64,000 nucleotides of DNA, from contig WAMF01000001.1 in NCBI GenBank assembly GCA_015522475.1, positions 100,054-164,053 of the forward strand, written 5' to 3'. The DNA comes from Microcaldota archaeon (GTDB lineage: Archaea; Micrarchaeota; Micrarchaeia; Anstonellales; J096). This document shows, one piece after another, positions 1 to 64,000 of this stretch. The notes under the pieces are model-generated. The model did not search any database and was not told the origin of the DNA. It was given only the letters and a program-made list of their open reading frames with translations. How positions within the stretch are numbered: the stretch's first letter is position 1; each line of letters starts with the position of its first letter. The position numbers and the translations under genes were made by a program.

Positions 1-2
1 AA

Positions 3-65
3 AGCCAACTGGCGAAACTTCTAAACATAAAGGTCGCTGGTGAGTATGCACTGAACGTTGACTGA
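3..65 (+). CDS. C-terminal fragment of an upstream gene (…SQLAKLLNIKVAGEYALNVD*), product unknown
   Basis: Open frame from window edge to TGA at 63-65; protein-like composition only. Confidence 0.3.
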   Translation, partial: SQLAKLLNIKVAGEYALNVD

Positions 66-156
66 TAGGGTTAATAAAGTAGTTGAGAGCAGAGAAAAGT
101 AAAAAAGAACGTCGAAGTAATGTATGGAAGGAATGTAGAAAGAAAGGGGTGTTAAT

Positions 157-399
157 ATGGCAAGAGGAAGAGAACCACTCGTCCAATGCGAAAAATGTAA
201 AAGAATGGTGCCACGAAGCAAAGCAGTGGAGGTAGTTAAAGGTATAAACTTTGATTTGGGAGACCAAAAAGATGTTACAATGGATTTAACAAGGAGGGTT
301 GTCTATTATTGTATAAGCTGCGCGAAACACCTTCACATCTTCGAGAAGCTCAAAAAAAGAAACGAAAGAAGAAGACAGAGGAAGGAAAATCGAGGATGA
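157..399 (+). CDS. rps26e: 30S ribosomal protein eS26
   Basis: CEKCKRMVPRSKA … YYCISCAKH zinc-binding pattern and basic C-terminus typical of S26e. Confidence 0.85.
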   Translation: MARGREPLVQCEKCKRMVPRSKAVEVVKGINFDLGDQKDVTMDLTRRVVYYCISCAKHLHIFEKLKKRNERRRQRKENRG

Positions 400-451
400 A
401 AAGGGAAAGATAGAAGATAGGCTTATAAAGATATGAGGCCCTATTCCTACA

Positions 452-1336
452 ATGAGGGCTCCACGATTAATCATATTATTAATTTTTTTACCTTTGCTTT
501 TTGGGGTTAATGCAGAGCCAGTTGTCACTTCCGCACATGTTGGCCATGCCAATCATACGGGTGGTTCTGCAAATAACTACACATTAACAATCATCCAGCC
601 TATAGAAGTAACAATTCATTCTGGCCAAACGCTAAATGTGGGGGCTGTAGGCCCAGGCCAACCCCTCTCCATTGACATCGCTAGAGAAGTGAATGAAGGG
701 GGACCTTTTGGCAAAGGTGGGGGGTTTGACAAAGCGTACGTTGAAAAGGTTCCTGAAGGCTGGTCTGCTAAAAATTCGCGCCTCTTTGACGATCCGTTAG
801 AGGTGGTTGTTACACCTTCTGAAGAAGCCAAAGAAGGGAATTACTCTTTCATTGTGAGGCTGGAGGATTGGGAAAATGCCGAAAAATTAGGAAACACAAC
901 CTTTAAGATAAATCTCTACGTTACCCACGACATATACGACGTATACCTAAGGAAGGAACTTTATACAGTAGGCCCAAATCAACCTATAAGGATACCTCTC
1001 ATTATATACAACAAAGGCAATCTGGGCACGGTATTCAACATAACTTTAAAGCTAGACAAAACGACGCAAGTAAAGCGCCTATATGTGCCTCCAAAGCATG
1101 TGGGCGAAACAACATTCGAGCTCTCTTTAAAAGATGAGGATGTATACAATGGAGAAATAGATGTGACGCCAGAATACACGAACACACTCAAAAAAACTTT
1201 GCCCTTCGCAGTCGAAGTCAAAGGAACATTTAGAGATGATTTAAAAGCGGGTGGGGAGGGCGTTCTCCTCTTATTCGTGCCCTTCCAACCGATATATGAC
1301 TTCGCCTATATTGTATACTCTGTAGTATGGCATTGA
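452..1336 (+). CDS. Secreted/membrane-anchored protein with Ig-like (CARDB/NEW3-type) beta domains, unknown function
   Basis: N-terminal signal peptide (LIILLIFLPLLFGVNA), N-glycosylation sequons, hydrophobic C-terminal segment. Confidence 0.6.
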   Translation: MRAPRLIILLIFLPLLFGVNAEPVVTSAHVGHANHTGGSANNYTLTIIQPIEVTIHSGQTLNVGAVGPGQPLSIDIAREVNEGGPFGKGGGFDKAYVEKVPEGWSAKNSRLFDDPLEVVVTPSEEAKEGNYSFIVRLEDWENAEKLGNTTFKINLYVTHDIYDVYLRKELYTVGPNQPIRIPLIIYNKGNLGTVFNITLKLDKTTQVKRLYVPPKHVGETTFELSLKDEDVYNGEIDVTPEYTNTLKKTLPFAVEVKGTFRDDLKAGGEGVLLLFVPFQPIYDFAYIVYSVVWH

Positions 1337-1519
1337 GAAAGCGAGGATAAGTAGATAATGACTCCAAATGACTAAATGACGTGTTAGCAGCCAGCTTTAG
1401 CTTACAACACCGCCAGCACTTACTTATCCCCTATAATTAATATATGTACATCCTCTTATCTGCAATCCCTTGTCGTCAATTATTTCCCATACTATTTGGT
1501 GTAAATAGCTAATATGTCG

Positions 1520-3298
1520 TCAGTCGTCGGCGAAATACTCTCCCTTTTCTCTCTGCTCTTTATCGCGCTTGCTCCATGGCTTGTTTATCTTTGGCCTCTT
1601 TGTGTCTACATCGCGCCTCAGAGTTATGCCCAAGAGCTTGAGAAATAGATTCAATCCATTTCTCTTTGGAATAGGAGCATGAGCGTGGCCTTTAACAGAG
1701 CTCTCCCCCTCAAATACAATAATCCTATCTGCAATCCTATCGACGAGTGCCACGTCATGATCAACGACAAACATGGGTTTCTTTTTCTCAGCTGCAATTT
1801 CGCGGAGTAGAGATGAGAAAGCCAAGCGCTCCTCTACATCTAAGAAGGCAGAGGGCTCGTCAAATAAGTAAAGATCTGCATCTAGCGAGATAGTGTATGC
1901 GATAGCCACCATTTGGAGCTGGCCTCCACTCAACTGGTTAAGCTGTTTTTCAACAATTGCATCGTCTATTTGGAGGAGTTGCTTAGCCCTTGCCAGCACT
2001 GCCTTATCGTCAACTTTATTCAGCAACTCCTTAACGAGTGTAGAGTCAGCTTCCAGATACTGTCGTTTATAAGCTATCTTTATATCAGCCTCTACATGAC
2101 CTTTGTCTGGCTTTTCAACGCCAGCCAACATCTTCATGAAAACGGTTTTACCCAAGCCATTCTTGCCCACAATACCAACGACCTCACCTTCATGAATTTC
2201 TCCGGCTTCTACTGAAAGTGAGAACGAAGGGAAGCTCTTCTTAAGTGCCGGATATGTAAAGGCAACCTTGCTTGCCTTCGAACTGCCCCTTCCTCCGGCA
2301 CCTGAACCAAAGTGTATTTCATAATCTCTAAAGCGAAGGTTCTCGGCCTTCAAATAGCCCTGAAGGTACTCATTTATGCCAACACGAGCAGATTTAACAG
2401 AAGAGCTAGCGCCGTATACGGAAGCTGCGCCAAAAAACACGTATACATAGTCCGCCATATAATCTAGGATCGTGAGGTCATGATCCACCACCACGAGATT
2501 TTTATCTAGAGCAAACTCACCCAATTTAATGGCTATATTCAAACGCTCCACAATATCCAAGTAATTTGTAGGCTCATCAAAAAAGTAAAGCTCAGCCTCT
2601 TTTTCCATGGCCAAGGCCACGGCTAGCTTTTGCAGCTCACCACCGCTGAGCTCCTTCATTTTCCTGTCCGCTATTTTTAAATTCCACTTCTCCAAAAGTC
2701 GCGTCGAGAAGCCCATATGCTCAATAAAGCCTTTGACTGTGCCGTCGAAGGCGCGCAGCGCTTCAATGTTCTGAGGTTTAACACTCAGTTCCTTGCCTTC
2801 GATCTCGTTAAAGTACTTTGCCACATGAACGGGCACTTCTTCGAGAACATCCTGCCAGCTCCACTCCTTGGTGTAGTCACCAAAATTGGGTGTGAGCTGT
2901 TTTGAAAGAATACGAATGGCAGTAGTTTTTCCTATACCATTTCTTCCCACATAAGCAGTTACTGCTCCTTTGACAGGCAAGGGAAAGCCATAGAATCGGA
3001 AGGCGTTCACGCCGTAAGTGAATGTTAGCTTACCCAAATCCTTTGTTAAATTGACAATGCTTATGGCCTTTGTCGGACAGCGCTTCACGCATATGCCACA
3101 ACCTATGCATGCCGCCTCTACAATGACGGGATAAGCAGTTTTCTCATCTATGGCTATTGCCTCTTCGCCCATTTTATTGACAGGGCATACTTTTTCGCAG
3201 ACATAACCACACTTATCTTTTATGCATGCATCTCTATCGAGAACGGCAATCCTTTGGGCTTGTTGAATAGAACTAGCTTTGCCTTTTGATGAGACCAT
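1520..3298 (-). CDS. rli1: ABCE1/Rli1 ribosome-recycling ATPase
   Basis: N-terminal 2x[4Fe-4S] cysteines, two ABC domains (GRNGIGKTT, GKNGLGKTV; LSGGELQ, LSGGQLQ). Confidence 0.97.
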   Translation of the reverse strand: MVSSKGKASSIQQAQRIAVLDRDACIKDKCGYVCEKVCPVNKMGEEAIAIDEKTAYPVIVEAACIGCGICVKRCPTKAISIVNLTKDLGKLTFTYGVNAFRFYGFPLPVKGAVTAYVGRNGIGKTTAIRILSKQLTPNFGDYTKEWSWQDVLEEVPVHVAKYFNEIEGKELSVKPQNIEALRAFDGTVKGFIEHMGFSTRLLEKWNLKIADRKMKELSGGELQKLAVALAMEKEAELYFFDEPTNYLDIVERLNIAIKLGEFALDKNLVVVDHDLTILDYMADYVYVFFGAASVYGASSSVKSARVGINEYLQGYLKAENLRFRDYEIHFGSGAGGRGSSKASKVAFTYPALKKSFPSFSLSVEAGEIHEGEVVGIVGKNGLGKTVFMKMLAGVEKPDKGHVEADIKIAYKRQYLEADSTLVKELLNKVDDKAVLARAKQLLQIDDAIVEKQLNQLSGGQLQMVAIAYTISLDADLYLFDEPSAFLDVEERLAFSSLLREIAAEKKKPMFVVDHDVALVDRIADRIIVFEGESSVKGHAHAPIPKRNGLNLFLKLLGITLRRDVDTKRPKINKPWSKRDKEQREKGEYFADD

Positions 3299-3436
3299 GG
3301 TATGTAATTCAGAAATAAAAAATAAAAAGGGAGCTTATCTGGGCTATTGGCGTATGCAAATCGCAGCCATTCCAGCCATTCTTCGCATTTCCTCCCTTAA
3401 CCTCTCTTAAACCTCACCCAAGATTTGCTCAAATCC

Positions 3437-4459
3437 TTATCCGGACATGTCTGCAACAATTTGATCAAAGACGTTTATAGGTAGAGCTCCCGAAACGATA
3501 ACACCCGCTTTGCCGTCACTGCCTATAACAACCTTCCCTCTTACTGCAGATGCCTGGAAGTCTTTGACTAGCTTTTGTATCTGAGCATCGCTGAGTTTCT
3601 TTGTCGAGTAAATTAAGAATGTCGGTGTTCCGCCTACTTGGTAATTCTGCTGTGCCCTCGATTCAAGTGCGCTTATGCCGCTCCTCACGCTTGTATCGTT
3701 TCTACATGCATCAAATGCAGTCATATTAAGCCCGATATTCTTCGCTATGTTTTGTATTAGCTGCTCAGAAAGCTGTTTGCTCTTATCTTGAAGAGATTGG
3801 TTTAAGTACAAAGCATCGTGCATTTCCCAGTACTTGCCTTGCTTAGCTGCACACTCCGCCGCTATAGAAGCGGGCATGGCCATTTGGTGGAAGGGCAGGG
3901 GGAAATCCCAAAATGCAAACTCTACCTTGCCAGTGTCTACGTACTTCTTAAGGAATGCTTCATAAGTCTGTTGGGCAAAGAGTACACAGTAAGGACATTG
4001 GTAATCTCCGAACTCAATAACAACGATAGGCGCGCTCTTGTTTCCTCTTATGTGGGCCGCACTGTCAATGGCTAGAGGCACGGATAGGTTTGTTGGCTTT
4101 GAGCTCTGCTCAACAAACTGCTCAATTTGAGCCACGGATGTTGGCTTACCAACGACGACATTTTGATAGTCTGGCGTCACGTAAAAAGCAACCTGTTGAC
4201 CCTGCACAGTATACGTTAACTTTATCAGTTGAGTCGTCTCTATCTTTGGTTGTTGAGGAGGCAACCCTTGTAACGACAAGAACTTGTCTATAACAGATAT
4301 GACATGGCCAATCTTCGCTTGATCCACTTGAAAGGACGATGTTGTTTGGTTCATATGCATAGCACTATTTGAAACGTTTGCACCCGGCCCTGTGCTCGGC
4401 GTTGTGCAGCCGGCAAAGAGCAAAACGGCTAGCAATCCTAATACTAAATATTGCTTCAT
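3437..4459 (-). CDS. DsbA-family thiol oxidoreductase, lipoprotein-like
   Basis: Lipobox-like LLFAGC, YQCPYC active site, GGTPTFLI cis-Pro loop; start moved to MKQYLVLG downstream of GAGGTG. Confidence 0.88.
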   Translation of the reverse strand: MKQYLVLGLLAVLLFAGCTTPSTGPGANVSNSAMHMNQTTSSFQVDQAKIGHVISVIDKFLSLQGLPPQQPKIETTQLIKLTYTVQGQQVAFYVTPDYQNVVVGKPTSVAQIEQFVEQSSKPTNLSVPLAIDSAAHIRGNKSAPIVVIEFGDYQCPYCVLFAQQTYEAFLKKYVDTGKVEFAFWDFPLPFHQMAMPASIAAECAAKQGKYWEMHDALYLNQSLQDKSKQLSEQLIQNIAKNIGLNMTAFDACRNDTSVRSGISALESRAQQNYQVGGTPTFLIYSTKKLSDAQIQKLVKDFQASAVRGKVVIGSDGKAGVIVSGALPINVFDQIVADMSG

Positions 4460-4715
4460 ATTAACACCTCTATAGAGCTTGCTTGTAAGAGGAAACATTT
4501 AAATGTCTATCTCAGTGCTCCATTGCAAAGCCCAAAACACCTCACAGACAATCACAGACAGGGCTAGCTACATCAACTAGCCATACTAACTAGTTAGTAG
4601 TTTAAATAGTTACTAGTTGTGTTATCTTACTTATTAGTTATCTTAGCCTTAGCAGTTAGCCATAGCAGTTGCACCATCCGCAAAGCTATATAAAAAGCTC
4701 GTTTAATAGCTAAGC

Positions 4716-5861
4716 ATGGCAGAAATGCGCGTTACTCCGTGGACCGTCGAAGGCAAAATCGAATACGAACGGCTCATAAAGGAGTTTGGCACCTCCCCAA
4801 TCACAGACGAGCTTTTGAAGGAGTTAGAGAGCACAGCAAAAAAGCCCCTTCCCGTCTTCCTCAGAAGGGGTTTCTTCTTCAGCCACCGCGACCTGAATGT
4901 GGCACTCCGCGAATACAAAGAGGGGAAGCCCTTCTTCATATACACAGGAAGAGGACCCTCCGGCAAGATGCACCTCGGCCACATCCTCTCCTTTTTGATG
5001 GCGAAATGGTTACAAGAAGCGTTCGGCGCAAACCTCTACATCGAGATAACGGATGATGAGAAATTCCTGCAAAAGCGCGAGTACACGCTTGAGAAGACAC
5101 GAGAGCAGGCGGATAAAGACATATTGGATATAGTGGCATTAGGCTTCGACCCCGAGAAAACGTTCATATTCAAGGATACTGAATACGTGGGCCACGTCTA
5201 CCCCCTCATGATAAAGGCGGCTAAGAAAGTAACGTTCTCGACGATGAGGGCTGTTTTCGGCTTCACCAACGAAACCAACGTGGGCCTTATCTTCTGGCCC
5301 ATGTACCAAGTCATCCCAACATTCTTCGAGAAAAACCGAGCGCTCATCCCCTGTGCCATAGACCAAGACCCCTATTGGAGGGTGCAGCGCGACATAGCGG
5401 AGGGCTTAGGCTACAAGAAGGCGGCGGCCATCCACGGCATGTTCCTTCCGCCGCTACAAGGCACAGAGGGAAAGATGAGCAGCAGTAAGGCGGAGAGTGC
5501 CATTTACTTAAACGACGATACAAAGACCGTGCGCAAGAAGATTATGAAGTACGCTTTTAGCGGCGGCCAGCCCACCGTAAAGGAGCATAGGAAGAAGGGA
5601 GGCAACCCAGACATCGACGTGAGCTTCATATACTTAAAAATGCTGTTCGAAGAGGACGACAAAAAATTAAAGGAGATATACAACGCCTATAAGAGCGGCG
5701 AAATGCTGACTGGCGAGTTAAAGGACTACACGGCCAAGAAGATTTCCGCGTTCTTAGAGGAACACCAGAGGCGAAAGAAAACAGATGGTGAGCGCCTAGC
5801 CAAAAAAATGATGTATGAAGGAGAGCTCGCCAGGGCTATGTGGGAGCGCGTTTATGAATGA
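4716..5861 (+). CDS. trpS: Tryptophanyl-tRNA synthetase
   Basis: GRGPSGKMHLGH and KMSSS class I signatures; archaeal/eukaryal TrpRS layout. Confidence 0.93.
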   Translation: MAEMRVTPWTVEGKIEYERLIKEFGTSPITDELLKELESTAKKPLPVFLRRGFFFSHRDLNVALREYKEGKPFFIYTGRGPSGKMHLGHILSFLMAKWLQEAFGANLYIEITDDEKFLQKREYTLEKTREQADKDILDIVALGFDPEKTFIFKDTEYVGHVYPLMIKAAKKVTFSTMRAVFGFTNETNVGLIFWPMYQVIPTFFEKNRALIPCAIDQDPYWRVQRDIAEGLGYKKAAAIHGMFLPPLQGTEGKMSSSKAESAIYLNDDTKTVRKKIMKYAFSGGQPTVKEHRKKGGNPDIDVSFIYLKMLFEEDDKKLKEIYNAYKSGEMLTGELKDYTAKKISAFLEEHQRRKKTDGERLAKKMMYEGELARAMWERVYE

Positions 5862-5942
5862 GAAAGAGATAAGGGGTGCAGCTGCGAATCACAGATTGTA
5901 GTAGAACGCATACCCTAGTTAAAATTGACCTTTGGCTGCATT

Positions 5943-6344
5943 TTATTTCTTCCCTTTCTTCGCCTTTTGAGCTGTCTGCTGGTTAATCATATCCCTAGCT
6001 GTCTTTCCGGGTGGGAAAATCTTGCCAAAAGGCGCGAGTATAGCGACATCTAGTTCCTCTGCTAAGCGTAAGAATTCTGCTTTGGGCACTTCTGTATATT
6101 CGGTAGCGTCAAAAAGTTGATACGTGCCAAAAGGCGTCGTTTCTTCAATGGGTCTGAGCGTTATTTTCTTAGATATGCCTGCTGAAAGAATACTTATTTT
6201 TACTTCCTTCTCCTTGGCTGCTTTTGTCTTTCTCTTCGTTTTCTTCTTTGCGCTTGTTTTTGCTTTGGCTCCGCTAGCTCTACGGGTTGTGTTCGCATTG
6301 GCCCTTGTGGAGCTTTTCGCTTTGGCTGTTTTCTTTGCTGGCAT
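5943..6344 (-). CDS. Basic Lys/Ala/Thr-rich tail plus small C-terminal domain, unknown
   Basis: ORF downstream of 6417..8033 on same strand; first ~45 aa resemble histone H1-like tails. Confidence 0.65.
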   Translation of the reverse strand: MPAKKTAKAKSSTRANANTTRRASGAKAKTSAKKKTKRKTKAAKEKEVKISILSAGISKKITLRPIEETTPFGTYQLFDATEYTEVPKAEFLRLAEELDVAILAPFGKIFPPGKTARDMINQQTAQKAKKGKK

Positions 6345-6416
6345 GACCCACTGCTTTTAGAGGAAAGGTTAAAAAGGTTAAGCCTTTTTGAGACACTTCT
6401 GAGAAACTGCAAAAAC

Positions 6417-8033
6417 TCAAGAGACTGCTCGTTTGGCTTCTTTGATAGCCTCGCTTATAGTTCTCTCGAAAGGCGCGGCCTTTTGATAGGCTCTATGAGT
6501 CTTACTATAGACTTTCGTAACCTTGTTTGTGAGCTCCATAGCTTGATATTGCGTAAGCACAGGATGTCTCTTGCGGACTTCTGTGAGCTTAGGTATGAGT
6601 TTCCAGACTGTTGCCAGGGCTTTGTCAAGATTCTTCAAATCGTTATAGGTAAGCGAGACATGAGAATCTGTTGTAACTTTGTATTCAGAGTAAATCCTGG
6701 CAAAGGCATCAATTTTCTCAACGGCATGTTGGAGCTTGCGTGCAGGTGAATACAACTTAGGATGTCTCATCCTTCGCCACAGCTTTTTTAGAATCCTCGT
6801 AGATTTGTACCATATTTCATCCATGAGGAATCTCCCGTCGTAATAATCCAGTACTGCAGGAACACCATAACCAGACTGCCATATATCTCTATCAGCAGCA
6901 GTAAGTTCCTTTGCCACGTCTGAAAGCTCATCTATGAACGCGTCCACATCTACTATTAAATGTTCCCAAGCGCTAAAATAGGCCCACTTTGTAAATGCTA
7001 TTAACCCATCTTTTTCTGCAGAAGGATAGGCTTTCAAAACATCTGCAACCTTTTTGAAAAGATCCGCAGGAGTTTCTTTTGGCAAGTCCAGCCCATTGAG
7101 CACCTCTGGCTGCGCCTCACTTATTTTTGCCAATGTATAGGCAAGAGCGCGTTCACCATCAAAGCCCACATCCGGCCTCGTCACAATTTTCACCTCCTCT
7201 TCTTTTTCCTCTTCACTTGGCTCTTCTGCCACTTCTCCTTTCTCTTCTTTTACTTCTTCTTTATCAGCATTAACCTCTTTTATCTCTTCTGCAGCATCCA
7301 TAGAAAGGAGGTCTTTTATAGAGATCTCTTTGGGAAGAGTTGAGAAGTCCTCTCCCTTCAACATGTCCTCAAAAACATCTAAAGAGAGCAAAGACAAAGC
7401 TTCTCCATCGAATCCAGGAACTTCTCCTTCAACTTTTTTATCTTTTACCTCTTCCTCGACGCCTACCTTTTCAGTCTTTCCTTCCTCTTCGACAAGCTCT
7501 GCTAAAAGATCATCTCCCCATTCTTTGTCAAGCTGCTCTGCCATTTCTTCAGGACTAACTTCCGTAGCAGTAGGCTCTTCAGAGACCAATTCTTTTATTG
7601 CTTCACCTTTTTCTTCCTCCACTTCCTCCCTGCTGACTACTTCGCCACTTACTTCTCTTTCTGCCACGCCTGCTTCTTCAGCTTCTACGGGCAGAGCGAC
7701 AGCAAAGGCACTGATCTCCTCTGTAAGCTCAGCTAACTCTTCGGCGGTCTTCTCAAGCCTTTTAAGACCAACTTTTTTCCTCTTGCCTTCTTTAGATTCC
7801 TTAAGAGTGTCGAAAATCGTGCTTATATGATTTAAGAGAACATCTGCAATATCTGCTTCGCTCTCTGGCAACTCAGCAAGCTCAGACAGCATGCGCTCCT
7901 TCTCCTCCTTTGTTAAGAGGACTCTCACAGCCTTGTTGTATTCAATGATGTCTAAGAGCCAATCTGCAAGCTCATATACGGAGAAGGATGTCTCACTCTC
8001 CTCGTTAGTGGTCTCTTTAATGGTAGATGTCAT
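6417..8033 (-). CDS. Highly acidic protein, unknown function
   Basis: Long ORF, Glu/Lys-rich middle, globular C-terminal half; opposite-strand ORFs are its shadow. Confidence 0.8.
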   Translation of the reverse strand: MTSTIKETTNEESETSFSVYELADWLLDIIEYNKAVRVLLTKEEKERMLSELAELPESEADIADVLLNHISTIFDTLKESKEGKRKKVGLKRLEKTAEELAELTEEISAFAVALPVEAEEAGVAEREVSGEVVSREEVEEEKGEAIKELVSEEPTATEVSPEEMAEQLDKEWGDDLLAELVEEEGKTEKVGVEEEVKDKKVEGEVPGFDGEALSLLSLDVFEDMLKGEDFSTLPKEISIKDLLSMDAAEEIKEVNADKEEVKEEKGEVAEEPSEEEKEEEVKIVTRPDVGFDGERALAYTLAKISEAQPEVLNGLDLPKETPADLFKKVADVLKAYPSAEKDGLIAFTKWAYFSAWEHLIVDVDAFIDELSDVAKELTAADRDIWQSGYGVPAVLDYYDGRFLMDEIWYKSTRILKKLWRRMRHPKLYSPARKLQHAVEKIDAFARIYSEYKVTTDSHVSLTYNDLKNLDKALATVWKLIPKLTEVRKRHPVLTQYQAMELTNKVTKVYSKTHRAYQKAAPFERTISEAIKEAKRAVS

Positions 8034-8256
8034 AACTAGATATGTGGGAAGAAACCTTTTTAAATCGAACGCAAAACGTCAAATATTAACACACAAAGCA
8101 CAGAAACAAAAAAAATGGGTCAGAGAGTTGAGTAAAGCCGGATAAAGGCTAGAAGGAAGTGAAAGAATCAGACGAGTTGGGTAGAAGAGAAAAGGAAGTA
8201 AAAAACAAAAAGGAGCGTGTATTTAATATGTTTGGAGCGCCGACAGCATACCTTAC

Positions 8257-9507
8257 TTAAGGTGTCAGCCTCGTCCTATCACGAGGGAAGAGCATCGCCT
8301 CGCGTATGTTGTTCAAGTTGAGCATCTTCATAGTTATGCGCTCAAGGCCAATACTCCAACCGCTATGAGGTGGAGCTCCATAGTAAAACGCCTCCAGATA
8401 AAAGCGGAAATCTTCGACGTTCAAGCCGCGCTTTTTGAGTTGCTCCTCCAAGAGCTCCGGGATATGGATACGCTGAGCTCCGCTGCTAATCTCCATACCT
8501 CTATAGAGAAGGTCGTAGCTCCTACAGTATTCGGGCTCGTCCTCGTAAGGCATGGAATAGAAAGCACGTATGGCAGTAGGCCATTTGTTTATGACGACAG
8601 CTTCCCCATAAAGCTCACAAAGCTTCTTTTCAGCCTCTCTGTTCAAATCATCGCCAATCTCTATGTCAAAGTTGTTCTCACGGAGCTCGTTTATGGCGTC
8701 ATCGTAAGCGACCACAGGCACATCCTTAACTGGCGTGACCTCTTCAAAATGCTTAGCCAGCGTGTTTATGATGGCCATGGCGGCGTTGCTTAAAAGTTTA
8801 ACTGCATCAACGTCGTCGAAGAAAGCAGCTTCACCATCCATCTGTGTGCTCTCGTTTAAGTGAGCGGTTGTATTGTGCTTCTCAGCCCTAAATACAGGAG
8901 TAGTCATAGTAACACGCTCTAAGCCACCAACGACAGCCATCTGCTTGTAGAGCTGGGGGCTTTGAGCCAAGAAAGCACGCTTCTCGAAGTACTGCACCTC
9001 GAAGAGCTCTGCCCCTCCTTCGCTGGCAGCCCCTATAATCGTAGCCGGCTGAATATCGACGAAGCCCTGGCTTTTCATGTAATCGCGGAAAGCCCTTATG
9101 GCCATGCTCTTAGCCAAGAATATGCGCTTAACCTTGTCGCGGCGAAGGTCCAAAAAGCGGTATTGAAGTCTTGTGTCTAAATCAGCGGGCGTCTTATCGA
9201 GGGGATCGACAGGAAGAGGTTTTTGCACCTTGCCTAAAACATTTATCTCGGAAACTATAACCTCTTTTCCGCCGTACGGCGCCTGTTTGGACTCTTCAAC
9301 CTTACCCTTTATCTGAACGACATCCTCTCTCTTTAAATCCTTTGCCAGATTCTCATCTTTAATGACGCATTGGATCCTGCCGTAAAAGTCGCGCAGTACA
9401 ACAAAGCGGATTTTGCCCAAGTTGCGTATGGTCTCTGCCCAACCCGCTAGAACTACGTCACTACCTACAGCTGCCTTAGCTTCTTCTGTTGTGTGTGTTC
9501 GGAACAT
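8257..9507 (-). CDS. aspS: Aspartyl-tRNA synthetase, archaeal type, probably non-discriminating
   Basis: Class II motifs FRAEKHNTTAHLNE, GWSIGLERITM; DTRLQYRFLDLRR. Confidence 0.95.
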   Translation of the reverse strand: MFRTHTTEEAKAAVGSDVVLAGWAETIRNLGKIRFVVLRDFYGRIQCVIKDENLAKDLKREDVVQIKGKVEESKQAPYGGKEVIVSEINVLGKVQKPLPVDPLDKTPADLDTRLQYRFLDLRRDKVKRIFLAKSMAIRAFRDYMKSQGFVDIQPATIIGAASEGGAELFEVQYFEKRAFLAQSPQLYKQMAVVGGLERVTMTTPVFRAEKHNTTAHLNESTQMDGEAAFFDDVDAVKLLSNAAMAIINTLAKHFEEVTPVKDVPVVAYDDAINELRENNFDIEIGDDLNREAEKKLCELYGEAVVINKWPTAIRAFYSMPYEDEPEYCRSYDLLYRGMEISSGAQRIHIPELLEEQLKKRGLNVEDFRFYLEAFYYGAPPHSGWSIGLERITMKMLNLNNIREAMLFPRDRTRLTP

Positions 9508-9756
9508 GGAAGGGCTTAGGAGGAAAGTGTTTAAGTGGATTTCGGTTTGTCACGCTTAGCTCAAACAGGCAGGCAACAGACAGCGTAAATGGGTGTAAAA
9601 TGAAGAAAACAAGCAAAGGCTGGAAACAAAGCATGTTTAAAAACATTTGTAAGCAAGTGTGGTAGCCATAGCCGAGTCATCTCTGGCTGGAGTTATAAAA
9701 AGAGTAAATAGGGTATACATGAAGAAAACAAAACAGGAGAGTGGAGGTGGGCATGA

Positions 9757-10161
9757 ATGATATTAAATGTAGGAGACAGAAGTGGCAAGACATATAAAGT
9801 AGAGTTGCCAAAAGAAAAGGAAGTATTGTTTATAGGCAAGAGGATTGGTGACGAAATAGACGGTGGAGAAATAGGCTTAGCCGGCTACACACTCCTCATC
9901 ACCGGCGGCTCAGATAAGAGTGGTTTCCCTATGAGGAAGGGCGTCCACGGCACAGCCAAGGAGAAGCTCCTTCTCAGCGGCGGTGTAGGATACAATCCCA
10001 AAAGGAAGGGTGAGAAACGTCGAAAAACCGTTCGAGGAGAGGTCGTTTCAGACGAGATTGTGCAGCTGAACCTCAAAGTCGTAAAAGAAGGTCCTACAAA
10101 ATTGGAAGAACTGCTAGGCAAAAAAGAGGAGAAAAAAGGAGACAGCGAGGAAAAGAAGTAG
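9757..10161 (+). CDS. rps6e: 30S ribosomal protein eS6
   Basis: ITGGSDKSGFPMRKGV signature, KRRKTVRG. Confidence 0.95.
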   Translation: MILNVGDRSGKTYKVELPKEKEVLFIGKRIGDEIDGGEIGLAGYTLLITGGSDKSGFPMRKGVHGTAKEKLLLSGGVGYNPKRKGEKRRKTVRGEVVSDEIVQLNLKVVKEGPTKLEELLGKKEEKKGDSEEKK

Positions 10162-10246
10162 GGTGTTTAAAGTTTTAGGGCTTTTATCTGCTATTACCCA
10201 CAATAAAGTGCCAAGGGAAGGTCGTTAGTATAGGAATAATATATAA

Positions 10247-11470
10247 GTGCAGGTTGATACAGTGACAGAGAAAGTCAAAAAGGAGGAGATGGTTGAGAGA
10301 GTAACTGTAGGTCTTTTAGGCCATGTAGACCACGGCAAGACGACGCTTGTTAAGGCATTAACAGGTAAGTGGACAGATACTTACAAGGAAGAGTTGCTTA
10401 GGGGCATAAGCATAAAACTCGGTTATGCTGATCTAGGCATATATGAATGCAATGGCAAGTACACAACAAGCGAGAAGTGCAGAAAAGGAAAAGCCAAGCC
10501 CGCCAAGATCGTCTCCTTCTTAGATGCACCGGGTCATGAGTCACTTATGGCAACAGCTGTTTCAGCTTCTGCTGTTATAGACGGTGCGCTTTTTTTAATA
10601 GCAGCCAACGAGCCATGCCCTCAAGAACAAACAAAAGAGCACTTTATGATACTCGAGATGTTGGGCATAAAGGACATCGTTATTGTTCAGACTAAGCTCG
10701 ACCTGGTGACAGAGGAAAGGGCGAGGGAGAGCTACAAAGAAATTAAGGCCTTCTTAAAGGGCACATTTGCTGAAGACGCGCCCATCATCCCCATCTCCGG
10801 CACAGCCCAGCTCAACATAGACCGTGTCATCGAAGCCATTGTAAAGTACATTGAGCCAAAGCCGCGCGATAAAAAAGCTCCGCCTCTCTTCTACATTTTA
10901 AGGAGCTTCGACATAAACAAGCCGGGAACGCCCATAGCCCGCCTTAAAGGAGGTGTGCTCGGCGGCGTCATAGAAAGAGGCACGTTCAAGAAAGGCCAAA
11001 GCATAAAGATTCTGCCCGGGATACCCCAAGGAAAATCCCATGAAGCAAAGCCCATTGAGACAACAGTTGTAAGTTTGCATATATATGAGGGCGAGGTGAG
11101 CGAAGCAGAGCCGGGCGGAACTGTGGCAATAGGCACTCAACTCGACCCAACATTAACAAAAGGCGACAGGCTCGTAGGAAATGTCGTCGTGGATAAAAAT
11201 GAAACTGATGTGAAGGTTTACAGTTCACTGCCTATAAAATACAAACTCCTTGAGAGGAAGGACATAGAAAATCCACCTTTTAGAGAGGGTGAAGTTCTCC
11301 TATTAAATGTGGGCTCAGCTACGACGGCTGGCATCATATCTGCGTTCAAAAAAGGCGTTATTGAAGTTCAGCTCAGAAAGAGTGTAGCAGCTCTTAAAGG
11401 AACAGCCGTAGCCATACAGAGACGTGTAGGCCAAAGATGGAGACTGGCTGCTGTAGGCAGTGTGGAATGA
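10247..11470 (+). CDS. eif2g: Translation initiation factor 2 subunit gamma
   Basis: GHVDHGKTT, DAPGHE, zinc knuckle CNGKYTTSEKC; GTG start. Confidence 0.96.
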   Translation: MQVDTVTEKVKKEEMVERVTVGLLGHVDHGKTTLVKALTGKWTDTYKEELLRGISIKLGYADLGIYECNGKYTTSEKCRKGKAKPAKIVSFLDAPGHESLMATAVSASAVIDGALFLIAANEPCPQEQTKEHFMILEMLGIKDIVIVQTKLDLVTEERARESYKEIKAFLKGTFAEDAPIIPISGTAQLNIDRVIEAIVKYIEPKPRDKKAPPLFYILRSFDINKPGTPIARLKGGVLGGVIERGTFKKGQSIKILPGIPQGKSHEAKPIETTVVSLHIYEGEVSEAEPGGTVAIGTQLDPTLTKGDRLVGNVVVDKNETDVKVYSSLPIKYKLLERKDIENPPFREGEVLLLNVGSATTAGIISAFKKGVIEVQLRKSVAALKGTAVAIQRRVGQRWRLAAVGSVE

Positions 11471-11698
11471 TTTAGAGTGGGGATGGGAAGATTAGGGTAA
11501 GGTATGTACAGAGAAGCAGAGAAGTAATGAAAGGCCCAAAGATGAAGCCCAAGTAGACCATGCAGAAATAAAGGCGGCCATAAAGGATTAAAAGAGGAGA
11601 ATGTAAAGAGTGTATCAGCTACTTCGTGCCTCAATGTTGTCCTTTTAGTCTCTCTTTAAGCTATGGTTTTTATGGCTTTCATGTCCTAGCTCAACGAT

Positions 11699-12526
11699 CT
11701 AGGTGATTAGTTTTTTCTTTAACGTTCCGACCCAACTAGCAAGCGAAGAAAAGGGCACGCGAACGTCTGGCTTATATTTCCTGCCAGGTTGTGGAATGCC
11801 ATGGGCTATAAAGACGCTGTAAGCCCCTATATTTTTGGCAAAGCCAACATCTGTCTCAAGCGTATCCCCAAACACGACAATCTCACTCGGCTTCGCTACT
11901 TTTAAGAGGGGCTTTGCCATAAGTGTATTGGGTTTGCCCACTACAAAAGGCTTAATACCTAAATTGTTTGCCAAGGCATGAACATGAAGACCTATGCCCG
12001 GCTTCAGCCCATCTTTAGAAAGCCAAACTCTATCTATAGAAGCCACTATCAAAGGCAAGCCCTCGAGCAACAGACGTGTTGCAGTAGTAAAAACTCTGAA
12101 AGAAAGCTTCTCTGTATAGCCAACAACAACTGCCGAAGGCTTTTTACGTGTAAGCCTTTGATTAACAGAGATGCCAGCTCTCCTCAAAAGAGCTTTAAAA
12201 CTAGCGCTTCCAACGACGTAAACAGACAAGAAACCCTTTTTCAGCAGATAATCGCTTACAGCATAATCTGCTCGAATGACATTTTCTCTCCTTATACAAC
12301 ACTTTACCCGCGACTGAACAAGGTCACGCTCCCCGCTAGATGTATTCGACAAAAGGAAGAGCTCTTTACCTGCCAACCTAAGCAAATGTGCAAGCTCAGC
12401 CATTTCTTTATATACGTGGTTGCCCCTATAAAACGTGCCATCACCGTCAAATGCAATAGCCTTTATACGACGCCAAGGAATCGGTCTATGTTCAACGACG
12501 CCCGCAACATCCACAACACGCACCAT
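11699..12526 (-). CDS. HAD-superfamily (NagD/4-nitrophenylphosphatase-like) hydrolase
   Basis: AFDGDGTFYRG, LLSNTSSG, GDTLETDVGFAKNIG motifs. Confidence 0.87.
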   Translation of the reverse strand: MVRVVDVAGVVEHRPIPWRRIKAIAFDGDGTFYRGNHVYKEMAELAHLLRLAGKELFLLSNTSSGERDLVQSRVKCCIRRENVIRADYAVSDYLLKKGFLSVYVVGSASFKALLRRAGISVNQRLTRKKPSAVVVGYTEKLSFRVFTTATRLLLEGLPLIVASIDRVWLSKDGLKPGIGLHVHALANNLGIKPFVVGKPNTLMAKPLLKVAKPSEIVVFGDTLETDVGFAKNIGAYSVFIAHGIPQPGRKYKPDVRVPFSSLASWVGTLKKKLIT

Positions 12527-12548
12527 TGAGAAACATCGAGAGCAATTA

Positions 12549-12554
12549 TTTAAA
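12549..12554. promoter_or_regulatory. Palindromic TATA-like box (TTTAAA) shared by divergent HAD hydrolase and ATP synthase operon
   Basis: Centre 25.5 bp from HAD ATG (12526) and 26.5 bp from ATG at 12578. Confidence 0.6.
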
Positions 12555-12577
12555 AACGCCTACGCCCATATGAGCGC

Positions 12578-13195
12578 ATGGATGAATATGACAAAGTAGT
12601 GATGAACACAGTAGCAGACATATATTTTCAAAGACTCCACACTGCCCAACTCCTAGACAAGATGGAAAAGGAAAGCTTCAAAGACCTTATTATAGACCTC
12701 AACAAGCTGGGCGAGGATGAACTTGCCGAGAGAGTTTCCAACAAAAAGCACAAGGCTGTCGAGGAGTATCTTCTCAAAGAGACGGTCAATTTCATGAGAA
12801 GCATATCCATCTATCTGAATGCACAAGTGCGAGCCATATTCGAAGACGTCTTCATTCCTTTTCTCCAATATATTGGCAGTGATGAAGCTCTGCCGGACGA
12901 GTTGGCTAGAATGCAGTACGACGAATTCATAACGACGCTCTCTGACAGATTCGAGGACAAAATAAAAAAACTTAAGAAGAATGAAAAAGAGGGCATGCAG
13001 ATACTCTTCAATTTCCTGGTGCACAACGAGATGTACGACGAAGAGAAGGTAAAGGCAATGCACCATAAAGAGGATATTTGGCCCTTTGTGTTTACCGTTT
13101 ACATGAAAATAGCCGAGCTCCGCACGATGCTTAAAATTGTGCACAAGGCCATAATAGAGGAGAGAGTATGGAAGGGCGAATTGTTTGTAAAATAG
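12578..13195 (+). CDS. atpC: Putative compact A-type ATP synthase subunit C
   Basis: Operon position; C-terminal 'FVFTVYMKIAELRTMLKIVHKAI' resembles the subunit C C-terminus; only 205 aa. Confidence 0.55.
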   Translation: MDEYDKVVMNTVADIYFQRLHTAQLLDKMEKESFKDLIIDLNKLGEDELAERVSNKKHKAVEEYLLKETVNFMRSISIYLNAQVRAIFEDVFIPFLQYIGSDEALPDELARMQYDEFITTLSDRFEDKIKKLKKNEKEGMQILFNFLVHNEMYDEEKVKAMHHKEDIWPFVFTVYMKIAELRTMLKIVHKAIIEERVWKGELFVK

Positions 13196-13389
13196 ACGAC
13201 GATTATATAAAAGCTGTGCTCATAGCTCTGGGCGTAGGCGAAGGAGAAGGTGACGTTATATTAGTAGATGCACTAAACGACCCAGGGAAAGGCGAGCCTA
13301 CAAAGAAGGTGTTTATACCCCTATACGATGCCCACACGTTCATAAAAAAGAGGGTGAAAATGTATGACACAGAGGTTCACGAAGACTGA
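13168..13389 (+). CDS. atpF: Putative A-type ATP synthase subunit F
   Basis: Position between C and D, size; weak sequence evidence. Confidence 0.4.
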   Translation: MEGRIVCKIDDDYIKAVLIALGVGEGEGDVILVDALNDPGKGEPTKKVFIPLYDAHTFIKKRVKMYDTEVHED

Positions 13390-13969
13390 GCTCATAAAGC
13401 TCAAAAACGAGTACACGTCTGTTAAAGAAGCTAAAAAGATACTTGAGGAGCGCGTTAGAGAGCTCCGCGTCAAATATATGGCCTTAATAAAACAGATAAA
13501 ACACAGGGCCGATGCATACAATCAAAAGCTTAAAGCTCTCCACGACGAGATAATGGAAATTGCAGAAAGATATATGCTTTTCGAAGTGGAAAGAGATGCA
13601 CGTATACAAGGAGAAGCAGATGTAAGGGTGGTGCTTAACTTATTCATGAACAAACAACTTCTCTCGCTGCAGGAAGTAAACTTTCCCATACTTAAGGGAG
13701 ATGCCGTTAGCTCTATACTAAAGAAGAATGCCCAGGATAAGCTAAAGGACTTATTGAATGCAGGTAAGGAGTTGGATGAGCTTGTAAAAAAAGCCAATAT
13801 AATGGAGAGTGAAATAGAGCGTCTGTCTAGGAAAGTGGGCTATTTAGAAAATGTCTTTCTGCCAAAGATCAAAAGGCAAATAAAGCAGATGGAAAATGCA
13901 TTCAGCCAGAGGAGAAGGGACGAGCTCCAGAAAATGAAGAAAGCCATAAAGAAAGGAGGGGAAGCATGA
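13364..13969 (+). CDS. atpD: A-type ATP synthase subunit D
   Basis: Coiled-coil ends; C-terminal RKVGYLENVFLPKIKRQIKQMENAFSQRRRDELQKMKK typical of subunit D. Confidence 0.85.
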   Translation: MTQRFTKTELIKLKNEYTSVKEAKKILEERVRELRVKYMALIKQIKHRADAYNQKLKALHDEIMEIAERYMLFEVERDARIQGEADVRVVLNLFMNKQLLSLQEVNFPILKGDAVSSILKKNAQDKLKDLLNAGKELDELVKKANIMESEIERLSRKVGYLENVFLPKIKRQIKQMENAFSQRRRDELQKMKKAIKKGGEA

Positions 13970-14226
13970 AATGGACGAGCTTGCTTGTGGACTTAACTGA
14001 ATACACTGTGCTGTTAGTAATGGTTTACCTCTTATGGATAGGAAAAGCTGGTGGTAAAAATGCTCTTCTTGTCTATACAACGGTGGCGTTTTTCTTCTTA
14101 ACGTCTGGAACTGCATGGACGATGGAGAACACGCCTCTACTGAAAGAATACAAAAAGTACAGCATATGGATGACAGTCTTGGCCATATTGATAGGCCTTG
14201 TAGTCATATTTTACCTATTCATATAG
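13966..14226 (+). CDS. Small multi-spanning membrane protein in ATP synthase operon
   Basis: 86 aa, about three hydrophobic segments, ATGA overlap with atpD. Confidence 0.65.
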   Translation: MKWTSLLVDLTEYTVLLVMVYLLWIGKAGGKNALLVYTTVAFFFLTSGTAWTMENTPLLKEYKKYSIWMTVLAILIGLVVIFYLFI

Positions 14227-14439
14227 TGCTTAGGCACTGTAGATATGATATGTATAGTGCTCATATGAGGCATATGAGGGTATGGAACTGTAAGGTAGAG
14301 GTAGATGAAGTAAATGGTGAATAACCCAAAAAGGAGCTAAGAAAGTGAAAGTAGAACTAATAAATATATCCGTATAAGAAGAAGTAGGATGGAATAAAAG
14401 AGGAATAATAGAAAGCAAGGGGAAGTTGGGGGCCAAGAT

Positions 14440-15924
14440 ATGTTTTCGACGAGAAATGTATATAGGGTTGCATTCCTTCTTACAAAGGAGGACATGCCCG
14501 AATTGGAAGAAGCACTTGTTAAGCAAAAGCTTACTCAGTTCAAGAAAGTGGAGAAGGTCTTCGACGGCCCGTTTAAGCCCAGCAAGTATAGGGCCGTGCT
14601 TCCTTACAAGAAAAGGGTGGATGAGCTAGTTAACATGATAGAAGAGAGGGGATTGGACAAGCAAGTGGCTAAGCAAAAAAATGCTGGCCAAAAAGGCACC
14701 AGCAGCAGAGCGATAGGCGTTAAAGCAGAAGATGCACTTGCATTCCTAAAAGGCTTAAACACGCCCAAAGTCGAGGCGCTCAAAAAAGCTATAGAAAAAG
14801 GCAAGATAAGCCAAAAAGATGTACTTAATGTATTGGCGAGTAGAGAGCTTATTGCATTCTACACTTACATGCTAGATGTGTCTTCAAAAGGGCAAGCGGT
14901 AGGAAAGAAGTTTGCACTGGTTGAGGGATGGATAGACAAAGAAAATGTGGGGAAAATCAAAACCCTGCTCAAAAAGTTTAAGGCGTTTGTATTTGAGTAT
15001 ATAGAGGATCCAAACAGCCCCACACTCCTTAAAAACAAGCCGCCCTTTGACACGTTTGAGGTCATATCCTATCTTTATCCACCGCTCAAGTACGGCAACA
15101 TAGATTTCACACCCATAATCGCGTTCACATTTCCCATTATATTTGGCATCATGTTTGCCAGCGTCGTAGACGGCCTTGGTCTTCTAATAATAGCGCTCTT
15201 CTACAAATGGAAGAAAGGTGGGAAATTTGCTATGCTTCTTATATGGTTGGCTCTTGCCTCTATGTTCTTTGGTTGGCTCTTCGGAGAAGTGGGCTTCCAT
15301 CATGGCAAAGCCATCGTCGAGGTTTACGAGAATCCCATAGTGCTGTTGGAAATTGCCATAGCCATAGGTATAGCCCATACAAGCCTCGGCCATATCATAG
15401 GCATGGTAAACAAAGCTATACAGAAAGACTGGAAGGCCATGTTTGTCCATCTTGGTCCCATTCTTCTCATGATAGGAGGAGTGTTATACCTAACACCTTA
15501 CGGCACAGCTATGTGGGCTAGCTTAATTGTTGGGACATTACTTGTTCTCTGGGGTGGCAGCGAGAGTATAGCAGAGCTTCCCCATGTCATAGGGCATGTC
15601 TTCTCATATGCAAGAATTTTTGCCATAAGCATGGCTCACTACAGCATAAGCACTGCCTTTACAAATTTGGCAGACACATTCTTTGGAAGAGGTGGACTAT
15701 CGGGCCTTACTTTAGGCATAAGCCTCTTGGCTACAGGCCATGCAATACTGCTCACTGTAGAGCTTCTCATATCCTTTATACACACGCTGAGGCTCCATGT
15801 CTTGGAGTTCGGGACGAAGTTTATAGAGAATGGATTGGCATGGTTCAAGCCGGATACATTTCCTTTTAAATACTTGCAGTCTAAGGTTGCACGAGGCAGC
15901 CAAGGAGGAGGTCGAAAGCAATGA
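14440..15924 (+). CDS. atpI: A-type ATP synthase subunit I (a-subunit)
   Basis: MFSTRNVYRVAFLL start, PPFDTFEVISYLYPPLKYGNIDFTPIIAFTFPIIFGIMFASVVDGLGL, SYARIFAISMAH. Confidence 0.93.
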   Translation: MFSTRNVYRVAFLLTKEDMPELEEALVKQKLTQFKKVEKVFDGPFKPSKYRAVLPYKKRVDELVNMIEERGLDKQVAKQKNAGQKGTSSRAIGVKAEDALAFLKGLNTPKVEALKKAIEKGKISQKDVLNVLASRELIAFYTYMLDVSSKGQAVGKKFALVEGWIDKENVGKIKTLLKKFKAFVFEYIEDPNSPTLLKNKPPFDTFEVISYLYPPLKYGNIDFTPIIAFTFPIIFGIMFASVVDGLGLLIIALFYKWKKGGKFAMLLIWLALASMFFGWLFGEVGFHHGKAIVEVYENPIVLLEIAIAIGIAHTSLGHIIGMVNKAIQKDWKAMFVHLGPILLMIGGVLYLTPYGTAMWASLIVGTLLVLWGGSESIAELPHVIGHVFSYARIFAISMAHYSISTAFTNLADTFFGRGGLSGLTLGISLLATGHAILLTVELLISFIHTLRLHVLEFGTKFIENGLAWFKPDTFPFKYLQSKVARGSQGGGRKQ

Positions 15925-16625
15925 TAGATCCTATAATTATTGCCATATTAGGTTCTTTCATATCCATAATTGTGCCAGCCATAGGCTCTGGCTATGCCAT
16001 GCAAAAAATAGGCGAGCTTTCCGAAAACTTGCTCAACGACAACAAAAACAAGGGCTTCTTTACAAACTCTCTCGTCTTTTCGGTTTTAGCCGAAACGCCT
16101 ACAATATACGGCCTTCTCATCTCTATCATCATTCTGATGACACTAGCTAAAGGCATCGATATTGTGCAAGCATGGACTCTCTTTCTCTCCGCAGTGAGTG
16201 TAGCTATTCCTGGCATAATCAGCGCCTATGCAATAGGATTGGTTGCCCAAGCCAGCATCATAGCGATAAAAGAAAAGGCAAACCTATTCGGTAAAACCAT
16301 TGTGCTGGCAGCCCTGCCAGAGGTTATAGCTGTTTATGGCCTTATAATTGCGTTGCTCATCATCATGGCAGCAGGCTCCTTCGGAGCTGTAAAGGTGCAC
16401 ACTATGAAAGACGTCTATACAATGACTGTTGTCACCTTCATTATATCACTAGCGGGCATCGTAGCTCTTTACATAGGAAAAATAGCTGTCAATGCCGTAA
16501 AGTCGCTCATATCAAACGATAACGCATTCACACAAGCATTGATAATAGCTGTGCTTCCTGAATCTCTAGCTCTGTATGCGCTTATACTTGCTATACTTAT
16601 TATGACGCAAGGCAAATACATATGA
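15921..16625 (+). CDS. atpK: A-type ATP synthase proteolipid subunit K, triplicated hairpin form
   Basis: Three internal repeats with AETPTIYGLL, LPEVIAVYGL, LPESLALYAL; ATGA overlap with atpI. Confidence 0.92.
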   Translation: MIDPIIIAILGSFISIIVPAIGSGYAMQKIGELSENLLNDNKNKGFFTNSLVFSVLAETPTIYGLLISIIILMTLAKGIDIVQAWTLFLSAVSVAIPGIISAYAIGLVAQASIIAIKEKANLFGKTIVLAALPEVIAVYGLIIALLIIMAAGSFGAVKVHTMKDVYTMTVVTFIISLAGIVALYIGKIAVNAVKSLISNDNAFTQALIIAVLPESLALYALILAILIMTQGKYI

Positions 16626-16878
16626 AGGCAGAGAATTGAGATCATGACTGTTCAAGGTAATTGGGAGGAGATAGAAGTAAGTAGGCCTCAAATACGCAAG
16701 ATAAATAATCTACCATTATTTTCCCCATGCGATTTGCATTGGTTGCAAAAGAGGTGTAGACCGTAGAAGAAGTTGGCGGGCCACCACTTACTACTCACAT
16801 AAAGTGTAGAGAGGCTCTGTATAGGGCATCGAGTTCTGCAGCAATTAAATCAATGAAGGAAGTTAAACAAATTAGAGA

Positions 16879-18189
16879 TTATATGGAGGGGGCCTTCTCG
16901 ACAATCTGCGAAGCAATGCGCATGCTTTGCTTTAACGTTCTATTTTCGTTTGCACCTTGGCTGAGAAGAAGCTCGTCTATTTCTTCCTTCAAGCTAACGA
17001 AAAGTTTTGCTTCCTCATCCAGAACATCCATACCCATCATGGCAGCTATGTCTTGGAATTTTTTACCCTCTGCATAAACATGATAGACGCGATTAGAAAG
17101 CTTTGCTTGCTTATCTGAAACTGCAAAGTGCATCATGCGAGAAAGGGAGTTAAGTATATCAATGGGTGGATGAACACCTGCATGAGCAACAGTACGCGTC
17201 AAAATGATTTGGCCCTCTGATATATAGCCAGTAGTATCGGGGACAGGGTGGGTTATATCATCGTTGGGCATCGTTAAAAAGGGTAGTTGAGTTATGCTTC
17301 CTGGCTTACCCCTCCTCGTTCCACAACGTTCGTACAGCGAAGCCAGATCTGTGAAAAGGTAGGATGGATAGCCTTCTCTAACTGTAAGCTCACCTTTTTG
17401 AGAAGCCATGTTCCTTAAGACATTGGAGTAGTTCAGCATATCCCCCATTATGACAAGGACATCAAGGCCGATATGGTGTGCTAGGTATTCGGCAGCTGTT
17501 AGGGCCATGCGTGGCGTAAGGAGCGCCTCCATAGCAGGATCTTTAGCTGAGTTCAAGAATAGAACACTCATATCTGCTACCTGCGCTTCTTCTATTGTAG
17601 AGAGAATAAAATGTTCCTCATCTTTGGACAGACCTATGCCGGCAAAAACAACGGCGAACCTTCCTTTCGAATTGGTTATGCTCTGCTTAAGTATCTGCAT
17701 CTGAAGGGACAAGACGTCCAACCCAGGGGAGGCAAACGTAGCTAACTTCTGCCCTTTGACGAGCGTATTAAGCAGATCTAAAGAGGTTATACCCGTCTCT
17801 ATCATTTCATGTGGCACATCTCTAAAGTAGGGATTCAATATAAGCCCATTTACGTCCCAACCTTTGTTAGAGTAGAGCTTGCTTTTATCGTCTTTAGGCT
17901 CACCTATGCCATTGAAGACTCTTCCCAACATAAGCTCAGAAACGGGTAGGGTTATAGGCTCGTATGTGCTGCTTACTATGGCGCTTGTGTTTAAGCCAGC
18001 CGTGCCCTCAAATATCTCGACGAAGTACAAATCCTCTTCTATGGCTATAACTTTTCCCGTTCTCATTTCTTTACCCATCTCGACACGTATGATATCGCCA
18101 AAGTTGGCATCAAGCCCTCTGACGACTATGACTGGATCATGCACGCGCTCAACACTCTTATGTTTTACCAACCGCCTAAATTCATACAT
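16879..18189 (-). CDS. atpB: A-type ATP synthase subunit B
   Basis: GRVFNGIGEPKDD, SITQLPFLTMPNDDITHPVPDTTGYISEGQI. Confidence 0.96.
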   Translation of the reverse strand: MYEFRRLVKHKSVERVHDPVIVVRGLDANFGDIIRVEMGKEMRTGKVIAIEEDLYFVEIFEGTAGLNTSAIVSSTYEPITLPVSELMLGRVFNGIGEPKDDKSKLYSNKGWDVNGLILNPYFRDVPHEMIETGITSLDLLNTLVKGQKLATFASPGLDVLSLQMQILKQSITNSKGRFAVVFAGIGLSKDEEHFILSTIEEAQVADMSVLFLNSAKDPAMEALLTPRMALTAAEYLAHHIGLDVLVIMGDMLNYSNVLRNMASQKGELTVREGYPSYLFTDLASLYERCGTRRGKPGSITQLPFLTMPNDDITHPVPDTTGYISEGQIILTRTVAHAGVHPPIDILNSLSRMMHFAVSDKQAKLSNRVYHVYAEGKKFQDIAAMMGMDVLDEEAKLFVSLKEEIDELLLSQGANENRTLKQSMRIASQIVEKAPSI

Positions 18190-19846
18190 AGCCCAACATC
18201 CCCTTCACTTCGTCGTAGAGCTTTTTGCAGCTCGCCTCGTCGGCATACCTCATTTTAGATATCCTATCCTCAACATCTTTTTGGAACTTGGGCTTTCCAC
18301 CCTTCTTTAACATGTTGGTGAGGTAAGTATAGTAAGAATGGATAGAGCTTACAATGTACGCCATTTTCAAAGGTGTTGTATAGACATCCTTTGGATCGAA
18401 TGCATTTTGTATAAGGTAATTGAAGCGAATGAAACGGAAGATATGGAGTATAACTTTCTGCTCATCTGAAAGAGCATCTGCTCCAACTATGCGCTCCATC
18501 TTCTCCACGTCGAAACCTTTATGTATGAGTGTCAGCAGGTCATCGATGGATTTAGATGTACCCTTTAATGTGGATTCCCAGAAATTTGCAAATTGGGCTC
18601 TATGCTTAGAGAAGCTCAGTTCCAGATCGACAGCAGGATACATTTTAGAATAGGCGAGTTCTGTGCTTAAGAATATAGTCGTATCGACGAGAGAACTAGC
18701 ATACTGCGTCACGGGCTCACTGAAGTCACCACTGGGTGGAGAAACAGACGTGCTTATGGTTAAGCATGCTTTCTTATCAGAGAATGTTTTTACACAACCA
18801 GCTCTGCTGTAAAACTCCTGCATGCGCTCCTGTAAATAGGGAGGATAGCCCTCTTCTGCTGGCAGTATACCCATAACACCGCCGACTTCCCTTATAGCTT
18901 CAGCCCATCTACTCAAAGAATCCGCCATCATAAGCACAGAGTAACCTATATCTCTCAAGTATTCTGCAACTGTAACGCCAGAATAGATGCTGCCTTCTCT
19001 AGCTATGAGAGGCATGTTGGATGTGTTAGCTATGACGACAACTTCGTGGAGCTTACCTCTCTTTCTCATAGACTCTATGAAGTCAGCCATCTCATTGCCA
19101 CGTTCTCCACAGCCCACAAAGACTTTTTTGTCAGCGTCTGAATATTTGGCAAATGTGTGTTGGAAAACTGTCTTGCCACAACCAAAGCCACCGGGAATGG
19201 CGAGTGTGCCCCCTTTCGCTATAGGCACAAATGTGTCTACGACGCGCTGCCCCGTTATTAACGGTTGAGAAATCCAGACCCTTGACTTAAAGGGACGCGG
19301 CTGCCGCACTGGCCAATGATGGGACAGCTCGACATTCGTCCCACTTATAACTGCTATGGGCTCGCCCCTTATGGCATGATTGCCCGGATAGAGCTCCTCT
19401 ACAACACCTCCAACAGTCGGTGGGGCAATAATGGGAATGGAGAGCTCTTGTTTGCCTTCCTTAACAGAAACTGTTCCGATTATAGCACCTTTTCCAACTT
19501 TTTGACCTTTCTTTACAGTAGGCTGGAAATCAAAGGTGTAGGAAGTTTCCGCACGTATCGTTGGGTGGTAGAAGGGCTCTTCTTCGAGAGAAACTCCCAA
19601 ACCATCGAAGAAATGGCCCGTTAGATGAGGGCCGAGTTCAAGAGACAGGGGCATACCTAAACCTTCAACTCTCTGGCCAACAGATAAGCCGGTAACGTCC
19701 GTGAATACTTGTATGAAGTAAGTGTCACCAACTATGGCGATAACCTCGCCAAAGCCATCTTCCCCAATGGCGACTAGGTCATAAAGCTTCGCATCTATAC
19801 CTTTAGCTTTCACAAGTATGCCTTTTATTGCAGTGAGATATCCCAT
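18182..19846 (-). CDS. atpA: A-type ATP synthase subunit A
   Basis: P-loop [53 protein letters not shown]. Confidence 0.97.
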
Positions 19847-20385
19847 GTTTCTTCACCTAGCACATCCTTTATAATCTCATCTCTAAACGTTTCCACGACG
19901 TAAGCTGGAGAGAAATCAACTAGCACATTGCCTTTTTTAAACACGAGGATGCCATCTCCGAATACGCGCTCAACTTTATAAGGGGAGTCACTAAACGCCT
20001 CAAAAAAGTCCGACGAAACCATAATAGAATCTATAGAGCCCAAAAACCGTTCTGCCTTGGCAAGGGCTTTTTCAGTGTAGTCTAAGTTGCCCCGGTTTCT
20101 CTCGACCCACACATTTAACACGTTGTCAACCTCGTCGATTATAGACGTGTAGAGAAACTCTACAGCCAGCATTTTGTACTTGTGTCCCAAATACGTTTTA
20201 ACGTGGGCTTTTTGCATTTTGTAGGATTGAGCTATGCCTTTTTTCTTCTCTGCATACTGCCGCTTTAAACGAGACTTGAAGCTCTCGCCTTTCTCTTCGA
20301 AGGAAGCTTTTATGAGTTTCTTGGCAGTTTTAACAATAGAGAGTAACACAGCCTTTAAGGACCGCTCATTTCCTACAACAACCAT
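19825..20385 (-). CDS. atpE: A-type ATP synthase subunit E
   Basis: Operon position and length; FSPAYVVETFRDEIIKDVLGE C-terminus. Confidence 0.8.
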   Translation of the reverse strand: MVVVGNERSLKAVLLSIVKTAKKLIKASFEEKGESFKSRLKRQYAEKKKGIAQSYKMQKAHVKTYLGHKYKMLAVEFLYTSIIDEVDNVLNVWVERNRGNLDYTEKALAKAERFLGSIDSIMVSSDFFEAFSDSPYKVERVFGDGILVFKKGNVLVDFSPAYVVETFRDEIIKDVLGEETWDISLQ

Positions 20386-20447
20386 TACGTCACCTCTAAA
20401 CTCTACATTTGCTTGCTTTTCATTTCCTTGCTTTTCTATTACTATTC

Positions 20448-20900
20448 TTACTCTCCAAACAGCTCACTCTCCAACTCTTTAAGGTGATCCTCTATCTTTT
20501 TTGCCACTTCCGCTTTTTTCACAGCCCGAATCTTTTGGAGTTTTTTTCTGAATACGGCGTCTAAGCGCGACGTATAAGCAGAGAGGTCCTTTTTAAATTT
20601 CCTCTCAAACGACGCAAGTTTCTTGACATATTTTGCCTTCAGCTTTGCCTTCTCAACTTTGTCTTCCTGTTTTAGCCAAGAGATGAATGTACCCACTTCT
20701 GAGAGCTTACCCTTTTCAAACTCGCGAAGATCTTCTGCTATTTTGTATATTTCTAATGTTAGCCCAGTCGAGGACGACGTTGAGTGTTGCTCTGGCTGTC
20801 TATCCGAAGATTTATTTAGAGAGTTGTTTGTTTTGCCCCTAAAGTTTGGCTCGCCCTGTGCCCCTCTCTCGTCCATGCTGACGTTATTGTAGGAATGCAT
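20448..20900 (-). CDS. atpH: A-type ATP synthase subunit H-like coiled coil
   Basis: Coiled-coil protein directly upstream of atpE. Confidence 0.6.
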   Translation of the reverse strand: MHSYNNVSMDERGAQGEPNFRGKTNNSLNKSSDRQPEQHSTSSSTGLTLEIYKIAEDLREFEKGKLSEVGTFISWLKQEDKVEKAKLKAKYVKKLASFERKFKKDLSAYTSRLDAVFRKKLQKIRAVKKAEVAKKIEDHLKELESELFGE

Positions 20901-20951
20901 TTATAACATTTTCTCTCCTTAAAGAGCTATCCAAGCATATAAGCGAGCTCC

Positions 20952-21024
20952 AGCCCCGTCGTCTAGTGGTCAAGGATGCCAGGCTTTGGACCTGGAGACC
21001 CCGGTTCGAATCCGGGCGGGGCTA
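20952..21024 (+). tRNA. tRNA-Gln (anticodon TTG)
   Basis: Acceptor agccccg/cggggct, anticodon arm ccagg-ctTTGga-cctgg, GGTTCGAAT T-loop. Confidence 0.95.
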
Positions 21025-21247
21025 CTTCTTTATAGCATATGGCACTAGAGGCCCAAATACCCCTAATTTAACCTAATTAGACCAATTTAGCCAAGTGTAG
21101 CTTAAAACACACTAAACTAGGCACATAGGAATTAGGTATATGTCGCATTTCTATCTTTTGTATTTGTAGTTTCTTATCTGCACGTGGCTAAGTCGGACAA
21201 GTCTGCTCTCCAATCACAATGCATCTTCATGCATCTTCTTACTCGCT

Positions 21248-22798
21248 TTACTCCTTTCTTGCAGAGGTTTCCACACCTGTAGCCACGCCAGATGCTGTTG
21301 TGAGCTTCTTGGACTCCTCGTCTTCGTGTTTATTGGAGTCATACTGTACTTTATACTTGTTTTCTATCATCTCACGAATGCCTAAACCGTTGTAAGCGCA
21401 GAAAGAAACTGTTTTCATATCTGGTGTCATATAATGAACAATGCAGTGTGTTATTCTCTCCATATCGACGTTGTATAAGTCTTGGAAGTGCATTGTGCCC
21501 ACAAAGAAAGAGTTCAAGTGAAAATCGCCAACAGCTTCAAGGTCGCCCTTCTTCAGTATGATCTGCGTAAGCAGCTCTTTTAGTGGCAGATTTTTAGGCA
21601 CTTTCTTGAAGTCAATAAGAGGAATTATGTCTTTTGCCAAACCAAGGAGATGCACCTTCTTCATAACAGAATTGGTGTCGCGCATCTTTTTGCTATACTT
21701 CTCTATCACATCTAAGAACTTGTCCACGTCTAAGAACTCCGTTATTGGAACTACGTTGCCATTCTCGTCTTTGAACAAGTAAGTGGCTGCTCCACAAAGG
21801 GGATGAGTAGAGAATGAAACAGCTCGCTTGCCCGTAAAGGACTCTACAAGCTCAGTAAGAGGCAATACAGAAGGGATAGGATAAAAGTCGTCGGGTTTTA
21901 CTTTGCCACCACTTTGTTTTTCCATGTCCTCGAGCAAATCGCTTATAGTGTATCGCATCTGCTCTCTCATATTTCTGCTCATCTTACCCGTGAAAGATAT
22001 GGGCTGAAAGTTGACGCCACGCACGATGTCCGAGTTTTTAAGGCCAAATTCTACGATTTTGTAAACTTCGTCGTCGTTTAACCCGCGGATTATTGTGGGA
22101 ACGAAAACAATGCCAAGGTTAGCCTCCCTGCAATTTTGAAGAATCTTATCAATCAACTTGTGGTTCTTTTTTTCTCTATTAGTCCTGTCTGTCAAGCCGT
22201 CGAAGCTCAAATAAAGTATATCTGCTCCTGCTTCGCTGAGCTTTTTTGTATACTCCTTGTCAAGGGCAACCTTATAGCCATTCGTTGCTATAAGGACGGC
22301 GAAGCCTAAGCGCTTTGCTTCTCTCACGATGTCTATTAAGTCGCTTCTCATTGTCGGCTCTCCGCCAGAAAACATGACAGAAGGAACAGGAGGATCGAAT
22401 TTTTCTCTCAATGTGCGAAGCATCTCGAAGATGGTTTCTTTGGACGGCTCGTATAGATAACCTGTGACGGCAGCGTTAGCAAAGCAATAACTGCAGCGAA
22501 GGTTACAGCGGTTAGTCACGTCGATGATTGTTAGGACGGGGGAGGCATAGTAATAGGGGCAAAGCTCGCATTTTATTATGGGTTCAGTGACTTTGGGTGG
22601 ATTGAACTCACGCAACTTAGCCAGATACTCTTCTATGCGCTTGAATTCTTTGCCGTCATAGATTCTTTCCACGAATTCGCCATGCTCTGGGCATGTCTTC
22701 TTCATGTAGATTACGCCGTTCTCTTCGTAAAGAATAGCATCTATAACTCTACCGCACTCTGGGCATACGCTCTTCGTCTTTATATGGACCTTTGGCAT
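21248..22798 (-). CDS. Radical SAM protein of the tetraether lipid synthase (Tes, MJ0619-like) family
   Basis: N-terminal CPECG…CPEHGE, CELCP, radical SAM CNLRCSYC, MFSGGEPT; start moved to MPKVHIK after AGGCGATA. Confidence 0.75.
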   Translation of the reverse strand: MPKVHIKTKSVCPECGRVIDAILYEENGVIYMKKTCPEHGEFVERIYDGKEFKRIEEYLAKLREFNPPKVTEPIIKCELCPYYYASPVLTIIDVTNRCNLRCSYCFANAAVTGYLYEPSKETIFEMLRTLREKFDPPVPSVMFSGGEPTMRSDLIDIVREAKRLGFAVLIATNGYKVALDKEYTKKLSEAGADILYLSFDGLTDRTNREKKNHKLIDKILQNCREANLGIVFVPTIIRGLNDDEVYKIVEFGLKNSDIVRGVNFQPISFTGKMSRNMREQMRYTISDLLEDMEKQSGGKVKPDDFYPIPSVLPLTELVESFTGKRAVSFSTHPLCGAATYLFKDENGNVVPITEFLDVDKFLDVIEKYSKKMRDTNSVMKKVHLLGLAKDIIPLIDFKKVPKNLPLKELLTQIILKKGDLEAVGDFHLNSFFVGTMHFQDLYNVDMERITHCIVHYMTPDMKTVSFCAYNGLGIREMIENKYKVQYDSNKHEDEESKKLTTASGVATGVETSARKE

Positions 22799-22999
22799 AT
22801 TATCGCCTAAGTAGCGTAATGAGGGGTATATGTTTTTAAGCTTTGTTACAAGCGATATAGGTCCAGAGGTATGGATAAGGAAGTATATATACATAGCGGA
22901 TAGAAGGTGCCATCTTCAGGGAAAGAAGTATAGAATGCGTAATAGAATTAGAGACAGGCAGACAATAAAATTTTAAAGCTAGCTAGCATGTAATAAAGA

Positions 23000-24130
23000 G
23001 TGGATGTCTTGTTTGCTGTATTGGGCTTTATATTAGCTATTTTACTCAGCTCTCTGCCGGGCTTTCATATAAACAACCTCTTGCCTTTAAAGCTGCCTGA
23101 GGAGTTCATGTTTACATACGCCGGCGCGTATCTTGTCTTCAGCGTCGTGCAAGCCTTTCTGTTCGCCTTTCTTGGGCCGGCTGAAGTAAGTGCCCTTCCG
23201 TATATATTGCGCATTATACGCCAAGATGGTATAAAGCGCACCTTTATTGTTCACAGCTTATCTATTCTCTTGGGCTTGCTGCTGGCAACGTTCCTCTATA
23301 CTAACGGCATGTACAGCCTAGCTTATACATACATAAAGCCATACCTTAAGTACATCCTTCTTCTCGTGGCGCTCATACTTCCAATAAAGAGCAAAAAGCC
23401 TCTCTCATATGCAGTTATCTTTTTGGTTAGTGGATTGCTTGGTTTGGGCAGCCTTAGCTGTGTAGGAAATAAAGCCTTCTTGCCCCTCTTCGGCGGAATG
23501 TTTGCTTTGGCCTATCTTTGGCCTCTTGCGAAGCAGAACTCTTCTGAAAGAGAACAGGGAAGTAAGAAGGAAAAGACCGAAGAAGGGAACATCAAGAGCC
23601 TTAAATGGCCCAAGATCATAGCCAGCGCCATTTTGGGCGTAGCTCTTGGTTTCGTAGCTACGCTGTTACCATCTATAAGTTCGCCATCTGTAGTAGCCAC
23701 CGTGTTCTTGCCCCTTCCTTTAAGCGGCTACAGCTACGTGGGGCTTATAGGAAGCACCGTTGCTAGCGAATACATATACAGTCTTCATTCATGGAATGAG
23801 CTCAAAAAGGCGCGCGTGGGCTGGGTCCGGGCCATAAAGCGTGTAAGCTTAGAAGGTATGACCCTTCTTATAATTTCGGCAGCTCTAGCCTTCGTACTAG
23901 GCTTTTTCGTAGTGGAAAGGCTGCCACAAGGCAAAGAGGGTATAAAATGGATAACGCTTTTGTATATGGCGGCGCTTTCTTTTGTAAATGCAGGCTTCAT
24001 CAGCCTCTTCGTATTAGCTGCAGCATGGCTTGTTGGTGAACTCGCAGTTATTAAGAAGGTTGAAAAAACAGCTTTGCTGGGCAGTATTATTTTGCCGACG
24101 CTGCTTCTTTTATGGCACGTCTTTTTGTAA
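23000..24130 (+). CDS. TctA-like (tripartite tricarboxylate transporter permease family) archaeal membrane protein
   Basis: LPGFHINN motif and two symmetrical TM halves; GTG start. Confidence 0.75.
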   Translation: MDVLFAVLGFILAILLSSLPGFHINNLLPLKLPEEFMFTYAGAYLVFSVVQAFLFAFLGPAEVSALPYILRIIRQDGIKRTFIVHSLSILLGLLLATFLYTNGMYSLAYTYIKPYLKYILLLVALILPIKSKKPLSYAVIFLVSGLLGLGSLSCVGNKAFLPLFGGMFALAYLWPLAKQNSSEREQGSKKEKTEEGNIKSLKWPKIIASAILGVALGFVATLLPSISSPSVVATVFLPLPLSGYSYVGLIGSTVASEYIYSLHSWNELKKARVGWVRAIKRVSLEGMTLLIISAALAFVLGFFVVERLPQGKEGIKWITLLYMAALSFVNAGFISLFVLAAAWLVGELAVIKKVEKTALLGSIILPTLLLLWHVFL

Positions 24131-24168
24131 AACTGGTAACGCAGAGGTGGAAATTGGTTTAGACACAC

Positions 24169-24828
24169 TTAACCCCATGCCTCTACCTTGAAATTCTTCA
24201 CTTTGTCTATAAGGGGCTCTCTAAAGGCCTTGGCCATAGCCATGCTTCCACAAAGGAAAACTATAGCGTCGCTTATATCACCCAAGGCCAGCACATCCTC
24301 GGCTGAAAAACGGCCATGCCTAAAGCCGGTAACCTCCTCCCGTGTTATAGTAAAATGCAAGTCTATCAAGCCTGCGTTGTGGTAAGAGATGAACTCGGAC
24401 AGATAGGGCGCATCATGCAAATAACGCGCAGAATAGAAAAGATGAATCTTGGGTCTCTTCTTTAAAGTGATGGCATGCCTTGTGATGGAAGCAAGAGGTG
24501 CAACACCAGCTCCTCCGCCTATAAGAACAACATGTTCTTCGCCGTCATAAAGAAAATGGCCAGATGGCCCTTTAACAGTAAGCCTCTCGCCCACTTTCAC
24601 ATCAGCTAAGTAAGATGTGAACTGTCCGCCAACAAGATGTATAAGGAACTCCAGGTAAGAATAAGAGGGTGGAGAAGCGATGGAATATGGACGAGCAACC
24701 GCGCCGTTTGAAAGCACGACAAAGTGGCCAGCGCGGTATTTAAGCAGCTCGCCGTCGGGGATGAGCTTGAAGATTCTGTAATCTCCCATCGCCTCTATAG
24801 ATGAGATTGTGTAGGTTAATTCCTGCAT
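24169..24828 (-). CDS. FNR-like FAD/NAD(P)-binding oxidoreductase
   Basis: RPYSIAS, GPSGHF, VLIGGGAGVAPLAS, FLCGSMAMA. Confidence 0.88.
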   Translation of the reverse strand: MQELTYTISSIEAMGDYRIFKLIPDGELLKYRAGHFVVLSNGAVARPYSIASPPSYSYLEFLIHLVGGQFTSYLADVKVGERLTVKGPSGHFLYDGEEHVVLIGGGAGVAPLASITRHAITLKKRPKIHLFYSARYLHDAPYLSEFISYHNAGLIDLHFTITREEVTGFRHGRFSAEDVLALGDISDAIVFLCGSMAMAKAFREPLIDKVKNFKVEAWG

Positions 24829-25009
24829 GAGCTCATATGAAGGGAAAGATTAAAAACGGTTTTGAGTTGCAATTCAACCAAAGCGACATTAATTGACTCA
24901 ATCGAAAATAAAAGGTTGAGAATATGGGCTCATGTTCATCAACAACGTGTTGTCTAATAATATGCCGCCGTAAGTAGTGGTGTCTATTAGTGTCTTGCCT
25001 TAGTTATCT

Positions 25010-26083
25010 TTATTTATCCCAACTTTTATCCCAAGTGAAACCCGCAGTTGGATCAAAATGGTCCATTTTAGAGTCAATGCTGTCTAAAATATCTTTAGGG
25101 ACAGGATCGCCAGAAAATGTAGAGGTGATTATATTGGTTAGTGGTGACGCATATATTCTATACCACAATCCATCTTTAAAAGGGAGGTTGGGAATGGGAT
25201 GCAGCCTACAAAAATCATCAGAAAAATCAGTTCCCTCCTCTTGAAGAGGATCGCTTAGTAAATCTCCAGCTTTACCTTCAGTACCAAAAGATGCAAGAAT
25301 CATGGCCGCCATTTTTTTATGTGCCATGACAAACGTTGGGAGTGTATTTTTCATAAATTCGTGCCAGGTTGCAATACCTTTTGAAATGATGTACTCTGCT
25401 GGATCGGCAACATACCAATTGTTATTTGCTCCAAGCTCAAATAATACCATAACATGACCAAAGTAGTCCTGAGAGTAAGTAACAAGTGCAGATTCTGCCC
25501 TGTTAAGATGAAGTTGAAGACCCTCAATGACAAGCAACTTTGCTAGGTGGTTAGTAAGCACAAGAGCTGATGCTAAAACTGCTGACAAGCCAAAACAATT
25601 TCCCGCCCGTGCCCATAAAACAGCTTCAGGATCTAGCTCTACGTCAAAATCTCTAAAAGGGACCGGAGTATAAGTTCCTCTAAACGTATTGAGATATGAA
25701 ACGAATGCTTGGATGTCCGAGAGAGTACGTAGCATATTATACTTTTTTATCGCTGCCAGCATTAATTCTCCATTATGAATCCACACCTCGTTTGGCTGTG
25801 GACCATTATCCATATTTATCTTAAAGGTCTCATGGGGGAAATTCAGCTTATATTTTTTGGATGTTGTGTTAGAAGGGGAAGAGACAATGTGGGGAGGACT
25901 ATGCGTAGAGTAGTGTGGACTACGTGCAGTTCTACCATAGAGGGGCAAAGTGAAAGTAAAAATGGCCATAGCAGCACTTATACCTTTCTTAAACCCATGT
26001 GCAAATCTGGCAAAGTGCGTTTTTAATCTTTTTACCTTATTCGTAGAGTTTTTGAAATTATGGGGTAGATGAAGGGTGTGCAT
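25010..26083 (-). CDS. Transglutaminase-like cysteine-protease-fold protein with N-terminal hydrophobic segment
   Basis: ARAGNCFGLSAVLASAL (Cys), YFGHVMVLFEL (His), NWYVADPAEY (Asp); start placed at MHTLHL ~25 nt after TTATAAA. Confidence 0.65.
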   Translation of the reverse strand: MHTLHLPHNFKNSTNKVKRLKTHFARFAHGFKKGISAAMAIFTFTLPLYGRTARSPHYSTHSPPHIVSSPSNTTSKKYKLNFPHETFKINMDNGPQPNEVWIHNGELMLAAIKKYNMLRTLSDIQAFVSYLNTFRGTYTPVPFRDFDVELDPEAVLWARAGNCFGLSAVLASALVLTNHLAKLLVIEGLQLHLNRAESALVTYSQDYFGHVMVLFELGANNNWYVADPAEYIISKGIATWHEFMKNTLPTFVMAHKKMAAMILASFGTEGKAGDLLSDPLQEEGTDFSDDFCRLHPIPNLPFKDGLWYRIYASPLTNIITSTFSGDPVPKDILDSIDSKMDHFDPTAGFTWDKSWDK

Positions 26084-26216
26084 AAAGCAATTGTGGTTAG
26101 AAAAGTTTATAAGTGTGTATACCTCCATGTCAAAACAAAGATTGAAGGAATGTAAGGAGGAAAGATGGTGAGAAATACATTTATAAATGTGGCTTCCGAA
26201 AGATGTATGTGATAGT

Positions 26217-27506
26217 ATGGTAAGTGGTGGAGAAATAACCCTAAATGAAGGAAAGCGTGCTACAAAAAAAGCAGCCAGTAATTTATCAAATGCTTCCAGT
26301 GCACTTACTCTATTTATTAACTCTGTGAGAAAAGCGCATATACCCCCCTCTATAAAGAGACGGATTTTAAACTATAAAAAGGTGGAAGTAAAGAGAAGTG
26401 GTATTGTAGAGGTATATTTTTCGACACCGATTCATCCAAAAAGCCAGATAGAAGAGAGGAAGTTGCATGTGATCATCCCCTATTCAAAAAAGTCCCCCTA
26501 TCTTGCAACACCTATAAAAAATGAAAAGGGAGACATAGTAGGGTATAAACTCAAACCCTTGTCAGAGAAAAGAATGGCAAAAATAAGAGAGAATATATAT
26601 AAAAAATTGCTTGGTGACCTCACTATAGATCCTAAAAATTACAGAGTGAAGATTACACCGGATGGAGAGTTTGAAGTAACTGTTAGAGCTAATGCATTAT
26701 CTGAAAAAGATGCCACAAAAGTTGCAACACGCATGTTTGGAGTTAGCTCTAAAAATATAAGAGTTGATGAAGAGAGTATTCCGAATACAGGAGGAATTAA
26801 AATCCCTGGATTTTTATCTGGATATTTAGTTACTGTGAAAGGAGATGTTGCAACAAATCTTGCTCTTTTTAAGTTTCTAAGTATGGGAAAGGCCACAATT
26901 GTGTTGAAGGGACAAGATGGTTACCCTGTAAAATACCGACTAGAAAAAGATAAGTATGGTAAGTATTGGCTTGTCACAGACGACTTTATAGGTTCCGAAG
27001 CACTTGGTGTCCCAAAAAAGTTCAGAGTAGGGGATATGTGGAACATAGGTAATGCATTAGCTAACCTCAAAAGAAAAAGTAGGTATGTTAAGAGTCTCTC
27101 CATCTTAGTCAAAAATAGAGGGAAGAAACTCGAATATGCACTAAACACCAGAAGACAAGGAAGTAGTATCTCCTACAAATTTAAAAGAAAATTACCTGTA
27201 GGGTGGGTAAGTATAAGAGTGTATGCCCCTCCCATAATCCTTCCACCTGAGGGCAAAGAGTATAAAGAAGTTAAACAAAAATGGGAAGAAATTGAAAAAA
27301 GATATGGTGTGAAGGTTTACATCAAATTTAATAAAGACAAAAAAAGTAATCATTGGAGTTACAATTTGAAAATTGAAGGTAAAAAAGTGAAACCCAATAG
27401 CCCCTTAGCAAAAGAATTAGTCTCCTTAAGGAAGTTACTCGACAAAGTTACAGATGATGCTAACAAATTTGAAGAGGAAATGGAGATATATGGAATACCT
27501 TTATGA
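26217..27506 (+). CDS. Hypothetical protein (ORFan-like), Lys-rich
   Basis: Long ORF; TTTATAAA box overlaps the first ATG (26187), so ATG at 26217 is more likely. Confidence 0.7.
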   Translation: MVSGGEITLNEGKRATKKAASNLSNASSALTLFINSVRKAHIPPSIKRRILNYKKVEVKRSGIVEVYFSTPIHPKSQIEERKLHVIIPYSKKSPYLATPIKNEKGDIVGYKLKPLSEKRMAKIRENIYKKLLGDLTIDPKNYRVKITPDGEFEVTVRANALSEKDATKVATRMFGVSSKNIRVDEESIPNTGGIKIPGFLSGYLVTVKGDVATNLALFKFLSMGKATIVLKGQDGYPVKYRLEKDKYGKYWLVTDDFIGSEALGVPKKFRVGDMWNIGNALANLKRKSRYVKSLSILVKNRGKKLEYALNTRRQGSSISYKFKRKLPVGWVSIRVYAPPIILPPEGKEYKEVKQKWEEIEKRYGVKVYIKFNKDKKSNHWSYNLKIEGKKVKPNSPLAKELVSLRKLLDKVTDDANKFEEEMEIYGIPL

Positions 27507-27610
27507 GTTATCTTTGGTTTTTAAGAAGAGATGTACATACGTCTCTGACCCATCTCTTTTTAAACATTTCGAATAATAATTCAAATCATAATTCAAAAAG
27601 AGGTGATAAC

Positions 27611-27958
27611 ATGCCATTTGGTGATGGAACCGGCCCATATGGAGATGGCCCATGGATGGGTAGAGGAAAAGGCGCTCGTAGAGGAGCTAGAGGCGCTGCT
27701 GGCGCTCGTGGATATGGAAGAGGATATGCCCAAGGCTTTAGTGGAAGCTACGGTAGAGGTTATGGCCCTGGTTTAGGTCTTGGAGCTGGATGGGGTTGCA
27801 GAGCTTATGGCCCCTTTAGTCCATTTGCGGACGAGCGCTCAGCCCTCGAAGCGCAGCGTTCAGCCTTGGAAAGAACAAAAGCCTTCATAGAAGAAAGGCT
27901 GAGCTACATAGGAAAAAGGCTGAGTGAGTTGAGCAAACCTGAAAATAAACAATTATGA
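27611..27958 (+). CDS. DUF5320-like Gly/Arg-rich protein
   Basis: MPFGDGTGPYGDGPWMGRGKG start followed by Gly-rich segment and C-terminal coiled coil; preceded by AGGTGATAAC. Confidence 0.8.
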   Translation: MPFGDGTGPYGDGPWMGRGKGARRGARGAAGARGYGRGYAQGFSGSYGRGYGPGLGLGAGWGCRAYGPFSPFADERSALEAQRSALERTKAFIEERLSYIGKRLSELSKPENKQL

Positions 27959-28041
27959 AGACAAAACGGTGAAAAATTATAAAAAACTCGATAAGCATGT
28001 ATAAGTATGTAAATGAGTAGATAAATGAGTAGAGTAAGTGT

Positions 28042-29364
28042 CTAGAATAAAGTCCTCTGTTTTGCCTCACCAGCGCCTTTCTTATCTTCTTCCCCTTTTT
28101 CTTTTATAGAAAAAGTGCCGAATTGGCCGTCGCAGCCCGGCTTCCACACAACCGCGCCTTTTTTGACAGCTAATATGGCCTTAGCCACTTCCACATTGCC
28201 CAGCAATTGAATATGTTCATCGCTGCTTTCATAGGCTGAGAGCTCACTCCCAAAGTAGCGTATAAGTCTGTCGTATACTCCATTCACAGCCTTTGTATTG
28301 GCGCCTTTTTTGAGCACATAGGATATGAGTTGCCTAAGAGGGATGATGTGTATAAAAGGCTTTTTCTTTTCCTCACTCCAGCCTTCCATATCCTGGCTGT
28401 CTTTCTTTTCTTCTTTTTTTCCTTCTTTTCCTTCTGAGCTGCCTTTACTCTTACCCTCATATTCAGCCGAAAGCTCATATATACGGTGTAGCACACCGAG
28501 TGTTAGGGGTTTATGGCAGACTGGGCATATATTTTTTAAAGCGAGAGATTCTTCTGGCGAGAGGCAAACGTTGCATTTTCTGTGTCCATCATAAAAGTAC
28601 TTGCCTTCTTGAGGGAAATACTCATAGGTCTTAAGAATACCTTTACCTCCTTTTATTGCTCTGTACACGTCGGCATAGCTAAGCTCATCTAAGCGAAGGT
28701 GCGTTGCCTCCCTAGCTAGATTAGCTGGACTGTGAGCATCGGAGAAGGAAACGAGGGGAAAGCGCTCCAAGGCTTTTACCCTCCAATTCATGGCAGGGTC
28801 GCTGCTTAAACCTGTCTCAAGTGCCAAAATATAATTAGAGTAGCTGCCATAAACTTCCTCGACACTATCAGCTCCAAACTTGCTGCCAAACAACGAGAAC
28901 CACGGCGTCCATATATGGGCGGGAATGATGCCTATGCGCTTGTCAATCTGCATTAAAGTCTCGACCATCTCTTCTATAGAAAAGGAGAGTGTTGGCCTTC
29001 CGTCTTCGGCTAAATTACCGCCTTTCGCCAGCTCCTCCCTTATCTGCTCTGCCACCTCAAATGAAGGGGCCAAAAGCACGGTATGTATTTTATACGCTTT
29101 ACCCTCTTGCTCGAAGACATTACTAACTTCTACAGAAAGAAGAAAATTAACGTCTTTGCATGTATATATGCCGTGTGTTTCGTCGTCAGTGTTGTGCAAG
29201 TATTGCTTTAGCTCCTTCATCCAAAGAGGATGTGTGAAGTCAGCTGTTCCAAGCAAAGAAATGCCCTTCTTCTTGGCCCACCCTGCCAAAGTAGGCACAG
29301 AGAGCTTGGGTGAAGTAGCTGCAGAATATCTGCCATGAATATGTAAATCTGCAACGACGTCCAT
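28042..29364 (-). CDS. Endonuclease Q-like PHP-domain protein
   Basis: ADLHIHGRYSAATSPK, GTADFTHPLW, SFSDAHSP, zinc finger CNVC…CPVC. Confidence 0.88.
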   Translation of the reverse strand: MDVVADLHIHGRYSAATSPKLSVPTLAGWAKKKGISLLGTADFTHPLWMKELKQYLHNTDDETHGIYTCKDVNFLLSVEVSNVFEQEGKAYKIHTVLLAPSFEVAEQIREELAKGGNLAEDGRPTLSFSIEEMVETLMQIDKRIGIIPAHIWTPWFSLFGSKFGADSVEEVYGSYSNYILALETGLSSDPAMNWRVKALERFPLVSFSDAHSPANLAREATHLRLDELSYADVYRAIKGGKGILKTYEYFPQEGKYFYDGHRKCNVCLSPEESLALKNICPVCHKPLTLGVLHRIYELSAEYEGKSKGSSEGKEGKKEEKKDSQDMEGWSEEKKKPFIHIIPLRQLISYVLKKGANTKAVNGVYDRLIRYFGSELSAYESSDEHIQLLGNVEVAKAILAVKKGAVVWKPGCDGQFGTFSIKEKGEEDKKGAGEAKQRTLF

Positions 29365-29383
29365 AGTTTATATAGAGCTTCGG

Positions 29384-29394
29384 TTTTTAAATAC
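29384..29394. promoter_or_regulatory. TATA-like box (TTTTTAAATAC, palindromic TTTAAA core) shared by divergent EndoQ and NSUN genes
   Basis: Core centre (29388.5) is 24.5 bp from ATG 29364 (-) and 24.5 bp from GTG 29413 (+). Confidence 0.6.
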
Positions 29395-29412
29395 AATCCA
29401 TCCAAGCAACGC

Positions 29413-30270
29413 GTGGATGAAGCTATCTATGGAAGAGTAAGGGAAAGCCTAAAATTTCTGCCAAAATACGTACGTGTCAACACCTTGGCAATACAACCAG
29501 AAGCATTTTTGGAAATCTTCCCATATGCACTAGAAAAAACGGCCTTGCCCTTTATGTTTCGTCTAAGAGAAAAGAGCAAGCATGTGAAAATAGGTGCAAC
29601 GCCCGAATTTAAGGCTGGCCTTATACATGCACAAAGTCTTTCATCTGCTCTTGTGCCTCTCGCCTTTTCAGCCTTTTCAGAAAAAGATGTTATTTTAGAC
29701 GTGGCTGCAGCCCCTGGCAGCAAGACAAGCGAGATGGCCATGCTTATGAAAAATCGTGGCCTTATTGTAGCGAACGACAGGAAAGAAAGAGAAAAGGTTA
29801 TAATAGGCACGCTTTCACGTCTGGGTGTTGTAAACACAGTCATAACGCATCATGATGGCAAACGCTTGCCGAGCGAATGGAAAGGTAAGTTCACAAAGGT
29901 TTTGCTGGATGCACCCTGTTCTGCATTGGGAAGTTGGCTCAATGCATGGGAGCGCTTTGAGAGAGCTCCTCAAATCCCAAAGCGGTTGAGTAACGTGCAG
30001 AAAAAGCTTATCCTCTCGGCGTTCGACGCGCTTAAGCCGGGTGGCGAGCTCATATATTCGACGTGCACAATAACGCCAGAAGAAAACGAAGCGGTTGTCG
30101 ACCATCTTTTACAGAATAGGCCAGAGGCAAAGCTGCTTAAGGTTGAGCTGCCCATGCCTTTCGAGCGCGGCCTTTCTGAATACGAGAGCTCAGCTCACGT
30201 AGCGCGCATATACCCCTGGCATGTAAACAGCGAAGCCTTTTTCATAGCTAAGATAACAAGGAAAAAGTAA
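29413..30270 (+). CDS. NSUN/RsmB-family RNA (cytosine-C5)-methyltransferase, copy 1
   Basis: DVAAAPGSKTSEMA, LLDAPCSALGSW, YSTCTITPEENE. Confidence 0.93.
   Translation: MDEAIYGRVRESLKFLPKYVRVNTLAIQPEAFLEIFPYALEKTALPFMFRLREKSKHVKIGATPEFKAGLIHAQSLSSALVPLAFSAFSEKDVILDVAAAPGSKTSEMAMLMKNRGLIVANDRKEREKVIIGTLSRLGVVNTVITHHDGKRLPSEWKGKFTKVLLDAPCSALGSWLNAWERFERAPQIPKRLSNVQKKLILSAFDALKPGGELIYSTCTITPEENEAVVDHLLQNRPEAKLLKVELPMPFERGLSEYESSAHVARIYPWHVNSEAFFIAKITRKK
30008..30257 (+). repeat. 250-bp inverted near-identical repeat, copy 1 (partner 54342..54591)
   Basis: By-eye alignment to reverse complement of 54342..54591: about 9 mismatches, no gaps. Confidence 0.93.
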
Positions 30271-30460
30271 AGGTAAAGAGTAGCTTATCCTCTCTACTCT
30301 CATCACACAGTTACCCTCTTAGCTAAGTTGAGGGGCTTATCCAGGTTCTTATATAGTTAGCGATACACTCTTTGGTTGTTTCTTCAAGGCGAGTGCATAT
30401 GAAGACTTACATAGGCGTAAAGTATAACTTTAAAAGCTCTTCTCCCAGTAACCTTTAGTT

Positions 30461-30610
30461 ATGGCACGCATGAAGCCGAGAGATCTTTTTTATAGGGGAA
30501 GCTCTGCTGAGGTTAGAATAGAGAAGTACACATTTAGGAAAGTTCCTAGGATAGTTGCAACGGTTCAACTGCATCGAGATGGTAAGAGAGTTGCTCATAA
30601 TAAGATATGA
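30461..30610 (+). CDS. 49-aa small ORF, possible remnant of a Bud32-type kinase N-lobe
   Basis: CTTTAAAAG ~29 bp upstream; MARMKPRDLFYRGSSAEVRIEKYTFRKVPRI… resembles the YxGAEAxI start of Bud32. Confidence 0.35.
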   Translation: MARMKPRDLFYRGSSAEVRIEKYTFRKVPRIVATVQLHRDGKRVAHNKI

Positions 30611-30782
30611 AACATACCACCAAAAGAAGAGAAAAATCCACAACAGAAATAGGTAAAGTGAAGGCGTAGAATGCTTAAGCTTAAGGGCACTTAACTTTAA
30701 CTCTTTAAGAACAGGAGAGTGCCCGCATATTTAAAAACATTTTCGGCGTACTAATGCTTACTTGTTATTTGTTTTATGAGCT

Positions 30783-30855
30783 GCCTCCGTAGCTCAGCGG
30801 TTAGAGCGGCCGCCTTGTAAGCGGCAGGTCGGGGGTTCGAATCCCTCCGGGGGCT
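30783..30855 (+). tRNA. tRNA-Thr (anticodon TGT)
   Basis: Acceptor gcctccg/cgggggc, anticodon arm gccgc-ctTGTaa-gcggc, GGTTCGAAT. Confidence 0.95.
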
Positions 30856-30971
30856 TTCACTTTCTTTCTCTAGAGGTGTCTTTGGCTCTTCAGAAATAAT
30901 TATAAAGCTTTCTTGAGTCAAAGCTAATGAAAATGGTAAATTTACCGAGTAGATATATAAGGGGATAAAGT

Positions 30972-31784
30972 ATGGGTTGGCTTGACAGCATAAAAAATAA
31001 AGTCCGTAGCGCGATGAAAAAGGTGAGAGATAGAAGAAATGAAATAAAAGAAAACAAAGTAATTCTTCACAGATTGCCACATAGTCGATTAAAGAAAATT
31101 GCTAAAGATTATGGAATATCAACTAAAGGAAGTTGTCTTGAAGTGAAACATAAAAGAGTTTACAATGCTTTTTTAGGAGAATATGTAGAAAACCCAACAT
31201 ATTATACGAAAGAAGTGGAACTCAGTTATGAAGATTTAATCGATAGATTAGCAAAGAAATTAAGTAAGGAACAAATGGACGAAATAAAAAAGAAGTTAGG
31301 TATATTTAAGCCTATAATTAGAAGGAATGAGGATAGAGATACAATAGACGAGGTTCACCACAGATCGGAAAGAAGAAAAAATGAAAATGAGACCATAATC
31401 GATAGGCTCATCAGAGAAGTTCAGAACTATTACCCAACAAAAGTGGCAAAGAAGGAGGAGACATATGAAGAAGGATTATATCAATGGTTATTGGCTCGTT
31501 TTGGTTTTACTAAGGCAGAAGCTATGAGGCAATACCAATCCTTCGATATAGGTATCCCCTATGTAGGAGTAGTTATTGAGGTTAAACATAAGATGAACAA
31601 GTCGGATAGAGATAGACTTTTAGGACAGATTATAGATGGAAAGGCTAAAGGATATTATGTTATTGTTGCAATTTACAATACAAGGAACAAAAATATACTC
31701 AATGAACTGGTTGAAAGGTTGAATAAGTTAAATATTAAAGGTATTGTAATAATTGATGATAGTAAAGTCATCTACAAGGCTTGA
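30972..31784 (+). CDS. Putative PD-(D/E)XK nuclease with SAP-like N-terminal region
   Basis: EEGLYQWLLARFG … QSFDIGIPYVGVVIEVKHK … LLGQIIDGKAKG (E, D-x(n)-ExK, Q pattern); AT-rich. Confidence 0.6.
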   Translation: MGWLDSIKNKVRSAMKKVRDRRNEIKENKVILHRLPHSRLKKIAKDYGISTKGSCLEVKHKRVYNAFLGEYVENPTYYTKEVELSYEDLIDRLAKKLSKEQMDEIKKKLGIFKPIIRRNEDRDTIDEVHHRSERRKNENETIIDRLIREVQNYYPTKVAKKEETYEEGLYQWLLARFGFTKAEAMRQYQSFDIGIPYVGVVIEVKHKMNKSDRDRLLGQIIDGKAKGYYVIVAIYNTRNKNILNELVERLNKLNIKGIVIIDDSKVIYKA

Positions 31785-32040
31785 AACTTATTACCAATAA
31801 TCCATACTTTTCTATCTCCTCTTTACTCCAATGCTCCTGATTCTTAGTATTTGTTACATAAGTAACTTCTAACTTTAACACCCTTCCAGTGTATTCTTTC
31901 TTCTCGGGATCCCATTCCCGGAGCAAAAGAATATCACCCTCTTTTATTTCAAAATCAGCCAGCCGTATTTCAAAGGTCTTTTTTCCCTGCTTTATGAGCT
32001 CAAAATACTTTGGCCATATCTTCTTTTCTACGGTTGCCAT
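31768..32040 (-). CDS. ASCH/DUF3850-like RNA-binding protein
   Basis: KKIWPKYFELIKQGKKTFEIRLADFEIKEGDILLLREWDPEKKEYTGR; start at MATVEKK after AAAGGTGT. Confidence 0.82.
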   Translation of the reverse strand: MATVEKKIWPKYFELIKQGKKTFEIRLADFEIKEGDILLLREWDPEKKEYTGRVLKLEVTYVTNTKNQEHWSKEEIEKYGLLVISFKPCR

Positions 32041-32221
32041 TGTTACACCTTTATTTGGTTTCACGCTAAAAATTAAAAACAGGTGTGGGAAGTTATGGCT
32101 TCCAACTTTCCTTGCCAACCCCCTAGGCCTTCACGCACACACACTTTTTTCTTGTTTGTACGTTTCTAGAATTTCATCACGATCCCAACCATCTTTAAAA
32201 GCATAGCTGAGACAAAAAAAC

Positions 32222-32938
32222 ATGCTGGGCATCATAGGAGGCAGTGGCATTTACTCTGTGTCGAAGCCTGCTGTCAGAAAAAGTGTTTCAACGCCCTATG
32301 GCAAGGTACAAGTGGAGAAAATCCGTTTCTCTTCAGGAGCTGAAGCATGGTTCGTCTCTAGACATGGTAAAGGGCATGCTGTGCCGCCTCACAAAGTGAA
32401 CTATAAAGCCAATGTGTATGCACTGAAGAAGGTAGGCGTCGACGCTGTGTTTGCTACGTATGCCGTCGGCATCATCTCATGCTATAAGCTTAATGACCTC
32501 ATACTGGCAAAAGATATAGTAAGTTTTAACATAACACCTACCTATTTTGACTCATTTGCTGAAGGTATTAAGCACACAAACATGTGCGAACCCTATAGCA
32601 AAAAGCTTTCAGACTACGTATACAGAATAGGAAAGGAGAAAAGTATTACTGTCAAAAGAGGGGGCATAATATTCACAACCCATGGCCCCCGTTTTGAAAC
32701 ACCAGCTGAGATAAAAGCCATAAAACGACTAGGAGCAAACCTCGTAAGCATGACTGCTGCATACGAAGTCATATTGGCGAATGAGCTGGAACTGCCTTTT
32801 ATTGGCTTAGCCTTAGGGACAAACTATGCTTGTGGTATAAAGAAAGCAAACCCTAGTATGGAAGAGGTATTCGAGAGCGTAAAGAAGGCAAAGGAGAAGA
32901 TTAACATTATTTTGGAAGAGCTTGCAGTCAGAGTTTAA
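32222..32938 (+). CDS. MTAP/PNP-family phosphorylase (methylthioadenosine or methylthioinosine phosphorylase)
   Basis: GIIGGSGIY, RHGKGHAVPPHKVNYKAN, GPRFETPAE. Confidence 0.9.
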   Translation: MLGIIGGSGIYSVSKPAVRKSVSTPYGKVQVEKIRFSSGAEAWFVSRHGKGHAVPPHKVNYKANVYALKKVGVDAVFATYAVGIISCYKLNDLILAKDIVSFNITPTYFDSFAEGIKHTNMCEPYSKKLSDYVYRIGKEKSITVKRGGIIFTTHGPRFETPAEIKAIKRLGANLVSMTAAYEVILANELELPFIGLALGTNYACGIKKANPSMEEVFESVKKAKEKINIILEELAVRV

Positions 32939-34227
32939 GCTTTCTCCGCATTCAACTGCTCAAAGAACAGGTTGATTTCATTGAGGGCTTTTTCAAGAAG
33001 CACTTCTTCGTTTGGCACCTTCCTTTCCTCAACGCTTACTTTGCCATTGGCAATACTCCACTCTACACTCACTGGGCTTGAGGCATAGATGAGGTTTGCT
33101 ATAATGTTATGTTCAGGCAGAAGGTTGGGCGTCTTCTTAACGACAATAATATCTGCTTTCTTTCCGACCTCTATTGAAGCAGGAACACCCAAAACTTTCC
33201 CACCGTTGACTGTGGCAAAATCCAATATGCGCTGGTCAGGTAGGATATCTGCCTTCCAATACTTATGTTTTTGTAAGAGAGCGGCAAACTTCATCGTCTC
33301 GAACATGTTCAAGCTATTGTTGCTCGCGGCGCCGTCAGTGCCAAGTGTTACATTGGCTCCTGCCTTTTCGTATTCATAAATATGAGCTATGCTACCTGTC
33401 GCTAGCTTTAAGTTGCTGATGGGGTTGTGGGATACTGTCGCGTGGGCCTGTCCAACGAGCCTGATTTCACGTGTTGAAACCCAAGAAGCATGCGCCAGCA
33501 CAGTTTTGTCGTCAAGAACACCTAGGTTGTATAAATACTCTATGCATCCAACACCTCTCTGCTTAATCATGCTCACTACATCATGCCGTGTTTCAGCCAC
33601 GTGTATGTGGAAGAGCAGGTTTTCTTTTCTGGCGAGCTCCTTAGCCTTTGCAATTAGCTCAGACGAGGCTGTATAAGGCGCGTGACAAGAGATCGCTGCT
33701 TGTACAAGTTCTGAATGCTTTTTTGCCTCTTCAATAACCTCATATGTGTGGTCCATCTGCTCGTCGATGGTGTGCTCGCCTACATCAAACATACCTCTTG
33801 AAATAACTGCGCGTATATTTAACTCGTCGGCTGCGTCCATTATCTCCTTCATGCCCGCTATATACATTTCATTAAAAGCAGTAGTCCCTGATTTCAGCGC
33901 CTCTATTATGCCTACAACAGCTCCAGCCTTTACAACCTCTGGCGTTAATTTAGCTTCAGCAGGCCATATCTTTTTTCCTAACCAGTCGTGGAGTGGTAAG
34001 CCCTCGCCGTACCCCCTAAAAAGCGTCATAGCAATGTGCGTATGTGTGTTAATCAAGCCAGGCATGACAATATGGTTAGAAGCGTCGATGACGAGTTCAG
34101 CTTTCTCATCTATGTCTTTGCCAATCTCTTCTACGACGCCTTCATCTGAGAGAAGAATGTCAGCTTTAACAATCTCGCGCTTTGCGTTTTGCGTAACAAC
34201 TGTGCCGTTCTTTATGAGCGTTGCCAC
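32935..34227 (-). CDS. Amidohydrolase: MTA/SAH/5'-deoxyadenosine deaminase family
   Basis: PGLINTHTHIAMTLFRGYGEGLPLHDWL, CHAPYTAS, HVAET, LGTDGAASNNSLNMFETMK. Confidence 0.92.
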   Translation of the reverse strand: MATLIKNGTVVTQNAKREIVKADILLSDEGVVEEIGKDIDEKAELVIDASNHIVMPGLINTHTHIAMTLFRGYGEGLPLHDWLGKKIWPAEAKLTPEVVKAGAVVGIIEALKSGTTAFNEMYIAGMKEIMDAADELNIRAVISRGMFDVGEHTIDEQMDHTYEVIEEAKKHSELVQAAISCHAPYTASSELIAKAKELARKENLLFHIHVAETRHDVVSMIKQRGVGCIEYLYNLGVLDDKTVLAHASWVSTREIRLVGQAHATVSHNPISNLKLATGSIAHIYEYEKAGANVTLGTDGAASNNSLNMFETMKFAALLQKHKYWKADILPDQRILDFATVNGGKVLGVPASIEVGKKADIIVVKKTPNLLPEHNIIANLIYASSPVSVEWSIANGKVSVEERKVPNEEVLLEKALNEINLFFEQLNAEKA

Positions 34228-34333
34228 TGCAGAAATAGAAGAGAGGGATTTAAAAGATCAACCCAGAAAAACCGCCAACCTTTCTCAGAGAGATCGCGTT
34301 TATTTTTAAGTATTAGGCCGAAAAGGCTAGCGT

Positions 34334-35002
34334 ATGGGCGAAAATAAATGCGTGGTGCTCATAGGACCGGGTGACGTCGCATATTACTACGAAGAACTCC
34401 TCGGCATGGACAGGGAAACACTAACCGAGGAGATAGAGAGAATAGCAGAAGTGTTGGTAAAAGCCCACGTTGAGCTTGTGCTTCTGCCGGATAAGGGCAT
34501 ATGCTTCGAGGTGGCCAAAGCTTATAAGGGAAGGGGTGGAACGCGCGTCATAGGCACTGTGCCCTTTCAAGACAAAACCTTTAGTATAGAGCACTTAAAG
34601 CCCTATATGAACGCAACGGTAAAGGTTGATGGGCAAGAAAGGAAAATCTTCGACGAGTTTATAGATACAGGCACGTGGTACGAGCAAGACTTAATCATGG
34701 CGCTCTTCGGCGACGCTATTCTCTATCTCGGCACAAGCTTGGGATCTATGCGTGAGCTTACTGCCGCGTATTATTTATATAAGCTCATAGGCGGCAAAAA
34801 GAAGGGCGTCGATATAGAGGGGAAAAAGATTCATCCAGCAATAAGAGCAGGCGAGGACTTCACAACCATCATTTATGAGCCTTTTGTGAAAGAGAGGTTG
34901 TCTAGTGAGATCTCTGCTTATATAAAAGAGGTTGGTGGGAGGATTGTTTATGTAAAGGATAAAGATAACCTAAGAGAGAAGATAAACCGCCAAAATGAAT
35001 AA
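34334..35002 (+). CDS. Rossmann-like (possibly SLOG/LOG-type) protein, unknown
   Basis: CVVLIGPGDV start, YLGTSLGSMRELTAAYYL segment. Confidence 0.45.
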   Translation: MGENKCVVLIGPGDVAYYYEELLGMDRETLTEEIERIAEVLVKAHVELVLLPDKGICFEVAKAYKGRGGTRVIGTVPFQDKTFSIEHLKPYMNATVKVDGQERKIFDEFIDTGTWYEQDLIMALFGDAILYLGTSLGSMRELTAAYYLYKLIGGKKKGVDIEGKKIHPAIRAGEDFTTIIYEPFVKERLSSEISAYIKEVGGRIVYVKDKDNLREKINRQNE

Positions 35003-35111
35003 GCTACTGAAATGGTAAAACTGCCTTGATTATTTTTACTAAGGGCTAATAGGGAGTGAGATTTAATACACTTTTTTTATTCATTCGCCTGATACTACGA
35101 CGTAATTTTCA

Positions 35112-35615
35112 CTATAGAGTAGGATCTTTCATAACCTTTTCATAATCTAGAGATGGATAATTGAATACTTTTGCAACTAAAGAATTTGGAAAGATGGAGA
35201 TATATTTATTATAGTAGCTCACTCTTTTGTTTAAGACCTTCTTTTCATGAAGAAGAGCTTTTTCATTGCTCTTCAAATCTCTGATCATCTGTTTTACAGA
35301 GCTATCAGATTTAAGCTTAGGATAATTTTCTACAACACCATATAAAGCTGTGAGAATTTTCTTATTTCCTGCTAACCAACTTCTATTCCTAGAAACATCT
35401 TCAAAGATGTCTCTCTCATGCTTCAGGTAAGGTTTGAGGATGTCATACAAATTTTTAATTAGCTGATTGTGATACGCATACTGAGCTGATAAATGTGCTT
35501 TTTGTCTTTTCACATCATCCAATTTTCTTATTATATTGTTTCTTATATGTATTACCCTTAACGCCAGATATATAATGGCCAAGCCTAAAATTAAGGACAA
35601 TATTAAAAAAATCAC
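35112..35615 (-). CDS. LemA-family membrane protein
   Basis: N-terminal TM, NYPKLKSDSSVKQM, RVSYYNKYISIFPNSLVAKVFNYP. Confidence 0.85.
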   Translation of the reverse strand: MIFLILSLILGLAIIYLALRVIHIRNNIIRKLDDVKRQKAHLSAQYAYHNQLIKNLYDILKPYLKHERDIFEDVSRNRSWLAGNKKILTALYGVVENYPKLKSDSSVKQMIRDLKSNEKALLHEKKVLNKRVSYYNKYISIFPNSLVAKVFNYPSLDYEKVMKDPTL

Positions 35616-35851
35616 ATTTCCACCAATTAACCTCTATGTTGACAATACATTTAAAATAGTTGGGGTAGTCCACCCCCTGCCAAAAAATTTCCATCTTTTA
35701 AGGCCAAGATAAATACGTGGTTGTCATAGCTTATATTGATGTCTCTTATTATTGGGAGGTAATACTCAGCACAAGTAAAAAGACATTATAATTGTCTTTA
35801 TTTTTCAGCTTTCCCAAACGTCTTTTATATCTTTCGCCTATAAACGCCCCT

Positions 35852-36574
35852 ATGAAAGCTGTGCTACTTTGTGGAGGAGAAGGCACAAGGCTCCGGCCTT
35901 ACACATATAGAATGCCAAAGCCCCTTCTTCCTGTGGGAGGGAGGCCCATACTTGAATATACCTTGCTAAATCTAAAGAGGAATGGCATAAGAGATGTCGT
36001 GCTAACAGTTGGTTATCTTCATGAGAAAATTGTAGACTACTTTGGGGACGGCTCAAGGCTCGGCATGCATATTGAATACAGTATAGAGAAGGAGAGGCTA
36101 GACACAGCAGGTTCTGTTCTTCAAGCAAAAGACTTGTTAGGAAATGAAACGTTCTTTGTAGGTATGGGAGACCATATCACAGCTATAAACATAGATAAAA
36201 TGTTAGACTACCATGAAGAAAAAGGAAACATAGCCACGATGGCATTCAAGCTGCAGGGTATCCCCCTTGAGTACGGCGTAGCTGAGCTCGAAGATGGTGT
36301 TGTAAAAGCCTTTAAGGAGAAGCCTATTCTGTCTAACTACATAAATGCTGGTATGTATATATTTGAGCCCGCCATTTTTGAATACATACAGCCCAAGGAG
36401 GACTTTGGTAAGCATGTTTTTCCTCGCCTACTAAAGGATGGAAAAAAAATAAGCTCCTATGTCTTCAATGAGTTTTGGGCAGACGTGGGACGCATAAAAG
36501 ACTATGAAGAAATGAATAACATATTGAGTATCGTCGACCTCATGATGACGCTCAATGGGAACACACGAAAGTAG
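35852..36574 (+). CDS. Sugar-phosphate nucleotidyltransferase
   Basis: MKAVLLCGGEGTRLRPYTYRMPKPLLPVGGRPILEY; TTTTATAT ~22 nt upstream of this ATG. Confidence 0.93.
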   Translation: MKAVLLCGGEGTRLRPYTYRMPKPLLPVGGRPILEYTLLNLKRNGIRDVVLTVGYLHEKIVDYFGDGSRLGMHIEYSIEKERLDTAGSVLQAKDLLGNETFFVGMGDHITAINIDKMLDYHEEKGNIATMAFKLQGIPLEYGVAELEDGVVKAFKEKPILSNYINAGMYIFEPAIFEYIQPKEDFGKHVFPRLLKDGKKISSYVFNEFWADVGRIKDYEEMNNILSIVDLMMTLNGNTRK

Positions 36575-36640
36575 AGAAAGACTGAGGAGCGCAGTTAGAG
36601 CAAGGCAAAACATTTATAAAGGGCAAGTTCAATTAGCTTT

Positions 36641-37570
36641 ATGGTAAGCCGTCAACTCCCCCCAAAAGTAGACGCTCTTATTAGAGATATAAAAGAGGTT
36701 AAAATACAAGGCGCTAGAAACGTAGCAAAGGCCGCGCTCGAAGCTGTGCAAGAGTCTATTTCTTCATTTAAAGGTAGTGCCGATGAGCTGAAGTCCCTTC
36801 TAAGTGTCGTCATATTTCGCCTTATGAATGCTAGGCCCACGGAGCCTATGACGAGAGATTTGTTAACTAATTTGCTCCAGCACCTTTTAGCTTACTCAAA
36901 CCTTAACAACGTAGACAAAATGAAGAAAGCCATAATGCAGGACTTAGAAGAGCATCTAGAGAAAATGGAAGCTAGCTTAGCAGTCATAGCAGATATTGGT
37001 GCTAATCTCATAGAAAACGGCAGTGTTGTCATGACTATATGTCATTCTTCTACAGTGACTACACTGCTCAAAAAAGCACATGACAGAGGTAAGCTAGACG
37101 AAGTTATAAGTTGCGAGACTCGGCCCCTCTTCCAAGGTCGCATAACAGCAAAAGAGCTAGCAGATCATGGGATAAGAGTGAAAAGCATCGTCGATGGAGC
37201 CATGGCACATTACATGGACGAGGCAGACATTGTAATTGTGGGGGCAGACGCCATACAAGCTGACGGCTCATTCGTGAATAAAATAGGCACGAGGGCTTTA
37301 GCCATAGTTGCAAAGGAACACAACGCGCCTTTTTATTCGGCGGCAGAGCTTTTCAAATATGACGCACAATCCATCTTTGGCTTTAGAGAAAGAATAGAGA
37401 TGCGCGATCCGGCAGAAGTATGGCCAGAGGCCCCAAAACATGTGAGAGTCCTTAATCCAGCATTTGACCTCATAGAAGCAAGATACCTCACAGCCTATAT
37501 AACTGAAAGAGGCATTGTCACACCTCAAAGCCTTCCGCTTATATTCAAAGAAGCATATTCCTCTGTATAG
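36641..37570 (+). CDS. Ribose-1,5-bisphosphate isomerase / eIF2B-alpha family
   Basis: CHSSTVTTLLKKA, ETRPLFQGR, VGADAIQADGSFVNKIGTRALA. Confidence 0.88.
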   Translation: MVSRQLPPKVDALIRDIKEVKIQGARNVAKAALEAVQESISSFKGSADELKSLLSVVIFRLMNARPTEPMTRDLLTNLLQHLLAYSNLNNVDKMKKAIMQDLEEHLEKMEASLAVIADIGANLIENGSVVMTICHSSTVTTLLKKAHDRGKLDEVISCETRPLFQGRITAKELADHGIRVKSIVDGAMAHYMDEADIVIVGADAIQADGSFVNKIGTRALAIVAKEHNAPFYSAAELFKYDAQSIFGFRERIEMRDPAEVWPEAPKHVRVLNPAFDLIEARYLTAYITERGIVTPQSLPLIFKEAYSSV

Positions 37571-37713
37571 TAGCTTGGCTTGAGCCCAGTTTGAATATGG
37601 CTAACTAGCTTACTTTTGACCTTCGCTTTTTTATGCCAGCATTCTTCTTCTCTTTCGGCTTATCAATTCACATCCATCTCTTCTACCTCTCTAGCTCCAT
37701 ACAATTGTATAAC

Positions 37714-39075
37714 CTAACCCTTTGCTATGCCTCTCGCCTTACTATATTTGTAAAGAGCATAGAGGGCTTGAACACCTTTCTCAGGGTAGGGGTAAGAGGG
37801 GATGCCGCTCATCGTAAGCATTTGCCTTAGTCGCGCTTCGACCTCTCCTCCAGGAACAACAACTGCTATGGGTTTGCTGCCTAAGAAAGACGTAAGCTCT
37901 TCTACAACCGCGGAATTTATTGCTGGCGGTTGGAAAAGAATATTAACGAGAACCATATCTATGTTAGGATCCTTGAGCATGGCCCTAAGCACTTCTCTAT
38001 AGCGAGAGACATCTGCATCTGCTACAACATCGAAGGGGTTTGCCGGTGTAACATATTCGGGAATCTTGCCCTTTATCTCATCAAGGGTCTGCTTGGATAA
38101 AGAAGGCATTTCTAAACCTAGCTTCATAGCCGCGTCCGTAGCCATGACACCGAAGCCTCCGCCGTTTGTTATAATACCTAAGCGCTTGCCTTTTGGTAAT
38201 GGCTGATTGAAGATTTTTGCCATATCAAACATATCTTCTAAGCTATAAGCCTCGAGGACACCTGCTTTTTTGAATGCCGCCTTATAGGCTAGATAGTCGC
38301 CCGCTAGAGCGCCAGTGTGTGTAGTAGCAGCTTTCTTTGCTTTGCCTTCCTTTCCCGCTTTTAGTACAATGACGGGCTTTTTACTGGCTGCATATGTAAG
38401 GGCGGATGTGAATTTTCTACCATCTCCGACGCCTTCGACATACATGAGGATAATCTTTGCTTCATTCATAGCGCCGTACGCCTTAATCAAGTCACTCTCA
38501 TCTATATTATATGCATTGCCATAAGAAACGAAGCTGTGCATGCCCAAACCATTCTTAGAGGCAAGCGAAAGGAATGCGCTGCCGACACCACCACTTTGGC
38601 TTATTATAGCTATATCACCATAAGGAGGTCTTTCGAGCTTGTAGTGAGGGAAGAAAAGCGTGTCAAAGCGCGACTTCGCCGAATAGATGCCCAAACAGTT
38701 GGGCCCTATTACATGCATGCCTTCTGCGGCCTTTTTGAAAGCTTCTTCTAAATCCTTACGCCCACTCTCACCGAAGCCTCCACTTATAACGACGGCGTGC
38801 TTTATTCCCTTCTTTTTCGCCTCCTCTAATATGGAAGGAACGGTAGGAGCAGGTGTCGCTATAACTGCCACATCAACAACTTCAGGAAGGGCGCTCAAAG
38901 AGGGGTAGCAAGGATGGCCAAGCACTTCTTTATGCTTAGGGTTCACAGCGTACACATCTCCGTTAAACCCACCCTTTATAATGTTAAGAAAGATTACGGC
39001 CCCGATTTTTGCAGGATTGCTAGAAACACCAACTACTGCAATAGATTTTGGATTCAAGAACTTGTTCATGTTCAT
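37714..39075 (-). CDS. ADP-forming acetyl-CoA synthetase alpha subunit
   Basis: CoA-binding LNPKSIAVVGVSSNPAKIG, IGPNCLGIYS, SQSGGVGSAFL, TTHTGALAG. Confidence 0.93.
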   Translation of the reverse strand: MNMNKFLNPKSIAVVGVSSNPAKIGAVIFLNIIKGGFNGDVYAVNPKHKEVLGHPCYPSLSALPEVVDVAVIATPAPTVPSILEEAKKKGIKHAVVISGGFGESGRKDLEEAFKKAAEGMHVIGPNCLGIYSAKSRFDTLFFPHYKLERPPYGDIAIISQSGGVGSAFLSLASKNGLGMHSFVSYGNAYNIDESDLIKAYGAMNEAKIILMYVEGVGDGRKFTSALTYAASKKPVIVLKAGKEGKAKKAATTHTGALAGDYLAYKAAFKKAGVLEAYSLEDMFDMAKIFNQPLPKGKRLGIITNGGGFGVMATDAAMKLGLEMPSLSKQTLDEIKGKIPEYVTPANPFDVVADADVSRYREVLRAMLKDPNIDMVLVNILFQPPAINSAVVEELTSFLGSKPIAVVVPGGEVEARLRQMLTMSGIPSYPYPEKGVQALYALYKYSKARGIAKG

Positions 39076-39086
39076 AAGCTCACCCC

Positions 39087-39737
39087 CTACTTCTTGCCCT
39101 TTAAAGATTTTGAGGGCTCTTCTTCCCGAGCCGCGCTTTGAGCTCCAGTGACTCGTGCATCTATAATATAAAGATGCTTGGCATCCACTTTCATGGGATT
39201 TATATCGAGCTCCTTTGCCCTCACGTGCTCAGCAAATTCACAGATTTTAGGCAATGTCTTGCGGAGGAGCGCTAAGTTGACCTGCTTTCCCCTATAGCCG
39301 AGCAGAATCTTTTTTGCCTTTAGATCGTGAATCATACTGTCAACATCTTTCTCTGTTATAGGGCAGATTCTGGCGGAGATGTCCCTAAACACTTCTACAT
39401 ATACGCCACCTAAACCGAAGAGAATGATTCTTCCGAAAGATGGGTCGTCCTCTATACCTACGTACAGCTCAATGCCTTTCTTTATTTGTTTCTGGACTAG
39501 CAGAGCCTCACCTTTGAAGTGTCTTTGAAAATAGTCCCACGTGCTCTTTAGCATGGTCTCGTTGTAATTGTCTAAGACAACACCTCCGACATCTGTCTTG
39601 TGCACAGTGTCACTCGCCAATTTTACGACTACAGGATAACCGAGCTCTTTTGCAGCAGCCCTCGCCTCCTCCCATGTTTTTACAATTCTAAAAGGCGCTA
39701 CTGAAAGGCCAAACTTTTCAAGCTTATCTAAAATCAT
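39087..39737 (-). CDS. ADP-forming acetyl-CoA synthetase beta subunit
   Basis: ATP-grasp: YPVVVKLASDTVHKTDVGGV, FGLGGVYVEVFRD. Confidence 0.93.
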   Translation of the reverse strand: MILDKLEKFGLSVAPFRIVKTWEEARAAAKELGYPVVVKLASDTVHKTDVGGVVLDNYNETMLKSTWDYFQRHFKGEALLVQKQIKKGIELYVGIEDDPSFGRIILFGLGGVYVEVFRDISARICPITEKDVDSMIHDLKAKKILLGYRGKQVNLALLRKTLPKICEFAEHVRAKELDINPMKVDAKHLYIIDARVTGAQSAAREEEPSKSLKGKK

Positions 39738-39892
39738 GCTCCTGAATGGAGCAGGAGTTTTTAAAAGATGCGCGTTTCACACGCGTCGAACAGATGTCAA
39801 GGACGACTAAGTTGAGGATAATTTTGTGGTGTATGGTGGCGGGTTGTAGGTTTGCTCACAATTTATAAAGTTTTACACACTAAATTGGGCAC

Positions 39893-40303
39893 ATGAGTAA
39901 GACTCTTACCTTAGTGGAAAACGACAGAGTGGGCCTTCTCATGGACATAAGTTACATAATGGGAAAGGCAAAGATAAACATAGAGAACATCTCAGCCGTT
40001 AGCGTCGGTGGAAAGGCAGTTATAACCATGACAGTAAAGGATCCAAGAAAAGCGACAGAAGTATTGAAAACCAATGGGTTCAATGTGCTGGAAGAAGATA
40101 CACTTATGATAAAGCTGCCAGACAAGCCAGGGGAGCTCTCCAAGGTTACAAAAGAGTTGGCAAAGAACGGCGTTAACATAACCTCTTTATACGTCGTTAG
40201 CAGAGATGGCAAGGAAACAGTCATAGCCCTAACTGTAGACAAGAAAAGAAAGGGTAGAAAGCTCCTAGAGCCTTACATTATAGAGAACGCATCCATTATA
40301 TGA
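39893..40303 (+). CDS. Tandem ACT-domain protein
   Basis: NDRVGLLMDISYIMGKAKINIENIS and DKPGELSKVTKELAKNGVNITSLY. Confidence 0.85.
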   Translation: MSKTLTLVENDRVGLLMDISYIMGKAKINIENISAVSVGGKAVITMTVKDPRKATEVLKTNGFNVLEEDTLMIKLPDKPGELSKVTKELAKNGVNITSLYVVSRDGKETVIALTVDKKRKGRKLLEPYIIENASII

Positions 40304-40371
40304 TGTGTATCTACAAGGGTTACCCACATGTAGCAATTTAATTTCTATCTTTCCTTTTTATCCTATTTATC

Positions 40372-41505
40372 TTATTCTTGTTCCTTAACTTTTCTAAGCA
40401 GCACTTTCTTATTCTTCTCATCCAAGCCTTGAATGGAGTAAGTTGTGCCGTCCAAAGATAAGAGGAATCCAGCAGGTTTTTCCCCTTCTGTCTTACCCTT
40501 TTTTTCCAACCACTTTCTCAAGCTCTCTAAGAATGTATCCACAGCAGAGGCGCTTTGAAAAAGGAGTTGACCTATGTGCTTGTAAAGCGCTGCTTTTTCT
40601 TCGTATTCGGAGATTTTGCTCTTCTGTATTTCAACAATGCGTCTTTGTTTTTCTATAGCGTCTTTTGACTCCGATGGTGTAGGCAAGTTAAGCTCAACCT
40701 CGGCAAGCGCGGCGCTTAAAGACGGCATATCCTTTGCAGCAGAGGGCCTCTCGTCGAAATAAAGACCGTAATCATGCTTATCTGCTGTGAGGTAAGGTTT
40801 TGCCCTAGCTAAAAGCTCTTCTATTTCTGCCTCAATTTGGCCGATCCTGTCTACGAAGGCACCACTTGCCTGCCTTTCCTCAAAACCAAGCTTTTTCAGC
40901 ATGACATCTTTATACTTTTTGCCCACAAGCTTGACGAGCACAGCCCCTAACGGCTTCTCTGCATAGGTCTCAAACAACTGCCGGACATCGTTTATGTTTT
41001 CCGCATGTATGGGCTTGCCGCTTTCAAACAGCGCCTTTTTATACTTAGTCACAGCTTCTTCTTTTTCTCTTGCCTCCCCTGCTTTCCCATTATGATTTGC
41101 AGACGCTTCTCTATCTGTCTCGAAGAGGGCCACACTGCCTTTGCCATACATGTCAAACCAAAGTGCATAACCCGAAAAGAGCAGCTCCAATACTCTGTCA
41201 CCTTCTAAAAGGCTTATGCGCTCTAGTCTGTGGTTTCTTAGCTCTTTTCTGAGCTTCTCACTTACTTTGTCTTCTTTGTAGGTAGAAAATGCAGAAGGCA
41301 TGTGTTCGCCAATGGCTTCTTTGTTGGTTTGGCTAGCGTCCATAAAAAAGGCATATTGGCCTCTGTTTACAAAGAGGAAGAGCTGACCAAACTTGAATTT
41401 GAGCGTGCCGTTCTTAAGCGTGTAAACCTTGTCAAGGCGCTTACCTTCTAAATGTTTGAGCTCTTGTATAAGGTAGAGAAGCTCTAATCTTTCAATTACG
41501 TGCAT
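40372..41505 (-). CDS. NFACT/Rqc2 (FbpA-like) protein lacking the C-terminal NFACT-R region
   Basis: NFACT-N-like N-terminus and central coiled coil; stops soon after; start set to MHVIERLELL by TATA spacing. Confidence 0.7.
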   Translation of the reverse strand: MHVIERLELLYLIQELKHLEGKRLDKVYTLKNGTLKFKFGQLFLFVNRGQYAFFMDASQTNKEAIGEHMPSAFSTYKEDKVSEKLRKELRNHRLERISLLEGDRVLELLFSGYALWFDMYGKGSVALFETDREASANHNGKAGEAREKEEAVTKYKKALFESGKPIHAENINDVRQLFETYAEKPLGAVLVKLVGKKYKDVMLKKLGFEERQASGAFVDRIGQIEAEIEELLARAKPYLTADKHDYGLYFDERPSAAKDMPSLSAALAEVELNLPTPSESKDAIEKQRRIVEIQKSKISEYEEKAALYKHIGQLLFQSASAVDTFLESLRKWLEKKGKTEGEKPAGFLLSLDGTTYSIQGLDEKNKKVLLRKVKEQE

Positions 41506-41525
41506 GATGATATGTTGGCATAAAG

Positions 41526-41533
41526 TTATATAA
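41526..41533. promoter_or_regulatory. Palindromic TATA-like box TTATATAA shared by divergent NFACT and cca genes
   Basis: Centre 24.5 bp from ATG at 41505 (-) and 27.5 bp from ATG at 41557 (+). Confidence 0.65.
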
Positions 41534-41556
41534 TGCCTTACTCTTAACATTTAGTT

Positions 41557-42978
41557 ATGGCAAGTGGAAACACCAAGAAGGTCCAGCAGGAAGAGTTTCA
41601 AAAAGACTTTGATACTCTCGAGAAAGCAGTGTTAAAACGCATTAAGCCATCTCCTGAAGAGGATAAGGCCCTTATGGCTTTTTACGAAGAGCTTAGAGGA
41701 CAGCTCAAGGATTTGGGCGCAGTTGAGCTCATGGGCTCCGCTGCTAAAGGGACACGGCTTGCAAGCAAGAAGGAGATAGATTTATTTGTGCTTATTCCGC
41801 CGAGCGCTGAAGCAAAGGGCACACTCAAAGCTGTAGTCGATAAAATTGCTAAGAGGATGAAGGAAGCAGGGTATAAAACGCTCATTTCATATGCCGAGCA
41901 CCCCTATGTTCGTATTGAAAAGGCAGGTATGGAAGCAGATATTGTGCCCTCATTTAAAATGGAAGGCTTTCGCATATCTCAACTCATCTCAGCCGTCGAT
42001 AGAACACAATTCCACGTGCGTTACGTAAACAAACATATGAAGGATGAGCAAAGAGACGAAGTCCGTCTATTGAAACAGTTTCTTAGGAATTTTTCTTTAT
42101 ATGGGGCAGAGGTGCGCGTTGGAGGCTTTTCCGGCTATCTCTGCGAGCTTCTCGTGTTAAAGCTCGGCTCATTCAGAGAAACGCTCAGATTTTTCGCAAA
42201 TGCCTCGCCACCCATAAGACTAGCTATGACGACAAAGGAGCTCAAATACGCTCAAAACTTTGAGCCGCGCAAAGGGCAAAAAGAGCAGCAAGCGGTTGAA
42301 GGAAGAGGAACTAAAACAACTCCAAATTTATCCCCACCTTTCATATTCGTAGATCCTGTGGACCACAATAGGAATGTGGCCTCGCCTGTAAGAGCAGAGA
42401 CGCTTTCCAAGCTCATTCTAGCGGCGCGTTCCTACATAAAAAGACCTTCGATGGAACACTTCTTTTTTGAAGAGGAAGAAAGTTTAGAGAGCTCCTCCAT
42501 AAGTATTTCATTCAAAGCAGCCAGCTTACATGACGACGTGAAGTTTGGCATGCTTCGCAGAATAGGTAAAAAGCTCTCTACATTTCTCGAGGCCTTAGAA
42601 TTCGATGTGCTAGAGCAAGCTGTCTTTAACGAAGAGGAAAAAGACATTATATGGCTAGCCTTGGACAGCGACGTTGTAAAGCCCGCCGGTGCCCAAAGAG
42701 GTCCGCCCATCTCAGCCAAAGCAGCTATGCAGGCCTTTTTGAAGAAGCACACGTCATTTTATATAGATAAAGAAGGTAGGATATGGACAAGGAAGGCAAA
42801 GCCCTGCTCAGACGCGCTAAGCTGCACACAACTGTTCTTTAAAAGGGAAAGTGGAAGCATAAAGCCCCCCTATAAAAAGCCGGTTGCTATTGAGCTTGAC
42901 AGAGAATGGCATGCAGTGAAAAGAGAAAAGGCTTTAAAATCCTTTATACGGAATATATTAGCTGAAACCGACAAATAG
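41557..42978 (+). CDS. cca: Archaeal CCA-adding enzyme
   Basis: GSAAKGTRLASKKEIDLFVLIP, HPYVRIEKAGMEADIVPSF, VGGFSGYLCELLVLKLGSF. Confidence 0.92.
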   Translation: MASGNTKKVQQEEFQKDFDTLEKAVLKRIKPSPEEDKALMAFYEELRGQLKDLGAVELMGSAAKGTRLASKKEIDLFVLIPPSAEAKGTLKAVVDKIAKRMKEAGYKTLISYAEHPYVRIEKAGMEADIVPSFKMEGFRISQLISAVDRTQFHVRYVNKHMKDEQRDEVRLLKQFLRNFSLYGAEVRVGGFSGYLCELLVLKLGSFRETLRFFANASPPIRLAMTTKELKYAQNFEPRKGQKEQQAVEGRGTKTTPNLSPPFIFVDPVDHNRNVASPVRAETLSKLILAARSYIKRPSMEHFFFEEEESLESSSISISFKAASLHDDVKFGMLRRIGKKLSTFLEALEFDVLEQAVFNEEEKDIIWLALDSDVVKPAGAQRGPPISAKAAMQAFLKKHTSFYIDKEGRIWTRKAKPCSDALSCTQLFFKRESGSIKPPYKKPVAIELDREWHAVKREKALKSFIRNILAETDK

Positions 42979-45518
<2,540 letters not shown>

Positions 45519-45736
45519 GAGTAGAATGCAGGCTGAGAGGTAAAGGAAGAGAGCTCCAGCTCAGCAATAAGCTGGAAGATTAGTGTGCGGTTGAGTAATG
45601 ATATATAGGTATAAGTGGTATATAGATGAGTATGACGGAAGTTAGCGAGGTTAACTATAAGATGTTAACCCAAATGTAAGGACCGAGTATATAAAATTGA
45701 AAATGAGAAGAAAATGGGAAAATAGAAGGGATACAT

Positions 45737-46285
45737 ATGCATTTCTATAAGGGCGAAATCGAGGACATAAGCATAGCTGCTTTTTTTCTGTCACTAGCCT
45801 TTAGCATAGCTGTCAACGGTCTCACAGTTAACGCGTTGAGATGGTTTCCTATAGCTTTTCTATTAGTAGTGCCGGCCTTTGTGTTTCACGAGCTCATGCA
45901 TAAATCATTAGCTCAATGGCTAGGAAAACCCGCGCGTTTTATGATGTTTAAATGGGGAATTGCTTTGGCACTTCTTCTTAGCCCTCTCGGTTTTGTCTTC
46001 GCTGCGCCCGGAGCTGTTTTTATATTTTCAGCCGGCCTTTCGCCCGTGGAGAGCTTGCTTGTTTCTTCTGCTGGCCCTTTAATGAACATAACGTTGGCAG
46101 CTTTGGCCCTGCCTTTTGCAAAAACACCTCTTGGCAGCGCCTTTATACAAATAAACGCATTTCTCTCGTTGTTTAATCTCTTGCCATTTGGTCCTCTGGA
46201 TGGTTATAAAATCTTTCGTGCCCATAAGGGGGTATGGACACTTCTTGCCCTGAGCTCTTTGGGTCTTCTACTAGCGGCGTTCTGA
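45737..46285 (+). CDS. Site-2-protease (M50)-like metalloprotease
   Basis: VFHELMHK and LLPFGPLDGYKI. Confidence 0.85.
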   Translation: MHFYKGEIEDISIAAFFLSLAFSIAVNGLTVNALRWFPIAFLLVVPAFVFHELMHKSLAQWLGKPARFMMFKWGIALALLLSPLGFVFAAPGAVFIFSAGLSPVESLLVSSAGPLMNITLAALALPFAKTPLGSAFIQINAFLSLFNLLPFGPLDGYKIFRAHKGVWTLLALSSLGLLLAAF

Positions 46286-46905
46286 GCAGTTTGCAAGCAA
46301 AGAAGGAGGAGCGCAACGAAAGAAGTGGGGAAGAGCGGTTCCCAAAGGTGTACAAAGGGGCAGAAGCGTTCGTCTACATCTTTGAGGATTTTGTCGTAAA
46401 AGAAAGACGGCGAAAAGCCTACCGCCTAAAAACATTCGATGAAGCCATACGTAAAAGACGGACGCGGCTTGAGGCAAAGATGTTAAAAAGAGCTGAAAAG
46501 GAGGGGATAGCTGCACCCCATATTATAAAGACAAGTGAGTTTTGCATAAAGATGACGCGTATTCTGGGCAAACACATAAAGCCTAACAAAGTGTGGGCAG
46601 AACGGGCAGCTCATCTTCTTAAAAAGTTGCATTCTGCTTCGATTATACACGACGATTTCACACCCGCTAATCTAATAGCGACGGAAGAAAACAAAGGAAG
46701 TGGGAAAGCTCTGCCATCTCTATTTATTATAGATTTTGGTTTGGCTTTTGTCTCTCAGCGTATAGAGGACAAAGCATCAGATCTGTTTACCGCAGCCCAA
46801 TCCTTTAAGCCTTATGAAGGAGTGTTTGTCAGGGCTTACAACGACGAAGTAGTTGAAGAACGTTATAAGGCTATACGCAAGCGCATGCGTTATGTAAAAG
46901 ACTAA
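46234..46905 (+). CDS. bud32: Bud32 (KEOPS kinase); true start probably 46291 (TTG) or 46348 (GTG)
   Basis: YKGAEAFVYIFEDFVVKERRRKAYR, LHSASIIHDDFTPANLI, FIIDFGLAF, DKASDL. Confidence 0.88.
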   Translation: MDTSCPELFGSSTSGVLSSLQAKKEERNERSGEERFPKVYKGAEAFVYIFEDFVVKERRRKAYRLKTFDEAIRKRRTRLEAKMLKRAEKEGIAAPHIIKTSEFCIKMTRILGKHIKPNKVWAERAAHLLKKLHSASIIHDDFTPANLIATEENKGSGKALPSLFIIDFGLAFVSQRIEDKASDLFTAAQSFKPYEGVFVRAYNDEVVEERYKAIRKRMRYVKD

Positions 46906-46953
46906 AGAAGATATAGAGAAAGTGAGAGAGTAAAGGAGCACTCTGAGCAAGGT

Positions 46954-48102
46954 TTAAGTAAGCCAATCCGTAAGCTTTCTCTGCTTTAATATGACGCTTT
47001 TCTTTATGTAAGCTTTTAAGGGAAGCTCAATGAGACGTTCAAGCTGTTTAAGCATCGCTTGCTTTGAATCGGCTTTGGCAACCGCGCCTTTCTTTAATGC
47101 TTCTCTAACCCCTTCCCTAACCTGCCACACTCCGACAGGAACCGCATAGTCTGGTGAGATCTCGCGTATACACAGGGCAGCGGCTTGTCTACGACGTTGC
47201 TTAGCCAGGAACTCGCTTACAGCAAACTTCACTGCATAGTAAGCTCCTGCTTGGCTCTCAGCATACTGCCACCGACCTTTATTCGGTTCCCATTCTACAC
47301 TCACTCTATAATGGTTGGAGGTATTGCAGCCTCTTTTCGGGGGCCAGCTCTCTATGTTCTCGAATTGCCATGCCTCTGGAAGAAGCACACATATATACCT
47401 GTTGTGTAGATGCTCATAGTAGTAGAGCTCATATTCGTCAAGAGTAGGGAGGTCTCTAAGCATGTCTACGTTTTTGTTAGCTAACAGAGAATCAACAGCA
47501 GTTATGGCCTGCCTCGTCGGCACAAGCCTTTTTTCCACACCAAAGATGCCGACAGAAAATGTGCGTTGAAGGTAGTAGGGGTCATATGCCCTATCATAGA
47601 GCTCATATAGAGCAACTCTTGCCTTTATTCTTTCGTTAGCTAAGCTATCGACCTTTCGCGGAATTTTTGGGTTGTCGAAGAGCTGGAGAGATTTAAGTGG
47701 AGCCCGAGGACCAAAGGGCAATGTGTATGGCGAGAGGTCTACTGCAGCTTTCACAGCTCTACTAAAAACTGCTCCTGTCTCAACGGGTTTCGTCGACATA
47801 GCAAGCTCTTTAACCTCTTCTGAAAAGTAGCCATAATTCATGCCAAAAAGAGTTGTAAGCCTTTCTTTTATTATGCCCAGATAACTCTTCTTTTTAAGCT
47901 CCTCCACTGCTAAGCTACCGAATGCTACTGCAGAGTTTAGGCCTGCTGAAACAAATACCTCTCTTGTGGGTGCTTCAACTTCCTTTACTTCTTCTACAGC
48001 CCTTAATTGGGCAGCACGCTGCCTGAAGTATTGATAAAGCAATGTGCGCGCGTTGTTAAGCCACGCCTTGTGAAGCCGGTCCTCTCGCGTTGCTTTTGGC
48101 AC
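46954..48102 (-). CDS. Nre-family (NreA/NreB-like) DNA-repair-associated protein
   Basis: AYYAVKFAVSEFLAKQRRRQAAALCIREISPDYAVPVGVWQVREGVREALKK; C-terminal QRKLTDWL PIP-like motif. Confidence 0.75.
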   Translation of the reverse strand: MPKATREDRLHKAWLNNARTLLYQYFRQRAAQLRAVEEVKEVEAPTREVFVSAGLNSAVAFGSLAVEELKKKSYLGIIKERLTTLFGMNYGYFSEEVKELAMSTKPVETGAVFSRAVKAAVDLSPYTLPFGPRAPLKSLQLFDNPKIPRKVDSLANERIKARVALYELYDRAYDPYYLQRTFSVGIFGVEKRLVPTRQAITAVDSLLANKNVDMLRDLPTLDEYELYYYEHLHNRYICVLLPEAWQFENIESWPPKRGCNTSNHYRVSVEWEPNKGRWQYAESQAGAYYAVKFAVSEFLAKQRRRQAAALCIREISPDYAVPVGVWQVREGVREALKKGAVAKADSKQAMLKQLERLIELPLKAYIKKSVILKQRKLTDWLT

Positions 48103-48108
48103 AACCTA

Positions 48109-49206
48109 TTATGGAAGCCTCAATTTAAAAATAAGGATTGCAAAGAGGCTTATAAGCGCTTCAAAACCTATGAGCACATTCACAAGCGTCTTCTCATCTA
48201 TGCCTCCAGCTAACTTCATCACAGCTTGGGGTAAGCTTAAAACAACACCTTTTGAACCTCCAGGAGGATAGAGCCTTCCATCTCTCAATTCACCCCACCA
48301 CCCAGCCTTTCCATTGACTTCAGGAAGTGTAAGGAGCATGCCTTTTTTGAGCTTCTCCCATGAGGAATCCATAGGATTGTGAAGAAGTTTTATAGCCAAA
48401 TCTAATAGGTGAGGGATGAGTAAGATAATGGCTAAGCTCTCAAAGTTGTCTACAATAACTAAAGCAGAGAGGAGTCCTCCGATGATGAGTGTGCCTGCAT
48501 CGCCCGGAAAGATTTTTGAGGGATATTTGTTAAGCAAGAAAAAGCCCAGAAACGCCGCTAAGGCAATACTTCCGATCACGGTCATATGAGGTCTTCCATA
48601 CATGGCGCCCAATAAGGCCACAGTTATGAACATGGGGATGGAAATACCGTATTCTAAGCCATTGAAACCCGCTAGTATATTTGTTAAGTTGGCTGAGACA
48701 GTTATAGCAAAAGGCACTATAATTAGGAAATAAAAGATGCCAAAGTTTACGGAGCCTATGAAGGGAATAAACACTGCAGTGTTGCCTGCAGCCCTCAACA
48801 CGATTAAAGGAATAGCTCCAAATATGGGTAAGAGGAGCTTCCATAATTGAGGCATATCTATTAAATCGTCAACCATACCTATAAAGCCCAGAACAAATAA
48901 CAAGAGCAAAATTGAAGAAGTCATGAGAGGACTTATGCCCAAATTATATATGCCAAAGAACTGAACAAATATAGCTACAGCAATGCCCAAATATATAGCC
49001 AATATGACGGCAATGCCCCCCATTTCAGGTACTGCCGGCTTTGCTTTTTTATTCATGTCCTTGCCGACGATTCCTGCCTTTTTGAGCTTAGGTATGAGAA
49101 GAAGTGTGCCAAAGTAAGATGCAAAAAATACGAAAAGTGTAAGCACAGCCTCAAAGAGAATATTCGCAAGAGAATTGGACCCCATGTTTAGTGCAAGATT
49201 AGACAT
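48109..49206 (-). CDS. Polyprenyl-phosphate GlcNAc-1-P transferase (GT4, MraY/WecA/DPAGT1-like)
   Basis: KPAVPEMGGIAV, NLTNILAGFNGLEYGI, FPGDAGTLIIGG; about ten TMs. Confidence 0.88.
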   Translation of the reverse strand: MSNLALNMGSNSLANILFEAVLTLFVFFASYFGTLLLIPKLKKAGIVGKDMNKKAKPAVPEMGGIAVILAIYLGIAVAIFVQFFGIYNLGISPLMTSSILLLLFVLGFIGMVDDLIDMPQLWKLLLPIFGAIPLIVLRAAGNTAVFIPFIGSVNFGIFYFLIIVPFAITVSANLTNILAGFNGLEYGISIPMFITVALLGAMYGRPHMTVIGSIALAAFLGFFLLNKYPSKIFPGDAGTLIIGGLLSALVIVDNFESLAIILLIPHLLDLAIKLLHNPMDSSWEKLKKGMLLTLPEVNGKAGWWGELRDGRLYPPGGSKGVVLSLPQAVMKLAGGIDEKTLVNVLIGFEALISLFAILIFKLRLP

Positions 49207-49411
49207 GCTTATACCCCCTTATGCTTCCAATGTCTTAATTTCTTTTCTTACTTAATTTCTCCATTCTCCAACATCTCAAGTATCTATCATACTATCAGCA
49301 ATCCAACCAGTTTATCAGTTGTTTATTAGCTAATTAGCTATCTACTTATACTATCCTCTCACTATCTACGTATCTACTCATCCATTACCTATTTAGCTCG
49401 TTACCTCATCC

Positions 49412-49933
49412 TTATCGCGTTCTTACGTCATCTATAAAAGCTAAAAAGCTGTCGCTTATCTTAAGCAGGTAGTTTGCGAATGTCTTGCTAAGCTCTATCT
49501 CCATAGGCATATGTTTTTTATTTTTGCCCTCTTCTGTCGCGCGTTTTAGGCGTATCATGCCTACGCGTTTAAGTCGAGGAAGGACGCGATTATAAAGTGT
49601 GGCCTTTGAAAAGCCCTTTTCTTTTATGAGTTGTCCTATATCTTTTCCTTCTAACCTGCCTTTGTTGGCAGCTAGTGCCTGCATGAGAGCTACAGATATT
49701 TTATAGTATGTCTCCTGATACTTAGGTGGAAACACAAACTTGAGCACTTCCTCTATCTTCCATACGTTGCGTGTCGGCTTGCCTTCGTCGTCTTCAAACT
49801 TCCTTACCTCTTCGCTGTAAAAAGCAGGAAGCCACATAGCCTCCTTGCTAGGTATGCCCCTGCTCATGGGCTGTTTATTCTTTTGCCCTTCTTTTTCATA
49901 GGCGTTTTCAGCCCTGTTTTCCGTCGTGCTCAT
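49412..49933 (-). CDS. Winged-helix transcriptional regulator-like protein
   Basis: DIGQLIKEKGFSKATLYNRVLPRLKRVGMIRLKR. Confidence 0.6.
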   Translation of the reverse strand: MSTTENRAENAYEKEGQKNKQPMSRGIPSKEAMWLPAFYSEEVRKFEDDEGKPTRNVWKIEEVLKFVFPPKYQETYYKISVALMQALAANKGRLEGKDIGQLIKEKGFSKATLYNRVLPRLKRVGMIRLKRATEEGKNKKHMPMEIELSKTFANYLLKISDSFLAFIDDVRTR

Positions 49934-49969
49934 ATCTTACCCCCATCTTTCTCGAGAAGAATAGACTGT

Positions 49970-50284
49970 TTATCCAAAGATATCGCCTATACCTTTGGCT
50001 GCTGCATTCTCTTCTTCTTCAACGGCCGATTTCACTTTCTCTGCCTCCTCTCCCTCAAGGAGCTCTGCTACGTCTGCTAGGCGCGCTTTTGCCTTTTCCA
50101 AGAATGCTGCGTTTTCCGAACGTATATACAAATAATAGCCTTCCTTTGCCATGCCTAGGCTCTTTCCTTCTCTCAACTTGTAGCCAACACGAGCAAAGCT
50201 ATTCTCTTCATACGGGTTCTCTTCGAGAACCTTCTTCGCTGCCTTGTAGCTTTCGGGCTTTATATAGAATACAATTACTCCCAT
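49970..50284 (-). CDS. Conserved-looking small protein, unknown
   Basis: MGVIVFYIKPESYKAAKK…; TTTATATA ~25 nt upstream of this ATG. Confidence 0.55.
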   Translation of the reverse strand: MGVIVFYIKPESYKAAKKVLEENPYEENSFARVGYKLREGKSLGMAKEGYYLYIRSENAAFLEKAKARLADVAELLEGEEAEKVKSAVEEEENAAAKGIGDIFG

Positions 50285-50367
50285 GATGTGGTGAGAGGGG
50301 AAATGTATATAAAGATGTGGCATGATTAGAGATTAAGAGGGGGTAAGGTACGTAGAGGTAGCTGTGA

Positions 50368-51378
50368 GTGGCTGATGACAAAGGTGGAAATGTGGAGTTT
50401 GTAAGCTGGGCTGAGATTTCATGGAATGCCAAAAATGCCTTGAACAGAAAATACTGGCGACTCTATGCAAAGATCGGTCTTGCCTTTTCCATTCTTAGCC
50501 TCATCATCTTTCCGGGTCTGCTTGTTATATTTACGGGATCCAGTTTAATTAGTGAACTCGCTGGCGGCACGGCATTGACGAAAAATAAAGCCCTTTTTGG
50601 ATTGAGCATTCTTGCAGTGGGAGCTCTATACACATTAATAGTAGGAAGCATAGAATCTCTATTCTTTAACCCCCTCTTCATAAAATGGGTTGGAGAGGCC
50701 ATCTCCAAAACGGGCGCAGTTAAGCGTAGAATAATTATTCCTTCCTATAAGCGGGCGCTTGGCGTGAGTGTATTGTTTTGGCTCCTGATGTACACTCTTA
50801 CAGGTGTGCTGTGGGGCATCTACAGCCTCTCCTTCCCTTCCTTGAACTTGGCATGCTGTCTCGCAACACCCTTTTTGGGCTTAATATTCCTCCTCATGTT
50901 CATATGGGAGGGTATAGCAACAGAGGTGGCATGGACAAAATTGTTTGTTGAAGGATCTGGCGCGTTGTCTACGTTTATTGGCACGGTTAAGGAAACGCTA
51001 TCTCTGAAAAACCTGAAGGTGATGATTATCATAACGACGCTGTATATTCTCCTCTCCTTCATATACACATTTATTGCTGGCTTTGTTTTTGGCTTCATAG
51101 GGCAGTTAATAGAGTACTTTGGGTTCTTCACGGCTGGGGCTTTTACCGGAATTTTGAGTGTTTTGATCGTTGTGGGCGCGTTGGCCCTTTGGCTTATGAC
51201 CTTAAGTTTTGGCTACGGTATTAGTTATGGTCTTGTGCACATGACACTTCAGCCCCTCTTAATAGAAAAGTTGCCAGAGGCAGGTCTTGTAAGAGATCTC
51301 GTCGGTCACGTAGCTGTTAAAGGGCAGAAAAACAAAAGACTGGAAAACAAAAAAGAGGGAAACAGAAAACAACAATAA
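50368..51378 (+). CDS. Polytopic membrane protein
   Basis: Multiple TMs; NRKYWRLYAKIGL. Confidence 0.6.
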   Translation: MADDKGGNVEFVSWAEISWNAKNALNRKYWRLYAKIGLAFSILSLIIFPGLLVIFTGSSLISELAGGTALTKNKALFGLSILAVGALYTLIVGSIESLFFNPLFIKWVGEAISKTGAVKRRIIIPSYKRALGVSVLFWLLMYTLTGVLWGIYSLSFPSLNLACCLATPFLGLIFLLMFIWEGIATEVAWTKLFVEGSGALSTFIGTVKETLSLKNLKVMIIITTLYILLSFIYTFIAGFVFGFIGQLIEYFGFFTAGAFTGILSVLIVVGALALWLMTLSFGYGISYGLVHMTLQPLLIEKLPEAGLVRDLVGHVAVKGQKNKRLENKKEGNRKQQ

Positions 51379-51423
51379 GCTGGCAGCGGCTGTACCTTGC
51401 CCATTTTAAAAGCTTTGTATTAA

Positions 51424-52329
51424 TTGGCTGCTATGGCAGAAGTTAGCCTTGGAGATGCAATAGAAAGTTTAAGAGAGGCTTTCTCTCCTGTGCATGCTAA
51501 GCTTTATTTAGCGATTTTTGCTGTGCTCCTAGTCTTTATAGTTATTGTCATGGGACTTGGATTGATTATGGGGTGGTTTTTTGCACATAGCATAGCCCAC
51601 ACAGCCAATGAATCTGGATCGTTCAACCCATACACTACAGAGATGGGGCCATATCTAGAAGACACTTTTTCACTAGAGGCAAGTCTTAGAGCTGGAGGTG
51701 TTGTCTTTAGCATATTGGTAATTGTAATTGGTATCTTTTTTGAAGCTTACATTGCTGAGAAGATGGCAAAAGAGATTTCTAAAATACGGAACATACCCCT
51801 CAATGCAAATTACTGGCGCCTACTTGGGGCTATTCTGCTTTCAGCAATTGTGCTCTTAATTGTGCTTGCTATATTGCGTCTCTTCGAAGTTCTTGGTGCA
51901 CTTTTAACCTTCGTATGCATAGGCATCTTTATTATAGCGTTCATATTTCTCTTAGAGATTTACATTATGATTTATCCTCTCTTGCTAATTGCTAATGCCG
52001 CGCTCTCAAAAAAGTCACTTATTGACATTGCTATCAGTGTCCTAGTGAAGATGTTTTCAAAGAGGAAATATGTAAAGATGTCCATAATCTTTATCGTTGC
52101 TTTAGTCATATATTGGATTCTAGCTGCGATAGTTGTTGGCGTGCCAGGAATTATAGGTATCATCCTAATGGGAATTGGAGGAATAGCTAATAAAATAGCG
52201 TTGGGCATTGGAATCTTGTTTGTCGTATTAGCTGCCCTTTTAGCTATAGTTATGTCCATAGTAATAAAATATGCCACATACGATTTCATCATTTCATCTA
52301 TGTACAAATCTAGGATGTATGAATTGTGA
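51424..52329 (+). CDS. Polytopic membrane protein, possible paralog of preceding gene
   Basis: Multiple TMs; NANYWRLLGAILL; same order and size class. Confidence 0.6.
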   Translation: MAAMAEVSLGDAIESLREAFSPVHAKLYLAIFAVLLVFIVIVMGLGLIMGWFFAHSIAHTANESGSFNPYTTEMGPYLEDTFSLEASLRAGGVVFSILVIVIGIFFEAYIAEKMAKEISKIRNIPLNANYWRLLGAILLSAIVLLIVLAILRLFEVLGALLTFVCIGIFIIAFIFLLEIYIMIYPLLLIANAALSKKSLIDIAISVLVKMFSKRKYVKMSIIFIVALVIYWILAAIVVGVPGIIGIILMGIGGIANKIALGIGILFVVLAALLAIVMSIVIKYATYDFIISSMYKSRMYEL

Positions 52330-52442
52330 AGGGGAATTGGAAGGCAAAGGCAACTTTAAAGCTAATTGCCAGTATAAATCTCTAGGTTACATACGCCAGA
52401 ATATGATGCGCTAGAACCTGTAGAGAAATTAAGGGAGAGAAT

Positions 52443-54281
52443 ATGTGCGGCATAGCTGGATTTGTGGGCGAGCTTGCATTAAAGAGGGTGCTTAGAGCCT
52501 TGCTTTTAATGGAGTATAGAGGTTATGACTCAGTTGGAGTGGGGGTGAAGCTAGATTTAGAGGGCAGTGGCAGCGGCTTCAAGGTGCTCAAAACCTTAGG
52601 GGCGCCTTCTGAGCATATTAACATAGATAAGCTGGCATTCAACGGCGAGCAATTGGGTGAAGAAGGAAAAGTAAAGCTAGCTATTGGACACACACGTTGG
52701 GCGACGCACGGCGGCGTTTCTGAAAAGAATGCCCACCCCTTTATACAAGGCCATGTTATGCTTGTCCACAACGGCGTGACAAAAAACTTTCTTCAGCTTA
52801 AAGAGAAGCTTCTAGATAAGGACCGCATATTCACATCTGAGACAGACTCAGAAGTTCTAGCTGCGCTTATAGACGAGGCCGCTGGAAACATCGCCAGTGG
52901 AGAGAAAAAAGACGAAGGAAGCGAAGAAGGGAGAAGCAAGAGAAGATTGAAGGCCATAAAAGAAGCGCTCGAGGAAGTTAAAGGTGATTATGCGCTTGTA
53001 TTTATGTTTGACGACGAAGGCAAGCTTTACTTTGCAGTAAAGGGACAACCCCTTCTACTTTCCAAAGAACTGCGCGGCCTTGCTTCAGACCCTGCGGCGT
53101 TTGCTGGCGAAAAAGCAAGCTATGCACCTCTGCCTTCTGGAACTATTGGATGGCTTTCAGAAGATAAAGTAGAATTCTTAGGGGCGCCGAAGCTCACATT
53201 TATTTCCGCTCCGTCGTTGGAAGAAGTAGGAAAAGGACGCTTTCCTTACTTTATGCGAAAAGAAATCGAAGAACAGGCGACGCTGTTCAAGCGCGCGCTT
53301 GATGCAAATATAAAGGCAGCAAAGGAATTGATTGAGGCTGCTCCGGCCATATTTATCGTTGCTGCGGGCACAAGCTACAATGCAGCGCGCCTTCTTCAGC
53401 ACTTGCTTTATAAGAAGACGTTTGAAGAAGAACATTGGAAACCTATAATTTTGAAGTATGGCCATGAATTCTATCCTAAAGAGTGGAAGCATATAGATAA
53501 AGCCCTAGTAGTGGCGCTCAGTCAAAGCGGAGAGACACTCGACGTAATAAGTCCGCTTGAAGAGACAAACGCACCCATATTGGCCATAGTGAATAGGCTA
53601 GGTTCGACGTTGGCGAGGCTCGCTTCTGTCGTCGTTCCTATAGGCGCAGAGTCTGAAATAGGTGTTGCAGCTACGAAAAGTTTTCTCAACCAGCTCATTC
53701 TATCTTATAGATTAGCGGGCCATGAATTAGATGGAGAGCAAATACAAAAAGCTGTAAAAGGGGCTTTGTCTTTGGAAGAGCATGCCGCCAACTTATCTGA
53801 GAAGATTGTCAACGCCGCCAAGAGAAGCGGGCATATATTTGTTCTAGGCAAAGCAGAGATGAAATACATAGCCGCTGAATTGAAGCTCAAGATGCAAGAG
53901 GTTGCTTATTTAAGCATGGAGTTTTTGCCTACGGGCGAGCTTAAGCATGGACCCCTTGCTGCAGTAAGTGAAGGCACTGTTGTGGTTGTGCTTGTGCCCG
54001 AAGGTGAGAAAGGTAGAGATGCTTTAGGGGAAGCAGTTAAAGCGTTGGGCAGAGGTGCATATGTGTTCTTAGCTTATCCTTCTTCTCTAGAAGAAGATGT
54101 GGCAGACTTGAAGAAGAACTATGGTCAAAGATTGGAGGTCGTGCGCTTCTCAGATACGATGCCATACCTCCTCTTTTCATATACTGTATTTGCGCAACTT
54201 CTAGCTTACCACGCGGCTCTTCACTTGGGCAAGAACCCGGATAAGCCACGCAACTTAGCTAAGAGCGTAACCGTGCGCTGA
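52443..54281 (+). CDS. glmS: Glutamine-fructose-6-phosphate aminotransferase
   Basis: MCGIAGFVG N-terminal Cys, GHTRWATHGGVSEKNAHP, AAGTSYNAA, ALSQSGETLD, C-terminal KPRNLAKSVTV. Confidence 0.97.
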   Translation: MCGIAGFVGELALKRVLRALLLMEYRGYDSVGVGVKLDLEGSGSGFKVLKTLGAPSEHINIDKLAFNGEQLGEEGKVKLAIGHTRWATHGGVSEKNAHPFIQGHVMLVHNGVTKNFLQLKEKLLDKDRIFTSETDSEVLAALIDEAAGNIASGEKKDEGSEEGRSKRRLKAIKEALEEVKGDYALVFMFDDEGKLYFAVKGQPLLLSKELRGLASDPAAFAGEKASYAPLPSGTIGWLSEDKVEFLGAPKLTFISAPSLEEVGKGRFPYFMRKEIEEQATLFKRALDANIKAAKELIEAAPAIFIVAAGTSYNAARLLQHLLYKKTFEEEHWKPIILKYGHEFYPKEWKHIDKALVVALSQSGETLDVISPLEETNAPILAIVNRLGSTLARLASVVVPIGAESEIGVAATKSFLNQLILSYRLAGHELDGEQIQKAVKGALSLEEHAANLSEKIVNAAKRSGHIFVLGKAEMKYIAAELKLKMQEVAYLSMEFLPTGELKHGPLAAVSEGTVVVVLVPEGEKGRDALGEAVKALGRGAYVFLAYPSSLEEDVADLKKNYGQRLEVVRFSDTMPYLLFSYTVFAQLLAYHAALHLGKNPDKPRNLAKSVTVR

Positions 54282-54328
54282 GATAGTAGGGGCTCGCGCT
54301 TTCTGTGCTCTTTCTGTGCTTATTGTCC

Positions 54329-55294
54329 CTAACTTTCCTTCGTTATTTTAGCTATGAAAAAGGCTTCGCTGTTCACATGCCACGGGTATATGCGCGCTAC
54401 GTGAGCTGAGCTCTCGTATTCAGAAAGGCCGCGCTCGAAGGACACGGGCAGCTCAATTTTAAGGAGCTTTGCCTCTGGCCTATTCTGTAAAAGATGGTCG
54501 ACAACCGCTTCGTTTTCTTCTGGCGTTATTGTGCACGTCGAATATATGAGCTCGCCACCCGGCTTAAGCGCGTCGAACGCCGAGAGGATAATACGCCGCT
54601 GAACGCGCGCCATGTCTCTTATCCTATGCCTATTTGTTTTCTTCCATGCATACACAGAAGAGCCAAGAGAGGAGCAAGGCACATCAGCCAACACATGTGT
54701 AAAGAGTTGAGAAGAGGAGAAGACACGCGCATCTCCTCTGTACACGGCTACTGAAGTAACACCAAGCCTATCGAGATTAGAAACAAGAAGAGAAAGCCTA
54801 TCTATGCGCTTATCCACAGCGACAATGGGCACTCGGTTGAATGTAAGCTGTGCCAGCTGGGAGGTTTTACTGCCAGGAGCAGCAGCTATATCCAATATGC
54901 GCATCTCCTCCGCTGATCCACAACAAGGCAGTCGAAGATTAAAGGCTGCTGGGGGTAACATAGATGAGAATGCTTGAGGATGAATCCAGCCCATAAAATA
55001 CTCCATCGTCTTCCCTATTTTTTTCACACTAGTTTTTTCCATGCTGGCTTCCTCGTCCGCTACTTTGTTTGAGCCGAGATATTCAAATGCATATGGAAGG
55101 GCTGTCTGCCTTAAAGCAAGCCCACTCTCTTCGAAGAAACGGCCGAGAGAAACTTTAAGAGTGTTTATACGCACGTACGTTCGCCGATTAAGAATGGGTT
55201 TAACAAAGCCGTCTATGTCTATGGACAACTCTTCTAAAAGTCCGCGGACATAGGGACTAAATGTATAAGGAGCGCTCAGACATCTCACCCACAA
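54329..55294 (-). CDS. NSUN/RsmB-family RNA (cytosine-C5)-methyltransferase, copy 2
   Basis: DIAAAPGSKTSQLA, LADVPCSSLGSS, YSTCTITPEENE. Confidence 0.93.
   Translation of the reverse strand: MWVRCLSAPYTFSPYVRGLLEELSIDIDGFVKPILNRRTYVRINTLKVSLGRFFEESGLALRQTALPYAFEYLGSNKVADEEASMEKTSVKKIGKTMEYFMGWIHPQAFSSMLPPAAFNLRLPCCGSAEEMRILDIAAAPGSKTSQLAQLTFNRVPIVAVDKRIDRLSLLVSNLDRLGVTSVAVYRGDARVFSSSQLFTHVLADVPCSSLGSSVYAWKKTNRHRIRDMARVQRRIILSAFDALKPGGELIYSTCTITPEENEAVVDHLLQNRPEAKLLKIELPVSFERGLSEYESSAHVARIYPWHVNSEAFFIAKITKES
54342..54591 (-). repeat. 250-bp inverted near-identical repeat, copy 2 (partner 30008..30257)
   Basis: See 30008..30257. Confidence 0.93.
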
Positions 55295-56588
55295 GGTTGG
55301 TATTCATGAGCCTGTCAAGCTCTTCTCGGCTAGACGCGTGTTTAATGGCCCAGCTAAGCTTAACATAAGCTGTCTCTGGCAACATGTCATTGAAGTTGCC
55401 CCTAACACCAAGAGAGAGGAGTTCCCTGCCGGAAGAGTAAACATTCATATTAACTCTGCCACCCAACGTCTGCGTTGTCATGTAAACATATACACCATCA
55501 TCGATAAGGTCCTTAAGCGCAGATTTGAGCTTACTAACAGCCAAATGGCCCAAACCTGTGCCAGCGAGCACGAGGCCTTTGTAACCCTTATACGCCTCTA
55601 GCACCTCGGGCTTCATGCCGGGATAAACATAGAGTAGCGCCACATCCCTATCAAAGCCATTTCTCAGCTCAAGCCGGCCAAGCCCGCCCTTCTTAAGCCC
55701 AGAAAACACTGACGCAGATTTAGCATTAGCACCGTCAGGAATGGTTGAGCCTGCTGAAGGTGATGAAGAAGAGAGCTCAAGCGGCTCGAATAGACCCGTA
55801 TAAAAAACCCTTGCCAGAGGCTTGCCATTAACTGTTTGGAAGGCATCTCTTCTGCTCGAGTGCATCTTTCTTACGCGCGTGCCTCTATGCATATGACAAA
55901 GGCCATCCGACGAACCAGCATGCATGCACACGACGACCTCACCAAAATCCTGCTCTGCAGCAAAGATGCTGTTTAATAGGTTGTCCTCGTTATCGCTGCT
56001 TGGCCTATCTGAGCTGCGCTGAGCCCCAGTAAGCACGATGGGCCTATCTGTGCCTACAGCAAACGAGAGAGCTGAAGCTGTGTAGGCAAGCGTGTCCGTC
56101 CCATGAAGAATTACGACGCCTCTAGCCCCATAAGAAAGCAGCCTATACGCCTCGTCTGCTATGAGCTCCCAATGAGCGGGCTCCATTTCTTCACTGAATA
56201 TAGAAAGAGGATTCTCAACGGCAATATCCGCTATAGATGAAAGCTTTGGGAAGCTGCTCAACAACTCATCTGCCGAAATGGAAGGATAAACGGCCCCTGT
56301 CTTATAGTCGATTTTTGAGGCTATGGTGCCTCCGCAACCTACAATGACAACCTTGCCTTTCACTTCATCTTTCGACAACTGCACCTTCTCTTCTGCGTGT
56401 GCCTCTTCAGCCACTTGTTTAATCGGCAGTTCCGCCTTTCCCTCTATTATCTCGACTTCATTCTTGGCAAGGCCTATGTTGTAGCCGCTCTTCAGTTTTA
56501 GGACAAGTGTTTTATCGTCGGGAGATGGCAAGAGCAAACCCTCCAGTACCTTGCCTTTCCATTTTAAGCGAACATGTTTCAATTCCAT
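55257..56588 (-). CDS. gatD: Glutamyl-tRNA(Gln) amidotransferase subunit D
   Basis: VGCGGTIASKID, LHGTDTLAYTASALSF, TGAQRSSDRPSSDNEDNL, TQTLGGRVNMNVYSSGR. Confidence 0.95.
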   Translation of the reverse strand: MELKHVRLKWKGKVLEGLLLPSPDDKTLVLKLKSGYNIGLAKNEVEIIEGKAELPIKQVAEEAHAEEKVQLSKDEVKGKVVIVGCGGTIASKIDYKTGAVYPSISADELLSSFPKLSSIADIAVENPLSIFSEEMEPAHWELIADEAYRLLSYGARGVVILHGTDTLAYTASALSFAVGTDRPIVLTGAQRSSDRPSSDNEDNLLNSIFAAEQDFGEVVVCMHAGSSDGLCHMHRGTRVRKMHSSRRDAFQTVNGKPLARVFYTGLFEPLELSSSSPSAGSTIPDGANAKSASVFSGLKKGGLGRLELRNGFDRDVALLYVYPGMKPEVLEAYKGYKGLVLAGTGLGHLAVSKLKSALKDLIDDGVYVYMTTQTLGGRVNMNVYSSGRELLSLGVRGNFNDMLPETAYVKLSWAIKHASSREELDRLMNTNLVGEMSERSLYI

Positions 56589-56711
56589 ACTATCGACCCG
56601 TTGGTCTTTGTTAACTTGCGCTTGTTTCCTCTGCCTAAGCTAAGACTTTGGAAATGTAAGCACATGTGTAATAGAGTGTAAGCTTTTAAAAAAGAGAGCT
56701 CATAAAATATT

Positions 56712-59700
56712 ATGCAAACAGAAAGATCATATAGGCAGTGTGCAGTTTCATTAGTGACGCCAAAGTTTATATTTATTGTATTGACCTTGTTTATCTTCGT
56801 GATTTCGACTTTTACCACTTCAAGTATTGTATTTGCTCAAACTGCAGACTCTGAAGGTAATGCAGCATCCAGTGTGTCCCAATATTACAATTTAGAATAC
56901 CTTGGGCCTCTGCCTTTATTACTTCCTGACGTGAATCCTGCTAATATTCTTGTAGGTAGAAGCGCTAGCACATGGGACCGCTCCTTCATAAATCCCAACA
57001 ACACATACGAACCCCTTGTAGGTGAGCTGCTCAAAAGCACAGGGCCCAACAAAGACCCCGTCCTACAAAACCAATACCAAAAAGCTGTGACATCCGCACA
57101 GGAAAGCTCCACACATTATAGAGAGTGTACAGACACATTCAAATTCGACGACCAAGGGAATGAAGATATTCTAAACACGGCATTGGGGACATTCAAGAGA
57201 AATATATTGGGTGCGAATGAGAGTGTCTTAAAAAGCCTTCTCGCCGCAGGTTTGGAAACAGACCTGGAGTTGCAGTTTGGAGTTCGTATTGAAAAGTACT
57301 ACACAGAGGAAACATACCCTAAGAAAGTGGGGAATAAAACTGTTAACAGAACCATTACAGAAACTCATTACAGAATAGAAGATGTTGGTTCCATATCCCC
57401 AACAGTTCACTTAGACTTAGTGGATAAAGTGAAAGATATTGGTGTGAAGATAAGTAGTAATTTGAAAAACGCTGCGGATCATTGTGCAAACTACAGTAAT
57501 GAAGCGCTGAATGCAGTTAACTATTTAACTACGGGAGCAAACGACGCTATTATGAAGTGGAACTCCGCTTACAAAAATTTATCAGACAACTATTCAGACG
57601 CACAGTATATGGGCATGTGCGACGAGAATTATAGCGGAGCTGGCAAGGAAGCGTGTATGCGTCTAAGAGAGCTTATGGCAGAAGCCAACCTTGGCACAAA
57701 GGACATTCCCGCCGATTATACATACCTGCTAAATAAAATAGAGGAAGTCAAAGGTAATTTAAGCGACGACTATATAATACACTCAAGCAACCTTATTGAC
57801 ATAATGAAAGAAGCTGAGAGTTTTTACACGCGCGTGCCTCCGGCAATAGCAGCTTATGAGAAAGCAAAGTTAGATGCCATCTCCAGTCTAAATACAAGTG
57901 TAAACCAACACGAGGCTCAACTGGACAAAAATGTGAAAGCTCAATTGGAATGGTGTGCAACCAACGACTGCCAACTAATAAACGCGACAGTTGCAAGCGG
58001 CAGTGTAACGAATATGAAAAGCATAGATGAGAAATACAAAGAACTACAAGTAAGATACAACAACGGCAAACTCTTTTCAAAAATTATTGACGACCTTTTA
58101 ACAAACAAGCCTGAAGATTGGCTGCTCTCAGCTTATAAGGAAGACCAAGCTCTTGCCAAAGCAGCGGCAGTAGATTACAATGTTTCAGAGGAGGTAAGTA
58201 TTGTCTTAAACCAAACGCGGCTCTCCTGCATAAAGGCGATAGAAGGACTCAAGCGCAAGCACTACGACGTTTCTGAATTGGAAATGGAGTTCAACAATGC
58301 AGAGAAAGAAACGAGCGCAGGCAAGAAGTATAGAGATTATTTAGCTATAATGCTCCACGTGAAAGAGATGGGAGAAACTACACCTAAAGATAAAGATGCA
58401 TTCGACAAGGCGGAAGCCACGTTCAAAGACCTTTTAGCAAGAGCAAAGAGCGACGGCATAGACACGACGTTTGAAAGCGAAAGGTATAACAAGATCATAA
58501 ACGACGATGGCACATATGCTGAGATGATTGCAGAGTTAAATAATCTAAAGGCAAGCTTATTAGATAAAGCAGAAAGGAAATATGCGAGCCTATATACATA
58601 CAAAGACAAAATACACAGTACTATGGCAAAGTTCCCCAATGTGCTTGGGGATTTGAGCCAAGAAGTTAACATAAAGGAAGAAGGATATTTTGATGAAAAC
58701 GGTGTCCTAAAAACAGAAGAGAAGTTGGGCGAGCTACACATCTTAAAAGCGTTTTATGAGAGGGTGTGGCAGACAATCGAAACAAAGATGTCCACGCTAA
58801 AAAGCTATTTGAAAGTTAGCGTAGACCTCAACATTCCTACTGCTGAAGCAGGACAAAATGCGACAATTAGAGGTGAAGTGTGTATAAAGAACCCCTATGG
58901 TTGGAACTTCACAGACGTAGAGGAGAATGTCTACACCGGCTTTCCTATAAACTCTTTGGAAGCCAAGGGGGATGGTTCTGTTTCTGAAAGGCCAAGTGGA
59001 TTCAAATGGAGCTTAGCCACAATCAAAGCATATGACTCTGACTGCGTCGATGTAAATAAGGAGCTTACACCCATAAAAATTGAAAGTGTAAGTGAGAAAG
59101 TGTATGGTGTTGGCCAAGAGGGCACAATTGAGAAAACATACAAAGTAGATGTAAGCACAAAAACATATTGGCAGCCTTCTGGCGCAAAGAGTTTTGTAAA
59201 TGGTGTTGAAAGAAGCCCACCTGTTTTCCTCGAGCCGGGCACATACACGCTCAAAGAAGTTAGCTCCGCTAAGATAGCAGAAGTGAATGTAACACCGGTA
59301 ATCACAAAACTAGACAACACATATATTTACACGTACACTATAAAGGTTACACCTCTATACAATATAGACGAACTTAAAATTTATGACTACAGAGCTCAAT
59401 CCACAACACAGCTAACTCATGAGGGTAATTACTACGTGCTAAACAACTTGGAGAAGGGCGTATCTGTAACATTAACGCTCAAGAAAACAAAAGAAGACCT
59501 AAGCCAAGACATAAACGAAACGCTCACATACTTAAAAGCCCAAAACCTAACAACTCAAGAACAAGCCAGAGTAGACGAAGCTGAAAAACTGATTGCAAGT
59601 GGACAGGATAGCTCTGCTTTGCAAACTTTAAAGCAGGTTCAAGAGGAAGTCAATAAGCGCTTAGAGGAAGAAGCAGAGAATAATAAGAAATTCCAAGAGG

Positions 59701-60824
59701 TAAAAACAGAGTTCAACAACACGTTAAGCCAAATAAGTCAAGCCATCAAAGAAGCACAAGGCACGCCCTTGCAAGGAGAGCTTGAAGAGGAGCTCAACAA
59801 ACTAAAAGGTTTAGAAAACGCCTCGCCCAACACGCTTGTGAACAGCTTCGACAAAAAATGGCGCCAGCGTTATGTCACAGAAACAGCTAAGCAGTTATGG
59901 ACAGAGTACACCCAAGCAAAGAAAACGCTGGTCAAAGAAGGGCTGGATGACGATGTCAATACAAGTAAGGCTATAGAATCCTTCGAGAGTGCCTACAGAG
60001 GAGCTAAGAGCTCATACTCTATTCCAAAGCTTGTGCAGGCAGCCAAAGCCGTAGAATCAGTTAAAAAAGCGGCTGACAACGTGGAAAAGAAGAAAGCCCA
60101 GCTAAAGGAAACCTTTGATGACAAACTCTCATCTGTTAATAAGCTCCTAGATAAATACAAGCAAATGGAGAAGATGGCTAAGAAATATGGCCTAGCTGAC
60201 TATATAGGTCTTTCGTCTTCGTACTTCCAAAAAGAAATTAGCCAGTATTCAAAGCCAAAAACTGCCAAGCAGTATGAAGAATACACAGCTTCCTTAGAAG
60301 AGGTAAGTGACGAACTAAATAGAGAAATCTCGGCCCTTAATGAAAGCGCTAAGGAAGAGATTGCAAGGGCTCAAACATTCTTAGACAACCGCAAGATACC
60401 GAAGGAAGCTTATGAAAAAAGTGTTGAAGGGGCTGAAAAAGCCATAAAAGAAGGCAACCCCATAGAGGCGCTCCATCTTGCTAAGCAGTTGGAAGCATCC
60501 GCCTTAAACTATAAGCCCAAAATACCTATGAAAAAAGAAGAGATGCCCCTGAGTTTAATAGCCATCGGGGCAGCCGGCGCCCTCGCGCTGGGCTACCTCT
60601 ACAAAGACCAAATCATACCCAAGCCCAAGAAAAAAGAAATGAGACGTATACCTCGCTACAAAAGCTTTGTGCCTAAGAAAGCACAAGATAACCAAACCAA
60701 AGGCTCAACAACATCTGTCGAGAAGCATGAGAAAGACGCGGTTGTGGAGAAAGAAGCAAAAGAAAGTGAAGAAAAGAATGCAAGCAAGACAGAGAATAAA
60801 GAAGGGGATGAAAAGAGAAAATAG
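56712..60824 (+). CDS. Giant (1370 aa) putative surface protein: signal/anchor, long coiled coils, C-terminal TM and charged tail
   Basis: Hydrophobic FIVLTLFIFVISTF N-terminus, long helical repeats, C-terminal LSLIAIGAAGALALGYLYKDQIIPKPKKK. Confidence 0.7.
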   Translation: MQTERSYRQCAVSLVTPKFIFIVLTLFIFVISTFTTSSIVFAQTADSEGNAASSVSQYYNLEYLGPLPLLLPDVNPANILVGRSASTWDRSFINPNNTYEPLVGELLKSTGPNKDPVLQNQYQKAVTSAQESSTHYRECTDTFKFDDQGNEDILNTALGTFKRNILGANESVLKSLLAAGLETDLELQFGVRIEKYYTEETYPKKVGNKTVNRTITETHYRIEDVGSISPTVHLDLVDKVKDIGVKISSNLKNAADHCANYSNEALNAVNYLTTGANDAIMKWNSAYKNLSDNYSDAQYMGMCDENYSGAGKEACMRLRELMAEANLGTKDIPADYTYLLNKIEEVKGNLSDDYIIHSSNLIDIMKEAESFYTRVPPAIAAYEKAKLDAISSLNTSVNQHEAQLDKNVKAQLEWCATNDCQLINATVASGSVTNMKSIDEKYKELQVRYNNGKLFSKIIDDLLTNKPEDWLLSAYKEDQALAKAAAVDYNVSEEVSIVLNQTRLSCIKAIEGLKRKHYDVSELEMEFNNAEKETSAGKKYRDYLAIMLHVKEMGETTPKDKDAFDKAEATFKDLLARAKSDGIDTTFESERYNKIINDDGTYAEMIAELNNLKASLLDKAERKYASLYTYKDKIHSTMAKFPNVLGDLSQEVNIKEEGYFDENGVLKTEEKLGELHILKAFYERVWQTIETKMSTLKSYLKVSVDLNIPTAEAGQNATIRGEVCIKNPYGWNFTDVEENVYTGFPINSLEAKGDGSVSERPSGFKWSLATIKAYDSDCVDVNKELTPIKIESVSEKVYGVGQEGTIEKTYKVDVSTKTYWQPSGAKSFVNGVERSPPVFLEPGTYTLKEVSSAKIAEVNVTPVITKLDNTYIYTYTIKVTPLYNIDELKIYDYRAQSTTQLTHEGNYYVLNNLEKGVSVTLTLKKTKEDLSQDINETLTYLKAQNLTTQEQARVDEAEKLIASGQDSSALQTLKQVQEEVNKRLEEEAENNKKFQEVKTEFNNTLSQISQAIKEAQGTPLQGELEEELNKLKGLENASPNTLVNSFDKKWRQRYVTETAKQLWTEYTQAKKTLVKEGLDDDVNTSKAIESFESAYRGAKSSYSIPKLVQAAKAVESVKKAADNVEKKKAQLKETFDDKLSSVNKLLDKYKQMEKMAKKYGLADYIGLSSSYFQKEISQYSKPKTAKQYEEYTASLEEVSDELNREISALNESAKEEIARAQTFLDNRKIPKEAYEKSVEGAEKAIKEGNPIEALHLAKQLEASALNYKPKIPMKKEEMPLSLIAIGAAGALALGYLYKDQIIPKPKKKEMRRIPRYKSFVPKKAQDNQTKGSTTSVEKHEKDAVVEKEAKESEEKNASKTENKEGDEKRK

Positions 60825-60975
60825 ATTGAAGAATAGAAATATGACAACAAATGAAAAGAATGTTAGGCTGAAGCAAAAAGCAGAAACAGCAACAGAGAGT
60901 GGACGAAAATGGTCCGCAAAGTAAAGTAAAGAAATGAGTTAAGTAGACAAATAAATAAAGTTAGAAGTAGAAAAG

Positions 60976-61049
60976 CGGGCCCGGAGGGATTTGAACCCTC
61001 GACCATCGGCTTAGAAGGCCGCCGCTCTATCCAAGTTGAGCTACGGGCC
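60976..61049 (-). tRNA. tRNA-Arg (anticodon TCT)
   Basis: Reverse complement gggcccg…cgggccc acceptor, anticodon loop ctTCTaa, GGTTCAAAT. Confidence 0.93.
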
Positions 61050-61281
61050 CTGTACCAAACCCGAGACAGGATGTGGAAAGCGCTCTTTTGTAAACATACT
61101 TTGGGTTTGGTTAATTGTTAGGACTGTGCTTAGTGTAGAACTTTTTTTAAAGCTTTAAGCGCATCGGCTTTCAGCCAACGCAGCACAAGCCCAAAGAATG
61201 CTCCAAGGATATACTGTGCAGTCTAAGGAGAGGAATTAAACACCACCAACCATTTTAAACCCCTTTGTGCAATATTAAAGT

Positions 61282-61911
61282 ATGGGAGAGCTTTTGGATG
61301 TAGACAGGCTGTTTAGGGTGGACAAGCAACTTAGAGAAAGTGTAAGAAAGGCACTGCCAAAAAATTTTAGAACGTTAAAAGAGTACATAGAGAATAAATG
61401 GATGGAGGAAAGTGGAGGTGGAGCTAGTAAAGACACAAATACCTATATAACAAAAATGTGCAGTGAAGAAGCGGCATTAAAGACAATGAAAGAATATGTC
61501 GTTTTTAAGATTTTAGAGAAATACAACCAAACGTTGAGTTATCTCATTGCTAATTATTTTGCAACTGTCACATTTTCTGAATTCGCATTCGAGGTTTGGA
61601 AAGAGCGAGAATATACCTACGAATGGCTAAAGACGACTTTAGACCGTTGCCCCACCAATAAAAAATGTTGGGGGGATGGATTCTTTGTTCTATCCGTCTA
61701 CTATAGAGACTTTTACAAAGCGCGACAGCTCGACCCTACATTCGCAAGTAAGCAAGCAGCAAAATCGTACAACGAGTATGCAGAGATCTTATTCAAAAAA
61801 GAAGGCAGCAAAGCCTTAACAAAGCAACTTTTCTTCAATGCCCTAGCAAAGGCAACAGAAGCATATGCAGAGATGATCAATGAGATACTTAACAAAGAAA
61901 TAATGAGATAG
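61282..61911 (+). CDS. Hypothetical helical protein (ORFan-like)
   Basis: Isolated 209-aa ORF with plausible composition. Confidence 0.55.
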   Translation: MGELLDVDRLFRVDKQLRESVRKALPKNFRTLKEYIENKWMEESGGGASKDTNTYITKMCSEEAALKTMKEYVVFKILEKYNQTLSYLIANYFATVTFSEFAFEVWKEREYTYEWLKTTLDRCPTNKKCWGDGFFVLSVYYRDFYKARQLDPTFASKQAAKSYNEYAEILFKKEGSKALTKQLFFNALAKATEAYAEMINEILNKEIMR

Positions 61912-62184
61912 GGGTAGGAGATATTTGAGAGCTATATAAAGATTTATGGCGAGGAGAATATTAATGTTGGTGATTAATATTGGTGAGAATCGTGGGTAAA
62001 GGATTGGTGAGGGTTAATGAAGATTGATGAGAAATTTGCACGATTAGCGTAGAGCAACTGTTAGGTTAAATAGATTAAATAGATCAGACTGGTGTGTTAT
62101 ATAATTTGGAGAAGTTTTGGGGGATGGGGTTGGGAAATAAGAAGCAACAAGAAGTGTGTTGGTTAACTGTTTGGAGTTGATGGC

Positions 62185-63489
62185 ATGCGCATTTTTTTCA
62201 AAACGTATGGATGTACACTCAACAAAGCAGATACGGCTAAGATGAAAGCCCTTGCCATTGAAAAAGGGCACAGCTTAGCAAACAACGAAGAAGAAGCAGA
62301 GCTTGTTGTAGTCAACACATGCACAGTAAAGGCAGCTACAGAAAGTAAGATCTGCCACTACTTGAAAAGTTTAAAGAAGGAAGGAAAGAAATTTGTTGTA
62401 GGAGGCTGTCTATCCGCTGTAGATAAAGGTTTAGCCAAGCAGTTTAATACAGCCATTCTCAATCCCTATGATCTAGGAGCTATCGACGAGGCCATACAAG
62501 AGGCCAACAGGCGACAAGCAAAGGTTCATTTCAGCCTTCAAAGGAAAGATGCCTTGCCCATCCATATAGAAAGGCCTATTCACCCTATTGGCATACAGGA
62601 AGGCTGCACATCCCACTGCACGTTTTGCCAAACGAAGTTAGCTAGACCAAAACTCCAGAGTAGGAGCATCGAAGATATAAAGAGGGAAATAAAAGCTGCC
62701 ATGGGTGAAGATGTGGTTGAGATAGATCTAGCTGGAACAGATACAGGGGCTTATGGTCTAGACATAGGCACAGATTTAGCTCATCTCTTAGAAGCTGTTG
62801 AACAGACTATACCTACAATCAAAGGAAGACCGATGGTGCGCGTCGGTATGGCAAACCCTCATCACATAAAACGTCTCGGAGCTGGGCTTGTTGAAGTTAT
62901 GAAGGCCAAACACATATACAACTTTCTCCATACATCTGTGCAAACAGGAAGTGAAAAAGTAGCCAAAGAAATGAGAAGAGACCATACTGTAAAAGACTTT
63001 GTGGATATTGCCAAGGCATATAAAAAGGCCTTTGGAGAACGAAACATAACTGTAGAAACAGACATAATCGTGGGCTACCCAACAGAAACGGAAGAAGACT
63101 TCGAAAAAACTCTCCACTTAATAGAGCACGTTGCCCCCGATGTGATAAACCTTTCAAAGTTTACGCCGCGCAAAGGGACGGTAGCTGCTCAGCTTAAGCA
63201 ACTGCCGACAGAGACCATAAAAAAGAGAAGTGTAGAAGCTGCAAGACTCATAAAAGAGGTTCATGAAAGAAGAAATGAGTGGTGGATTGGTAAGGAAGTC
63301 GAAGCGCTTGTAACAGAGAAGGGCAAAGGGCGCCTCTACAACTACAAGCAACTTGTCATTAAAGACGAATGGAATGACAACTTAATGGGAAAACACATTG
63401 CATGTGTCGTCGACAGCGTGACGCACACAAGCTTGATATGCAAAAAGCATTCCTTAACTATTAGAGAAGACTGGGAAGCAGTAAGATAA
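62185..63489 (+). CDS. Radical SAM methylthiotransferase, archaeal/eukaryal t6A (CDKAL1/MtaB-like) type
   Basis: FKTYGCTLNKADT, VVNTCTVK, VGGCLSAV, GCTSHCTFCQTKLARPKLQSR. Confidence 0.92.
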   Translation: MRIFFKTYGCTLNKADTAKMKALAIEKGHSLANNEEEAELVVVNTCTVKAATESKICHYLKSLKKEGKKFVVGGCLSAVDKGLAKQFNTAILNPYDLGAIDEAIQEANRRQAKVHFSLQRKDALPIHIERPIHPIGIQEGCTSHCTFCQTKLARPKLQSRSIEDIKREIKAAMGEDVVEIDLAGTDTGAYGLDIGTDLAHLLEAVEQTIPTIKGRPMVRVGMANPHHIKRLGAGLVEVMKAKHIYNFLHTSVQTGSEKVAKEMRRDHTVKDFVDIAKAYKKAFGERNITVETDIIVGYPTETEEDFEKTLHLIEHVAPDVINLSKFTPRKGTVAAQLKQLPTETIKKRSVEAARLIKEVHERRNEWWIGKEVEALVTEKGKGRLYNYKQLVIKDEWNDNLMGKHIACVVDSVTHTSLICKKHSLTIREDWEAVR

Positions 63490-64000
63490 GAAACGCCAAT
63501 AAGAGCGAATAGCGCACTGCGTTGTATAAGAAGTCACTCTTGACGACGGATCTCAGCAAATGATCGCCGTCGAAGAGGGGGATAGGTATTAGATTAACCA
63601 AGCCAACGAATAAGTTTAAGGCAAACGTAAGGCCTAGAAAATTGTATAAGAACTCGAGCCAGCCGATTTTATAGTAGTGAAGACCGCTTGTCTTACCTAT
63701 CGGATACACAAGCACATTAAGCTTGCCTTCTTCATTGGTCTTCATAGCAAGAGTTGTCCCATTGGCTAATTCAACATTTACACTTGCGTTAGCTGGAAGT
63801 GTTGTGTAACAAGAGCTGTTCGCGAAACCCGTTATAATTGTACCTTTTGGCAGTGCACCACCAACGACGTAGCATCCATTTGACGTATATGGCGTGCTAT
63901 ATGTTAGAAAGGCCAAGAAGAGAATGCCGAATACAACTGTAGTTAGAAAGTTAAAGCCAGGCCCAGATGAAAGAACTCGAGCCACACTGCGACGAGACTT
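63461..64000 (-). CDS. Site-2-protease (M50)-like membrane metalloprotease, C-terminal part; runs off window edge
   Basis: RVLSSGPGFNFL and LVNLIPIPLFDGDHLL; frame stays open to the window end. Confidence 0.75.
   Translation of the reverse strand, partial: KSRRSVARVLSSGPGFNFLTTVVFGILFLAFLTYSTPYTSNGCYVVGGALPKGTIITGFANSSCYTTLPANASVNVELANGTTLAMKTNEEGKLNVLVYPIGKTSGLHYYKIGWLEFLYNFLGLTFALNLFVGLVNLIPIPLFDGDHLLRSVVKSDFLYNAVRYSLLLAFLILLLPSLL

What the first reader, a model, noticed from the sequence alone, without database searches (positions are those of the whole stretch)
30008..30257. 250-bp gene-conversion tract between two NSUN methyltransferases
The 3' ends of the genes at 29413 (+) and 54329 (-) are about 96% identical over 250 bp in inverted orientation (about 9 mismatches by eye). 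Sequence upstream diverges abruptly, and the proteins' N-terminal two-thirds are clearly different. That mosaic implies recent ectopic conversion rather than simple duplication. The repeat could also mediate inversion of the intervening 24 kb.
Basis: seen in the sequence. Interest (0 to 1): 0.62.

Follow-up and report, generated by a model that had tools for sequence, protein, structure and literature searches.

The report
Shared tail of two RNA methyltransferases
Two anciently separate RNA-methylating enzyme genes in a small archaeon carry nearly the same DNA for their last third because one copied that part from the other, and a sister species shows its own smaller version of the same event, so this is a clean example of a known but rarely documented kind of gene copying in this group.

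Summary
Both genes (A, 29413-30270 +; B, 54329-55294 -) are intact NOL1/NOP2/Sun-type RNA m5C methyltransferases of a Micrarchaeota-related archaeon. The N-terminal two thirds are anciently separate paralogues (A groups with the sister species' A, B with its B, both 100% support). The C-terminal third pairs A with B inside this genome. That is ectopic, segment-limited gene conversion.

Three things were added. The copied stretch runs past both stop codons to about 30350, where a decayed 16-codon remnant of the glmS 3' end lies beside A; the working glmS lies beside B, which points to B/glmS as source. The 5' half has no synonymous changes while the 3' half has several (P=0.009), suggesting a later second exchange. 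The sister genome has an independent, shorter A/B homogenised stretch at the very 3' end (P about 7e-4).

Recurrent conversion is inferred. Inversion of the 24 kb is untested.

The parts
29413..30270 (+). Gene A: NOL1/NOP2/Sun-family RNA m5C methyltransferase, 285 aa, mosaic (own N-terminal part, shared C-terminal part)
   Evidence: Pfam PF01189 8.6e-49; TIGR00446 over its cut-off; orthologue G001 C26 at 62-64%
54329..55294 (-). Gene B: paralogous NOL1/NOP2/Sun-family methyltransferase, 321 aa as called, downstream of gatD
   Evidence: Pfam PF01189 1.6e-44; orthologues G001 C18 and G002 C15, each beside gatD
30008..30134 (+). Perfectly identical 127-nt part of the shared tract in A (partner is the high-coordinate end of B's arm 54334-54591); encodes motif VI (STCT)
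30135..30265 (+). 3' part of the shared tract in A, 12 mismatches in 131 nt
54334..54591 (-). Partner arm in B, 258 nt, 95% identical to 30008-30265
30298..30350 (-). Decayed remnant of the glmS 3' end beside A (KNLDKPLNLAKRVTV*), 87% identical over 53 nt to 54231-54283
   Evidence: weak translated match to the sister genome's glmS end
52443..54281 (+). glmS, intact, convergent with B; its last 16 codons are the counterpart of the remnant
   Evidence: NF001484 over cut-off; TIGR01135 4.6e-112 but below its cut-off
55257..56588 (-). gatD, upstream neighbour of B; conserved neighbour in G001 and G002

Best explanation
A and B are two old paralogous NSUN-type RNA m5C methyltransferases whose 3' thirds have been homogenised by ectopic homologous recombination. 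Shown: the mosaic, its boundaries, the old separation of the N-terminal parts, intact reading frames across the junction, and a glmS remnant in the A copy. Inferred: a break or stalled end in A invaded B at the conserved C-terminal part of the methyltransferase fold, copied B's 3' third plus the gap and the last codons of glmS (about 343 nt), and was closed by an illegitimate join, leaving a useless glmS tail beside A. Later a second, shorter exchange re-homogenised the first 127 nt or so. Both proteins keep motif IV (PCS) and motif VI (STCT), so the swap exchanges a module that looks catalytically competent. The sister species underwent its own, shorter exchange. (Confidence 0.8 is for conversion as such; about 0.65 for B as donor.)
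For: N-domain tree: G000A+G001A 100, G000B+G001B+G002 100; C-domain tree: G000A+G000B together on short branches; AU tests. Codon identity: 42/43 and 32/37 identical synonymous choices where 15.2 and 14.2 are expected; cross-species pairs show no excess in the same motif. Longest identical run 127 nt (107 in the codon alignment used for the test) against a null maximum of 32. glmS remnant adjoining A at 87% over 53 nt, with three amino-acid changes relative to glmS and loss of the last codon. Synonymous differences 0/42 against 6/38 codons in the two halves, Fisher p 0.009. Sister genome: 35-nt run, P about 7e-4, 18/22 identical codons against 9.6 expected. RadA recombinase present in all three genus members.
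Against: The protein tree does not say which gene was donor (log-likelihood difference about 1 or less between the two placements). The end of the A copy is also a breakpoint in gene order, so a rearrangement rather than plain conversion could have produced the copy. Hjc was not found in this genome, which is about 88% complete.
Confidence: 0.8

Rival explanations
1. Inversion with staggered breaks. A once lay convergent with glmS; an inversion cut A's 3' third with staggered ends and cut inside B, so that the fragment (A's 3' third plus the glmS end) was duplicated at both ends of the inverted interval. The donor would then be A.
For: Inverted orientation of the two copies; glmS end present at both; gene order differs from relatives at the 3' ends of A (pheT in G001), B (permease in G001 and G002) and glmS; protein phylogeny allows A as donor.
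Against: The model predicts B's original 3' end right after the remnant at A; no such sequence is detectable in the contig, nor the permease in the genome, though deletion could explain both. It does not explain the separate homogenised stretch in the sister species.
Confidence: 0.2
2. Recent duplication of the whole gene followed by fast change of the N-terminal part.
For: A and B are homologous over their whole length.
Against: A and B each have their own orthologue in the sister species with the same split; upstream of the boundary the two genes share few residues and no excess of identical codons.
Confidence: 0.02
3. Strong selection on the C-terminal protein or DNA sequence keeps the two copies alike without exchange.
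For: The last 18 compared residues are identical in A and B of both species.
Against: Synonymous sites match within each genome but are at chance level between genomes, and the match runs into non-coding sequence and a non-functional glmS tail.
Confidence: 0.03
4. Assembly artefact, such as a false join at a short repeat (the 127-nt run equals a common maximum k-mer length).
For: The identical run is exactly 127 nt; the genome is a 23-contig draft.
Against: Contig ends of this assembly overlap by 57, 58, 65 and 151 nt, not 127; the two copies differ at a dozen further sites and in their flanks; both frames stay open and co-linear with orthologues.
Confidence: 0.04

Closest known systems
mtrA-1/mtrA-2 concerted evolution in methanogens (PMC4632066)
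   Same: Archaeal paralogues in which one shared domain is homogenised by recurrent gene conversion while another part stays distinct
   Different: mtrA copies sit in one operon and belong to the Mtr complex of methanogenesis; here the genes are 24 kb apart in inverted orientation, are RNA methyltransferases, and the tract carries a non-homologous neighbour's end with it
RF1/RF2 domain-3 conversion in bacteria (PMC4530459)
   Same: Independent conversions in different lineages, limited to a functionally interchangeable catalytic domain of paralogues
   Different: Different genes and domain of life; those conversions were detected by protein phylogeny across phyla, here one is recent enough to show at synonymous sites
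Archaeal NOL1/NOP2/Sun methyltransferase MJ0026 (PDB 3A4T) and TIGR00446 nop2p
   Same: Both proteins match over nearly full length (A 8e-41, B 2e-34), with PC and TC motifs
   Different: Target RNA site of A and B unknown; neither reaches the NCBIfam cut-off of any site-specific equivalog

Membership tests
Ectopic (non-allelic) gene conversion tract | Segment of two paralogues far more alike than flanking parts, with sharp boundary | tested here: met
   5' boundary at 30008, identity from about half to 100%; the 3' side fades through the stop codon and non-coding sequence
Ectopic (non-allelic) gene conversion tract | Conflicting phylogenies inside and outside the tract | tested here: met
   AU tests on N and C parts; C-part test weaker (0.014; 0.056 on the shorter part)
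Ectopic (non-allelic) gene conversion tract | One-way transfer with donor identified | tested here: inconclusive
   Protein tree does not discriminate; glmS remnant suggests B side as source
Ectopic (non-allelic) gene conversion tract | Flanking order unchanged (no crossover) | tested here: inconclusive
   Gene order downstream of A, B and glmS differs from relatives; no close enough genome
NOL1/NOP2/Sun RNA m5C methyltransferases (Methyltr_RsmB-F) | Match to family profile | tested here: met
   PF01189, both genes; TIGR00446 above cut-off for A (226.7 vs 210.45), just below for B (204.5)
NOL1/NOP2/Sun RNA m5C methyltransferases (Methyltr_RsmB-F) | Motif IV PC and motif VI TC cysteines | tested here: met
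   DAPCSALG / STCT in A, DVPCSSLG / STCT in B
NOL1/NOP2/Sun RNA m5C methyltransferases (Methyltr_RsmB-F) | Methylates cytosine C5 in RNA | not testable with these tools
   Needs an enzyme assay

The most novel reading that the evidence does not exclude
In this genus the catalytic 3' module (motif VI to the C-terminus) of two old RNA methyltransferase paralogues is exchanged again and again, independently in different species and perhaps already in their ancestor, so that two enzymes with separate N-terminal parts share one co-evolving catalytic module.
Probability: 0.5. Interest if true: 0.55.

Novelty: new member of a known kind. Interest (0 to 1): 0.4.

Why it matters
Ectopic conversion between paralogues seems to be rarely documented at DNA level in small-genome DPANN archaea; none of the papers that hold both 'gene conversion' and 'DPANN' in the held library looks to be about it by title and abstract, which is not proof of absence. 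The case is practical: it warns that C-terminal sequence alone mis-sorts these methyltransferases, and it gives a layered example (fresh exchange, older transfer, decayed neighbour tail) in which direction and mechanism can be tested with a few more genomes.

Tried and rejected
Direction from protein trees: no discrimination. Search for the original 3' end of A or B elsewhere in the 221-kb contig: none. Search for B's usual neighbour (permease) in this genome: none, and for glmS's neighbour in the sister species: found only there. DNA copies of the region downstream of A elsewhere in the genome: only the tRNA itself. k-mer artefact from contig-end overlaps: not supported. A constraint for the N part separated G001A from G000A and so is not interpretable; only its C-part result is used (AU p 0.053 for placing G001A's C part with the relatives of its N part, borderline evidence for an ancestral exchange). 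The run length for this genome is 107 because of an alignment gap; direct comparison gives 127. One sequence (G055a) was read on the wrong strand and was corrected.

Full report
Observation. The window has a single long inverted pair, 30008-30265 and 54334-54591, 258 nt, 95%. The first 127 nt are identical, then 12 differences follow in 131 nt. Upstream identity falls at once to about 25-55% per 50-nt window. It is the strongest repeat in the 221-kb contig that holds the window.

The genes. A (29413-30270 +) and B (54329-55294 -) are NOL1/NOP2/Sun RNA m5C methyltransferases, with both catalytic cysteine motifs. The window's genome is a 0.91-Mb draft; the nearest named relative is a Micrarchaeota MAG, JALWQW01, which is evidently the held same-genus genome G001 since contig numbers, lengths and positions agree. 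Only three genomes of the genus are held.

Old paralogues, young shared tail. In the N-terminal two thirds, A groups with the sister species' A and B with the sister species' B and the G002 gene, each with 100% support; in the C-terminal third, A and B of this genome group together on short branches. The N part rejects A+B as sisters (AU 4e-86); the C part rejects the orthologue arrangement (0.014; 0.056 without the last stretch). At synonymous sites the evidence is stronger: 42 of 43 and 32 of 37 codons for the same residue are identical where 15 and 14 are expected, while comparisons across species are at expectation. Resampling synonymous codons with both proteins held fixed never produced a run above 32 nt.

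Beyond the stop codons. The similarity continues, with gaps, through both stop codons into the last codons of glmS. Beside B this is the real, convergent glmS; beside A it is an orphan piece, 30298-30350 (E 1.8e-11 in the contig), reading KNLDKPLNLAKRVTV* against glmS KNPDKPRNLAKSVTVR*. The sister species' glmS end matches it too (weak). A copy of the B/glmS side pasted onto A is the simplest reading. In the sister species A is followed by pheT, and B is followed by a permease in both other genus members, so the 3' flanks of A and B both differ in this genome. The cdc48-glmS block (41557-54281) is also turned round relative to its neighbour block 36641-41550 when compared with the sister genome. 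This is why a rearrangement-linked origin, with A as donor, remains a rival.

Layers. No synonymous difference in the first 42 codons against 6 of 38 in the rest (Fisher p 0.009), with the non-functional glmS tail at 13% divergence: an older transfer of the whole stretch followed by a recent shorter exchange fits better than one event. This is an inference.

Recurrence. In the sister species A and B share a 35-nt identical run at the very 3' end (P about 7e-4) and 18 of 22 identical codons against 9.6 expected (P 2e-4), while the preceding part is at expectation. The letters of that stretch differ from the tract in this genome, and cross-species codon identity is at expectation, so the two events are separate. 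The C parts of A and B from the whole genus form one group (91-98% support by data set), while the N parts do not; tests of this deeper event are borderline. Genomes of another family with two such genes keep the two types apart in both trees.

Mechanism. RadA is present. A break in A repaired from B, starting in the conserved part of the fold and running through the gene end into glmS, followed by an illegitimate join, accounts for the sharp 5' and ragged 3' edges. Shown: mosaic, boundaries, remnant, phylogenetic conflict. Inferred: order, direction, repair route. Not tested: inversion of the 24 kb.

Artefact check. The identical run of 127 nt equals a common k-mer size (own knowledge), so contig-end overlaps were examined; they are 57, 58, 65 and 151 nt, which gives no support to that worry. 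Three contigs read as N and were not informative; the far ends of contigs 20-23 were not examined.

Known context. Segment-limited conversion between paralogues is known: mtrA in methanogens (PMC4632066) and RF1/RF2 in bacteria (PMC4530459). This is a new member of that kind, with the useful extra of a hitch-hiking neighbour fragment.

Noticed in passing
30972-31784: AT-rich (about 33% GC against about 44% nearby) 270-aa gene right after tRNA-Thr (30783-30855), no Pfam or NCBIfam match; by eye a possible PD-(D/E)XK nuclease (DIGIPYVGVVIEVKHK). Looks like a recent insertion at a tRNA.
   Followed up: partly
30461-30610: Short open frame (MARMKPRDLFYRGSSAEVRIEKYTFRKVPRI...) that by eye resembles the start of a Bud32-type kinase; possibly another gene fragment in the region downstream of A. 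No significant match in the contigs searched.
   Followed up: partly
36641-54281: Gene block cdc48 to glmS (41557-54281) is inverted relative to the block 36641-41550 when compared with the sister genome's contig G001:C3.
   Followed up: partly
L045 2326-3246 and L046 4989-5843: The sister species' own B and A genes share a nearly identical 3' end of about 66 nt, an independent homogenised stretch.
   Followed up: yes
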